Below are positions 1 to 64,000 of a stretch of 64,000 bases of DNA, piece after piece. Positions within the stretch are counted from its first letter, which is position 1. Each line of letters starts with the position of its first letter. The stretch is from NCBI RefSeq assembly GCF_000218685.1, contig NW_006763297.1, forward strand, positions 496,001-560,000, given 5' to 3'. The DNA comes from Serpula lacrymans var. lacrymans S7.9 (Eukaryota > Basidiomycota > Agaricomycetes > Boletales > Serpulaceae). Position numbers and translations under genes: made by a program. The notes under the pieces are model-generated. The model was not told where the DNA came from. It did not search any database and saw only the letters and a program-made list of their open reading frames with translations.

Positions 1-4
1 AAGG

Positions 5-355
5 TGTTGGCATATCCTGTTTATGATACACTCACATCCTATCATTTTATCCTTTTATTTCTTCATTTCCATACACCATTCTTTCATCTCTACTTGACCG
101 CTTTTCCACTACATTACATAAGCTCAAAACTTTCCCACACTTATTCCAAAAACTCGTAGCACTCTGCCTTACACAAACCTCAGTCTCTTGATTATAAGAC
201 TGGGGTATGTCTGGTTATTTTACAGTTTACTTTATATCATCATACTCACTTTACACTATTAGAAATACTCTCTTTTAGGTATATTATCCTTCAATATGAG
301 TCTCTTGATTATAAGACTGAGAAATACTCTCTTTTAGTCTTCTCATAGCCTAACA
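5..355 (+). repeat. E1 5' LTR
   Basis: Starts TGTTGGCATATCC and ends CATAGCCTAACA. It is almost identical to 15181-15531. It should carry the element's promoter; no clear TATA box was assigned. Confidence 0.95.
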
Positions 356-370
356 GGTTATGAGCCCTGC
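356..370 (+). promoter_or_regulatory. E1 primer-binding site, half-tRNA-iMet type
   Basis: GGTTATGAGCCCTGC directly abuts the 5' LTR. It is complementary to the anticodon arm of fungal initiator tRNA-Met (GGGCUCAUAACC), not to the tRNA 3' end. This is the internal or cleaved-tRNA priming mode known for Drosophila copia and yeast Ty5. Because the site pairs with the CAU anticodon it necessarily contains an ATG (360-362), which here is in frame with gag. Confidence 0.8.
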
Positions 371-749
371 CAGCTCACTTGATATGTCTTCTACAGCTTC
401 GACATTCTCTGTACCCAAACTGGCCAAGGATGGCTCCAATTGGGTTACATACAAGTCTCGTGTAGCTGTGGCTGTTGGTGCCCGAGGTCTAACCAGACAC
501 CTGTCTGGAACTGCACGAAAGCCAGATCCTCTTGAATATACTAGGGATTCTAATGGCATAGCTACAAAAACCGACGGCACTACCCTTAAAGAAGAAGACA
601 TAGAAACCTATGAAACCAAGCTTGATGAATACACTCAGAAAGAATGTCTCGTCATCCAGCAATTATTTTCTACTGTTCACGACGAAACTCTCATCCAAAT
701 CCAGGACAAGAGTTCGGCAGCTACAATATGGCTTACCATTTGCCACATG
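360..749 (+). CDS. E1 gag N-terminal part (interrupted by E2)
   Basis: This is the 5' part of the single E1 gag-pol frame. ATG 360 lies inside the primer site; the next in-frame ATG at 384 is the more likely start. The sequence resembles copia-type gag (UBN2 family), with the typical opening in which a Trp follows a short variable N-terminus (DGSNWVTYKSRV). At 750 the LTR of E2 begins and gives a stop at 753-755. Dropping E2 and one copy of its ACATG target duplication joins codon 747-749 in frame to 11184, so the split is purely insertional. Gag forms the cytoplasmic virus-like particle in which reverse transcription takes place. Confidence 0.85.
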
Positions 750-1014
750 TATTAAGAACAAAGCTTGAAGGAAGTGTCTAGCCACTTGCTGAGAGCAATC
801 AGGGACTGGAACTAGAGTCCAATGTGAGTAACTAGAGAATAGGAAGCATTGGACTCTGCAATACTGTCCGAAGTTTTGTAAACAAAGGTAAACAAAGCAG
901 CCACAAAGGCGAAATAATAGAGAACACAATCAATAGTGAATGATAGAAGAATAGATAGAGAAAGGAATGAAAATATATAGGTAGCACAAAGGTGCAGAAT
1001 CACCAAAACTAACA
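750..1014 (-). repeat. E2 3' LTR
   Basis: 265 bp, matching 10914-11178 base for base by eye. Its left edge abuts the target duplication ACATG at 745-749. Confidence 0.95.
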
Positions 1015-1053
1015 CTCCCCCCTGATGCTGCACCTCCCAAGCATCAGCTCCCC
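1015..1053 (-). promoter_or_regulatory. E2 polypurine tract, duplicated
   Basis: On the - strand CAGGGGGGAG abuts the 3' LTR (1015-1024). A second copy of ATCAGGGGGGAG lies about 30 bp upstream (around 1044-1056), overlapping the pol stop codon TGA at 1044-1046. Polypurine tracts prime plus-strand DNA synthesis; the pair may be a functional tract plus a decoy. Confidence 0.7.
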
Positions 1054-4000
1054 CCTGATCTAATAAGTCCCATCATCTTCCTGAACACTTCCACTTTAGG
1101 CTTGGCAAGAGCCTTGGTCAACAAGTCTGCAGGCATTTCAGCAGTGGGAACAAAGGTAGGAGCAATCTGCCCAGAGTCAACAACATCTCTCAACCAATGC
1201 CATCGCAGATCAAGGTGTTTCATCCGACCATGGTGCTCAGGGTTCTTGGATACAGAGATGGCAGATTGGTTGTCAATATGAAGGGTGGAAGGAGAGGTGA
1301 TAGGATAGCCCATTTCCTTCAACAAATTTCGCATCCAGCAAATCTCTTTGCCAGCCTCAACAGCAGCAATGTATTCTGCTTCAGTGGTGGACAGAGCAAC
1401 AATGTTCTGAAGCTTGGAGCTCCAGGAGACAGCACCAGATCCCATCTTGACAATATAGGCACCAGTAGAACGACCAGAGTCCTTGTCACCACCATGATCA
1501 GCATCAGAGAAAGTGGTGAAGAGTTCAGTGGAATTGGGATCAGGACCAAGGACAAGGGAATGATTAAGGGTGCCTTGCAAGTAGCGGAACAAGTGCTTGA
1601 CAGCGCTCCAGTGAGTAAGACCAGGATTAGAGTTATATCTGGCAAGGACTCCAACAGTGTAGGCAATGTCAGGACGAGTGGTAGTGGCCAGATACATCAG
1701 AGCACCAACAGCAGCAAGGTAGGGAATGTCCTTCATCAAAGCAGCATCACTGGATGTTTTGGGAGACATGTCCTTGGTGAGGCGCAAACCAGGATCCATG
1801 GGAGTGGACACAGGCTTGCAGTCATTCATGCCAATGCGCTCCAGAATGTCCAGAGTGTACTGATGTTGGGAGAGGGAGATGGTGCGATTACTTAGGTCTC
1901 TAGTGATGGAAATGCCAAGTAGGTAAGAAGTAGGGCCAAGATCACGAAGCTTAAAGTGTAGGGAGAGGTCCTTGACAGCTTGGTCAAGTGCAGAAGTAGA
2001 AGTGGATGCCAGTGTCATGTCATCAACAAAGACAGGCAGGATAATGCGCACATCAGCTCTGTTAAAGACATAGATGGCAGAGTCTGAATAAGTACGCTTG
2101 AATCCGAGTTTTTCAAGCACAGTGTGCATCTTCTGGTTCCACATTCTGCCTCCCTGCTTTGTCCCATAGATGGCCTTGTCCAACTGGCAAACAAGATTGC
2201 GAGGACCCTGATGGAATCCCTCTGGCTGATGCATGTAGACCTTGACATCCATGACTCCATTCAGGAATGCATGGGAAATGTCAATGGAGCGCAAATGGAG
2301 GTTGTGGATGGCTGCAATGGCAAGGACAACTCTGATGGATGATATGCGGACAGTAGGTGCAAATATTTCGAGGAAATCAAAGCCAGGGCGCTGGTTATAA
2401 CCTTTGGCCACATATCTGGCCTTGTAGCGCTCAACAGTGCCATCTGAGTTGCGCTTGATCTTGAAGACCCACTTGCCACCAATAGCCTTGACTCCAGGAG
2501 GTAGTTCCACTAGTGACCAAGTACCATTGCGCTCATGAGCTTGAAGCTCTTCCATGGCTGCCTCTCTCCATTTATCTGCATCAGGACGCTTCATTGCATC
2601 TGCAAACGACCTAGGCTCAGCAGAGTCTCCAAAGTGTGCCACTTCATCATCAACTGCCTCAGAATCACTGTCATCACTCTCAATGGCAGGAGTAGGTTGT
2701 CTGTGTTGAAGCCACCATGGTCTAGGTGGTCTCCTAGCCCTTACAGGGCGTCTCAGTGCAATAGGCAAGTCAGGAGAAGGTGAGCGATGAGGAGGGTGAT
2801 TTGGAAGCTCAGGAGGTTGATTCACAGGTGGTTTTGCATCAAGGTCCAAATGAGGCCCATTGTCAGGCAATGGTTGAGGCTGCTGAAGCGCAGCTGGTGG
2901 GCCCATATCTCCCCCTGGACCTGGTGCAGGGACATCCTCAATCAGGCCCAATGGCATGGATAGCGAAGGTGGAGTGGGAGGTGGAGGCGGGACATCGTCA
3001 GAAGACCTCTTCAAGCCAGGGAAGTAGCGCTCATCAAAATCAGCTCTCTCAGAGATAACAGTGTGCTTGGTGGTAGGATTGTAGAATTTCCATCCCTTGT
3101 ATCCCTCAGGGTAACCAATGAACACACATTTCTCCATATGAGAGCCAAAGACGCCTCTTTTGTCCTTTTGCACATGCACATAGGCAGTGCAGCCCCAAAC
3201 GCGAAGGTGAGACATGTCAGGCTTGCGTCCATACCACAACTCAAATGGAGTGGCATGGGCCACTGCATCAGTGGGACACCTGTTCCAGACATGCACCAAA
3301 GCGGACAGACATTCACCCCAGAAGCTGTTAGGCAATGCAGACTCTGATAACATGGCAGTGATACGCTCAGTCAGAAGTCTGTTTGCTCGCTCTGCCACAC
3401 CATTCTGCTGAGGACGATTCCTGGTGGTATGCTGTCTGACAATCCCATGATCATCTGTGAATTGCTCAAATTCCTTGGACATGTACTCTCCCCCTTTGTC
3501 ATCGCGCAGAGCCTTGATTTTACGCTCCAATTGAGTCTCAGCATAAGCCTTGAATCTCTTGAAAGCATCAAAGACATCTGACTTGGCCTTGAGAGGCACA
3601 ACAACACGGAATCGACTGTGATCGTCAATGAAGGTGACCCAGTAGCGATAACCAGAGAATGTGGGGGAAGAGACTTGGTGTACATCAGAATGGATGAGGT
3701 CCAAAGGATGAGCAGAGCGAGTATCAGATGAGGGGAATGGATTGGCATGCATCTTGCCAGACAAGCACGGTTCACAGACAGGATCAGGAGCAGCCTTGGA
3801 TTCCAGTGTAAGCCCAGTGACCAGATCTCTCTGTATCAGTCTCTTGACATCAGCATGATGGTGGTGAGCCAATCTGCGATGCCAGAGCATCAAATCAAGT
3901 GGTATAGTCGCAGTAAAATGTCCCAATTCAACACAAGCAGCAGTAGATCCATCAAGGAATGCTGCATTGTTGTCATTGATAGTTGCAGTGAACAAGAGAG

Positions 4001-4274
4001 TGTTGTCACGCATAAAGGACATGGAATGAGACAAAATAGTGACATTGAAACCACTTTGACGAGTTAAATACAAGACTGAGAGGAGATTATTTCGAAGATC
4101 TGGTACATGGAGCACTCTAGAGAATTCCACAGCCCTAGCCACTTTGCCATTCATCACAGGATTAAACACCACAGTACCAACACCAGCTGAATAGACAACA
4201 GTGCGATCAGCCAGCTTGATTGGCACACGATATGGGGTATAGTGGTGCATCCAATGACGATGAGGTGTCATATG
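1044..4274 (-). CDS. E2 pol: protease remainder, integrase, reverse transcriptase, RNase H
   Basis: Open frame of about 1,076 codons from the E3 boundary to the TGA at 1044. In order it shows the zinc-binding part of integrase (HRRLAHHHH ... CEPCLSGK), the integrase core with catalytic Asp in HSDVH, Asp in LRDDKGGEY and Glu in NGVAERANR, the RT region with SIDISHAFLNG, YGTKQGG and the catalytic FVDDM, and RNase H with FSDADHGG and LSTTEAEYIAA. The frame runs on into the E3 inverted repeat up to 4313, but that part is not native. No stop or frameshift was seen, so the coding part looks functional apart from the E3 insertion. The product would cut, copy and integrate the element inside Gag particles. 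Confidence 0.93.
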   Translation of the reverse strand, partial: HMTPHRHWMHHYTPYRVPIKLADRTVVYSAGVGTVVFNPVMNGKVARAVEFSRVLHVPDLRNNLLSVLYLTRQSGFNVTILSHSMSFMRDNTLLFTATINDNNAAFLDGSTAACVELGHFTATIPLDLMLWHRRLAHHHHADVKRLIQRDLVTGLTLESKAAPDPVCEPCLSGKMHANPFPSSDTRSAHPLDLIHSDVHQVSSPTFSGYRYWVTFIDDHSRFRVVVPLKAKSDVFDAFKRFKAYAETQLERKIKALRDDKGGEYMSKEFEQFTDDHGIVRQHTTRNRPQQNGVAERANRLLTERITAMLSESALPNSFWGECLSALVHVWNRCPTDAVAHATPFELWYGRKPDMSHLRVWGCTAYVHVQKDKRGVFGSHMEKCVFIGYPEGYKGWKFYNPTTKHTVISERADFDERYFPGLKRSSDDVPPPPPTPPSLSMPLGLIEDVPAPGPGGDMGPPAALQQPQPLPDNGPHLDLDAKPPVNQPPELPNHPPHRSPSPDLPIALRRPVRARRPPRPWWLQHRQPTPAIESDDSDSEAVDDEVAHFGDSAEPRSFADAMKRPDADKWREAAMEELQAHERNGTWSLVELPPGVKAIGGKWVFKIKRNSDGTVERYKARYVAKGYNQRPGFDFLEIFAPTVRISSIRVVLAIAAIHNLHLRSIDISHAFLNGVMDVKVYMHQPEGFHQGPRNLVCQLDKAIYGTKQGGRMWNQKMHTVLEKLGFKRTYSDSAIYVFNRADVRIILPVFVDDMTLASTSTSALDQAVKDLSLHFKLRDLGPTSYLLGISITRDLSNRTISLSQHQYTLDILERIGMNDCKPVSTPMDPGLRLTKDMSPKTSSDAALMKDIPYLAAVGALMYLATTTRPDIAYTVGVLARYNSNPGLTHWSAVKHLFRYLQGTLNHSLVLGPDPNSTELFTTFSDADHGGDKDSGRSTGAYIVKMGSGAVSWSSKLQNIVALSTTEAEYIAAVEAGKEICWMRNLLKEMGYPITSPSTLHIDNQSAISVSKNPEHHGRMKHLDLRWHWLRDVVDSGQIAPTFVPTAEMPADLLTKALAKPKVEVFRKMMGLIRSGGS

Positions 4275-4365
4275 CACTTCAGTCACCCCCAAAACATAAG
4301 CATTTAGCTTCAACTATCTGTGTAAATGTATAAAGCTAAGAGCTTGTTTTTCCTGGTATCATCCC
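4275..4365 (+). repeat. E3 left terminal inverted repeat (91 bp)
   Basis: Exact reverse complement of 8647-8737, running from CACTTCAGTCACCCCC to GGTATCATCCC. Its inner end already carries the GGTATCATCCC motif that recurs in the internal tandem array. Confidence 0.95.
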
Positions 4366-4530
4366 AAGTGCTCCAGCAAGGATGGGATCATCCCAGAAGT
4401 GGGATAATACCACCCTTCTGGGATTTTCCCATGGTATCAGACCATTTGTTATGGTGGGATAATCCCATTAGATGGGATAATCCCAGACATTTGCCACATG
4501 TCACATGGTGTCAGGGGGGCTTTACTGCAA
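4366..4530 (+). repeat. E3 left subterminal region with TGGGA..TCCCA hairpins
   Basis: Contains several inverted TGGGA/TCCCA pairs and the segment 4431-4520, which is an imperfect inverted copy of 8495-8571 on the other side (shared CCACATGTCACATGG-like core and GGGATAATCCCA motifs). Subterminal repeats are known transposase-binding sites in hAT elements; that role here is inference. Confidence 0.6.
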
Positions 4531-5779
4531 AAATAGTTCCTGCATAAATGTAGCCAACATCAATACATTATCAATAGTACTAATAGCCATAAAGCAGAAT
4601 ACAATACTACCTGCTTTCATCATTTATAACATATATACAAATTTCAAATGGTGTTTACTCTCAATTGAACCTTAATTTGTCCAGCTTCTAGTGTAATATC
4701 ATATACTATAGATTGATGGAGGAGACTTTGACCAAAGGTTAGTGTAACTAATTGTGACATATAACCATTTACAAATTAACCTGATTTAATTCAGTTGATT
4801 AGGAGATAATTCAACCATATCTCTTTTCCTTAACTGACTATATAACTTTGTCATTCCTACTTATCATATAATTTACTGCATATCACAAAGTAGATTTATC
4901 TACCCTGGATTTCTATCAATGTTACTTAAAATGGCTTATAGTCAAAGGAATACAAGATGTTTGACAATACCAAGCATATACATCTGCAGGATTACAATAC
5001 CTCTCATTCAGGCTCATCCAACTTTAAATAATGTAACACTCTTGCAACCAGGCAAAGATATATCACAAATCCCTTTAATGTGCTGATCCAAAACCCCCCG
5101 CTATTTTTTTGAATTGTGCAGCTTTATCCAAGTGCCTGAACTGAAAAATGCACAAAGATACCAGTCCGAGTAAGTACTACATATTCATTATCCTTCCCTC
5201 TGCTGCATCATTGTCAAAGGCAGAACATGTCTTGCATGAGACAAATTGCTGGCTCTTTGTGGCAGCCCAGCATCCACAAGCCAACACCCATTTTATCCAC
5301 TATATGTCCCCACGCATACAATTGATTATAAATTTTTGTGAAAACAAAAATGGCTGAAAGGTGTGCTCTGCATGCTTATGCAATTTCATGTGACTTGGGA
5401 TGAACCTACGTGAGGGCTACTCTGAATCACTGTCCCAGTTCAACCTTAGGTTCATCCAGGTCCTACCATAACATAATAGTTGGTTTACAAACAAAATACT
5501 GCAACATGTAAAAAATGGAAACTGCTGGAAAAGGACAATAATATTTTAAGCTGCTGGGAACTTACCTATGATTATATGTTACAGAATAACCTTAGTGCAT
5601 TTCAGGAGTATTTTCCCCTGTCATGCTGAGTCACCAGCAGCCTAAGCATGCTATTCGATAATTCTGTTCCTGTTGTGGGATCTCCCTGTCCTATTCTGAC
5701 TCAGGGTGATCTTGTCCCCTGCTTGGATTTGTCTGTGATGTAGTGAGATGATGCTATGTAATTTGGAGATTTTTCTAGA
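4531..5779. other. E3 internal AT-rich DNA, no gene seen
   Basis: No long open frame, no RNA gene and no repeated unit were recognised between the subterminal region and the tandem array. Confidence 0.6.
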
Positions 5780-7460
5780 TCAGATTGAACTGGAATGATC
5801 CCATCTCTTTCCAAGACTTTCCTTGGCTGGTTTGGGATGATGCTTTACCCTTCAGGCATTGGTCCATATCAAATTGTGATGATCCCATCCCATTTGGTAT
5901 TTGTCCACATTTAACTGGGATCATCCCCTTTTTTGCTGGGATTTTCCCAGATTGGTTTGAGATGACCCTATCCCCCCTTGGTATTTGTCCATGTTGAACT
6001 GAGATTTTCCCAGATTGATTTGGGATCATCCCATCCTCTTTTGGTATTTGTCCATGTTGAGCTGGGATCATCCCATCTCTGGCTGGGATTTTCCCAGAGT
6101 AGATTGGGATCATCCCATCCTCTTTTGGTATCTGTCCATGTTGAGCTGGGATTGTCCCATCTCATTTGGTATTTGTCCATGTTTAACTGGGATCATCCTA
6201 TCTCTTGTTGGGATTTTCCCAGATTGGTTTGGGATCATCCCATCCTCTTTTGGTATCTGTCCATGTTGAGCTGGGATTGTCCCATCTCATTTGGTATTTG
6301 TCCATGTTTAACTGGGATCATCCTATCTCTTGTTGGGATTTTCCCAGATTGGTTTGGGATCATCCCATCCTCTTTTGGTATTAGTCCATGTTGAGCTGGG
6401 ATCATCCCATCTTATTTAGTATTTGTCCATGCTTAACTGGGATCATCCCATCCTTTGGTGGGATTTTCCCAGATTGGTTTGGGATCATCCCGTCCTCTTT
6501 TGGTATTTGTCCATGTTGAGCTGGGATCATCCCATCTCTGGCTGGGATTTTCCCAGAGTGGATTGGGATCATCCCATCCTCTTTGGTATTTGTCCATGTT
6601 AAGCTGGGATCATCCCATCCTATTTTGGTATTTGTCCATGTTCAACTGGTATCATCCCATCTCTTACTGGGATTTTCCCAGATTCAATTGGGATCATCCC
6701 ATCCTCTTTTGGTATTTGCCCATGTTAAACTGGTATCATCCCATCTCTGGCTGGGATTTTCCCAGAGTGGATTGGGATCATCCCATCCTCTTTGGTATTT
6801 GTCCATGTTAAGCTGGGATTTTCCCAGATTCAATTGGGATCATCCCATCCTATTTTGGTATTTGTCCATGTTAAACTGGTATCATCCCATCTCTTGCTGG
6901 GATTTTCCCAGATTCAATTGGGATCATCCCATCCTATTTTGGTATTTGTCCATGTTCAACTGGGATCATCCCATCTCTTACTGGGATTTTCCCAGATTCA
7001 ATTGGGATCATCCCATCCTCTTTTGGTATTTGTCCATGTTAAACTGGTATCATCCCATCTCTTGCTGGGATTTTCCCAGATTCAATTGGGATCATCCCAT
7101 CCTCTTTTGGTATTTGTCCATGCTTAACTGGGATCATCCCATCTCTTGCTGGGATTTTCCCATATTGGTTTGGGATCATCCCATCTCATTTGGTATTTGT
7201 CCATGCTTAACTGGGATTTTCCCAGATTGGCTTGGGATTATCCCATCCTCTTGTGGTATTTGTCCACATTGAGCTGGGATCATCCCATCCCTTTATGGTA
7301 TTTGTCCATATTGAACTGGGATGATCCCACCCCCTTCTGGTATTTGTCCATGTGAGAAGTGGGTAACCCCATGTTACGTGGGGACATGTACAGATTTAAC
7401 TGGGATGATCACACCCTATTTCAGGGATTTGTCCAGATCAGTGTGGGATGATCCTCAGTA
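5780..7460 (+). repeat. E3 internal tandem array, ~84-bp unit
   Basis: About 1.7 kb of imperfect copies of a unit near 84 bp (for example units begin near 6041 and 6125). Each unit holds TGGTATTTGTCCATGTT, TGGGATCATCCCATC and TGGGATTTTCCCAGA. Copies near 5800-5950 and after 7200 are most diverged, and some units are shortened. The hydrophobic open frames seen in several phases (MVFVHVELGSSH-like) are only translations of the repeat and are not genes. Confidence 0.9.
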
Positions 7461-7734
7461 AAAAAAATCAAAAGTTGGGCAATGTCAATGGTCAGAATCA
7501 GTTTTGAAGGAAATTACCTGAGTTCTACATATTGCCATAAAAATGATAATCCAAAAAGAGTGGTGTGAGACAGCATCACTATCATATGAGAGACAGAGAA
7601 TGTTGGCAGAAACCTTACTTGGCATGAAAAAATATTTTCCGGATTCATTTCAATTTCTCAAGAATCTAAAAAAAGAATACCTTTACAGCACTCAGATTCT
7701 TTGTGGACTTAGATACTGTACTATACACAGTCAG

Positions 7735-8005
7735 CATATAGGCACCAGTCACCCCTTAGACCTTCAGCTGGTAGCTCCCAGAAATGGCACAACTCAAGGT
7801 ATTAAATACCTAAGCAGTGCCTAATTAATCCTCACACTCAAGTCATCTAGTGTAGGAGTATCAAAATGGAGATCTTGTGTATTATACTGTACATAGCAAG
7901 CATCCCCCTCTCCCCATAGACCTTCAGCCAGCAGCCCCCAGGAACCACTCTCAGAGAATGTACAATATAAGGTATCAAATACCTTGGTAGTGCCACAAAA
8001 GTGGT
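7735..8005 (+). repeat. E3 diverged direct duplication
   Basis: Two diverged copies about 160 bp apart share TAGACCTTCAGC, CTCCCAG/CCCCCAG, and AAGGTATTAAATACCT/AAGGTATCAAATACCT, each followed by an AGTGCC stretch. Function unknown. Confidence 0.5.
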
Positions 8006-8494
8006 AAATTCATGTTTTTGCAAGAACATGACTTTATGTTTCTTTTTACTATGTTTTACTTTCTACAAGGTCAGGATTTTCCTCACAGAATATGCCAGAT
8101 CTAGTGTAAATCTAATATTCGATGTCCTTCTGCAGATTACTTTGTTGTCACAGCATTTGTGTTGTGTTTCCTAGTTTTTACTTCAGTTAAGGGTATAATA
8201 AACCTTGCAAAAAAGCAGAACTCACATATCACATCTATCAGCAAGGACAACAGCATCTTTCTAGTGTATGGTTCCTGCAATTGATTATATCTAGAAATTG
8301 ATAATGTTCCACATTTAAAAAAAAGGGAATGCTTCTCCCCAAATTTGCAGTAAGCTACAATGAGGAACTTGTAACTCATATATTTCAAAATAGTCTTGAT
8401 TATATTGGGCTAAAGTACCATTATTCAGGTTGAAAAGACTAGAAATATCTTCACTAGTTGGCCCAGCATTCTCACATGTTAGTATTAGCACCAA

Positions 8495-8571
8495 TCCCCC
8501 TGATACCATGTGACATGTGACAGGTTATTGGGATTATCCCATCTGAGGGATAATCCCACTATGGTACATGG
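8495..8571 (-). repeat. E3 right subterminal inverted repeat (imperfect)
   Basis: Reads CCATGTGACATGTGACAGG then GGGATTATCCCATCTGAGGG, the imperfect reverse complement of 4431-4520. The match stops at the captured segment 8572-8647, so that segment replaces or interrupts the original subterminal sequence. Confidence 0.65.
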
Positions 8572-8647
8572 TCTGGTACATGGAGCACTCTAGAGAATTC
8601 CACAGCCCTAGCCACTTTGCCATTCATCACAGGATTAAACACCACAG
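8572..8647 (+). other. Captured 76-bp copy of E2-type pol inside E3
   Basis: These 76 bases match E2 pol 4099-4174 exactly by eye (from TCTGGTACATGGAGCACTC to AACACCACAG). They sit directly against the right terminal inverted repeat, where the left end of E3 has different sequence. Same orientation as the E2 original. Either a past template switch or gap repair in another E2 copy put it there, or it was copied locally after insertion. Confidence 0.85.
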
Positions 8648-8737
8648 GGATGATACCAGGAAAAACAAGCTCTTAGCTTTATACATTTACACAGATAGTT
8701 GAAGCTAAATGCTTATGTTTTGGGGGTGACTGAAGTG
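8647..8737 (-). repeat. E3 right terminal inverted repeat (91 bp)
   Basis: Exact reverse complement of 4275-4365, followed by the target duplication GTCATATG at 8738-8745. Confidence 0.95.
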
Positions 8738-8738
8738 G

Positions 8739-9747
8739 TCATATGAGAAGTGGCGCCTGTGTCTGCATTCCAATCAATGTCAGCATCAAGTTGGAGAGGG
8801 CAATGAGGATCAGAGGGATGAATAGAACGAAGACTTGCATTCCCAGCTGATTCAGTGACCACAGTAGATGAATTGGCATTGTTAGGCGAAGATTTGGGCT
8901 GCTGAGAGGTATTCTGAGAGTTGCTGGAGCCTGCCTGAGCCTTATTGCCACGCTTGTAGCGATTCTTAGCACCCTCCACTGCCTGTTGGCGACTAGCAAT
9001 GTATCTGTGGCATTTGTCTTGGGTATGACCAAGTAAACCACAGAAATCACACTGAACGCGAGTAGAGGTGGTGGATTGGTTGCAATGATGGCAGTTAGGA
9101 TGGGTGCAGGTGCTATTGGCAGTGGTAGACGAAGAATGCAAGGCAGAATCGACTTCAGCACGACGACGGCGATTGACCTCTTCAGCAAGGAAAGCATCCT
9201 TGAGCTGGGTCTTGTCCAAGGTGCCCAGAAGTAGTAGAGATGAAGTGAAGTGGGCATATTGATCAGGAAGCGCCCTAATCATGGCCATGCATGTCAATTC
9301 ATCGTCCAATTCAGACAATGAGAAGCCAGTAGGACGAAGATTTTGAATCTGATGCATGCCTTCATCAATTCTGGTCATGAGAGACTGCAGGGACTCGTCC
9401 TCCTTCTTTCTGATAGAGAAGAAGTCGTCATAGGCATTAAATCTCGTCCCAGGCTTCTTAGAGACGTGCACAATTGCCAGTTTCTCCCAGATCTTGACAG
9501 GATCATCAATGATGCCATCAAGATGGATGCGCTGCTCTTTGGTGACATTGAGATATAATGCACCAGCAGCCTTTTCAGCTCTCAACTCCCATTTCTCTAT
9601 TGCTTCAGCGTCAGTCCCAGGACACTTTTCAGCGCCAGAGACGAGCCTCCACAGTCCCTTGGTCATCAACCAAGCTTGCATTTCACCACTCCACTGGGGG
9701 TAGTTAGTGCCAGACAAGGGATGGAATTTGGGATCAGAGTCAGACAT
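8739..9747 (-). CDS. E2 gag and start of protease (interrupted by E3)
   Basis: Starts at ATG 9747 (MSDSDPKFHPLSGTNYPQW), preferred over an upstream TTG in the same frame. It shows a copia gag N-terminus (short segment with YPQWSGEMQAWL), a UBN2-like gag body, a canonical CX2CX4HX4C zinc knuckle (CDFCGLLGHTQDKC) and the protease active site DTGAT, where the frame runs into E3. Past E3 the frame continues at 4274 without a shift, so gag and pol were one polyprotein of roughly 1,400 residues. Gag packages the RNA; the aspartic protease matures the polyprotein. Confidence 0.92.
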
Positions 9748-10901
9748 GATGGGTGTTGTATAAGACAATAGAGCAATGATAAATGATGTAGGAGACGGCT
9801 ATAGGCGATGGAATAGTGGCAAAGACAATGGGCAACAGTAGGAGGCGAGCAGATAAGATGGTGAGGCGGTAGAGAGACGATATGGAGAGGGTCAGAAAGC
9901 GCAAGGATAGGTCCAAAAAGCGTCCAAAAAGCGTCCAAAAGCGATCCAGGAGGGTGCTAAGGCTTCCTAGTGCTGCTACAGGGTTACGCCTGTGTTCCCC
10001 TTTCAATTCCACACTGATATTAACAGAGAAATCGCCTCGAGACAGTGTTGGTTAATAGGGCTTGTATATGAGTCAACAAAGTGACTTAAGCTCCCCAAAC
10101 ACCGCAGACTGAGAGAGGCTCTAGGCAACAGCAAACTGAGGCAATGCAGGCGAGCTTCACAGTCTATAGGCTTGTTCTATCTGATAATGGACAGAGTAGA
10201 GAAGATTGGAGCTTTATGCACACACCAGATATGCCAAAAAGCGAAAAATAGGGCAAAAAGTCGAAATTGATGCAGAGACAGATAAGATGGATGGATTGCC
10301 ACCAAATCAGAGGTATAGGGAACGTTTTTATAGAGTAATAGATGGCCCAAATATCACAAGAAGTGAAGCACAGGATGTGGAGATATGCAATAGGAGTCCA
10401 ATAGGGGTGAAAGTGCCAAAAATGCGAACTTCACAGAGGATGATGGAGTGGATGGATTGCCCCCAAATTGACGGTGTAGAGTGCAATAGTATAGGGTAGT
10501 AGATGGCTCAAATAGGGCCAAGATCCGAGCACAGGATGTGGAGATATGGAATAGGGGGCCAAAAGGTGATCAAATGATGATGAAGGCTCACAGAAAGATC
10601 CAGCTCAAATTCAACCGCTCTGACAGGTCTCCTAGGGTTATTTAGGCCGTAGAAGACGATGGTAGAAGTTACAGGACGATCAGATAAGGATTGGGCGAGA
10701 TATGGTGCAGATAAGACCAAAAAAGCGTCCGAAATGGGGGTAACTTGCAACAAGGAGTTGTTGTTGGAGATCAAGATGAGATCAGAGTAATCTGAGGTGA
10801 TTGATGAGATAATAAGAGTCCCAGAAGACAATGGTTACGATGGATAAGCAGTAGGATGCTTGGATGGTGAGATATGAGGTCAGGAAGATGGCTAGAGCAC
10901 A
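9748..10901 (-). other. E2 5' leader, long, with upstream ORF and short tandem repeats
   Basis: About 1.15 kb separates the primer site from the gag ATG. It holds no gag-like domain, but a 90-codon frame (9740-10012) overlaps the gag start in another phase, and an 11-bp repeat (GCGTCCAAAAA) is iterated at 9910-9945. A long leader could carry packaging signals; this is inference. Confidence 0.6.
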
Positions 10902-10913
10902 GGGCTCATAACC
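10899..10913 (-). promoter_or_regulatory. E2 primer-binding site, half-tRNA-iMet type
   Basis: On the - strand GGTTATGAGCCCTGT abuts the 5' LTR and matches the complement of the initiator tRNA-Met anticodon arm, as in E1. The ATG inside it meets a stop after five codons. Confidence 0.8.
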
Positions 10914-11178
10914 TATTAAGAACAAAGCTTGAAGGAAGTGTCTAGCCACTTGCTGAGAGCAATCAGGGACTGGAACTAGAGTCCAATGTGAGTAACTAGA
11001 GAATAGGAAGCATTGGACTCTGCAATACTGTCCGAAGTTTTGTAAACAAAGGTAAACAAAGCAGCCACAAAGGCGAAATAATAGAGAACACAATCAATAG
11101 TGAATGATAGAAGAATAGATAGAGAAAGGAATGAAAATATATAGGTAGCACAAAGGTGCAGAATCACCAAAACTAACA
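10914..11178 (-). repeat. E2 5' LTR
   Basis: 265 bp, matching 750-1014 base for base by eye. Followed by the target duplication ACATG (11179-11183). Confidence 0.95.
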
Positions 11179-11183
11179 ACATG

Positions 11184-14100
11184 CATGAAGGCAAAACGGA
11201 GATGATGCAGATTGACATCAGGCGCCGCTTACAAAATATGAAATGCACTGAATCTACAAATGTCCGAAGTCATATAGGAGACATGCTAAAGCTCCGAGAG
11301 CAATTAGCAGGCATGGGAGCAACAGTCGAAGAGAAGGACTTCTCTGCTATGATGTTATCTTCCCTCCCAGATTCCTATCGTCCACTACTCTCATCAATCC
11401 TAGCCGCCGCTCGTATATCCAAAAATCAGCTTTCGGCAATGGATATAATTGCTCATGTAACTGAAGAAGCAGACACACGAGCAATCTCTGCTCAAGCCAA
11501 GTCCGAAACAGCCATGATGGCCAAATCCGGTTGGAAGGATCGTAAGGCCGAAAGAAACAAACGGTACAAATGCACCAACCCTAAATGCCCCGTCAAAGTT
11601 GGTCACACTATTGAAAGGTGCTTTGCACCTGGCGGAGGCCGAGAAGGTCAAGGCCCTAAAAACAAGGCTAATCCAAGGGACAATCAAGTAAATCCTCCTC
11701 AGGCGGCACAGGGAACAAATACTGCAGCCACTGCAAATATAGCTGCAATTGCTCCCAAACATGAGAACGACGAGATATATGCCTTTGCTGTCAGTTCACA
11801 GGTTACAGCTTCGGCAAACAAAGCTGAAACTCACATAAGTGATCATGAAGCCATCATTGACTGTGGTGCGACAGACCACTTCTGTCCTGATCGCCACAGA
11901 TTCCAATCATATACGCCAATCGATCCTATACCTATCAACGCAGCAAATGGCGATATCATGTACGCCCGTGGCAAGGGCGACGTCACTGTTAATCTACCAA
12001 ATGGGAACAAGTGCTCTCGTGTCATATTAAAAGACACGCTACACTGCCCTACAATGGCCTCGACACTCATATCTGCTAGTCGCATGGACAAGGCAGGATA
12101 CACTGTTCACATAGGCGGAGGCATATGCGAGATACGCTCGCCCCCACCTGGCTGCCGAACAATAGCTCAAATCCCAGAAACAAAGGGCCTGTATCACATA
12201 TCCAACGTCAGTAAAAATTACAAAAGAGGAGCATACCTTGCCAGCACAGTCACCATTAACGATCTGCACCGGCGAATGGGCCATATAGCCCATAAATCAC
12301 TCAAGCACCTCGTTGATTCAAATCTAGCTGAAGGAATTGTCCTGGATAGTTCCGAGGCCATATCTTTCTGTGAGACATGTGTACAAGCAAAGGCCATCAG
12401 GAAACCTTTCCCAAAAACTAGCCACACTCGAGCTAAACATTATGCGGAAAGAATCCATTCGGATCTCTGGGGTCCGGCTATTGTTCAAGACTTGAAAGGA
12501 AAACGATACATGTTAACTTTCACAGACGACTTTAGCCGAGAAACTCACGTGCGTTTACTTGCAAAGAAAGACGAGGTTCTACAGATGTATAATAACTTTG
12601 AAGCCTGGCTCGACACGCAAAAGGATCACAGTAAAATAAAGATCCTGAGGTCTGATCGCGGAGGCGAATACACAAGCCTCAATTTTGATGCGCACCTGCA
12701 AAAACAAGGCACTGTCAGGGAATTAACAACCCATGACTCACCCCAGCAGAACGGCGTGTCAGAACGCCTCAACCGCACACTCATTGAATGTGCTCGTGCA
12801 ATGTTATTTGGTGCAAATATGCCTAAATCCCTGTGGAGCGAAGCTATTAGGCATGCCGTCTGGATCAAAAACCGAGCCCCTACCAAGGCACTACAAGGCA
12901 AAACACCGTACGAAATAGTCCACGGCCGCATACCGAATTTATCCAATATTCATGAATTTGGATGCACAGCATATGTCAAAACTATTGACGCAGGCAAACT
13001 AGACCCACATGTAAAGGCTGGTAAATGGATTGGATTTGATGATGAGTCAAAGGGGCACAGAATATACTGGCCAGAACGACGTACCGTAAGTGTTGAACGC
13101 GATATCATTTTTAATCCACAAGAACATCTTACCCCATCCCAAACTGCCGAAAACGACGACGGCCGTATATTTGAAGAACCGACGGTCAACTCTACAAACG
13201 AACCGATCGAATCAGCAACTCACGAAAACGAAACTGTCGACGACTTACCAGTAGCCGTTCGCTCATACTCGCCTCTAAACAACCTCCAGCCTCATCCAAT
13301 CCAACCAAACGCCATCCATCCCAATCCTGTCGCCCAGCCGCCTCCAAACGACCTTCAGCCTCCTCCTCCAGCTGTAATGAACCTCCCAGAACCTCTTGAA
13401 GTTGGACCAGGTCTTGCTGAGCGGCCTAAACGAGGAGAACCGAAGCCAGCAGGCTTCTATAAGGCCTTGCATGAGGGCCGCTTCACAGCCGCATCTGCAT
13501 TCAACGAGTCAGCTGACTTGAGCGGCGAAAACGGCGAAAACGACGAAAACGACGAAAGCGCTTACCTAGGCGCTTGGAGCGCAGCCAAGACTGCAAACAA
13601 TCGAACCGCTAGCGACAATCCAACCATAACTGAGGCACTAAACGGACCTAACAAGAAAAACTGGTTAGATGCCATAGATGAAGAATTGAAGCAAATAGAG
13701 AACTTGCGCACCTGGGACCTGGTCAAACCCCCGCCGCATGCCAATATAATACGCTGCCACTATGTCCCTCGAATCAAACGAGGACCAAACAACGAAATCC
13801 TAAAATTCAAGATTTGTTTAGTAGCGAATGGCAGCACCCAGATATATGGAATAGACTACAATGAGACTTATTCAGCCATGTCTCGTATGACAACCAACCG
13901 CCTGGTTCTCGCACATGCAGCAGCAAATGACTGGGAAACTCACCAGTTAGATATAAAGAGCGCATACCTAAATGCAACTCTTGACGAAGACATATACATG
14001 CATCCTCCACCAAACTACTTGAAACCCGAACAACAAGGGCTTGTATGCAAGCTAAACAAGGGTCTCTATGGTCTCAAACAGTCGGGAAAACAATGGTATA

Positions 14101-15173
14101 CGAAGCTTACTGAGACTTTTACCACTCTCGGATTCTCAAAATCTCAACATGACCATGCTCTCTTCATCAAGTATTGTGGCACCGACAGCCTAGTAGTTGC
14201 AGTGTCAGTTGACGACATGCTCATTGCAGGTAAAACTACAAAGGCTATCAGTGAATTCAAGGAAGGAATAAAGAGAGAATATGAGATCACCGACCTTGGC
14301 CAAGTCAACTGGCTACTTGGTATCCATATACAACGAGACCGCAAAACTCGCACTGTATCTCTAGGTCAACAGGCATACATAGAAACAATACTAAAAAGGT
14401 TCAACCTTGAAGACTGCAAACCTGTATCAACTCCGGTCGAGCCAGGTCTACTTTTTGACGACTCACAATCACCATCAGCCAAAGCCAAAGTCATCGAGAT
14501 GCAAAACATACCTTATAGAGAAACAATAGGATCTCTCATGTACCTTGCTACTGGCACTCGACCGGATATCGCATTTGCAATATCTTCACTCTCTCGTTTC
14601 CTACAAAATCCTGGTCGAACACACTGGGAGGCAGCAAAACGAGTCCTACGATACCTGAAAGCCACCAAAGAGTTCCGATTGGTCATAGGCCAAACCGACG
14701 AAGGCTTGGTTGGATTTTCGGACGCAGACTTTGCCTCACATTCCCACAGACGTTCTATATCAGGATATGTTTTTAGGATCAATGGTGGAGCCGTCTCCTG
14801 GAATAGTAAGACACAGCCAATTGTAACACTATCGACCACAGAGGCCGAATATGTGGCTATCACACACGCAGCCAAAGAAGCCATCTGGCTCAAAAACATT
14901 TGGGCCGAAATCACAAACAAACCACTCACTAGACCAATTCCGCTTTATGGCGACAATCGTAGTGCAATTGAGCTCACCAAAAATAATATCTATCATTCTC
15001 GCACCAAACATATCGATATTCGCTATCATTTCATAAGACAATCTGTCGAACAAAATTTGATTCAAATCCTATTTTGTCCCACAAATGAAATGCCTGCAGA
15101 CGCACTCACAAAGCCACTGGCTCGACCCAAATTACAACACTTCAATAAATTAATGGGAGTTGATTTGGTTTGA
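11184..15173 (+). CDS. E1 gag C-terminus, protease, integrase, reverse transcriptase, RNase H
   Basis: Open frame of about 1,330 codons continuing the gag start at 360-749. Counting from 11181: gag tail, then a zinc knuckle near residue 130 with unusual spacing CX4CX5HX4C (CTNPKCPVKVGHTIERC); protease near 230 with IIDCGATDHF, a Cys where Ser/Thr is usual; integrase zinc motif near 360 (HRRMGH ... CETC); integrase core Asp near 430 (HSDLWG), Asp near 491 (RSDRGGEY) and Glu near 528 (NGVSERLNR); RT near 920-1010 (LDIKSAYLNATL, YGLKQSG, SVDDM); RNase H near 1180 (FSDADF, LSTTEAEYVA). It ends TGA just before the polypurine tract. No lesion other than E2 was seen. Confidence 0.94.
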   Translation, partial: HEGKTEMMQIDIRRRLQNMKCTESTNVRSHIGDMLKLREQLAGMGATVEEKDFSAMMLSSLPDSYRPLLSSILAAARISKNQLSAMDIIAHVTEEADTRAISAQAKSETAMMAKSGWKDRKAERNKRYKCTNPKCPVKVGHTIERCFAPGGGREGQGPKNKANPRDNQVNPPQAAQGTNTAATANIAAIAPKHENDEIYAFAVSSQVTASANKAETHISDHEAIIDCGATDHFCPDRHRFQSYTPIDPIPINAANGDIMYARGKGDVTVNLPNGNKCSRVILKDTLHCPTMASTLISASRMDKAGYTVHIGGGICEIRSPPPGCRTIAQIPETKGLYHISNVSKNYKRGAYLASTVTINDLHRRMGHIAHKSLKHLVDSNLAEGIVLDSSEAISFCETCVQAKAIRKPFPKTSHTRAKHYAERIHSDLWGPAIVQDLKGKRYMLTFTDDFSRETHVRLLAKKDEVLQMYNNFEAWLDTQKDHSKIKILRSDRGGEYTSLNFDAHLQKQGTVRELTTHDSPQQNGVSERLNRTLIECARAMLFGANMPKSLWSEAIRHAVWIKNRAPTKALQGKTPYEIVHGRIPNLSNIHEFGCTAYVKTIDAGKLDPHVKAGKWIGFDDESKGHRIYWPERRTVSVERDIIFNPQEHLTPSQTAENDDGRIFEEPTVNSTNEPIESATHENETVDDLPVAVRSYSPLNNLQPHPIQPNAIHPNPVAQPPPNDLQPPPPAVMNLPEPLEVGPGLAERPKRGEPKPAGFYKALHEGRFTAASAFNESADLSGENGENDENDESAYLGAWSAAKTANNRTASDNPTITEALNGPNKKNWLDAIDEELKQIENLRTWDLVKPPPHANIIRCHYVPRIKRGPNNEILKFKICLVANGSTQIYGIDYNETYSAMSRMTTNRLVLAHAAANDWETHQLDIKSAYLNATLDEDIYMHPPPNYLKPEQQGLVCKLNKGLYGLKQSGKQWYTKLTETFTTLGFSKSQHDHALFIKYCGTDSLVVAVSVDDMLIAGKTTKAISEFKEGIKREYEITDLGQVNWLLGIHIQRDRKTRTVSLGQQAYIETILKRFNLEDCKPVSTPVEPGLLFDDSQSPSAKAKVIEMQNIPYRETIGSLMYLATGTRPDIAFAISSLSRFLQNPGRTHWEAAKRVLRYLKATKEFRLVIGQTDEGLVGFSDADFASHSHRRSISGYVFRINGGAVSWNSKTQPIVTLSTTEAEYVAITHAAKEAIWLKNIWAEITNKPLTRPIPLYGDNRSAIELTKNNIYHSRTKHIDIRYHFIRQSVEQNLIQILFCPTNEMPADALTKPLARPKLQHFNKLMGVDLV

Positions 15174-15180
15174 GGGGGTG
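15171..15180 (+). promoter_or_regulatory. E1 polypurine tract
   Basis: TGAGGGGGTG abuts the 3' LTR and includes the gag-pol stop codon. Position and G-richness fit plus-strand priming. Confidence 0.75.
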
Positions 15181-15531
15181 TGTTGGCATATCCTGTTTAT
15201 GATACACTCACATCCTATCATTTTATCCTTTTATTTCTTCATTTCCATACACCATTCTTTCATCTCTACTTGACCGCTTTTCCACTACATTACATAAGCT
15301 CAAAACTTTCCCACACTTATTCCAAAAACTCGTAGCACTCTGCCTTACACAAACCTCAGTCTCTTGATTATAAGACTGAGGTATGTCTGGTTATTTTACA
15401 GTTTACTTTATATCATCATACTCACTTTACACTATTAGAAATACTCTCTTTTAGGTATATTATCCTTCAATATGAGTCTCTTGATTATAAGACTGAGAAA
15501 TACTCTCTTTTAGTCTTCTCATAGCCTAACA
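15181..15531 (+). repeat. E1 3' LTR
   Basis: 351 bp, near-identical to 5-355. It supplies the 3' end of the element and is followed by the target duplication GAAGG. Confidence 0.95.
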
Positions 15532-16203
15532 GAAGGATGGCAGGTTGTCTAACGCACTCCTTATCCTTCCGCAATCTCTCTTCTCTCCTCCTCCGTCGTT
15601 CTTTTGTATCTCGGAATTGGTAGCAATCTGTCGCTCTCACAATCCCCTGTATTCTGCTGCCTCCTCCTCCGCTCTTTCTGCTGCTTGGTGGGCCCTCATC
15701 CGTCCCTCTCTTTCTCTTTCGGTTGCTTCCATCACCCTCTTGGCGACTTCTGCTTTGATTATTCTCTGCATCCATTCTTGGATCTCTGGGGTTAGACCGG
15801 CCGGTATCTGTGGTAGTTGGGTCTGGCTTGGTCCAGCTGCTGGCAATGCCTCTGCAAGGTCCAGCATGCTGTCTGTCATTGTGCTTATTGATAGTTCTCT
15901 TTGCCAAAATCGCATGAAATCGACGGAAATTGAGTTCAACAGGTTCGGGTGATTCTTGTTTGATCTGAGGGGTGGGTGAACGTAATGAAACTGATTTGAT
16001 TGATTCTATTTCTGGTGCGTCAAATTTGCAACACCACAGAAATGTATGTGTATAGCCTTGTTCTGTGGCTATCCAATGTTCTAGGTCGTCTCTACGCATA
16101 CACAGGAGTTCACCAATGACAAATTGGATTGATACACCTCTGTGAAGATCGTAGATGCTGTCTTTCTCTTTGATAATCTGGTCCTCTTCTGCCCAGAACT
16201 ATC
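15532..16203 (-). pseudogene. Host gene fragment cut off by E1, product unknown
   Basis: From a possible acceptor (ACGATAG, 16204-16210) an open frame of about 223 codons runs on the - strand into E1 at 15532. It begins FWAEEDQIIKEKDSIYD, continues with LLCMRRDDLEHWIATEQG, and ends in a Ser/Arg-rich, basic stretch. A second frame (15637-15939) from about 15945 on is at least as protein-like (TPEIQEWMQRIIKAEVAKR, an amphipathic helix). Either a one-base shift or an unseen intron separates the two. The rest of the gene would lie left of the window. I do not recognise the family; a gypsy-type gag remnant is possible. Confidence 0.45.
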
Positions 16204-16390
16204 GTGTATGTAGGGCGATATAAAATGTGTTTACAAAAGGTAGGTAAAATGTATAGTAATAAGTTTGGGGTCCGAACAGTTGTCCCAAAATAACCCGCTT
16301 ATTAAGCTGTCAGTTCTTCTCCCGACTGGCTGACGCAAGTGTGCGGCCTGGTCAGAGGTATGAGAATTTGAATTGTATGTAGAGTTTTAT

Positions 16391-16645
16391 CTAAGCTTTG
16401 CTCGGTTCCACACCGGGTAAAGCTGTAACTACTGGGATGGGAGTGAGGGGAATTTCCTCGAGAGAATCTAAGACTCTGGGGAAGAAGGATGTAATGGTTG
16501 ATGGACATGGGGGAATGGGAAGTGAAGTGGTTGGAGTTGTGTTGATGGATGTTACGGTTATATAGACAAGGTAGATGATGACGAATAGGATTGGGAGGGC
16601 AAAGGTTAGGATGATTGTTATGATGGTAGCTGCTGTTAATATCAT
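16391..16645 (-). CDS. Possible small membrane protein or first exon, unknown
   Basis: 84-codon frame from ATG 16645 to a TAG. Residues 4-32 form one strong hydrophobic segment (IITIILTFALPILFVIIYLV), followed by a Pro/Thr-rich tail. A GTGTGG near the 3' end could be a splice donor that would link it to the fragment at 15532-16203, but the phase does not match the better reading of that fragment. It could be a real short gene, an exon of the broken gene, or chance. Confidence 0.35.
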   Translation of the reverse strand: MILTAATIITIILTFALPILFVIIYLVYITVTSINTTPTTSLPIPPCPSTITSFFPRVLDSLEEIPLTPIPVVTALPGVEPSKA

Positions 16646-17001
16646 AGACAGTGCTCAACTTTTCAGCTGTTGATTGTGTGATAACCAGACCCTATACCGA
16701 GCTAACGGAGGTCTAGTCATCTAATTGCAAGCAGGGTCTAACAATGATGTATAAAGATGTAATCAACAGCTGGGGGATATGTACAAGAGGTAGCTGTATA
16801 TATACTAGAGAACATGTGTTATAAATGAGGCGCTGACTGAGCGACATGCGTAAGGCATGAGGTGCTTGGTAATTGTCTTTGTAAGTGACTACATCATAGG
16901 TCACATGTTTGGTCACGTGACTATGATAAGATAAGATTCGGAGAAATTATAGATATGGTATCTGACAAATTATGACATTTGTTTATAGTATGAGAAAACA
17001 T

Positions 17002-17074
17002 GCATTGGCCAGGGCTTGAACCTGGGACTCCAGCTTTCATGGTCTGGTGCTTTACCAACTAAGCTACCAAGGTG
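17002..17074 (-). tRNA. tRNA-like sequence, probably a pseudogene
   Basis: On the - strand there is a good A box (TAGCTTAGTTGG), a good B box (GGTTCAAGCCC) with a perfect 5-bp T stem (CCAGG/CCTGG), and a CCAG/CTGG anticodon stem. The anticodon loop is too long (ACCATGAAAG) and lacks U33 in a sensible place, so no anticodon can be assigned. The acceptor stem pairs at only about 5 of 7 positions. It lies at the breakpoint where receptor copy 1 stops matching the other copies. It may be a decayed tRNA or a SINE head. Confidence 0.45.
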
Positions 17075-17164
17075 TACTTGGAAAGCATACTGATTGGTTG
17101 CATGCCCAGAAGGTCCAGAATCACTGTACACGGGTGCGGATCCCATTGTGTTGTGATAACTGTG

Positions 17165-18057
17165 TAAAGCGTTGGAACACCTATAAGCAAAAAAAGGTCA
17201 TATGCAATGGCTCTCCAATGCTGCTCATCGACGATGAGAAGTTGGTCAGTGGGGGACAGCACTGTAAAACATACCCTGATTTTACTGGGCTGGTTCGTGG
17301 TTATGTTTCTTGTGACAAGATGCAAGTGACGAGCAATACATAAACCAGCTGACTGCACACCAATTGCCCTACTTATCATCAAATAAGATGCTGTCAAGGA
17401 AATTTTAAAAAAAGACAACTATTTAAGCCAAGGTGCACATACATATTGAAATTGTTCGGATTTGATCTAGCAAGACAATAAGCTCAGACTTCGAGAGAAG
17501 ATCTGATATATTCAGAATAATGTACCTAGCAAGACAATAAGCTGAAAATGAGGTATAAGCTAAGTACTCATAAGTTTAACATAAAAATATCTCACCTCAG
17601 ACTTCGAGAGAAGATCTGAGGTGTCTGCCTGACGACGACAGCATATATAAATGAAGACAGAACCAAAAAAAATGATGCGGTATATTGGGTGCACGGGCCA
17701 CCCCAACTACTGGACTTTCCCAGTTTGGCGCCTGCGCCACTCCTTATACATGCAGCACGCCGTACGACGCTTGTGCGTTTCGTATACTTCCAACACATAT
17801 ATCACACCATACAGGTGCCCAATCGGTGACATTATGATCCCATACAATCGAGTTTACGAATCCGTTCATGCAAAGCAAACCTATCCATATAATGAGAGCG
17901 CATGTACCAATATTTCTAGCTTTTTCAAAACGTCAGCACCAGTGACTTCGATCCAAATGGATAATACATCACCTTTTATATGGAGCGGCAAAAGGACACT
18001 GACTAGAACAAAGCCGATGAATGCAAACCCAGAAAAAACATGATTGGTGGACACCAT
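17165..18057 (-). pseudogene. STE3: STE3-like pheromone receptor copy 1, truncated
   Basis: ATG 18057 starts the same first exon as copies 2 and 3 (MVSTNHVFSGFAFIGFV). Exon 2 (FVNSIVWDHNVTDWAPVWC) and exon 3 (GIGVQ-like; TRNITTNQPSKIR) follow. Homology ends near 17165, after IGVPTLYTV, so the last three of six exons are missing. A 350-bp solo LTR (17446-17795) sits in intron 2. The kept exons show no stop, but a receptor without its last transmembrane helices cannot work. STE3-family receptors are seven-helix plasma-membrane proteins that bind farnesylated peptide pheromones. Confidence 0.8.
17446..17795 (-). repeat. Solo LTR in intron 2 of receptor copy 1
   Basis: A 350-bp insertion absent from the other receptor copies. 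It starts TG and ends CA and is flanked by the 5-bp duplication CATAT (17441-17445 and 17796-17800). No internal retrotransposon sequence remains, so it is a solo LTR left by recombination. Part of it (17465-17575) recurs at 59489-59594. Orientation is inferred from a TGTTGG start on the - strand. Confidence 0.85.
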
Positions 18058-18970
18058 GCTCTTTGAGATGGTAAGCTACAAGTTGATAACTGAAGTGAGG
18101 ATGGACTGTGTGGAACTCTTGCTGTGATGCTTCCTTCTTGTATCAACATCACCTAGCTGAGGAACGCAAGCTATACGAAAGGACAGCTACAATCAAGATC
18201 CATGGGAGAATCAGATGTATCTTTGCACTAGATATTTTCAGCGCACAACTGAACATAATCCCCGGTTTAGACCTATGTTGCGTACCCTAAGACCATATTT
18301 CAGTGTATCATCGCAGCGGGGCGTTACAGACACCGCCAATGTAAGATCATTGCTAAACATTGAGGATGCTCACGAAGCGTAGCGCAAGACAGACCTAGGC
18401 GTAAGTTGGCGTATTACACGGGTATGTTTATTATCGTAAAAGCTATGCACTATATGTAGATATCAATAGCTGAGAACACCGTATAATATGGTTCAAACCT
18501 ACTTGAGCGGGCTAGATACAGAGAACTTCTTCGGGATCAACTTCCATATCAATATTGGGATCCCGTGCTTCAAAACTCACCATTCTCTCCCTCGAATCGG
18601 ATGGTAGCTAAGTCAGTATCTTCCTTTCCAGGTACCAAGCGAGATAATGTCCATTTGACGTATCTGGATCTGGGGATGGAGGAGAGAGAGAGAATGGGTA
18701 AGAGGCTTAACCGACGACTCCTGCTGGGTGGACGAATGCTGCTTGTCAAGTGACTCAAGAGTATAGCATGTGGCTCTGTAGATAGTCGTCAAAAGTGCCA
18801 TCCAATTCCAGTGTGAAATAAATGACGTACCCTTGATATCGTATAGAGGGTGTTTGCGAGGAGCCCATCGAAGTTGTATCGATAGCTTTAGGTATGGCAA
18901 GCGCTACTGATTCTACTGATTCAGTCAAGAATGCCGATTTAAAATAATGCCGTACATCACCAAACCTAAT
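18058..18970. repeat. Inter-receptor spacer, nearly identical to 21264-22175
   Basis: Almost base-for-base the same as 21264-22175, and a diverged form occurs at 24402-25230. This is the 5' side of each receptor plus a stretch with possible splice signals. The - strand 62-codon frame 18570-18758 ends at a GTGAGT and recurs unchanged at 21778-21966, so it may be an exon of the co-duplicated gene. No domain recognised. Confidence 0.75.
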
Positions 18971-18989
18971 GATTCAAAGGGCAAAAAGT

Positions 18990-19360
18990 CTTGAAGCTGT
19001 CTCTACAACCTTCGTTCCATAACCTCCTCGACAGTCTTGAGTAAATCGCCAACGCCAGTGCCAAATCGTTCCACAATGTCCTTTCTCTCCTGCTCTATCT
19101 CCTGTTCTGTCATACTTGCCATCCCATTCTCTTCGCTGATCTGCCGCCGCATGGCATCCTCTCCAGCGTCTGGATCTGTGACTGACCAGCTTCATTATAT
19201 CCTCTATCCTTGCACTATGCACCTCCTTGCCGATTTGTAGCGCTCTTTCTTGCGGGAGCATGTGTGCCTTTTGAACAATCTGGCTACCCTCGAGCCTTCG
19301 AATTTTGGAGTCGTAGCCGAGGGCGTTAGAAGCATCTTGCAGCGCCTATTGAATGACGGC
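18990..19360 (-). pseudogene. RPAP1-N-like gene fragment, unit 1
   Basis: Short - strand frames encode GEDAMRRQISEENG, SMTEQEIEQERKDIVERFG and GVGDLLKTVEEVMERR, ending at a stop. The pattern of an acidic MRR..EEN box followed by SMTEQEI and ERFG resembles the N-terminal domain of RNA polymerase II-associated protein 1 (RPAP1), but the match is from memory of the pattern only. Upstream residues (ALGYDSKIRRLEGSQIV) fall in another phase. Only a piece of the gene is present, repeated in units 2 and 3. Confidence 0.4.
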
Positions 19361-19654
19361 CATAAGCTGGCATAAAAAAGATGGTAAAGGTCAACTAAGT
19401 ACGTGTATGCAAAAGTTTCAACAGACTGGCTCAAAATGGGTCTCATGATTCTATTGCACCAATTTGGTCAACTGGTGGTTGGGCAGTATGTTGTTACAGC
19501 TGTACACGGCACATTTTACTCTGTAGTAAGTAAACATTCATTTTACAAGGTGATAAAACCCAAACACGGGCTTAGCTCCTGTATCAAGGAATGCGACAAC
19601 TTGGACTGCATTTCCAGACAGTCCGCGCTATGTTGAGGAACATGTGAAGATGTG

Positions 19655-21263
19655 TCAAACCAGGTTTGTATCAGGTGGATGGCGATGTAAGACGGATACA
19701 ATGTCCAATACGGGTTCAGGATGCTCGAGCACCGACATCTCGAAGTGCACATTCTGTGTATCGCCGTCGCTGCACGGGTAGCGTGTAGTTTCAGCACGCA
19801 CTAGGTCCATATTAGACCCCATTGTCGGATCGCACAGTTCAGGTGAGCATGAGTTACACGTACTTTGCAAGCTGCCGACAGTTGATGCTGTATGTGGGCA
19901 TCGATGATGGTTTGATAGTTTGGGAGTGTGTACGGATATGCGACGACCAGGTAAACGTTCTTGTCTGAATGAGACATGTTTGAGAGAGGAAATATGCCAT
20001 GATCAGTGGAGTTGGCGGGTAAAGAAACATGGTACACACCTCATTCTTCGACCTTTGAGGATCGCGAAGGTACTAAAGCAGCTAATAAGGAAGCCCGCCA
20101 CAGCACGGTAGCTCTTCTTTGCTTCTGTCGTGAACCCAAAAAAACCAAAGACAATGATGGCGTACATCACAAAACACCATCGCGTGAACTGTAAATTAGC
20201 CATTTCCACAGGCACCGCTTTCCACTCAGTAGCTGGAATCTTGAAAATATAAGAAAAATCGGCATGCACATAATCCTACCCAGGCCAAGGAACAACTGGA
20301 ATTTCAATTGCAGTATAATTTCCCACAGACTGTGCGGGAGTGTGCAGGTGACTATCACAAGGGCCAGTGCCAATAGTCGGCAAAATGGTTCATCACGTTG
20401 AACGAGTTTTTTTAATCCTGCTCCCCGTTGTATCAACGTGCGAATAGTAACACCTGGAGTTATATCATTTTGAGTGGGTACAGGGGGGCCACTAAATGCT
20501 TACCTAAGTAGACAAGAAGGATAAGAGACACTATCAACGGCCATATCAAAAGTAACGGTAAAATGGGCTGCGTGTTGTATATCGCATAATAGCACCCTAT
20601 CTCCTCGAACATCACAAAGCGGTTACTTTGAAAAATATAAGCTGAGATAAAATCAGCATAAGCTTGCGGATAACACACTGCAAAAGACCTACATACGACT
20701 ATGTACAGTGTTGGAACTCCTATGACCAAAAAAAGGTCACATGCAATGGCTCTCCAAGGCTGCTCATCGACGATAAGTCGTCGATCAGTGGTAGACAGCA
20801 CTGTAAAACGTACCCTGATTTGACTGGGCCGGTTTGTGGTTATGTTTCTTGTGACAAAATACAAATAATGAGCAATGCATAAGCACGCTGACTGCACACC
20901 AATTCCCCCGCCTAGCATCAAACGAGATGCTATCAAAAGAAATTTTAGAAAAAACACAAGTACTAAAACCAAGGTGCACATACATATATCACACCACACA
21001 GGTGCCCAATTAGTGACATTGTGATCCCAAACAATTGAGTTTATGAATCCATTCAAGCAAAGCAAGCCTATCCATATAATGAGGGCAGATGTACCGATAT
21101 TTTTTGCTTTATCAAGGTGTCAGCGCTGTCAGCACCATTGACTTCGGCGGAGAAATTTCCAAGTGGATGACAAATCACCTTTTATATGGAGAGGCAGGAG
21201 GACACTGAGTAGAACGAAGCCGATGAATGCAAACCCAGAAAAAACATGATTGGTGGACACCAT
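19655..21263 (-). pseudogene. STE3: STE3-like pheromone receptor copy 2, frameshifted
   Basis: ATG 21263 and exons 1-4 are clean: FINSIVWDHNVTNWAPVWC is the STE3 signature, then GIGVQSACLCIAHYLYFVTR, and GCYYAIYNTQP. In exon 5, relative to copies 3 and 4, about four bases are missing after SLWEII and the old frame then has TAG for TGG (W-P-G-stop), so the fifth to seventh helices are lost unless splicing bypasses it. The C-terminal exon is still open (19655-20040), ending HFEMSVLEHPEPVLD and HRHPPDTNLV. Without RNA data I call it a pseudogene. Confidence 0.75.
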
Positions 21264-22132
21264 GCTCTTTGAGATGGTAAGTTATGAGTTGATCACTGAA
21301 GTGAGGATGGACTGTGTGGAACTCTTGCTGTGATGCTTCCTTCTTATATCAACATCACCTAGCTGAGGAACGCAAGCTATACGAAAGGACAGCTACAATC
21401 AAGATCCAGGGGAGAATCAGATGGATCTTTGGAGTAGAGATATTTTCAGCGCACAACTGAACATAATCCCCGGTTTAGATCTATGTTGCGTACCCTAAGA
21501 CCATATTTCAGTGTATCATCGCAGCGGGGCGTTACAGACACCGCCAATGTAAGATCATTGCTAAACATTGAGGATGCTCACGAAGCGTAGCGCAAGACAG
21601 ACCTAGGCGTAAGTTGGCGTATTACACGGGTATGTTTATTATCGTAAAAGCTGAAAACTATATGTAGATATCAATAGCTGAGAACACCGTATAATATGGT
21701 TCAAACCTACTTGAGCGGGCTAGATACAGAGAACTTCTTCGGGATCAACTTCTATATCAATATTGGGATCCCGTGCTTCAAAACTCACCATTCTCTCCCT
21801 CGAATCGGATGGTAGCTAAGTCAGTATCTTCCTTTCCAGGTACCAAGCGAGATAATGTCCATTTGACGTATCTGGATCTGGGGATGGAGGAGAGAGAGAG
21901 AATGGGTAAGAGGCTTAACCGACGACTCCTGCTGGGTGGACGAATGCTGCTTGTCAAGTGACTCAAGAGTATAGCATGTGGCTCTGTAGATAGTCGTCAA
22001 AAGTGCCATCCAATTCCAGTGTGAAATAAATGACGTACCCTTAATATCGTATAGAGGGTGTTTGCGAGGAGCCCATCGAAGTTGTATCGATAAATTTAGG
22101 TATGGCAAGCGCTACTGATTCTACTGATTCAG

Positions 22133-22500
22133 TCAAGAATGCTGCTTTAAAATAATGCCGTGCATCACCAAACTTAATGATTCAAAGGGCGAAAAGCCTT
22201 GAAGCTGCCCCTGCAACCTTCGTTCCATAGCCTCCTCGACAGTCTTGAGTAAATCACCAACGCCAGTGCCAAATCGTTCCACAATGTCTTTTCTCTCCGT
22301 CTCTATCTCCTCTTCTGTCATACTTGTCATCCCGCGCCCATTCTCTTCGTTGATTTGCCGCCGCATGGCATCCTCTATCCTTGCCGATTTGTAGCGCTCT
22401 TTCTTGCGGGAGCATGTGTGCCTTTCGAACGATGTGGCTGCCCTCGAGCCTTCGAATTTTGGAGTCGTAGCCGAGGGCGTTAGAAGCATCTTGCAGAGCC
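22133..22500 (-). pseudogene. RPAP1-N-like gene fragment, unit 2
   Basis: Longest version of the co-duplicated fragment: an open frame of 118 codons from ATG 22489 holding IEDAMRRQINEENGRG, MTEEEIETERKDIVERFG and LLKTVEEAMERR. It aligns closely with unit 1 except that unit 1 has an extra 60 bp or so (SQIQT region). Same weak RPAP1 N-domain resemblance; no C-terminal domain nearby. It could still be transcribed. Confidence 0.4.
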
Positions 22501-22802
22501 TATCGAATGACGGTTATACACTGGCATGAAAAAGCGATGGGTAAGGGTCAACTCAGTACTACATGCAAAAGTTTCACTGGCTCAAAATGGGTCACATGAT
22601 TCTATTGCGCCAATTTGGTCGACTGGTTGGGCGGTACGTTGTTATAGCTGTAGACGGCACATTTTACTCCGCAGTAAATAAGCAGTAATTTTACAAGGTG
22701 ATAAAACCCAAACACGAGCTTAGGTCTATTATCAAGAAAGGCGATCACTTGAACTGCATTTCCAGGCAGTCCACGCCATGTTGAGGAATATGCGAAGACG
22801 TG

Positions 22803-24401
22803 TCAAACCGGGTTTGTATCGGATGGGTGGCGACGTAAAACGGATACAATGTCCATTACGGGTTCAGGATGCTCGAGTACCGACATCTCGAAGTGCGCAT
22901 ACTGTGCACCTCCGTCGTCCTCCGGAGAGTCTGTAGTATCGGTACGTAGGCCCAGATTAGATCCCATTTGCGGATCGGACAGTTCAGGTGAGCATGAGTG
23001 GCGTGATGTACTTTGCAGACTGTCGAAAGTTGATACTGTATGTGGATGACGCTTTGATATTTTGGGAGTGTGTACGGATATGCGACGATCAAGAAAACGT
23101 TGTTGCCTGGATAGGACATGTTTGAGAGTGAAAATATGCCATGATCAGTGGAGTTGGTGGGCAAACTAGAAACATGGTACATACCTCATTCTTCGACCTT
23201 TGAAGACCGCGAAGATACTAAAGCAGCTAGTAAGAAAGCCTGCCACAGCACGGTAGCTCTTCTTTGCTTCTGTCGTGAAACCAAAAAAAGAAAAAACGAT
23301 AATGGCGTACATCACAAAACTCCATCGCGCGGACTGTACAGCAACGACTTGCGCAGGCATTGTTTGCCACTCAGTAGCTGGAATCTTTGGAACAAAAGAA
23401 AAATCTGCATGCAGGTAATCCCACCCAGGCCAAGGAACAACTGGAGCTGCAGTTGCATCCACTATAATTACTACCAGACTGTACGGGAATGTGCATGTGA
23501 CTATCACAACGGCTAGTGCCAATAGTCGGAAAAATGAACGTTGATAAAGAGCTTCAGTTTGTTCCATACAATCATGTTGAGACACTAAAATGTGAATTAT
23601 AGGAGGAACCTACATGATTTCAGCGGGTGCAAGGCAACCAATGAATACTTACCTAAGTAGACAAGAAGGATAAGAGACACTATGAACGGCCATATCACAA
23701 TTAACGGGAAAAAGGGCTGCGTGTCGTATATTGCATAATAACAGCCTATCTCTTCGAGAATTATGTAGCGCGAATTTTGAATAATTTAATCTGAGATAAA
23801 ATAAGCATAAGCTGGCGGACAACACATAATAAGAGACCTACATGAGACCATGTACAGCGTTGGGACTCCTATAACTAGAAACAGGTCACATGCAATGGCT
23901 CTCCAATGCTGCTCGTAGACGATAAGAAGTTGATCAGTGGGGGACAGCACTGTAAAACATACCCTGATTTGACTGGGCCGGTTCGTGGTTATGTTTCTTG
24001 TGACAAAATACAAATAACGAGCAATGCATAAACCCGTTGAATGCGCACCAATTCCCCACCTATCATCAAATGAGATGCTGTCAAAGAAATTTTAGAAAAA
24101 ACGCAAGTACTTAAGCCAAGATGTTCGTACATATGTCACACCACACAGGTGCCCAATCGGTGACATTATGATCCCAAATGATTGAGTTTACGAATCCATT
24201 CAAGCAAAGCAAGCCTATCCATATGACGAGAGCGCATGTACCGATATTTCTTGCTTTTTCAAGACATCAGCACCATTGACTTTGATAGAAAAGCATTCAA
24301 GTGCATGACAAATTACCTTTTATATGGAGCGGCAGAAGGACACTGAGTAGAACGAAGCCGATGAATGCAAACCCGGTAAAAACATGATTGGTGGACACCA
24401 T
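22803..24401 (-). pseudogene. STE3: STE3-like pheromone receptor copy 3, frameshifted with stop
   Basis: ATG 24401 opens MVSTNHVFTGFAFIGFV. Exon 2 is clean. Exon 3 has lost one G in the GGCGGGGGAATTGG stretch of copy 2 (here GGTGGGGAATTGG), shifting the frame before LCIARYLYFVTRNITTN. Exon 4 begins with an in-frame TAA (TAT in copies 2 and 4). Exon 5 is well kept (PVVPWPGWDYLHADFSF, FFGFTTEAKKSYRAV) and the tail still ends HFEMSVLEHPEPVMD, with a one-base loss upstream. Clearly dead as a full receptor. Confidence 0.82.
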
Positions 24402-24699
24402 GCTCTTTGAGATGGTAAGCTATGAGTTGATCACTGAAGTGAGGATGGACTACCGTGGAACTCTTGCTGCGATGCTTCCTTCTTTATATCATCTCGCTGA
24501 GGAGGAAGGCAAGCTCTACGAAAAGGACCGCTACAATCAAGATGTATTGGAGAATCAGACGGATCTTTGCACTAGAGATGCTTTCAGCGCACAACTGAGC
24601 ATGAGCCTCGGTTTAGATGTGGCGCACCCTAAGACCATACATCCAGTGTACCATCGCATAGGGGTGTTACAGACACCGTCAACGTCAGATCGTTGGTAA
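24400..24699 (+). CDS. Possible divergent small ORF at receptor copy 3 start
   Basis: About 100 codons from ATG 24400, overlapping the receptor start codon on the other strand, with GTLAAMLPSLYHLAEEEG and FSAQLSMSLGLDVAHPK. In units 1 and 2 the same frame is broken by small indels, and in unit 4 it stops after about 52 codons. It has no CaaX end, so it is not a pheromone precursor of the usual kind. Most likely a chance frame or a remnant. Confidence 0.2.
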   Translation: MLFEMVSYELITEVRMDYRGTLAAMLPSLYHLAEEEGKLYEKDRYNQDVLENQTDLCTRDAFSAQLSMSLGLDVAHPKTIHPVYHRIGVLQTPSTSDRW

Positions 24700-25330
24700 A
24701 CATTGAGGTTACCACTTGATGTCCACTCAGCACAAGATAGGCCTGGGAGTAAGTTGGAGTATTAGTATGATTATCATCGTAAAAGTTATGCACTATATGT
24801 AGATATCAGTAGCTAAGAACTCCAGGTTGTATGGTTCAAACCTACTTGAGAGGCTAGATACAGAGAACTTCTTCGGGACTGACTTCCATATTGATATCAG
24901 GATTCCGTGCTTCAAAGCTCGCTGTTCTCTCCCTCGAATCGGATAGTAGCTAAGTTGATTCGGATATCACACGTGATGTTTCTTCCGAAGTACCAAGGGG
25001 GACGATGTCTCCATTTGACGCACCTGGATAGCTACCTGGATCTGGGAGAGCGAATGGGTAAGCCGGGAGCCGATTCATTGACGTGTGCTGCGTGTGATCA
25101 AGTTTCGATCAAGTATAGATGTGGCTCTGCAAGTTAATTGCCAAACCCTGTGTCCAATTCGGGAATGAGATAGGCGATGTACTCTCGAAAGTACCGATAA
25201 CTTCAAGACTTTTCGCCCGTTGAATATTAGGTTTGGTGGTAGACGGAATCAATCACTGTTCTTGAGTTTTTGAGTGAACCAGTAGTGCTTTTGCTTCCAA
25301 CTTTATTGATGCAACTTCGGTGCGTTTTTC

Positions 25331-25346
25331 GGGGGGGGGGGGGGGG
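25331..25346 (+). repeat. 16-base G homopolymer
   Basis: An uninterrupted run of 16 G lies between the unit-3 RPAP1-like fragment and the spacer. Units 1 and 2 lack it. It may be a real unstable tract or an assembly artefact. Confidence 0.9.
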
Positions 25347-25369
25347 CGGGTCTGTGACCTTCGTCCTCT

Positions 25370-25775
25370 AACCTTAGTGAATCACAAACGCGAGCGCCAA
25401 ATCGTTCCACAAGAACCACAACGTCATTCACCTCCTACGCAATCTCCACTTCTGTCATACTTTCCATCCTGCGCTCATCCTCTTCGCTTTTCTGACGCCG
25501 CATAGCCTCCTCTCCAGTCTCCACCGTCTGGATTTGCGACTGACTAGCTTCGCTCTTGGCTGTACGCGAGGGCAGTACAGTAGGTATATCCTGGATCCAT
25601 GTCCCTCCTTGCTGATTTTTGCGCTCGTCCTTGCATGAGCATATGTACTTTTCGAACGACGTTGTACCTACGGAAAAGAAGTTGCCGTCGAGCCTTCGTG
25701 TTTTGCAGTCGTAGCCAAGGGCGTTAAGAGCATCTTCTGCTCGGTCATACGCTGGAGTAAGAAAGCATCAGGTCA
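25370..25775 (-). pseudogene. RPAP1-N-like gene fragment, unit 3
   Basis: Diverged version: AEDALNALGYDCKTRRLDG, FEKYICSCKDERKNQQGG, ASQSQIQTVETGEEAMRRQ and MESMTEVEIA followed by a TAG inside the helix. It shows the most continuous N-terminal part and indicates that units 1 and 2 are shortened. Broken by the in-frame stop. Confidence 0.4.
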
Positions 25776-26228
25776 TTTGAGGGTAAGGGTCAACCATGTA
25801 CGTGCATGCAGAAACTTCAAAAGACTGATTCGAAATGGGTCATATGCTTGTATTGTACAGTGTGATCAACTGCTGGTTGCAATTGGGCGGTATGTTGTTA
25901 CAGGTTTTGGGTACTACATAGCATACGGTACACGGCACATTTACTCTGTGGTAAGTAAACAGCAATATCGAAATGTGATAAAACTAGATCATGAGCTTAG
26001 CTCCGGTATCGAGAAGGCGGCAACTTGAGCTGCAATTCCAGACAATCTACACAATGTTAAGGAACATGTAAAGATGCGTTAAACCGGGTTTGGATCGGGT
26101 GGATGGCAACGTAAGACAGATACGATGCCCAATACAGGCGCAGGATGTTCGAATATCGACATCTCGAAGTGCATATGCTGTGCATCGCCGTCGTTGCCTG
26201 GGTAGTCTCGGTACGTACTACGCCCGAA

Positions 26229-27714
26229 TTAGACTCCATGGTCGGACAGTTCAAGTGAGCTTGAGTTACGCGATGTACGTTGCAGACTCTCGACAGCTGA
26301 TGCTGTATGTGGAAATAGAAGATAGCCTGGTGCTTGGCGAGCATACGCGAGTATAGGGCGACTAGATGAGGCGTGATCAAGAGAGGAAATATGTCACGAC
26401 CAGTGGAATTGGCAGGAAAACGAGAAACGTGATACGCACTCCTTACTTCGACCTATGTAGATCGCCAAAGTACCGAAGGAGCTAGTAAGGAAGCCCAATA
26501 CAGCACGGTAGCTCTTCTTTGCTTCTGTTGTGAAACCAAAAAAAGAAAAGGCCATGATGGCGTACATCACATGAACCCATCGCTCGAACTGTAAAGCAGC
26601 CACCTGCACAGGTATTGTCGCTTGCCACTCAACAGCTGGAACTTTGACAACATGTGGGATATCGCCATGTAGATTATCCCACCCAGACCAGGGAGAAACT
26701 GGATTTCCAGTTCCAGTTGCATCCGCTACAATTACCCATAGACTGTACGGAAATGTGCAAGTGACTATCACAACGGCCAGTGTCAACAGTTGGAAAAAGT
26801 GTTCATCATGTTGGATGAGTTTTGTGAATCCGGCTCTCCGCTGTATCAATGTGCGGATAGTAACGCCTGGAGTTATATTATTTTGAGTGGGTACAAGAGA
26901 GCTACTGGATACTTACCTAAGTAGACAACAACATTAAGGGACACTAAGAACGGCCATATCAACCGCAACGGGTAACTGGGCTGCGTGTTGTCTAACGCAA
27001 AATAGCAGCCTATCTCCTCGTAAATGACAAAGCGCAAAACTTGAACAATATAGGCTAAGATCAAATAAGCATAAGCATGTACAGGTAACACATTGTGGGA
27101 GACCTACATATGACCATGAACAATGTTGGAACTCCTATAACCAAAAGAAAGTCACATACAATGGCTCTCCAAGGCTGCTCGTAGACGATAAGAAATTGAT
27201 CAGTGGGCGATAGCACTGCAAAACGTACCCTGACTTGACTAAGCTGGCTAGTGTTTATGTTTCTTGTTACTAGGTACAAATGACGAGCAATGCACAAGCA
27301 CGCTAACTGCACACCAATTCTCCCGCCAATCACCAAACGAGAAGCTGTGAAAGAAATATAAGAAAAAAACACAAGTACTTAAGCCAAGATGCACGGACAT
27401 ATATCACACCACACAGGTGCCCAATCGGTGACATTATGGTTCCATACGATTGAGTTTACGAATCCATTCAAGCAAAGCAAGCCTATCCATATAACGAGTG
27501 CGCATGTACCGATATTTCTTGCTATATCAAGACGTCAGCACCATTCACTTTGATGGAGAAGCATTCAAGTGCATGACAAATTACCTTTTATATGGAGCGG
27601 CAGAAGGACACTGAGTAGAACGAAGCCGATGAGTGCAAAAGCAGAAAAAACGTGATTAGTGGACACCACGCTCTTTGAGATGGTAAACGATGAATCGATT
27701 ACTGAGGCCATCAT
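26229..27714 (-). CDS. STE3: STE3-like pheromone receptor copy 4, apparently intact
   Basis: Six exons join in frame: 27714-27585, 27521-27399, 27344-27108, 27054-26917, 26866-26440, 26361-26229, about 395 aa. The ATG used by copies 1-3 is GTG here, but an in-frame ATG lies 15 codons upstream (copies 1-3 have a stop there). Signature: helix 1 FALIGFVLLSVLLPLHIK; FVNSIVWNHNVTDWAPVWCDI; RIGVQLACLCIARHLYLVTR; EEIGCYFALDNTQPSYP before helix 5; helix 7 region HVMYAIMAFSFFGFTTEA. The cytoplasmic tail is shorter than in copy 2 because of a small indel. Such receptors couple to a G protein and MAP kinase cascade in mating. The intron 2 donor GTCCGT is weak. Whether it controls mating or is a non-mating receptor-like gene cannot be told. 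Confidence 0.83.
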
Positions 27715-29693
27715 GGACCGCGAGGAGCTCCTGCTGCGATGCTTTCTTCTTTATATCATCATGCTGAGGAAGGTAAGCGCTACCAAAGAAAAGCTGCAAT
27801 CAAAATCTATCGAAGAATTACACGGATCTTTCCATTAGCGATGACGTCAGTGCACAACTGAGCATGAACACCGCTTCAGATCTACATGGCGTGCGTGCTG
27901 TAAGGCCAAATTTCAGTGTGCGATCGCAGAGGATGGATTGGTCTTCAGACACATAATGTCAATGCAAATTTTTAGGTAGGCATTGAGGTTCTCATCTCAC
28001 CACTTTACAGGATGTTCTTGACGCAAGTGCACATTGATCTCCAAATTTAGAGCAGGGGATGTGGGTCCTGAAGAAACTTGTGAGCATGTGATCCCAGGGG
28101 GTCCGAATCGCCTACATCATATAACAATTAGAACATGTCAATGCAATGCAATACCAGCAGTTAGGAGCTGCTACTTCCCGATGTGTTGTTCGCGAAGCTT
28201 AACGCAATAGGCCTGGGAATAAGTTGGAGTATTGCACGGGAATGAATGTCATCGTAAAAGCTATGCACTATACTCAGGTATCAGAACTGCTTAGAACACC
28301 GGATTAGTTCAAACCTACTTGAGCGGCTAGATAGAAAGAGCTATGTTCCACATCAGGTCCTTTCAGCAATAAACAGGGAGACGTAATAAGAATTGCCTAG
28401 AGGATAGCACCACCAGCATGTATGAAAAGAGAACCGGCAGAGCTTAACAAGGTCAACTAACACGAAAGGTTCAAATAGTTTTCACGACTTCTGTTGTGAG
28501 TCGAGTGGCATTTTGAGTAGCACTGGATTGATCAGTTGCATAGTACAGGCGGTGCCTCGAGCAAAAATTGACATAATTCACAGCGACCTTAATTATAAGA
28601 TCCTTCCTGTTCCAAATAAGATGGTACGATGTTTGCCAACTGACTGTACTTACAAGTCAAGGTCTAAGATTCCTTTCGAGTTTGCCAGTGAGGCAGGATG
28701 TTGCTCCTCGAGTAGATTAGAACTAAAATTAGAACCTGTCATTATGAATTCGAAAAATGCAATGCAATCGGCTGGTAATTTATAGATAGGGACAGCTGTT
28801 CAACAAATGTGAATAGGACCAATAAATGAACACGGAAATAGAAACACAGATACGCACGAATCGTGGTACAGGCATAATCAGGTCTAACATCAAGACATGT
28901 GTCACAGAAACTCGTTTAAGGCCCCTTGCAACATGTATGGTTGAGTGTGAGAATTAGGGAGAAGATAGAAAGGCCACGGTAATCCATCAACTTTAGTATC
29001 GTCGAGAGAATAAACGCGTTTGCTAGTGTAGTTGTCGCGGCCAGCAAAACGTTCACGACTACAAAGATGTAACGTGTGGGGAGTAAGCAATTGAGCTCAC
29101 TTTGCCTTCGAATCTTGGAGCAGTTGCCTCATACACATAACTTCAACGTCCGGACCTAACCAATACAGGACTTTCGAGTTGGAGGGGTAGGAGTCCGAGT
29201 CATCAGCGAAACAAGGAGCGTGGCGTGACCATTTGATAGAACTGGCGTGAATCATTGGTGAAAGTTTTGAACCCTTGGGAAATTCATGTCATATTTTTTG
29301 TTGAGACCAGAGTTCGAGTGTGGGAGGACGACAAGTGAACAGATATAATCAACATCGTTGGTGGCAGTGTTGTGACCTGCCCAATGAGATAATAAAAAAT
29401 GAATTTTTGGATATCACGCTTGTTATCACGATATGATTAGATGTACAGGTATATGAACGTGAAAGTGCTAATGACAAAATGACAAATGAAAAAATGAGAG
29501 CTGCAGGAATAGATGCAGTGCGAGAGGCACAAGAAAAATAAATGCGTTCCAAACTTCCAATGCATGTCGAGAACAAAGCTTCTGATCATGATATCCACAT
29601 CCACATCCACATCCACCATGCACTCGCACTCGCACGCGAAAACCAAACACCGCCTTTCTTTCTTTTCCTTTCTTCTTCATCATCAACGTTTCA
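27715..29693. other. Gene-poor interval, no gene seen
   Basis: The first few hundred bases are the diverged 5' flank of receptor copy 4. A 90-codon + frame (28513-28785) and a 62-codon - frame (28902-29090) show no domain, signal peptide or CaaX end. Simple repeats (CCACAT-type) appear near the 3' end of SLP1. Confidence 0.6.
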
Positions 29694-32600
29694 TCAACCT
29701 CCAACACCACCCAGATCCATATCCGATCCTTCCATATCCGTATCAACCCACCCATCATCACCCATACCCTCCTCCACACCCGCACGCGCACCAGTCTCTA
29801 CAACCCTTCGTCTCGTCAGGTCAACAGGCGACAGAGGCCTCCTCAGGTCCTCTGTTACGATACGCGGAGGCTTTGCCTTGCCCCTCACCATCTTCCCAGT
29901 ATCCAGTCCCAATTCGACTTTTTTCACTTGATGATGATGGTGGTGAGGGTGTGGTTGGTTCTCCGTACCGCCAGCGCCCAGAAAGACACCACCCATCCCC
30001 CCATCCTCACGTACATTCTCCCCAACATACCTCCCAACACCCTCAGCATTCTTCCCCTTATCCCTATCCATCTTTACCTCATGCAAATGCGCCGTCCTCG
30101 CCCACCGCTTCGCTGAGCGCGGTGCCACATGCCCAAGCCCACCAGACCCACCAGGTCCCCCAACAATCCCGAGCGACGACGCGCCGTGCGAGTTTGTGCG
30201 CGTAATGCGTGGACGAATGTGCGTGTGTGTGCCCCCTCCACCTCCGGTGGGTGTCCATGGACGATGGTGGTGTAGCCTTGTTGGGGTGTGGAGAGAGGAT
30301 GGCGTCCTGGAACGTTTCCTGCCTTTGGGCGTAGATCCCTTATCGACGAGTACGTCTCCCAACTTCGCCGTCGACATCGACGCTGTCGCCTCTTCACGCT
30401 TCACCCTTCCAGGCTCTGGACCTCGCTGGGTAGGAAAATCCAATCGGATGTCTTGTGATAGTGGTTAGCATGAACATATCACTATCACTTGTAGAGTATT
30501 TGTAAACATGATCCTCACCTTTTCCCCTCCCACCCGGCACGGGCGTTGGACTCCGACTTTTGAATCCACCCAAATTCAACGCAAACTTCCCCCTTCCCCA
30601 CTCCCTCACCGACCTGTTCAAGAGCGCAGGCCCATGGTCTAAGATGAAAGGCTCGCCGCGAGAGCCCCGGGTAAGACCCATGAAGATGAGGACGGCGAGA
30701 AGGAGGCAGAGTTGGGCGATGCCGAGGCGTTTTTCGAGTATGACCTAAGGATATATGTGAGGTTGAAGATATCATTTACGTATATGGGGAACGTACCTCG
30801 TCTGCGAGGTAGTTGACGCGGGACATGAGCTCCCCATGTTCAATCTCCAGTCTCCGCCTTTGCCTCTCCCATTCATGAACGGTGCGCTGATACATCTGAG
30901 CTTGCATTTTTCCCTACGAAAGAAAGCAGGAAAGCGCGTCAGTCTTAAGATGATCACGAATTTATTGGCCGCGCAAAAATGAATAAAAATAGCATAAAAA
31001 TAAAAAGTGATAAAAACGACGCGACTGTAAATGCGGACGCGAATGCAAAGGGGTCGCAATCCTCCCAAAAAGATATGAATACGAATACAACTAACTCACC
31101 AACCCCTCCAACCGCCCCACATCTTCCCCAAGTCTTCGCAACATCTCCCTCACCCCCGTAGTCTGCTCTTCGACATACAACGCGTAAAGAGTATGATTAG
31201 CTTCCAGAGCTGTGAGGCGGTTCATGATCGTCCTATAGATCGATTCTCCGCCGCCTGTCGTCATCGGCGGGGGTGAGATGGGGGGGAGAACATGTGAGGA
31301 CGGAGGGGGAGGGACGGAGGAAGAGATAGAGGTGTGGGGAGAGGAAGAGGTATTATCGTGGATCGCACCGCTCCCGGACGAAACGACTCTAACACCCGAT
31401 GACGACCCTCCTCCGTCAAGCGACTGAGTCGCCAGCGGCGGCGATATCTCCACGGATGTTATTGAAGAGGAAGACACAGAGGAGAGTATGACGGATGCGT
31501 GCGTTAGAGTGTTCGCGATCGAATCTGGCGAAGGGAGTGAAGATGATGATGATGGGCGGTGCTCTGCCGTCTCGTGGCCATGGCTTGCATGGACTTGTTG
31601 GATATCGGCATTTAACGAGGCGAGGACGGACGTCTCGGGGAGAGGAGGGACGTCCGCTGAATCTGTCGCGACGGGAGAGGCGGTCGAGGGTTTTCCGTGA
31701 CCCACGATGTTCGTCGTCGAACTGTTAATCTTCCGCGCGACGGAAGAGGTGGAAGAGTGTGAGTGCGAGTGCGAGTGTTGCTTTCCCCCGTCGTATGCGA
31801 TGCCGTCGTCAGAAGCGTGTGGGGCCGAAGGAGGTTCTGGCTTGACAGAATCACCCTGCGCGACCTCTCGCGATTCAAGAGTATCCATGAAGTTGTCTAG
31901 TTCTTCCCGCTCAACTTGCGTAGAGGGAGAGGGGTGGACTATGGTATGGATAGGCACACTAGTAACGGGCTCTGGGGTATCCATCGTAGGTTTTTCTGTC
32001 GGTACCGGCGCTTCGACTACTTCGACGGGCGTAGAGGCCAGAATAGATTCCTCAAGCTTGGCTCTGCTCTCCGCTTCCCACCTGTCCCATTTCCACTCCT
32101 CGAGGTGAGTGAGACCATACACCCGAAGGAGAGAAACAGGGCAGTAGTACTCGTTACTATAATGCGAGTGGAAATCAATGCGAATGTACCGATAGAAATC
32201 ACGTAGAGAAGTGGGTGGATGGAAGGACTGTGAACGTAGATGTCTCAGTAAATCTATGATCTTTTTGTCTCATAAAAGATGTATCGTAATATAAAACGAA
32301 CCTGAACGCCCCGGACGTTCTTCGCCTTATACGTCCCCGCCAATGTCCACCCATCGTCATTTGTGGTATACGTCTTTGCGACGCTAACACTAAAATCCTT
32401 GAACACCCCACTGAAAAACTCAAAATTCGCAAGCTGCACCGTATCAATCCGTATATCCTCACACAACTCTACCACCACAAACTGCTTCTCCTTCTTCCTC
32501 GCAGATGCCGCACACGGACTCAGCATATACCTGTCCTTCTTCGACGACAGGATCGAGGACGGAGACTTTGCGCTGCGGTGCGCGGTGTGCACGCGTGCTG

Positions 32601-33096
32601 AGCAGTCGAGGTTGGCATAGTTGAATCTGTCGGTGAGGGGCACGCGGAAGTGAGGTGGTAGGAGGTCGTCGGGGTGATATGATGCCTGACCATGCTCTGG
32701 CACCGTTGCACCCGACGAGGACGGTGAGGACGACGACGCTAAGACAGCGGCACCGTCGTCCGACGGCGCCTTCTCTCCTCGTCGTTGCGCGTCTGCACGA
32801 GCAGCACTGTGCGCAGACGAGTGCGCCGCCGACCGGTTCGCAGTGTCTGCCCGTGCCTGCGCCTGCTGCATCTGAAACTGCTTAGTCTTCCATTCCTCGA
32901 ACGAGAGCAGAACGTCGTCCTCGACTGGCTCCAATGTCTGCAGAGGCTTCAGACAGCACACTGGAGGCTCTGGTTGGCGGGGGGCAAGGATTGCAATGGC
33001 GTGGAATGGGTCATTGGGTGTCGTCGGTGCAGAGAATGCTGGCAGGGCTAGTAATAAAGCGATAAGTGTGCTTGGAAGGAGAGTAAAGGAGACCAT
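29694..33096 (-). CDS. SLP1: Slp1/SUCO-type SUN-like membrane protein
   Basis: Five exons: 33096-32302, 32227-31100, 30913-30797, 30744-30519, 30451-29694; about 1,007 aa. Residues 1-23 are a signal peptide (LLPSTLIALLLALPAFSA). The SUN-like domain spans about 155-310, with FNYANLDCSARV, SSILSSKKDRYMLSPC, FVVVELCEDIRIDTVQLANF, VRGVQ and, across intron 1, YYCPVSLLRVYGLTHLEEW. A Ser/Pro-rich linker follows, then a coiled segment (residues ~642-680) and one membrane span near 686-703 (LGIAQLCLLLAVLIFMGL), then a ~300-residue His/Gly-rich tail. In yeast Slp1 acts with Emp65 in the ER to protect soluble proteins from degradation. The domain order fits the family; the long C-terminal tail is unusual. 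Confidence 0.92.
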
Positions 33097-33455
33097 CGTG
33101 CTTTTGGTCGTAAAACGTAGCTTTAGCTGTCAGATAGCATAAAGCAAGAAATGAAAAGACATAGGCTATCAGGCTGCACCGTCCAGGCACAAAGATATCA
33201 GCTCGCCGTAAACAGTAGCCTTGCAGAGCATTACTAAACTTAGTATTTCTCAAGCACTTCAAACACCACTGTGACGTGGAATATGGCGATTGGTATATTA
33301 TTCACATCTTCTTACAATTATGCAGAAATATACGGGAACAGAACCTTGCACGGATGAAAGAAAATGGTAATACCCTAGCATTATCAGGTAGGTGACAGAG
33401 TTGCTAGATCATGTGAAGTACTCCTCAGTTCATCATCCTACCACTGGGTAACACT

Positions 33456-34476
33456 TCAGAAGCACTGCGAAACGAAGGTCGTTAAAAACAAAATGGGACG
33501 TCGGGACAAAATTTTACGTACGATGGCATTCGAAATTTCACCGGCCTTCGTGTGCATGATAAGGGCGACAATCAAACCTAGCAAAAAGTACAAGCTCAGA
33601 ATCATCCGCATGGCGCATAGAGTAGGCGCATACCGTAGAGACCAAGCACTTCGGCGAAAATGAGGATCAAAATCTATAAAGCGTTAGATGATGTACGGGT
33701 CACATTCTGTGTGGACGCACCATTCCAACGAAAAGTCGTGGCTGTTGCGCAGTTCCTCTCACACCAGCATCACCCACAATACCAATAGCAAAACCGGCAG
33801 CGAGACCTGCGAGACCGACGGAGAGACCAGCACCGAGATCAATGAAACCTTTGGCGAGGGGCATTGTGGATTCAACTGTAATAGTCAAATATTGAGTCTC
33901 AATAAGAGTAACAGGAACGAGCGCTTGCGGAATACTTACGCGAACTCGAAATGAGGACAGAGACGACGAGACCGTAGATCTACAAGAAGACACATAAGCA
34001 CAAAACGCCAACGAAATAAAACGGAGAGCGAGAGAAAGTCTGCGCTCTCAACTGAAAAACTCACAGCTATGATACCAGCCATGATAACAGGTACAACACA
34101 CCTCATCATCAAGTCAGGTCGTAGGACACCCATCGCTGAGATACCAACACCTGATTTAGCGGTACCATAACTTTACAGTTACAACAACGTCGTCAAAAAG
34201 GCGTATCGACGGTCGTAAAGTGAGTAAATGGCGAGCATATTATAGTATTTAAACACACCTCGCTCCTATGGCTGTAGAAAGACGAAGATATTTAGTGGTT
34301 CAACCTAAGTGGTGCTCAAAACTGAATCTGAACTCACAAGTAAAGACAATGGCACAGGTGCAACCCTGCGGAGCAACGCGTTTCTCTCAGTTTGCAAAAT
34401 AAAGCCGTCTGAAGAAACAAAAAAAACACACCATGGCACCAAAGAAGGGCGCGTATACAGGACAGAAATCAGACAT
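33456..34476 (-). CDS. VMA3: V-type H+-ATPase proteolipid subunit c
   Basis: Nine exons read in frame from ATG 34476: 34476-34432, 34365-34338, 34271-34259, 34170-34065, 33979-33940, 33875-33721, 33673-33634, 33577-33522, 33464-33456; 163 aa, the normal length. Starts [16 protein letters not shown], then [54 protein letters not shown], then [19 protein letters not shown] with the proton-carrying Glu of helix 4. Subunit c forms the rotating ring of the vacuolar proton pump. Exon 3 is only 13 nt and the last exon 9 nt; the final small exon is the least certain. It lies tail-to-head upstream of SLP1 and divergent from the gene at 34795. Confidence 0.95.
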
Positions 34477-34794
34477 TATTATTTCCTGGTTGTAATGGGG
34501 GTAAAGCAAAGGGAATGACTGAGGAGTAAAGAAAATCGACTGCGACGCTTGTCGGTGTTGTGCAAGCTCGAACTCGGGTCCCATCTGCACGGAATAATCC
34601 GGGCGGAGATGCAACGAGTGGCTGAGAGTCCCACGTGATGCTTCCCCATTTGGACCCGGTGCACGTGGCCCACACCGTGTCCAAATTGCTCGTGGTTCCC
34701 ATCGACGGCGAGCTCAGCCCAAGTCAAGCCCTTTTCTCTTCTTCACATTCCTTACGCCCGTGCTAGGGTCATTATTCAGGTAAATAGGTCTTAA
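34477..34794. promoter_or_regulatory. Shared divergent promoter region
   Basis: 318 bp between the start codons of VMA3-like (-) and the LEA2-like gene (+). No distinct TATA box was assigned. Confidence 0.5.
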
Positions 34795-36212
34795 ATGGAT
34801 TCTGATAGGAAATCAGCCGTGTCGTCGTTCTATGGAGGGAGAAGAAGCTCTGTCGATGCCCTCAACAACGACTACAGCTCTCCTCTGCCCCACTATGCGC
34901 CCCAGCCCGCCCAAAGCCGTCCCAGAGTGGACTCGTCTTCGTCTTTCTACGCAGACCGTCAGTCTAGATTCAACAATGACACCATCAATGGCAACTCTGC
35001 AGGATACAACCACATGTCCTTTCTCGATGCTGGCAGAATAGAGCCGGTCAAGGGTGGGCGTGATGAGGAAGAAGAGGCGAGGAGAAATGACGAGGCGTGG
35101 GACGTCTACGCTGATTTCAACAATGCTGGGCCTAGATACAGCACAGCGTTTGGACTGGGTCATACAGATGCGGGGTGAGGGCTTTGCACGACACCGCTAG
35201 ATACTTTGCTTAACGAGGTTAATACAGGTACCAACAATTACCCCCTCCCCCTTCCATCCCTCAAGCCAAAACAGACGATGCATCGAGCACGCGCACTCCC
35301 GTAGAACTCGTGACCGTCCCAGCCCTGGGGCCGGAATGGAACCTCTCCGAAATGAAGGACATGACACAGGCTGGAAAGCGGGAGAAAAAATATGATAAAC
35401 GCAGGGCCTTCTGGAAAGCATGGAACCGTGGTGATACCGGTCTCTGTGGAAAGTGGTTCACGAAGAAATTTCTTGTTTTCTTCGTCTTTGCTTGGGTAGT
35501 CATGTCAGTATCTTCATCTTATCATATCCACCGCACCCTGATCTCACCGCTTCTCACAGCATTGTCATACTTCTAGCCATCACTATCCCACGTGTACCTG
35601 GATTTTCATTCAACAGTACCACACCTCTGGATAGTGCCACTGGCTCCTTCAACGCCTCCATCCCATCCCAATTTTCCCGCTCGCCAGCCAATTTCTCTTT
35701 CCCCGCTCTTGCCGACCTCGAAGTAGACACAACAAGCAACATCCTTCCTCTTACCTTCAACAGCATCTCCGCCGAAATCTACGATACCACCTCGAACCTG
35801 CAAGTGGCGTCCGGAAACTTCGGACACACCACTCTTTCTGCGAAAACGTTTTCAAAGATCCAGATCCCGCTCAACTTTTCGTACGTCGCTACAAACACTT
35901 CTGATCCCACATGTAAGTGTGCTTCTAGTCTGTAGCCGAGAAATATTAATCTATCGAGCGGCTCAGGGAACAACTGGTACAACGCATGTAAAAATCCCGG
36001 GTTGTATCCCAGCGGCACTCGTCCAGGTGCGCTCTCACTTCTTCCCCTATTTCCCCCATTATGAGCCGCTAACGTGTCATATACCATCACTAGGTATCAG
36101 CTTCATCCTCGTACTAAAGATGTACATCGCTGGCCTTCCCTCAGCGCACGGAGCGTCCACTCAAGTAACAGACGCATCATGCCCAATCCAGCTCTCCATG
36201 AATAGCGCTTAA
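34795..36212 (+). CDS. LEA2-like single-pass membrane protein
   Basis: Five exons: 34795-35174, 35228-35503, 35560-35912, 35967-36026, 36094-36212; 395 aa, all joins in frame. Residues 1-200 are polar and disordered (Ser/Arg/Asp-rich) and end in a basic patch before one membrane span (FLVFFVFAWVV then IVILLAITIP, ~203-228). The outside part has NST, NAS, NFS and NTS glycosylation sites and the pattern of the LEA_2/WHy fold (ADLEVDTTSNILPLTFNSIS; ASGNFGHTTL; IQIPLNFSYVAT). Fungal proteins of this type are common in basidiomycetes and poorly studied; a cell-surface or plasma-membrane role is inferred. Confidence 0.85.
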
Positions 36213-37114
36213 GATTTCGTCCGTACTCAAGTTTGACACAATCCATCTACTGTCTGTCCGTTTCGGATCTACTACATACAGTCGGACTTTCTATTTCCAT
36301 TTTCCGCGGCGTTGTCATGCATATGTCGTCTGGCTTTTTTCCAAGCTTTTTTCTTCTTGTTTCGATCGTGGACGTTCTAGTTCTAATTTTACTTGTCGTA
36401 AAGTTACTCGCGTTTTGTGCATGCCGCTCGCTTCACCCGTATTTTCTGCACACTCGCACTCGGGTGATACCGACTTTTTATGAGACTATCTTACATTTAT
36501 TTTGCTTATACTCTGGGTGTACACATACAAACGTTCAATTGAACATTTCATGGCACAAGTTCATGTCCCCGGACAACTCGAATATGATACGAAAAACATA
36601 ATGGAGAACAAGTGGTAGGCTTTTTATTCGGTACAAGTACAAGTACTAGCTATTAGTGCTACTATTGTACATTGTACACGCATTACATATATCGCCTCGC
36701 CACTCTTATTACACATTAGTACAGGGTAAAGCTACGGGTTCATGAGGGTGATAGTGCAAGAAGATGAGGGAATACATGAGTACTACAATACTTGATGCGA
36801 TGCGAGATGAAAAAGAGATCCAAGAAATGATGATGGTGATGGTGATAGTGAATGAATGGGTGATGCATACACTCGCACGTAAGTATGCGCAACATGTATA
36901 ACATACATACCCTTTAACGTAATGTGAATGCCGGATTGGCATTCAGTTACCTAGATCGGTATAGCATTTCGTTGGAGCTAAGCTGCCAAGTAGGAGCATG
37001 GAAACACTAAAAGTGCTGGCGAATGCCGAGGATATAAAGGTAACAGGAAAGGGAAAAAATGCGAACAAGGCGATTTAATCGCGTGTTTTGGACGTGTGTG
37101 ATCTTGAGAGGGGG
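36213..37114. other. Convergent intergenic region, no gene seen
   Basis: Between the 3' ends of the LEA2-like gene and TM-family member M1. A 122-codon frame at 36233-36601 is hydrophobic but has no conserved feature. Confidence 0.6.
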
Positions 37115-37709
37115 TTAACAAATCTCCTCTTCTTCATGAACAGGTAAAATGAGCTCATTGTTGGTCGAAACGAGAGAGGTGATGGATAAATACGAACCTG
37201 TCTCTGTTGCCCCTGTTCTCGCACTCTCAATTCCTTGCAGTCTTCCTATATCCACCCTATGCACGCAACCGCCTAGCGTCGCTGTTTCTGGGTCCTTCAT
37301 TATGGAGTATCTCGGAGGATTGATGTAGGCTGGGGGTGGAGGTTGTATATAGGGCACGGTGGATGATAGACTATCTACCGACACTGCGGGCTCAAAGTAC
37401 AAAGTAGGCAGGGAGTCATTTCGCTGGCTCATCTGGGGCACACGCAGAGGTAAAAGGTAGCTCCTGTCCGAGCAACGCCGGAGGCAACCGGCAGCATGCA
37501 GGGTGACACCGAGGAAAATCACAACCGCCACTGGACAGTGCAAAAATTTTCGGTTAGCACGATGATCACACTGCAAATGTAGCCATTGGTAACGCACGAA
37601 AGACGGCTATGGTGATGAGCACGGTACCCCATCCGGGGAGAGCGTTCGCTGAGGGTGAAGTCCCACCGCTTGGAGACGAAGTGGGCGCGGAAGCCATAGT
37701 ACTCGACAT
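37115..37709 (-). CDS. Small single-pass membrane protein, family member M1
   Basis: Two exons (37709-37598, 37530-37115), 175 aa. Intron 37597-37531 has GTGCGT, CTAAC branch point and CAG, phase 1, and falls inside the membrane span. N-terminus is Ser/Thr/Pro-rich without a signal peptide (MSSTMASAPTSSPSGG); the span is WGTVLITIAVFLAVVIFLG; then Cys/Arg-rich CLRRCSDRS and a tail with PPPPAYINPPRYS and a C-terminal acidic HEEEEIC. Basic residues after the span suggest the tail is cytoplasmic. Shares its plan with M2-M5. Function unknown; PPxAY/PRYS motifs could bind WW-domain ubiquitin ligases (inference). Confidence 0.8.
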
Positions 37710-38054
37710 GGTACGCTTTTCTTTGCTGAACGTTTAGTGTGAGCCTCCGTGGAGAGTGGCCAGCGTGGTCGTAAAGAAAGAAGGTAAGGCGTGTGGGGAA
37801 GAGGGATGATGCTATAAGAGTGGGGGTTTAGTCAGACTTGTAGCGGAACCGGACATAGCTTAAGTACCTACGTGAACGTGATTAGCCGGATTTTCACGAT
37901 AAGTATAAGATAGTCCCAGAAGTAGAGGATAACACATAGCCTCGTTTTATCACATTTCGGCCCTTTCGTAAGTACACAGCTTGGCCTGAGAACGCCAACC
38001 GCTCCCTCAGCCATATAGCCTCGAACTGGAGTCTCGTGAGGTCCTGAAATAGCG

Positions 38055-38460
38055 CTAAGCCCAAGGCAAACGTCGATAGCCCCGTAATGAACGGTTATGG
38101 CGAAAACGTGGAATGGCCAGGCCTGCGGTAAGCGAGACAGGTGTCGTCGTCGCTCCTGTCGTGGAAGTGAATGACAAAAGCACGTATCCCTGATTATTGA
38201 GCAGCGTGTCAGGAGTGCTAGCGACCATCTTTACCTTGGATGACGACGCCCTGAAGACTGTGATGCGGCGTCTACAAGGCTCCACACTCATTGCCGCAGT
38301 CTGAATTTACTTGCACTTACTGAGCGCTCTCAGGAGAGGTGCCACTGGGAGTGGTTGCCACCACGAGGCGTGATCTCATCGCTATGTTTTTGATTCCGAG
38401 ATGAAATAAGTCCGCGTCGGTCCAGATATGTCTCCGCTGAAAAAAACATGACAATGTCGC
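38055..38460 (-). pseudogene. Degenerate relative of the small TM family
   Basis: On the - strand MRSRLVVATTPSGTSPES resembles the Ser/Pro N-terminus of M1, followed by a possible donor GTAAGT and a 78-codon frame (38055-38291) without a clear membrane span. A related segment recurs at about 42200-42800 (shared ATCGCTATGTTTTTG and CCACTGGCACCT). Reading frames do not join, so probably remnants. Confidence 0.35.
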
Positions 38461-39225
38461 GCAGTCCTCAGTTTAGATGCATGATATACAGGGTAAAATA
38501 CAGTGATAATAATAATATAACCACGACGGTCGACCTGCTTTCTATGTATGTGCAATGTTGTATACTCAATTCAAAACTCAATTTACGAATTTTACTGTCA
38601 TTTTCCGTCAAAAATCAGCTGGTACATTTTCTCATGGGGTAAAGTAACGACTTGAAAAATCTCAGTTATGTAGATAAGGATAGTTGGGAGTATATATCAT
38701 TCTGTTCATATATGAGGACATAAACGGCCGAAGAAGAAGAGAAGCTAAAAGTCTATAGGTAATGAACCTGGGGCGTGCCAGCCATGAAGGCTATGTCTGA
38801 AAAAAAAAAAAAAATGAATGATGGACCGAGAGGGCATAAGAAATATTAATGTAAAGGGGGAGCGGGATTCGGTAGGGTTAAAGGGCCAAGAGGCGCCCAG
38901 TGCCAGACTTTGGAGACGTTGCTGTGCTCTGTTCCGAGGGGAATCTCATTCAATCAGAACGTGCCTCAATAACGAGTCTTCAGAACACACTACTGCAAAA
39001 ATGGAACCTTTCCATGAGGCTGTGATCTACAGCGTACAACACGAGTTCTGCGAAAGAAGGGCTGTCGCTAATAAAATACTTGTTCTTCCACTACGATAAA
39101 GATCAAATCCAGTGCCTAGAATAAAACGCGTTAATAGCGCAAAGCTCTGACGGTATTCACGTACCTGTAAGGGACATTAACAGCGCGCCATTTAAAATGA
39201 AGAAATCAAGTCTAGCACCGAGCAT

Positions 39226-39732
39226 TTACGTTCGGCTGGTTGTCACCCCACGCTGAGCGTCTTCGAGGAAGACGGAAGGGCGTGGATCGGCCATGGCATA
39301 TGGAGGGGGACTGGGTTCGAACGTTGGCCTTAGGGTCACAGGGAGCGTGTCAACCCAGGTACCACGTCTCTGGCGCCTGCGCCTGCGCCTCGTAACAGAT
39401 TGAGCTGCAGGCGGCCGGAGAGACGCCAGATCACGGAACGGTCCTGGAACATCATGTCATCGCTGAGCAGACCATAGTTCCACCATGTGCAAGGGACGTA
39501 CTGAATACACGGAGAATCCAGGTGAGCCCCATCCCTGTCTGTTGTACGCGGTGCAGGAAAAATATCATAGACAAGAAACAGACTAAGGAGGAGGAGGGAT
39601 ATATTAGACTGTGGAATGTGCGGCTGGATCGGGTCGCGTACCTAGGCCAAGTATAATGCCTACAATTGTGTTCCACTGAATTTTACTTGTGAGCTGAGTG
39701 ACTGGAGAGGAGACGACCGAGGTGGACGCCAT
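39226..39732 (-). CDS. Small single-pass membrane protein, family member M2
   Basis: Three exons (39732-39642, 39582-39502, 39443-39226), 129 aa, both introns phase 1. N-terminus MASTSVVSSPVTQLTSKIQ; span WNTIVGIILGLVCFLSMIFF; then HRVQQTGMGLTWILR, a run of arginines (TRRRRRRQRR) and a tail with FEPSPPPYAMADPRPS. If intron 2 is kept, the frame ends after 43 more codons, so splicing matters. Intron 1 sits at the same place as in M1, M3, M4 and M5. No known domain. The Arg run and PPPY motif point to a cytoplasmic tail. Confidence 0.75.
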
Positions 39733-42700
39733 GGGCTCGTGCGTTGTATGCTGCGGTAAAGATAAGAGTATGTGCATGAGTACTACGATGGGTGTAAGAC
39801 ACAGAAAAACAAAAGAGTGTGGGCTTTATATTTCACCGACCGGAGTAGATCCAAGTAAACCCAAATCAATCCAACTGTAGATCTAAACAATCAAATTCCC
39901 ACTAACTGACCCTTCACCCCCTCAAGTCGGTGGCACTGCTCATTACGCCTTTGACGGCAGATTGTATCAGTCAGGGTTCTTGATCCTTCTTTGCAAACAG
40001 CATATGGTTTCCGCCATGCTTCATCGGGAAAAGGCAGAGAAGAAAGAAATGGGTGGGAAGGGGAGGGAGTTGATTGAGGCATAACCGGCCCTAAAGCGCA
40101 CACAACAGCGGAAATATGATAAGGAAGCTAGTTACTAATCAATCTGGTCTTGTAAGGTGAAGAGACGCCTTCATGGCTTCCCATGGGCCATTCGTCCTTG
40201 CTCCATTAAACAATGAGGCCGTATAGCAGTCATACGCATGTGGCATTCTGCGTTAAACCAGACGTTCTGCGCAGCAAAAAGAAAGGACGGAAAGCGCGGC
40301 CTTCGAGAACAGTTTTCTCCTCAAAGACAAGGGAATCACCGAGTCCACCAGGCAAGAGGACGGCGTCTCTGTTGCTACGATAGCGTCTACCAACGAAGGC
40401 GCATTAAAGTGGCTCTATGCTGAATTCACAGTCGTTTACCACACTCACCACAACGATTCACTGAGGCAACCTCCTCGGATGAACCAGTTAATTCCAAAAT
40501 ATCAATCCATTTCAAGGCACCGAATCAGATTTCACAAAGTGTGTAAAGATTCTATCTGCTGATCCCGGAGCTTGGCACTGGAGATTGAGGGTAGCACCGA
40601 GGGGAACGGGTTTGTTGTGAGCCTCTGAAGCTCCTCTTCATTGGTTACAGCGTTGTTCAGGCAAACTATTGCGGCCAGTGTTCTTCTTTTGGTCAGTACA
40701 GTAAGTGCCAGAGGTTGGGCCCGAACGACAGAACCTATTTGAGTTTGAGGATGCTGGAGATCATATTCTGTTAGAAAAGCACCCGTCTTAGGGACTTAGA
40801 CGTACGAGGACAGCTTAGGACAGCCCACTTCACAGGATGGATTTTGCTGTATCACCTTGACCGGCGACCCTTTGAGCATTGCCGTGTGACGCTTCTGGCA
40901 AGCACTGAATTAACGGAATTTGGTGCAAGACCTTACGAGGAATCACGGGACATTAACTTGATGCACGGACAACTCTGTACGTTACTGTATGGGGTCAATC
41001 CACAGGAAGCTGAAAGGTTCGTATGGCTCTCCACGCTATTAACTGTGCAAAATGAAGAGTGACCATGCCTGTGCGAAGTAATCAGAGATTCTGTCAGTAA
41101 GTGTAACCATCTGATTTCATTTAGAGTTACGTAATCTGAAGGACTTACGACGTGAGCGTAATTCGTGCGCATGTGGGCGCAATGCGTAGCCCTTGGGCAT
41201 TTCTGGGCGTCTGTTCGGCGTTGAGGTCGGGAAGAACAACAGCGCCTACCCTGGGAACTGGTATTCATTCCGAAATTGAGCTGTCAGGATTGGTTGGTAG
41301 GAGCCGAGAGAAGTGCAGAACACTAGTAATGTGGGAACAGTAAAGAGAACATATCCGATTCAAACATACACATCTAACCCGGACAATTTCGTTTGCTGTT
41401 GAAGAAGTGTGTTGTAGCTGATGGGAAATGGCAGTGTCGTCAATGTAATGAAAACAGATGCATGGCGTAGACCCGTAAAGATGCAAGCTGAGGCGTCTGC
41501 AGGAATCCAGCTGACTCTGAGAAATAATTTCGGAGATCGCTCTTTACTCGAGACAGATGCAGGGAGTATCGTTCGTGGATCCAGAGATCTGGCTCATAGG
41601 GAAGAGATTAGCTATAGCAACTTGATCAGTAGATGCAACAAGTAACAAAAACTACGACAAGTACTCACACTAGCGTCACAGGGAAGTACGCAGTATGATG
41701 CCACAATAAGGATGACAAGATGTGAATCAATCCAAACAAGCTGTATGAGGTTGGTTATGTGAGTAGATAGGCATGAGGTCGAAGATATCTAAGGTACCGC
41801 TAGGGGTACAGCCAACGAGGACTCTTCCTCTTGAGCTACAGTAGTGTCCTTCGGGTTCCAAAAAGTCAAGCCTCGTACTGGAGTATTCCATGATTCTAGG
41901 AGGATTGCGTGACAAAAGTGAGGCAATGAAGGTTGCCAAAAAGTGCTTGTATATCCTGTCATGTTCGCCTGCTGATTGGATGGAAAACATTGAAAGCCAG
42001 TAGGATATCAGAAGCTATCGATGAAAGGTTAGGCGAAAGTTAGTGCTCATGGTGGGAAAACAGTACTTTTCAAGTTGGTTGCCTGACGAGGCAGTACGAC
42101 AGATTGAGAATACCCAGCGTTTGTGCCGTACGTCTACCGGAGAAGTTGCTATCAGTCTCCCTTGTAAATGTGGTTCGAGAAAGGCCAGATGATAGCATAC
42201 TTATGCAAAGATACGCCCTTCGAAAAGGAACTACCATCATGGCCATGTAACAAAAGAAAGGCTAGAACTGCAGTGAATGCGACAGGCATCGTCGCCGCTA
42301 CTGTCGCAGATATGCACATAAAAGAACAAGCGTGTTTATAACAGTAGCGTGCCTGTCAACTGTCATATCAGTAATTTGGTCTGACTGGGGAGACTAGTCA
42401 AAGTTGATGTTGATGAATGAGTATGCAATATCGGCAAATTCCACGCTCACTCCATAGCATGCTTACATCCTTACACTCATGATCAGAAGTACACGTTATG
42501 TTCATGTTCGATCCCGAAATGAACACTTTGCATGTCGGATCAGAAATCCTTCCATAGAACGCAGAGGTAGTGGTCAAAACCAGGAAAACACGTTGCCCAC
42601 CGCTTTTTCAAACACGAGTTTCGCGAGGAATTTGGCTTGGATAACAGGTGGCCCAACTTGAAGGTGACAGCCCATAACCAACGGCGAAGAACAAAAGCAC

Positions 42701-43213
42701 GTTACTGCGATGATTAACCGGGCGTAATTTCCCAGTCACACAAGCAGGTGCCAGTGGTTTAGATGATTAGATTGCAACAATCCGAGTCGCTATGTTTTTG
42801 GTTCCGAATTGGAAATGAAATATAAGAAAGTCCGCGCATACGTAAAGCTTCCAGAATCCACACTGCATACATTCCAGTAAAGTGTAATATACGTACTATA
42901 GTATTCATCGGCACAAAAGGTTCAGACAATACTTCTCATGAGTCAGCCCATATTTATAGAGCTATGATATGCATATCACAGCTACGACGGCTCATCAATC
43001 ATTACTTAACTCTGTGTAAATAAAATACGTGTTATTTCAGCTCATATCGAGCCTAAAATGCTAATCTAAAAAACTAATACTAGCAATGCTCTCGTGCTAT
43101 GGTACCTTCAACATTTACGCTCTCTCATTATAAGACGAGGCATCAACAACAGCGACAACGACAAACTGGATCTAACGTCGAATGATTATGTCGGGACTAG
43201 TCACCGGCTCTCT
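39733..43213. other. Low-density interval with diverged tandem duplications
   Basis: No intact gene recognised. Includes the TM-family-like remnant near 42200-42800 (hydrophobic stretch ATMPVAFTAVLAFLLLHG on the - strand) and a segment at 41480-41710 that recurs at 45430-45660. Short frames at 39891, 40933, 41265 and 41727 show no domain. Confidence 0.5.
41480..41710 (+). repeat. Diverged duplicate of 45430-45660 (~4-kb spacing)
   Basis: Shared order of words such as GCTGAGG.GTCTGCA, TCTTTACTCG, AGACA..CAGGGAGTA, ATCCAG.GA, and CAACAAGT across about 230 bp. With the M2/M3 spacing of 4.0 kb this indicates an old ~4-kb tandem duplication covering the TM-family genes. Confidence 0.6.
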
Positions 43214-43740
43214 TCAAATGTTGTCTCCTTCAAGGAGAAGCTCGATAGGTGGATCAACCACAACACGGGGAGGGGGACCTTGATAGAATGACGAGGCCAT
43301 ATGGAGACGAAGGGACTGAAGCCAAGCGTTCCGTGACAGGCGTTCGCGTCGCACACGTGGTGGAACTGTCGTCCTCTGGGACCGGTAATGAAAGACATTC
43401 GGGCGATGTTCTAAGGTAGAGTTTTGTTAGTGGGGGTTATCGTTCCATTATACAAAAGAAACTCACGTAATAAATGTAAGAAAAACCTGCCCTCCATTCC
43501 TTGCTGTTGCACAAGATACAGATAAAATATTATGGTTAAAAAAGACACTACGTGAAACGTCTTAGTGGAGTGTGGGCATGGATCACCAAATCGTGACTCA
43601 CATAGGACTAGCACGATACCCAATATTGTGAACCACTGTATCTTATTTATGAGCTGAGAGACTGGACTGGATGCAACAGATTTACACCTCGAGCATTCTG
43701 CAGGAGGTGAGATAATGGGCATAAGCATAGTGGGTGCCAT
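43214..43740 (-). CDS. Small single-pass membrane protein, family member M3
   Basis: Three exons (43740-43602, 43547-43467, 43410-43214), 138 aa. Exon 2 is 81 nt, exactly as in M2, and both introns are phase 1. N-terminus contains ECSRCKSVASSPVSQL; span WFTILGIVLVLLSFLTIIFY; then LVQQQGMEGRFFLHLL, as in M2 (VQQTGMGLTWILR); the tail has PPRVRRERLSRNAW and FYQGPPPRVVVDPP. Closest to M2, 4.0 kb away, so probably a tandem duplicate that has diverged strongly in the tail. Function unknown. Confidence 0.75.
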
Positions 43741-46448
43741 GGCATGGGCGCAAAGAAAGAGAACAGACCATTCTTTATACTGCGTGATATGGCTTCATAA
43801 CCGGTGCAGGTCTATCATAGATTTCCATTTAATAAGCCCAATCTGGCCCCTGATCAGTGTCGGTTTGTCGGTAACAACACGTTGGAGAACATGAGGCTTG
43901 TGCGCATGCCAATGTCACGGGACTCGGCGCCTAATCCAGTTCTTTATTAAGAATATATAAGATAATATACAGACTTGCTTATTGCAGCAATGAGCCGGAC
44001 GACTGGCGATCAAAAAACATGGGTGAACGGCTAAGAAGTGGCCAAAGACACTAGATTTCATTTGGGTTTTGAACACAACAGTAAGTTGTACCCTGGTGCA
44101 CATGTCAATATTATGAGAAGTCGATAAGGGAGCTAACGGTGGTTGTTCATTGCGTGATCGAGATGAGCCTAATCCTGTATGGTAGACGGATAGCTTCTCG
44201 TAAAACGATGGAAATCGGGAATCCATCGGGCAAGTTAGCGTCTCTGGGAATGTCCACAGTAACATCCAACGGTGTACATCTTCTTATCAATGGTCACTGA
44301 TGAACTGATTTACTGCGGGAACTCATGGAGTAACACCCATGGTGAAGTCATTAATTACGAGTCGAAGGCCAGTTCCACAAAAGAATATGGTACCGAACTC
44401 TACGTTTAATTTGCTGGGCCGGGCAAGCGCTGGTGCTTGTGCATACTATTATTGATGGCAGTCCTGTGGCAGAATTCTAAAGCACCTGCAGGCCTGCAGG
44501 CTAGTTGCGCTGTCGGTGTTGCTCAGTGAGGTGCAGTGCAAATTCTCCAGAATGTACAAGTTTCTGGGTCGGGTCAAAGGGCCGGCTCCAGAAGGCATGT
44601 TGTGTCAGAACCACTCCTTTTCTATGGACCAGGGACATAGTACGACAGCCACTTCATAAAAGACGGGTTCAATAGATGCTGTAAAGCTGCGGAAGGCTAC
44701 GTGAATGACGACCTTGAGCCGCTGTGTTTGTCAAGGCCTGCATCAGTGGGGATTGCGCGAGACCTTGTAGGGATTACAGGGCTGTGGCTTGACACGCGGA
44801 TAGCATCCGCTGCCCAAACACTGACGTTTAGGGTGATTCCACGGAAGGGAAATGAAAGCTCTATAAGCCTCTGTTCGTTACCAAAGCACTGTGCACGGTG
44901 AAGAACCTTGTGTTTTTCAGGGTAGCATTGAATGGATGATGTGTCCATTTGATGTCAGTAGACTCGTGTGTGATGCCCACAGAAATGAGTAGGATTTGAT
45001 GCGGATGTGTCGGGATATATAGGTAAATGGCTGGGCCATTTCTCAGCGTGCGTTGGGGATATACACGTGTTCTTTCACCGAGGAATGGGAGGCTTAGAAC
45101 ATGCTTTGGAATTCGAAGCTCCTATGAAATATCGGGCAACCAGAATTGGCTAGTACCTGTAGGGGCTGGAACAAAGTACTCCATCCTGATCCAACGACAC
45201 TGATTTTGTTCAGGATTTGGATATGGAATTACGACAATCGGATATCGTTGTGGATCAACCTATAAAGCACATGGAGGGCATACCAGATCAAAGATTGTTG
45301 TGTAAAATGCTTTGGGAGTGACTGAGGGAGGGAGCAGCTGCGGTTCGGTCATGTTTGAGTATATAGATTTATATACGGCCCGAGCGCTTTAACTTGCTGT
45401 AAAGTGGATAGAGACACGACACGACATTGTAAAGGTGAGAGCTGAGGTGTCTGCATGATTCCAGTGGTCTCTGGCTATTTTGAGAAGACATGGTTCTTTA
45501 CTCGGGAGAGACACAGGGAGTACGGTTCGCGAATCCAGTGACCTGATTCATGAAGGCAGGCCTAGCTGCAGTAATCTGGTCAGTTGACGCAACAAGTGAA
45601 AAATGGTGACAAATTTTCACACTGGTATCACAGAGAAACATGCCGTATGATGAAAGACATTTTAGGGTGGGACCAAAAAGGGCGACGACGCACGAAGTGT
45701 ATGGTAAAACTTGAAGAAGACCGCGTATGATGTTGACGTTGTGGTAAGTGGCCTTGAGTGGCATCAATAAGGTTTCTGGGCGCCAGTTTGATGCTCATGG
45801 TGGGAGGATAGCGCCTCTTCCCCCCTCAACTTGTGCGCCTAGCTGATGGGTGTCATATTGCAAATATCTTGAGCCTGTATGCAGCTGTAGTATGGGGTAC
45901 GTCTGCTAGAAAAATTGCTATTCATACGCGTATACAATTTGAAGGAATAGCTTACTTATTCCTTTACAAATATCTACCATGTTATGTTCAAGCTGTTATT
46001 GCGTTTGCAACACTGTGCTTGGAGGATACTGCAAGTATTTGGCAGCGACCACTCGGAGGTTAGCTCTACTTGGTAGCGGGCGAAGGCTGTGCAATTGTAT
46101 TTCCGCCCAGTCCGCGCCGCCCCAATACCATTTATGCAGTGGTTTATCTCTAAAACATATATAGATTTTGATAGAGCTCACATTGTCAGAGAAAATCAAA
46201 GGTACCATAGCCCATAGTCCACAATACAATGAGTGTTGTGATTTAGTCATACTACATCTACGTCAATGTGGAAGGGTATCATTACGACTTGAAAGAGACG
46301 TGATTAAGTGCAGGGAAGAGCCACATTGGCCACAAGAGTATGGTGTGTGCAAGCTCAAAAATCTATTTGCACAATGCAGGCATGTCAAAAGAAAAATATT
46401 TCCGGACCTAACACTGAACAGTTAGGGTGTACTGGCTACCATCCTACT
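43741..46448. other. Low-density interval, no gene seen
   Basis: Contains the diverged duplicate of 41480-41710 at 45430-45660. Small frames (43915-44265, 44697-44948, 45498-45767, all on the - strand) have no recognised feature. Confidence 0.5.
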
Positions 46449-47014
46449 TCAAGCTCCCTCTTCGGGGTTCGGAGGAACTCGAGGATAAGGATCGGCCACA
46501 GAATAGCGAGGAAGGTTTTCGTTGTATGAGGGCGCCGGAGTCAGAGGAATCTGCGACTCAGCCCTCGTCCCCACGCTCTGGGGCGCAGACCCACACCCCG
46601 TTTGAGTTGCGGACGGCTGGGATATGTCTGTCTCTGTCCCTCTGGATAAACGAAGAAATGTTGAGAGACGGTTAAGGGACTGTTCTGGTAGCGTCTGATT
46701 ATGGTGTGAATTGTTATCCCGGCAATCGCAGGACGTACTTAAAATGTGGAAGAACCAATGGAGCCCCCTTCCTTCCTGTTCCCAGAAGCGGTAATAAAAT
46801 AGTACAGAAAAAAAACAGTCTGTAGGGAAGTTGTCAGCAAACCGTAGGTCATCATTGCTAGATCTGGTTCACTTAAGCCTAGCACGATTCCAACAACCGT
46901 CTTCCACTGCACTTTCTCGGTGGCGTGAGCATCTGGAGTGGACGACAAACACTCGGACAATATGAGCACGGACGTTGAGCGTCCTAGTAAAGACTGGAGC
47001 ACGGGCATACGCAT
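46449..47014 (-). CDS. Small single-pass membrane protein, family member M4
   Basis: Two exons (47014-46873, 46819-46449), 170 aa; intron 46872-46820 is phase 1, at the family position. N-terminus is Ser/Leu-rich and ends HATEKVQ; span WKTVVGIVLGLNCFFSVLFY; then RFWEQEGRGLHWFFHILSTS, matching M2 (GLTWILRVFSTS). The tail reads through the place where M2 and M3 have intron 2 and ends PLTPAPSYNENLPRYSVADP, like M1 (PPPAYINPPRYS). This links the two halves of the family. An alternative splice at a GTACGT after HIL would end the protein early. Confidence 0.72.
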
Positions 47015-48874
47015 ATTGGGTGGAAAACGTCAGATAAATCATCTTTTTTAATTTTTTATATAGTCACCTGGGTGCCTACTCAGCCGCAATAAACCCAAGG
47101 AACTGGACAGGTACATAGTAAGTGGAAATTCATACTCAAGCACCATGGCATATCGGGGGATTGGGATGAGAGGGTCCATCTCAATATTCTCGTAAGGAAC
47201 CTAAATGAATGGCTGTGCTATCTTGTCCTGAGAACTGTGAGCTTGGAGAGACCTGTGTGGCCCAAGCTTGGGTGGAGTGCAGATGCAGATACCAGTGCCA
47301 GTGGGTTAGGCTGTGGTTGATAGCCACCGAACGAGTTTAAAAGGAGATCATCGCTGAAATAGAACACTGCTTTCTGGGAAAGCTCACAATAGGGCACACA
47401 TAACAACGGCTTAGATAAATTACTATCAAACTTCGGGTTGATAACCACTGATAAGACTTACTGCAAGAGCTGCGTGTTTAACAAAGAGGCTTATTCCTAA
47501 AAGCGTTCTTCGGGTGGGCAACGGGCGCATGTCCTGGGTCTTGTGTTGTGCCAGTGGAAACTCGGTTTAGCCGAACGCCAGACGTTGGCGCTAGAAAGCG
47601 AGCGCTATAAGGAAGACATCTCGATGGGAGATATCGCAGTTCTCTTAAATCTAGTCCGACACGCACGGCCTGCCGCCGTCAATAATCCCTTGGAATCGTT
47701 CCAGAAGTTGAGTTGATTGGCGGCCCTCAATCTGAAATACTGGGTACAATCTAGCCAATATCACGCCTGCCCGACTGCTGGGAGCTCGGCATAGCCTCTG
47801 AAACGATTCTGCCCCGTCTTGTCATGCAGGAAAGGTCCTTTCGCGAGGTAACAGGAATGTAGGCAATTATCTCCTTACAGTCATGCGAGTAAGAACTTCC
47901 CATTGAAGTCGTGCCAACTCCCAGGAAGAGCCGAACTGACGGGAGATAGTTGTTTTACAGTGACGCCAGCACCATCCGACGATGTCGGCCCACTCCAACG
48001 AGGACCCAGCTGGAGAACCACAATTGGTAGTGAAGGTAGTAAAGGGTTCGTCTCGTTGCTAAGACACCCACACGCGATGCAGTGGAAGGAGCCCCCTACA
48101 TTTTGGCATTTCTCTTCAGAGTAAAATGCTCATCTAGGACATGAGACGTTTCATGGATTTTAATGCGAAAACTTGCTATGTTCAGCGGAGTAAATACACA
48201 GACGTCGAGATTTGCCGTAGATCTTCGCGCCAACAGTATACCGCCAGTTCTGTTTTCCGTGAACGTAATGTAATGCCGGAGCAGAAATACACTTCTTCGA
48301 AATCAGTCCCTCATGAGATCTCAGGGATCATCAGGATGAATGAATTATATCATGATGGAGGTCCACAAAGACGTCCAATACAGGTAACCTGTAATCCATC
48401 CTGAACCACTCTGAAAGCGGATCTTAACGCGGTGCTTCACTCAATAGCTGCGATTGAGCTTGCACAGTTGCCATCGAACCCGTGGAAGGTCATGAAAATA
48501 TGATGGTGGGGGATAAATCAAGAGGGGTGATCCAAAAAAAATTCAAAGTGCTTTAGAGCGTGGCAGTGGCGTGGGGACAGGGATATTTTGAAGTATATGC
48601 AAGCCCGGCTCTGCAGGTTGCGCAAGTGCCGCACACGGAGTATAGCCACTCTTAGGCCGTTTGACTGCGCGGAGGCATTGTTGATGCTATGACTCCTGGG
48701 TATAGGCGATGTTGCGAAAGTTCAATGGAAGGATAGTAGGTTTATTGCAGGGGGTGGAGATGATATGTAAACATAGTGCTCGAAGACCAAGCGAAGACCA
48801 CACATGAATCGAAGACAAAGGACCGCAGTTTTGTTCATTGACAAGCTATCATTGCTAAATCAACGGTTTAAAAC
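47015..48874. other. Gene-poor interval, no gene seen
   Basis: Frames at 47903-48124 and 48141-48404 (+) and 47478-47666 (-) show no domain or membrane span. No RNA gene recognised. Confidence 0.5.
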
Positions 48875-50239
48875 TCAAACTCTGCGTTCCCTACGGAAGG
48901 CCCTTTCCCAAAGTGCGATTCGATCAAGGAGTGCGTTAACATTAGCTTCACTGAAAACGGATGGTGGGCAGCTGCCAGGCCTATACGCGTGTGAAGACCT
49001 GTGCCACACGATTTCATCTACACGAGTCAGGAATTGCATGGCATGTGTGATATTGCCAGCCACGTCGTCTTCCGAAAAAGCGGGGGCAAGCTGCGATTCG
49101 ACATTCCTATACGAAGACAGAAACGACGATGGAATGGAAAGCTCCTTGAATAGAACCTAACCGAATATACTAAGCTTCTATAGTTCAGTTACTATCAGCC
49201 GCACTTACCGCAAGAGTTCGCTTGGCATCGTTCTCTGAAAGGCTCGCTATTTCTGGACCAAAAGGCGGCTCTGTAGGCGGAGAAGATATGATATCCGTAG
49301 AGCAACACGTGTCTTCTATTCTTTCATAGGGAGGTTGCATATCATGCGCTTGAGGAGGGTCTTTTGACAGGAGCGCCTGTAGCTTCTCATATTGCGCTCG
49401 TAGATCATCGGTCTCCGCTCTTGCAGCCAACAAAGCCTGATTTAAGGGTGTAAACTCCAGAGGTTTCGTTAACCAAGCAGGGTCGAGCTGTGCATGCTAG
49501 TGAGTAACTGCTGATGAGTGATGAAAGACGATGGATGCTCTACCTACATTACAGTTCACGGGATGGGTGTTTGATTCTGCGGCCTATGTTCACAAGAAGT
49601 TGGGAGGGTAACAACGAGAAGCGCGCATCACACACCTTCGGGAGCTGCTTTGAGCAAAAAGTGAACTAGACATGAGACGCTAAATTCATTGTATATGGTG
49701 AAAACTTACGAGGACTCCATGGACATCGGGTTGAGCGGTGGGGGGCAGATCAGCACAGGGAAACAGGCTCACGGATGGCTTTCCGGATAGCGCGACATCT
49801 GAGAGACGGGACAGCAATGGAGCCTCGAGCACTTCCAATGTAGGGTTGCTAGGACCCTGAGGATGTGATATCAGCTTATGCACTTCATCATTTGGATATT
49901 GTATTGGGGATAGAAGATGGATCGTAAAGAAGATAGACATACTACCAATGGCGTGGATGCTACCAGATTGAGATCCTGTGCAACCACGGGTTCTGTGATC
50001 TTACGAGATGTAGCCGTCGAGAGATTACGATTCTTGGTGGAGAAAAAAGAACGGATCTTCTCAAAGTCAAGTCTCCCATCAGAGTCTCTGAGATCGCGAG
50101 GATTTGACTGGGGAGAGCTGAGGCGAATGTCTTCCAGAATATCATCAGATGCGAGCAGATCGATCAGAGCTTCAAATGATTCATTGGGACCACGATCTAG
50201 GAATTGTTGATTGTGGGTATCATGTGTGCTATCCGTCAT
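48875..50239 (-). CDS. Unknown protein with heptad-like helix, six exons
   Basis: Six exons, every intron phase 0: 50239-49943, 49856-49710, 49647-49636, 49583-49548, 49496-49209, 49156-48875; 353 aa. Exons 3 and 4 are tiny (12 nt encoding QLPK; 36 nt). Starts MTDSTHDTHNQQFLDRG; has an acidic helix SFEALIDLLASDDILEDIR; a likely coiled coil ALLAARAETDDLRAQYEKLQ; and a helical C-terminus FLTRVDEIVWHRS ... LLDRIALWERAFRRE. No signal peptide or membrane span. I do not recognise the family; the arrangement could suit a structural or complex-scaffold protein. The dense consistent frame across five introns makes it a real gene. Confidence 0.78.
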
Positions 50240-51114
50240 ACAGTGACTTTTCAGCATATAAAAACAAATAGCTACCAATGTTCGGCGAGGGGAAGCGAAA
50301 CGTCGAGGGTAAGTGCTTCCGTGAGAGCGGATCCATTTTGAGCCTCGCGCCGTGAGTTATATTTTGAAACTCAGCTTTGTTACATTTAATATTCGCTGTC
50401 TGTTCGGCGAACTTCGGCCTTGTGATGAAGCAGTCGCAGAGCTAAGGAGAACGATAGCCAGTGACGATATGGTAAAACAAGAAAGCCAATGAGATACAGA
50501 AAAGCATGTGATGACCGTTACGAGACGATGTATGAGAATCTAGTGTATAAATATGGACCTACACGTATTTATTAAGACGCGGCAACGTAGCCGATAGGCC
50601 TATAGTAGGTACATAGAATCTTATCAGGATAATGAGAATACATAAATTTGACAGATAAATATAATTGCCATTGGAGGAGGGTCCCACTAGGCTTGGACAT
50701 TCTGGACGACTCTTCTCCATTAACACTGATTATCGACGATTGATGTACTCCGTCAGAGTGTCCCCTTACCATAAGGCTACAGTCGCAGAAGGAAACATTT
50801 TGACGGTGAGCGGATAAATTCTCTGCATCACAAGGTGGACGAACGTGTCAAACAGAAACAAGCGCCAGAGAACAGGGGAGAAAATGTGAAATTGCTAGTG
50901 TTTGATGCGACTGCGGAAGATGTCCTTGAGACTTACGTTACAATTGCACTCGATACCACGAAGGGTGAAACCCACGCCTTGATCTTGATATTACAGCACT
51001 CTTCTACGACCCGGAACTAATGGAAACTCGAGATCTTCCACTCAGCCGGTTATCACCCCATTATCCATCATCAATGGCCGCTGCATAAGGAACAAATCAC
51101 ATTGAGGGTCCACA
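50240..51114. other. Intergenic, no gene seen
   Basis: Promoter side of the gene at 48875-50239 and the 3' side of M5. Small frames only. Confidence 0.5.
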
Positions 51115-51571
51115 TCAGTATCTGCGCAAGGTGGTCTGCCCGGTCAATGGTCGATGTTGGGGTGGAAAGAAAGGGGGTGTGTGTTCGTCCCGTCGCTTTC
51201 TCAACGTGCATCTGAGTTCTTCCATCATCGGCAGCCGCGCCAATAGCGACTCTGCTCTCGTAAACCATTGAGCGCGAAGCCTTGTATACCATTCTGGTAT
51301 AACTTCCCTGGCCAATGAATGTGTCGTTATGCAACCAAGTACAAAGAACGTACCAAATATACAGACAAAGCCCCTGGCTCGTAGGTGCAGATAGTATAGG
51401 ACAAGCGAAAGAGCGGCTGGAAGGGGATTTAGAAACGTAGTTGTCCACAACGGTGTAAGACTCACCTAATCCGAGTAAGATGGCAATGATGGCTGACCAT
51501 CGTATCGGCCTGCTGGAATGGGCGGACACAGCAGATGTCAAGTGGTCTGGGGGAGATGAAAGTATAGACAT
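51115..51571 (-). CDS. Small single-pass membrane protein, family member M5
   Basis: Three exons (51571-51466, 51416-51354, 51293-51115), 115 aa, both introns phase 1. N-terminus SSPPDHLTSAVSAHSSRP; span WSAIIAILLGLAALSLVLYY; then LHLRARGF and a basic tail (LRCTLRKRRDEHTPPFFPP) ending TTLRRY. Acceptor of exon 3 is the ATACCAG at 51294-51300; the alternative AAG a few bases on breaks the frame. Most diverged of the five but with the same intron position and Trp at the membrane border. Confidence 0.7.
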
Positions 51572-52934
51572 TACAAGATAAAGGAGAAATGGAAAGGAAA
51601 GGGGACTTGAGGAGTTATTTTATAGAGCATCGCAAATCCAGTCAGCATTGTTCCATGCACGCCTGAAAAGAATGGGCTCTTGGACGACAAGTTCCGATCC
51701 GCCGAATGATTCGAGATGACTGTTCATCGACCTTCCAACCGTTTTGTCTGGGGCATTTACATCCAAAGCAAGGAATACTTACCGTAGTGATGGTGACGTT
51801 ATATTTTCAGCCTTCGTAGTATGGCGTGTACGATCATATAGAAAGAAGAGCGAGAGTGAAAATGCGCCAAGACAGCACTCATTGTATTCCACAGTCAACG
51901 AGAATAGCATCGGAGAGCTGCAGCGCTTATGACATTATGTCCCAGCCCTGTTGGTGCACTGGTAATGGGGGTGTTCCGGGGTGAGACGACTAAACAGCGC
52001 ATGAACGTGTGCTTCCCTGAGTAGAAGGAATATACAGTCCAGAAAACGAGTACCTGTGTTAGAAATGGAACAGCACAGCAGCGTCAGATCTGTCAAAATA
52101 AATTCATAGAAGAACAATCCAATACAAGATTGGAAGGACAAAGTATGAAGGTGGGCCACATCTACGTCAACAGGAGTGCCTAGAAGTCAATGGTTCAGTA
52201 CACTCCAATGCTGTGGGGATGTGAGAGTATCGCGGACCTGGGGGAAAACCACAATCACAAATAAGTCACTTTCCAAAAATGGGGGTGATAGGCTCGAGGA
52301 GTCCGGAAACATACAGTAGAGAAAAAGTCAACAGTCCATCGGAGTTACTGATTATTTATTAACTATTTGGATTCGAGCTCTTTGTGATATTCCGCATTTT
52401 GAGGGCTTCACCTGATGAGTTTTGCGTGCATATAAATACAGATCAGGGCAAGGCTAAAATAACCCCGGGCCTGGCCATTTTCATCAACTGCATCACCACA
52501 GAAATCCTCGGAGAGCTCGTTTCAACTTAGGCTCGGACGTATTTGAGTCTGCTTTGGGTGACCTTTTGCATCAATAGGGGGATTAGAGGCCAGATACAGC
52601 GTCAAAGCCGCGCTGTGGTGGATGGCTAGTTGAAGTAAGAGTAAGGACTAGCTAACCGTTGACTTGCCAGTGGAACCTCTTGACTGACCATATAGAGACA
52701 GTGTGGCGCCGACCTTAGAGCCGCTCTATCATGATCCTCAGCAAGTTCAGTGAAATCCTTCCTACGATATGTACTAGTACTTGGGTTGCGCAAGGAAAAA
52801 TGAATAACTCGCTACTAAACTGTGGTATCAAACAGGGTGTCTGCTGATGCGTCGAAGGATTCTGTTTCTGGCTGCCCAGCCATAGCGCTCATTTGCCCGG
52901 GCCATCACACGATCTGGAGGCTAACAGGTAAGCA
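51572..52934. other. Intergenic, no sure gene
   Basis: A 74-codon - frame (51935-52159) has a hydrophobic stretch (IGLFFYEFILTDLTLLCC) and could be a remnant of another TM-family gene. The right part is the 5' flank of the tetraspanin. Confidence 0.4.
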
Positions 52935-54662
52935 ATGTTACACTATCAAACTATGCAGCGCCGCCACCCATCCACTACGCTCGAAAATCCGAATCAGACA
53001 TCCATTCGTCGCCGGTCAACTCAAAGAAAACTTCCATCATCGAGGTCTGCTGATGGTCTCTCTTCTGACACCACCGAATCGGAGAACAACCATCCAGCTC
53101 TCCAGGAACGAGATGACATAGATATCCGCGGGACAGAAAATGTAACTACCATCAGACTGGTGACCGCAGAACATACAGCTTCCTCTCCCGAGGGAGGAGT
53201 TGTTCAGGCATTCCACGATCATTTCCCTCGCGCGATATCGGCACGATTCGGAGGGTCAATCGAGTCTTCTTCCTCACACAAACCAGCCTCAGTTGTTCCA
53301 GAACAGTACATCAGCGCACCGCCCACCACATCAGTTAATTTGCACTCGGACCCAGCCCCATTTGTCACAGGCCACAGGTTCTATTCACCTCGTCTGCCAA
53401 CCCCTGATTACACAACTCCTTCGAAGAAAAAATATTCCACTGGTTCACTTTTCTCCCGGGCACTTAGTTTCTTCCCATTTGACCGAATTCAACCACCATC
53501 ATCGCTTTCGGAAGTGTTAACCGGTCCTTTGTCCAAGATAGGGCGTAAAACGAAACGTTCATTCTTATCCACAGATCGTCATCTCTCCAACTCTGGGTCC
53601 AGCCACCCAAAAGGCGTATTCGCCGCCTCTGTACATCACGCAATTATTCCCTCCCTCAGCACTACCCACAAATTCACGCACAAATGGCCACGTCTACAGT
53701 CTGTACGATCGCTCTCCACAAGTCAGCGCTATACTGCTAAAGAAAATCAATCTGGCAGGGCTGTTGCACTCGCGCTTGAAGGAGGCTATGGACTTGGCGT
53801 CGAGCGAATCAAACGCTGGACAATTCATAAATGGTTTCTCCTTCTCTCCGTGATCATTGTCCTCGCCTACGGCATAACTGGCCTTATCCTCGCGATCATC
53901 ACCTGGTTTAGAGGTAAGCCTTTCCCTTCTCCGTCCTGTCTGATCCTGATTCCGGACCATCAACTATACTAACACCACTTTCCCACCGATACAGCCTGGC
54001 AACACGCCGACGTAACCTACGTCGCAGACTACGACATCCTTGTTCTCCTCACACTTGCAGGGTGCATCCTCGTGCTCTCCGCTGTGGTCGGTCTCTCAGG
54101 CACTCTCCTGAACTCTCGCCCCATCCTCGCTATCTACGCCCTCCTCCTTTGGCCCGCCCTGATAGCACTCCTTGCGGTTGGGTATGCTGCATACAAACGC
54201 GCCACCTTCGCCCTCGATCGCAAGCTCGATCTCGCATGGAGCCAGTACTATACCCCCTACGGCCGACTGCTCATTCAAGAGTCCTTGGGTTGCTGCGGAT
54301 ATTACAGTCCCCTGCACGATGCCTCCCCCAGTGCACGGTGCTACTCTCGCACGTCCCTTCCGGGGTGCAAAGGAAAGCTGTATCGTTTCGAGCGAATGCA
54401 GTTGGCAACGATCTGGTCTGCCACTTTTTCGCTCGTTCCGTTGCACATTCTCGCGATTGTTGTGGCGTTGCTGTGCGCTAATCATGTCACGAGAAGGTTT
54501 GGAAAAGGCATATTGCCCAGAGCTTACTGGCTTCGCATGGCGGATGTGAGGGAAGAAGCTGAGAAATTTTTCAAGGCTGGGCTCATTGCCCGACCTGTGA
54601 TGGCAGAGAGAGCGCCCGCAAACGCCAGCATGACAAGAGATAAGATACGTATGACATTGTAA
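52935..54662 (+). CDS. TSP2: Fungal tetraspanin (Tsp2-like)
   Basis: Two exons (52935-53913, 53995-54662), 548 aa; a second in-frame ATG at 52953 is equally possible. A long Ser/Pro-rich N-terminal region (~305 aa) precedes four membrane spans: FLLLSVIIVLAYGITGLILA, then LVLLTLAGCILVLSAVVG, ILAIYALLLWPALIALLAV, and LVPLHILAIVVALLC. The large outer loop carries the tetraspanin Cys signature CCGYYSP ... RCYS ... PGCK. Tsp2 is the basidiomycete-type fungal tetraspanin; relatives organise membrane partners and, in some pathogens, appressorium entry or growth. It is convergent with the dehydrogenase gene, 183 bp apart. Confidence 0.9.
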
Positions 54663-54845
54663 TTCCAGCCAATCTGGGGGAGAGTAGACAAATGCGACCA
54701 CTAATTAAAGCTGAAAGAGGTATAGCTGATATGGCACGAGGTCGGAGGTAAGTATATTAAGATCATGAAGTCCATATGAATCCATATGATTACACAGGTA
54801 CAAAATCAACATACGCTTCTTTCGGTCATGTGGTGCGGCACATTT

Positions 54846-56049
54846 TTAATCATCGCCAGCACCGTGTTGGTTCATTGCCTCCTCACACCAGTCCCAAACC
54901 TTCTTCCGCAGCGCATCATCATTTGCTTTTGGATGCGGGAGATTATCCGTGAATTGTCTGTACAACAAGGACATCAGCGTCAAGTACCCTTATTTTCAAT
55001 TTTGAGGTTACAAGTTCAAAATGGGGATTCACGCAAGTGGAACAAGGAACATCCCGCTCTTGTCCGCGGTGATAGTTGGGCTTGTACCAGCATATAGCTG
55101 AGTAAGAGCACCATATTCAACAGGCTTGAATACGATTCGCTAAACAAGCATGCCATGACCATCAACTGTTAGCAAAAATATCAATGGTCTATGTTTGCAG
55201 ACATACGTTCAGCACCCAGACGATAGGACCAGGAATTCCCATGTGCCTAATCAAATCACTCTGGACGGGCCCTGGATGCGGAGCGAAGCTCCAAATGTCT
55301 TTGTACCGCATCGCTAGTTCCCTCGTCCATAGAATCCCGCCCAGCTTTCCATGGCCATAACAAGCTGATGGCGAAGCAGGGTTTTCACCCGCGCCCACCG
55401 TAGAGTCACTGAAAGGAATGGGCTCTCCTTTTTTCGGAGCTTGACCCGCACCGGATGAAGAAGTGTTGATGATACGGACATCACCCGGGGAAGAAATGGC
55501 GGCTGTGTTTCGGAGAACTGGGATAAGGTGATGTGTAAATATGAATGGGCCTAGCACGTTTGTGGCCCATTGCTATAGGGACACGAGGAAAACATGAGGA
55601 GGTGAAGGTAGTGAAAAGCATGCACTTACGAGTTCGTACCCATCAGGAGACCGAGAGCCTTTGGGAACGCCCATGATGCCGGCATTATTAAACAGAAGGT
55701 GGAGGCGGGACTCTCTCCTGCACTCGACACCGCATCAATGAAGGAAAGCTCCAAAAGAAAGATAATGAAATCATTACTGTCTGAATTGGAGAGCTGCGGC
55801 TTTGGCCTTCTTAGCCTCCGAAAGATCGAGTTGGAGATACTCGACCAACCCTCGTTTCGTTTCCGGCCGGGTCTCTTGCAATTCCTTGATGGCTTGTTTC
55901 GCCTTGTCCAGTGAACGTGCTGCTACATACACCTTGGCGCCTTTGGACAGCAAGACAGAAACGGTCTGCTTTCCGATGCCACTGTTTCCACCAGTAACGA
56001 TCGCTATTTTCCCCGTGAGATCAGGAATATCGTTCTGCGAGAAGGACAT
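54846..56049 (-). CDS. Short-chain dehydrogenase/reductase
   Basis: Five exons (56049-55778, 55717-55630, 55572-55207, 55139-55033, 54957-54846), 314 aa, frame kept throughout. Rossmann motif TGGNSGIGK near residues 18-26, NNAG after intron 1, catalytic Ser in INTSSSGAG and Tyr/Lys in CYGHGKLGG (YxxxK). Resembles the retinol-dehydrogenase or WW-oxidoreductase-like branch common in fungi (PGPVQSDLIRH, EYGALTQLYAGTSP). NAD(P)H-dependent; substrate cannot be inferred. No signal peptide, so probably cytosolic. Confidence 0.93.
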
Positions 56050-56448
56050 GGTTTTGTTGGAGAGATGAAGAGGAGGATGTTTGGATGTAAGAGATGCGAC
56101 GAATGTGAATTCATATATAGCCTGGGCGTTGTGCGCAGTCTCCGACACGGTATGCCATGATGTTCGGGTAACCCATGTTCTTGTAGTTAAAGTGCTGCTT
56201 TCCCCGCCCCGCGTCGGGAAATTAACAAGTTGCCGGCGGTGGAGGCAAATGTGCGGCACAGCCACGCAACATCGGACCTGCAAAATTGAACGATCGCTGG
56301 GCTCATGTCATTGCATCTTACTCATGGTTTCCACACAAGTTGCAAGGTTCAAGTATATCCTTTGTCACCAGGAAAAAACATGAGTATGTGTGAAGAAAAG
56401 TCAGTCGTAATTCCGAACAATCTAATACTAAACACAGTATATATCGCA

Positions 56449-57759
<1,311 letters not shown>

Positions 57760-59488
57760 TACTGGCTCTATATGAAGGGTATGTTGTTTAGATGAATGTA
57801 TAGATGCTGTTGCAGCGATGGGAGAAAATGCCCTCAGGGCTCTGAGAGCTGGGAAACGAGAAGACAGCTTTGCAGACAGGAAGTGCAGATTTTTGAATCA
57901 GCAAATGCTGATTCTGCGAAACTGGCGAATTAGTCACGTGATAGCATTGGTGATATGCGACTCAGATTCTTGGTCACAAACCTTTCCTCATGATTACTCA
58001 CATTCAGCGATTTGAAATGTGCATTACTGTGCAATACAGACTCATATTGTACAGTGAACCTCAGCTTTCGTTCCATTGCGAAGACGCGATCGCTGTTTTA
58101 AGGTAGAGAGCAGACAACACCAGACACCCGGACTAACTTCAGTTATTGCCGCTGTTCGTGAAATTGTGCCTTTTAAAGTAGTGTACTATCTGCAAATCAC
58201 TCTCACAGCGTACTGTCTCTTGAGGCTACTCACTGTTAACTGTATTCCAACGACGTGGTAAGTCACCGTTCCTATTGCTCTTTTTCTGAATCATGACGCT
58301 TTTCTAATATGACTCAATCTCTTGGACGATGGTTTATAGCATATATAATATTTTTTTTACGGCTAAACGGATGAGCTAGGTCAACCTTTTCATTATCAGT
58401 ACAGATCTGGTCGCACATTAGGACGACCTCCTGATACCGAACATAGCGCAAATAACTACTGGCAGTGAATTAATCCTCCGTCCCACACCTCAGATGATCA
58501 TAAGCTCACTGACACTGGCGGCCTCTTGAACTGATACATAGCAAACACAGTTCATAGCTTTCGAATTCGCATATCCAGGAGTGTCGCCCGTTGCGTAGGT
58601 GCATATGAATTCCGATCGGTACTGAAGGTCAAGGTTCGCATCACGGACGATGGCAGATTGTTCAGTCGCTCAGCAAATTCAAGTAAATCCAAGTTATTCG
58701 ATGTTGCGTGTTGAGTCAACTGCAGAATGAAGGCTTTGACTTCTGATGTCAGTGGAAGTATTCAGTCCGTTCCTGACTTTAGTATGGATCCACTGTTAAT
58801 AGATTGTCTGATAGGGTCATCAGTGCAGTGTCTCGGTCCTTCTGTAATAGGCCCAAGTTCAGTTGGGGTTTTGTTTGCGATGTTTATAAACGCACCGTTG
58901 TAAAGCCTCAAAACAGACAGGATCTCATTGGTAACGGTGATATAACACGGACTTGCAGGCAGTGATAATATTCCGTGCAAAAACAGAGTATATGTTTATC
59001 TGAAAGTGCCTATACCTCTCAGCCAGTTTTTCACAGTGATTAATGTGATTCTTTCCTGTAGCCAACGAACTGGGTGATATGCACTAGAAGTACCATTTAT
59101 CGCAGCGAGTCATCCAAGTGATCAACGTGTTAGCTTGCCGTACAGCATCAATATAACACCCATGCAAGCTATATATAACGTGATGTTGAGGTGGTGAGCC
59201 CAACATGGAACACTCAGCGCCCGGTCAGCCCAAATTCAAGTCACGATTGTTGTTTTTGCCCGTTATCCTCTCACTTTCTTGTATTTCTCGTCAAAGCTCA
59301 CCTCCTGATTTGATTCAATAATCACAGCGTTAACCAACCCTACTGCCCCTCCTAGGAGACAGAACCAGATGAATTTGTTTCCCCTCCACCTTCAAAACAA
59401 TGTCATTATTACTCAAACTCACAGCCAGGCACCCGCTCTACTAGCTCTCAAGGAATAGCAATAACCACATCCACTGGTAGTGTTAATT
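57760..59488. other. Gene-poor interval, no gene seen
   Basis: 5' flank of TRR1 and beyond. Only short frames (57818-58015, 58076-58261, 58762-58980), none with a recognised feature. Confidence 0.6.
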
Positions 59489-59594
59489 ATCTAGCAAGTA
59501 ATAAACTCAGACTTCGAGAGAAGGTCTCTAAGATTCAAAAGAATGTACCTAGCAAGTAATAAACTGAAAAGGGACATAAGCTAAGTACCCGTAA
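59489..59594 (+). repeat. LTR fragment related to the solo LTR at 17446-17795
   Basis: ATCTAGCAAG..AATAA.CTCAGACTTCGAGAGAAG and the following 70 bases match 17465-17575 with scattered differences. E4 is inserted directly after it. Confidence 0.7.
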
Positions 59595-59897
59595 GTGACA
59601 AAACTGGATGAACCCAGTCTCTGCTAAAGCAGTGATTGTTCTCCATGGAGTCACCATTGTTCTCCTAGGAGTCATTATACTGTAGCGAGGAGCACCTCTG
59701 ACTATAACTAGTATGGGGGTTTAGTATAGAAATACCTCAGTTGTTTCTATAGCCTCTCGGGCAGCGGCTGAGGTATGTTACATTACATTTATTAGAGATC
59801 ACCTTAAACTAACATCTATTGTAGTTTCACTTAGGTAAATAATAAAGTCGTTTCTATAGCCTCTTGGGCAGCGGCTGAGTTTCACTTAGATTTATTA
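59595..59897 (+). repeat. E4 5' LTR
   Basis: 303 bp, starting TGACAAAACTGG and ending GATTTATTA, so TG..TA termini as in E2. It matches the LTR at 62909-63230 in inverted orientation. Confidence 0.85.
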
Positions 59898-59909
59898 GGT
59901 TATGAGCCC
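59898..59909 (+). promoter_or_regulatory. E4 primer-binding site, half-tRNA-iMet type
   Basis: GGTTATGAGCCC abuts the LTR, the same anticodon-arm complement as in E1 and E2. Confidence 0.75.
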
Positions 59910-59967
59910 AAGTGGCGAAAAAGCTACGCAGGAAATAATTCTCATTTGAAACGGCAACCTCAAAACC

Positions 59968-60576
59968 ATAACCACAGCACACGATACATCCGCATGTCCA
60001 GTTCTCACTGGACCCAACAATTGCCAGATATGGAAACTCCGGATCATCTCAAAGCTACATCAGGAAAAAGTTCTCCGAGTTGTTACTGGAGAGGAGCTTA
60101 AGCCCTCACCAGGAAAGCCCTCACCAGGAAAGTTCACTTCTTCAGAGGATCCTGAAATCACCTGGATACTTAAGGATGAGAAGGCACATGGAATCATCCA
60201 GGACCACATCTCTGATGCCCTCCTAATAAGGACTGGAGACCTCACCAGCTCCAAGGAGTTATTTGACAAACTTGTTTCACTCCATCAGACGTCCAACATT
60301 GCCTCAGCCTTCTATTCATTCCAGCAACTCACCAAATTGTCCTGGGATGGGACATCACCTATCCAGGACCACATTGTGAAAATCCGGACAATTGATTCAC
60401 ACCTCTCCGGAATGAAACTAGGAGTTGATACCAAACTCATGGCCTTCACTCTTCTCCAATCTCTCCCATGCACTCCTGAATGGCAAATATTTCAGTCATC
60501 GGTAGTCAACACGATTGAAGAAAATAAACTTACCTTTGATGCAGTTGAGATCCGGATCACTGCAGAAGTTGCATGA
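59968..60576 (+). pseudogene. E4 gag fragment, start codon lost
   Basis: Open frame from ATA 59968 (ATG in E5) to TGA 60574-60576, about 200 codons: TTAHDTSACPVLTGPNN, TWILKDEKAHGIIQDH, ASAFYSFQQLTKLSWDG, SLPCTPEWQIFQSS. It matches E5 gag closely and has a 15-bp tandem duplication (CCCTCACCAGGAAAG). The stop at EVA-TGA is shared with E5 and probably derives from CGA. Confidence 0.85.
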
Positions 60577-60658
60577 CAGGGGCAATACCTCTGTGGAGAC
60601 GTTCCGAGAGCAGTGGGAGCACCTGATCAGCTAAGACACCCTCCACAACAGTCTGTAC

Positions 60659-60683
60659 TAATAAATCTAAGTGAAACTCAGCC
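60659..60683 (-). repeat. E5 3' LTR remnant (25 bp)
   Basis: TAATAAATCTAAGTGAAACT plus five bases equals the inner end of the LTR at 62909. It is fused to integrase sequence, marking an internal deletion endpoint. Confidence 0.8.
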
Positions 60684-62838
60684 ACTTGCTTTCCATGTGT
60701 GAGCCAATCATTATGGCTTTGCGCCCCTTGGAGTAAAACTTCCCTTGCCTTTTGTCTTTCGGAATCAAGGCATATGCTTGGCATCTGAAAGGGCAAAACA
60801 AAGTTGGATCAACTCTCCTTTTAAACAGTATTTCATATGGGGTCTTTCCATGGAGTCCTGATGCTGGGCTGCGTGCTGTGATATATGCAGCTGTTTGCAT
60901 GGCATCTACCCAAAATGACTTTGGGAGCTTGGAATCATGGAGCATAGTGGTTGCTCATGTAGCCAATGTCTGATTCATGCGTTCTGCAATGCCATTTTGT
61001 TCCGGAATATCTGCAGCTGTAGTTTTTTGGATGACACCATCTTCTCGGAGTTGAATTTTGAATGCATTGCCAGTATATTCTCCTCCCCCATTGCTCTGGA
61101 GGAATTCGGTGTACAGTGGAGTGAAGTTTTCTTCTCCCAAATGAGTCCAGAAGAATGTTTGGACATCTTCTTTCCATTGCTTGTATCGTTCCAGTGCTTC
61201 ACTTTTATGTTTTAGGAAATATATCCATGGAAATTTGGAGAAATCATCTACAATGATAATCCAGTACCGGAAATCCTCCCTGGAGGTTGGTTTGATTGGT
61301 CCTCCAACATCTGTGTGCACAATTTGTATGGGGCGCTTGGCTCGGTTTCCTCTAGTGAACTTGAAAGGTGATTTCTTCATCTTTCCTAAAGCACAAGGTT
61401 CACAAAACTCCGGGGTTCTGGTAAGGGTGTCTATGTCCTGGAGCTGTCCTTTTGTAACCATTCGTTGCAAGTGGTCCATTCCAATGTGTCCCATTCTTTT
61501 GTGCAATAAATTTACATCTACTGCTGCAAAAGCTGACTCCGGGTTGATTTCAGGTTTTGCTTGGATGTGATAACGTCCTCACTTGTGTAAGGCAGTGAGG
61601 ATAAGTTCCTTCTTTTTCCGAACTTCACAAGCATTTGACCCTGCTGGAAAAAGTGTTAATAACCCCGTTTTAGACAATTTGTGGACAGAGACAAGTGCTA
61701 AAGTGAAGTTTGGCACAAGTAAAATATTTGACAGTGCAATATTGTAGTCCCTTTTGCCAACAGTTGCTTGTAGGATTACTGTTCCAATTCCAATGGCATT
61801 TACAGAGGGTTCATCCCCAAAACTGATTGTCCTCGGAGGATGCAGAACATGGTATGTTCCTGGCTCAAACCAGAAGCGGTGAGGGACCATGTGGGATGTT
61901 GCTCCGGAGTCAACAATGATTGTTGTTTTGGTCTTAACAGGTTCCGACACAAGGTAAGCTTGAATGTGTTTAGCAAGGGGCTTGGAAATATGTACATGTT
62001 CCAATGCAATATGACTCTGTTCCTCCTTGGAGTCAGATCCAGATGATTGCTCCACCATATTTGCCTTTTCCTTCTCTTTTACTTTATCCTTGTGTTTCTC
62101 CTTTCCCTTCTTCTTTTGACCTTTTCCAGCTGATTGAAATGTTTGACACCCCGAGGTGTTGTGTGATTTGACTTTGTGGAAGTCACACCACTTCTCCTTG
62201 GACTTGAGTGCTGATTTGGAACCCCCAGGGGCCTTTCCTGACTGTCATGCAACTTCTGCAGTGATCCGGATCTCAACTGCATCAAAGGTAAGTTTATTTT
62301 CTTCAATTGTGTTGATTACTGATGACTGAAATATTTGCCATTCAGGAGTGCATGGGAGAGATTGGAGAAGAGTGAAGGCCATGAGTTTGGTATCAACTCC
62401 TAGTTTCATTCCGGAGAGGTGTGAATCAATTGTCCGGATTTTCACAATGTGGTCCTGGATAGGTGATGTCCCATCCCAGGACAATTTGGTGAGTTGCTGG
62501 AATGAATAGAAGGCCGAGGCAATGTTGGACGTCTGATGGAGTGAAACAAGTTTGTCAAATAACTCCTTGGAGCTGGTGAGGTCTCCAGTCCTCATTAGGA
62601 GGGCATCAGAGATGTGGTCCTGGATGATTCCATGTGCCTTCTCATCCTTAAGTATCCAGGTGATTTCAGGATCCTCTGAAGAAGTGGGCTTTCCTGATGA
62701 GGGCTTAAGCTCCTCTCTAGTAACAACTCGGAGAACTTTTTCCGGATGTAGCTTTGAGATGATCCGGAGTTTCCATATTTGAAAATTGTTGGGTCCAGTG
62801 AGAACTGGACATGCGGATGTATCGTGTGCTGTGGTCAT
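60684..62838 (-). pseudogene. E5 gag-protease-integrase with several stops
   Basis: Starts ATG 62838 (MTTAHDTSACPVLTGPNN). Gag body; TGA at 62245-62247; zinc-like CDFHKVKSHNTSGC (CX2HX4HX4C, a variant with His for the second Cys); protease VDSGATSHMV; TGA after LTALHK; integrase HKRMGH ... CEPC, HTDVGG, QSNGGGEY (Asp of this motif is Asn) and NGIAERMNQ; TGA after TLAT; then PKSFWVDAMQTAAY. At least three stops stand where CGA is expected. The product is dead. Confidence 0.85.
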
Positions 62839-62896
62839 GATTCCGAGGTTGCCGTTTTAAATGAGAATTATTTTCTGCGTAGCTTTTTTGCCACCA

Positions 62897-62908
62897 GGGC
62901 TTATAACC
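62897..62908 (-). promoter_or_regulatory. E5 primer-binding site, mutated
   Basis: On the - strand GGTTATAAGCCC abuts the LTR; it differs from the E1, E2 and E4 sites by one G-to-A change at the base pairing with the anticodon. Confidence 0.7.
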
Positions 62909-63230
62909 TAATAAATCTAAGTGAAACTCAGCCGCTGCCCGAGAGGCTATAGAAATGACTTTATTATTTACCTAAGTGAAACTACAATAGATGTTAGTTT
63001 AAGGTGATCTCTAATAAGTGTAATGTAACATACCTCAGCCACTGCCCGAGAGGCTATAGAAACAACTGAGGTATTTCTATACTAAACCCCCTACTACTTA
63101 TAGTCAGAGGTGCTCCTCGCTACAGTATAATGACTCCTAGGAGAACAATGGTGACTCCATAGAGTGATGGCTATACACCATGGAGAACAATGGCTGCTTT
63201 GGCAGAGACCGGGTTTATCCGGTTTTGTCA
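62909..63230 (-). repeat. E5 5' LTR
   Basis: 322 bp, matching E4's LTR with a short extra segment near 63155-63180 and several changes, many of the CG-to-TG/CA type. Confidence 0.85.
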
Positions 63231-63235
63231 TCTAC

Positions 63236-64000
63236 AACCAAGACCCGAACACTGGCCATCTTCAGAACGGAAACCCAAAGTAGAGTCACAGTCAGTGGGA
63301 GGACAGCCCCTCAACATACAGTCAGCTGATGTGGAAAAAGTCCAAATACAGCTAGACAGCCAGTCCATTGGATCAGCTTCTGGAAGGCATACAATACTTC
63401 CAAGGAGCCATCCAACACCTCCAAGGAGTCATTCAACACCTTCAGGAGTGAGTGGGGCAACACACACACAAATGCATCTACTCCCTGGAGTACCTGCACA
63501 AGTTCCTAAAAAAGCAGTCATGCCTGCTGAAGTCCTAGGAGTATGCAAAAGTAGTTGCCAGACTTGTCTCCTGCAGACAAAAACCGAGATTATCAAAGGG
63601 CTCTAAATGAGGAACAGTCTTGAAAAGAGCAGCATAACAACTCCATGGAGAAACCTAACACTCCTGAGGTTCATGAAGAAACATCTGATACAGAGAAGAC
63701 ATTCTTTGCTGGAATAGCAAGTACTGGTCCATCTAACACAGACCTTCCAAGGACACTAAAGAAAGCCTTATCACGCCCAGATGGAGAATTATGGAAGTCT
63801 GTCTTGGAGGAGGAACTCCTAAGTCTCAATACTAATGCAGTGTATGACACTGTTCCACTTCCGAAGGGAGTGAAACCTATCATATCAAAACCTGTGTTCC
63901 GGATCAAGTTTGATCAAAACAGAAAAGTTGAGAGATACAAACTCCGGATTGTTGCATGAGGTTTTACTCAAAGGGAGGGGATTGATTACCAGGAATTTTT
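63236..64000 (+). pseudogene. E4 integrase-RT linker and start of reverse transcriptase
   Basis: Pro/Ser-rich linker (SHPTPPRSHSTPSGVSGA), a stop and frame change near 63604, then LKKALSRPDGELWKSVLEEE, VYDTVPLPKGVKPI and KVERYKLRIVA followed by TGA where copia RT normally has Arg (LVARGFTQREG); GFTQREGIDYQEF then continues in frame to the window edge. Decayed. Confidence 0.85.

What the first reader, a model, noticed from the sequence alone, without database searches (positions are those of the whole stretch)
37115..51571. Undescribed family of five small single-pass membrane proteins sharing one intron inside the membrane span
Seen: M1-M5, 115-175 aa, all on the - strand. Each has a Ser/Thr-rich N-terminus with no signal peptide, a Trp at the start of the span (WGTVL, WNTIV, WFTIL, WKTVV, WSAII), a phase-1 intron at the same point of the span, and a basic then Pro-rich tail with PPPAY / PPPYA / APSYNENLPRYS motifs. 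M2 and M3 also share an 81-nt exon 2. The soluble parts are nearly unalignable, which suggests fast or diversifying evolution. I recognise no known family. They lie near receptor genes and could be surface, self-recognition or WW-domain adaptor proteins; all inference.
Basis: partly seen in the sequence, partly recalled or inferred. Interest (0 to 1): 0.75.

Follow-up and report, generated by a model that had tools for sequence, protein, structure and literature searches.

The report
Orphan membrane-protein cluster in dry-rot fungus
A row of four related genes, plus a probable fifth, in the dry-rot fungus encodes small membrane proteins seen in no other species searched; some carry a short motif that in yeast and animals recruits a ubiquitin ligase to sort membrane proteins, but what they do is not known.

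Summary
M2, M3 and M4 share an indel-free 142-nt core with an 81-nt exon 2; silent sites of the core changed more often than replacement sites in two of three pairs. The public annotation holds M2 with this exact model, and M4 and M5 with other introns. M1 is not significantly similar in sequence but has the same plan and intron place (11 residues after the Trp, phase 1); a scan of 264 kb found that plan nowhere else. No relatives were found outside S. lacrymans or elsewhere in its genome, within limited sensitivity. L/PPxY motifs occur in M1, M2 and M4 (shuffle P 0.001), not in M3 or M5. The genome has two triple-WW proteins, the likely partners. Best reading: fast-evolving, species-restricted membrane adaptors of Nedd4/Rsp5 ligases, working like Commissureless, Rcr1/2 or Sna3 without being members. 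Diversifying selection, self-recognition and a receptor link are not supported. Splicing and expression are untested; codon usage gives no coding signal.

The parts
37115..37709 (-). M1: exons 37709-37598 and 37530-37115, 175 aa; span W27 onward; PPAY and PPRY motifs; no 81-nt exon
   Evidence: not homologous by sequence, shares plan and intron place; no protein found in the database
39226..39732 (-). M2: exons 39732-39642, 39582-39502, 39443-39226, 129 aa; PPPY motif
   Evidence: identical to public protein SERLA73DRAFT_74199 (P0001); TATAAA at -98
43214..43740 (-). M3: exons 43740-43602, 43547-43467, 43410-43214, 138 aa; tail PPPRVV, no PY motif
   Evidence: not found as an annotated protein; TATAAA at -39
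46449..47014 (-). M4: exons 47014-46873, 46819-46739, 46684-46449, 152 aa; APSYNENLPRYS tail, LPRY motif
   Evidence: public models SERLADRAFT_438848 (170 aa, intron 2 kept) and SERLA73DRAFT_74200 (133 aa, other introns); TATAAA at -46
51115..51571 (-). M5: exons 51571-51466, 51416-51354, 51293-51115, 115 aa; tail TPPFFPP, no PY motif
   Evidence: public model SERLA73DRAFT_169051 (118 aa) fits an acceptor 9 nt upstream at intron 2; TATAAA at -53
41444..41700 (-). spacer copy, 68-70% identical to 45398-45652; no frame open in both, probably a non-coding remnant of the tandem duplication
45398..45652 (-). spacer copy matching 41444-41700
   Evidence: a genome search with 41400-41760 found only itself and missed this known copy, so it says nothing about divergent copies elsewhere
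38111..38212 (-). spacer copy, 67% identical to 42256-42355
42256..42355 (-). spacer copy matching 38111-38212

Best explanation
A tandem array of rapidly evolving genes found only in S. lacrymans so far. It encodes small single-pass membrane proteins: a short N-terminus with little net charge (probably outside or lumenal), one helix starting at Trp, and a disordered basic then proline-rich cytosolic tail. In M1, M2 and M4 the tail offers L/PPxY motifs to the WW domains of a Nedd4/Rsp5-type ubiquitin ligase. The protein would thereby bring the ligase to the membrane, so that it and its helix-bound partners are ubiquitylated and sorted to endosomes and vacuole. M3 and M5 have lost or never had the motif and would be inactive, competing or degenerating copies. 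Shown: the open frames and plan, the M2-M5 family, fewer replacement than silent changes per site in the core for two of three pairs, the motif excess, triple-WW proteins in the genome. Inferred: transcription and splicing, topology, WW binding, sorting function and any cargo.
For: M2-M5 homology: no scored decoy (930-997 per test) reached the real protein. Exon/intron plan. The last 61 nt of exon 1 plus exon 2 (142 nt) have no indel among M2, M3 and M4 while the introns differ in length. In the core, M2/M3 differ at 18.5 of 28.5 silent sites against 28.5 of 100.5 replacement sites (Fisher p 0.0007 on counts cut to whole numbers), M2/M4 p 0.009. TATA box 39-98 nt upstream of 4 of 5 ATGs (150 nt searched); 7% of 100-bp windows of the region hold one. 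AlphaFold model of M2 from three sequences: one helix 20-46, mean pLDDT above 90 for residues 21-40, below 60 from residue 51 on. L/PPxY in 3 of 5 tails; 25 of 20000 shuffles give 3 or more members. The genome has two proteins with three WW domains, each with HECT-like ORFs beside them (HECT by eye). Precedents: Sna3 (PMC2171029, abstract and opening); Comm, PRRG4, Rcr1/2 (PMC5578492, passages).
Against: M3 and M5 have no PY motif. The M3/M4 core does not show the silent-site excess (p 0.38). Codon usage gives no positive coding signal: M1-M5 score -0.064 to -0.009 against 0.026 to 0.077 for 7 of 8 control ORFs (the STE3 exon scored -0.033); the frames of M3 and M5 are not the best of their six; 227 to 713 of 1000 spacer chunks score as well. 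No homologue outside the species. No expression data. The charge bias next to the helix is weak in M3 and M4. The motif was noticed before it was tested.
Confidence: 0.38

Rival explanations
1. Orphan single-pass proteins whose PY motifs are incidental to proline-rich tails. The function is at the surface (cell-wall or stress-related, or no selected function beyond keeping the span) and the array is young and turning over.
For: 2 of 5 have no motif; weak coding signature; the span and exon 2 are better kept than the rest; no homologues elsewhere.
Against: Motif excess over shuffled tails, P 0.001, though the motif was chosen after reading the sequences.
Confidence: 0.36
2. Receptor-partner proteins: they assist or down-regulate the non-mating STE3-like receptors beside them.
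For: Four STE3-like units lie on the same strand in the window, the nearest match 9.6 kb from M1. In yeast, Ste3 surface level depends on Rsp5 and on PPxY adaptors of another type (PMC4712785, passages), though there PPxY-less adaptors still worked in one pathway.
Against: Four other STE3 places on C8 (447, 466, 759, 777 kb) have no M-like gene in the fetched DNA (396-496, 560-630, 755-785 kb). Genome searches with each of the five proteins found no copy near another receptor, but they also miss M5-like divergence. A SUN-domain gene lies between.
Confidence: 0.1
3. Self- or partner-recognition surface proteins under diversifying selection.
For: Divergent tails and N-termini between paralogues; a 14-codon N-terminal stretch of M2/M4 has pN above pS.
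Against: pN below pS in all 6 core and 6 tail comparisons and 5 of 6 N-terminal ones; P0001 and P0004 are each one sequence on two contigs, apparently S7.3 and S7.9; N-termini are only 19-36 residues.
Confidence: 0.06
4. Not genes: duplicated non-coding DNA with chance open frames.
For: Codon usage close to background; one pair of spacer copies is more similar (70%) than the gene copies (59-61%); competing public models; M1 and M3 found in no annotation.
Against: Indel-free core, silent-site excess in two of three pairs, matching splice sites, TATA boxes.
Confidence: 0.1

Closest known systems
Commissureless / PRRG4 (animals)
   Same: Short single-pass protein with L/PPxY motifs in the tail; for Comm, remarkably low conservation outside the motifs (PMC5578492, passages)
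   Different: No direct sequence comparison was made; the extended GLPSYDEAL motif is absent; PRRG has a Gla domain
Yeast Rcr1/Rcr2 (Pfam RCR, PF12273)
   Same: Fungal proteins of similar build with PPSY and VPEY motifs; Rcr1 binds Rsp5 (PMC5578492, passages)
   Different: RCR profile not listed for M1-M5 at E up to 1
Yeast Sna3
   Same: Membrane protein with a PPxY motif that binds Rsp5 WW domains and follows the multivesicular-body route (PMC2171029, abstract and opening)
   Different: Sna3 has two spans and is a conserved protein (both recalled); no direct comparison made
SKG6 / Mid2-like single-pass fungal proteins
   Same: Ser/Thr-rich N-terminus, one span, basic juxtamembrane stretch (recalled)
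   Different: No such Pfam match for M1-M5; the SKG6 genome search rang nowhere, controls included, so it says nothing

Membership tests
One family M2-M5 | significant sequence similarity | tested here: met
   no decoy at or above the real score for each of M2-M5 (997, 995, 930, 993 scored of 999 made)
One family M2-M5 | shared intron place and phase | tested here: met
   W+11, phase 1 in 4 of 4 (and M1); second phase-1 intron in 4 of 4; predicted, not seen in RNA
M1 as a fifth member | significant sequence similarity | tested here: not met
   404 of 924 scored decoys at or above; pairwise 28-340 of 500 shuffles at or above
M1 as a fifth member | same plan and intron place | tested here: met
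   plan scan: the 5 known and no other in 264 kb, 0 in the reversed sequence; thresholds were set on the five
RCR (PF12273) | match to the family profile | tested here: not met
   not listed at E up to 1; the one sub-threshold genome match lies far from the cluster in a 179-aa frame that looks like an exon of another protein
Nedd4/Rsp5 adaptors | L/PPxY motif | tested here: inconclusive
   present in 3 of 5
Nedd4/Rsp5 adaptors | binding to WW domains and ubiquitylation of cargo | not testable with these tools
   candidate partners exist
Commissureless/PRRG | extended LPSYDEAL-type motif | tested here: not met
   the L/PPxY motifs found are PPAY, PPRY, PPPY and LPRY; read against the sequences by eye
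MAT B genes | location at the pheromone/receptor locus | tested here: not met
   MAT B of S7.9 is on scaffold 3, 2697701-2719838 (PMC3564976, passages), matching C3 STE3 hits; the window is on C8
Pheromone precursors | CaaX end | tested here: not met
   the CaaX scan of the window (unspliced ORFs of 25-120 aa) lists none in 37-52 kb; the spliced M1-M5 ends are not CaaX
Diversifying surface proteins | excess of amino-acid changes | tested here: not met
   pN below pS in 6 of 6 core and 6 of 6 tail pairs, 5 of 6 N-terminal; silent sites are near saturation

The most novel reading that the evidence does not exclude
A species-restricted set of Commissureless-like membrane adaptors that arose next to an expanded set of non-mating STE3 receptors and decides, through the Nedd4 ligases, which receptors stay on the hyphal surface. 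The copies without a motif act as competitors, and the phase-1/phase-1 exon that carries half of the span lets splicing (in M2, M4 and M5, where skipping keeps the frame) make an unanchored form.
Probability: 0.05. Interest if true: 0.75.

Novelty: new member of a known kind. Interest (0 to 1): 0.33.

Why it matters
If the adaptor reading is right, a wood-decay fungus built its own ubiquitin-ligase membrane adaptors, much as insects did with Commissureless, with a tail that keeps only a short motif while the rest drifts. It would give a small, deletable cluster for studying how orphan genes plug into conserved sorting machinery. If wrong, it is one more lineage-specific gene array.

Tried and rejected
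MAT B membership: rejected, other contig. Pheromone genes: none in the M region by a CaaX scan of unspliced ORFs. Rfam (36500-52400) and tRNA (window): none. RCR and SKG6 genome searches: one RCR sub-threshold hit in a 179-aa frame with a span and an APPSY tail, not an RCR gene by eye; SKG6 uninformative. The C4 hit of M1 (E 0.98) lies in a 329-aa frame that looks unrelated. Repeated spacers as hidden genes: by eye no long frame open in both copies; the genome search with one spacer missed its own known copy, so it is no control for rarity. Codon-usage test: no positive signal for M1-M5. Exon skipping: keeps frame in M2, M4, M5, makes a stop in M3. Intron and flank identity by global alignment with shuffles: scores no better than shuffles, penalties too loose; not used. 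Fold search not run because the model has mean pLDDT 58. The first version of the decoy test stopped with an error and was repeated. Literature: listings (15 of 444 listed; 12 of 47 listed); passages of PMC3564976, PMC5473757, PMC8161036, PMC5578492, PMC4712785; abstract and opening of PMC2171029. None of what I saw describes these genes.
Full report
WHERE IT IS. The window is C8:496001-560000 of a 42.6-Mb genome. The cluster's proteins match only Serpula lacrymans S7.3 and S7.9 entries, and the genome's STE3 matches on C3 (2698-2717 kb) fall at the published MAT B place of S7.9, scaffold 3, 2697701-2719838 (PMC3564976, passages). So this is the dry-rot fungus, and the window is not MAT B.

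THE GENES. Hand-made models give 175, 129, 138, 152 and 115 aa, with GT-AG introns of 49-67 nt. In all five the first intron splits the codon 11 residues after the Trp that opens the span, in phase 1. M2, M3 and M4 have an 81-nt exon 2 and M5 a 63-nt one, each between phase-1 introns; M1 has one intron only. The public annotation holds M2 with the same 129 residues. It holds M4 twice with other introns (one copy keeps intron 2, the other uses different introns) and M5 in a form that fits an acceptor 9 nt upstream; M1 and M3 were not found. Intron 2 of M4 and M5 and intron 1 of M3 can be read through in frame, so splicing there is open.

ARE THEY ONE FAMILY? M2-M5, yes. Profiles built from three members score the fourth at 99.1, 68.3, 56.6 and 19.5 bits (M2, M3, M4, M5); none of 997, 995, 930 and 993 scored decoys reaches that, out of 999 segment-wise shuffles made for each. 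Units of M2, M3 and M4, flanks included, align at about 56% over 696-809 columns, and spacer pieces at 67-70%, which points to tandem duplication in units of about 3.3-4 kb. M1 is not significantly similar (-0.3 bits; 404 of 924 scored decoys as good). What ties it in is the plan. A scan for Trp, ten hydrophobic residues, a phase-1 donor, an intron of 45-80 nt and more hydrophobic residues found the five M genes and nothing else in 264 kb (the window plus 200 kb of C8), and nothing in the reversed sequence. The thresholds were set on the five, so only the zeros are informative.

ARE THEY GENES? For: no indel in the 142-nt core of M2, M3 and M4 while the introns change length; in the core, silent sites changed more often than replacement sites for M2/M3 (Fisher p 0.0007) and M2/M4 (p 0.009) but not significantly for M3/M4 (p 0.38) (replacement changes are still the more numerous in absolute count); a TATA box 39-98 nt before 4 of 5 ATGs, none before M1, with 7% of 100-bp windows in the region holding one (150 nt were searched per gene). 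Against: codon usage is no better than background (-0.064 to -0.009, controls 0.026 to 0.077 in 7 of 8, the STE3 exon -0.033); for M3 and M5 another frame scores higher; and 227-713 of 1000 spacer chunks score as well. The test separates poorly on short genes. RNA evidence is missing.

WHO ELSE HAS THEM? Two profile searches of 5.8 billion proteins returned four S. lacrymans entries and nothing else at E up to 10 (7995 candidates scored, a capped list; 7800). M1 returned none (239 candidates). The search needs shared exact words, so very distant relatives or unannotated DNA would be missed. In the own genome, searches with each of the five proteins found only the cluster, apart from a chance C4 hit of M1. 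Sensitivity is limited here too: M2 finds M3 and M4 but not M5, and M5 and M1 find no other member. No Pfam family over its cut-off, no PDB chain for the M2-M5 profile, and no paper of the held library with the three locus names searched.

HOW IT MAY WORK. Each protein has one strong hydrophobic stretch. For M2 AlphaFold, from only three sequences, gives one helix 20-46 with mean pLDDT above 90 for residues 21-40, and a mostly unstructured tail. N-termini are 19-36 residues with little net charge, and Arg/Lys follow the span, more clearly in M1, M2 and M5 than in M3 and M4, so tail-in is likely but inferred. Tails hold PPAY and PPRY (M1), PPPY (M2) and LPRY (M4); shuffled tails reach three carriers in 25 of 20000 trials and four motifs in 0.005%. 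The genome has 12 WW matches in 8 places; two of them, at C8:1435.7-1436.1 kb and C11:267.5-268.1 kb, have three WW domains each, followed by ORFs that read like HECT (HECT named by eye). In yeast the PPxY of Sna3 binds Rsp5 and is needed for its sorting to endosomes (PMC2171029, abstract and opening). In animals Commissureless and PRRG4, and in yeast Rcr1, are short membrane proteins with L/PPxY-type motifs, and Comm is poorly conserved outside them (PMC5578492, passages). I therefore favour a ligase-adaptor role, at 0.38, just above the rival of an orphan array whose motifs are incidental (0.36). M3 and M5 without a motif are the main difficulty.

THE RECEPTOR LINK. The genome has at least 118 STE3 exon matches, which I group by eye into about 37 places, five of them MAT B. 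Four lie in tandem in the window at about 17.1-28.3 kb, the nearest match 9.6 kb from M1. Four other places on C8 lie in fetched DNA and have no M-like gene there; the best non-cluster profile E-value in the 264 kb was 0.11. Neighbourhood alone is thus a weak clue.

SELECTION. Between paralogues pN is below pS in every core and tail comparison and in 5 of 6 N-terminal ones; the 14-codon N-terminal stretch of M2/M4 goes the other way. N-terminal and tail alignments were guided by protein, and silent sites are near saturation. This fits purifying selection on the span and relaxed constraint outside it, not diversifying selection.

VERDICT. It is interesting as an orphan array, modest as a discovery.

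Noticed in passing
[quoted passage not shown] four tandem copies 3.2-3.5 kb apart (about 75-85% identical) in the window. The passages of PMC3564976 seen here describe only the five at MAT B.
   Followed up: partly
window 5785-7454: Minisatellite of about 1.7 kb with periods of 21-314 nt built on TGGGATCATCCCATC / TGGGATTTTCCCAGA, overlapping a 250-aa open frame at 6520-7272.
   Followed up: no
window 41444-41700 and 45398-45652: Spacer copies are more similar (68-70%) than the gene copies beside them (56-61%), with many transition differences; no shared frame or Rfam family found. The genome search with one copy missed the other.
   Followed up: partly
window 59596-60579 and 62242-63230: Inverted repeat of about 1 kb, 93% identical, with adjoining open frames; probably a mobile element.
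   Followed up: no
window 1-15532: Copia-type retroelement sequence: pol ORFs of 1089 and 1342 aa and a gag ORF of 361 aa; 4-356 and 15180-15532 are 99.7% identical.
   Followed up: no
L047 and L048: Two separate triple-WW, Rsp5-like proteins in one fungal genome, where budding yeast has a single Nedd4-subfamily ligase (PMC2171029).
   Followed up: partly
L046:1000-1800: A 179-aa open frame with a span and an APPSY tail, perhaps the end of a membrane-bound aspartic protease (named from memory): another PY-like tail on a membrane protein in this genome.
   Followed up: no
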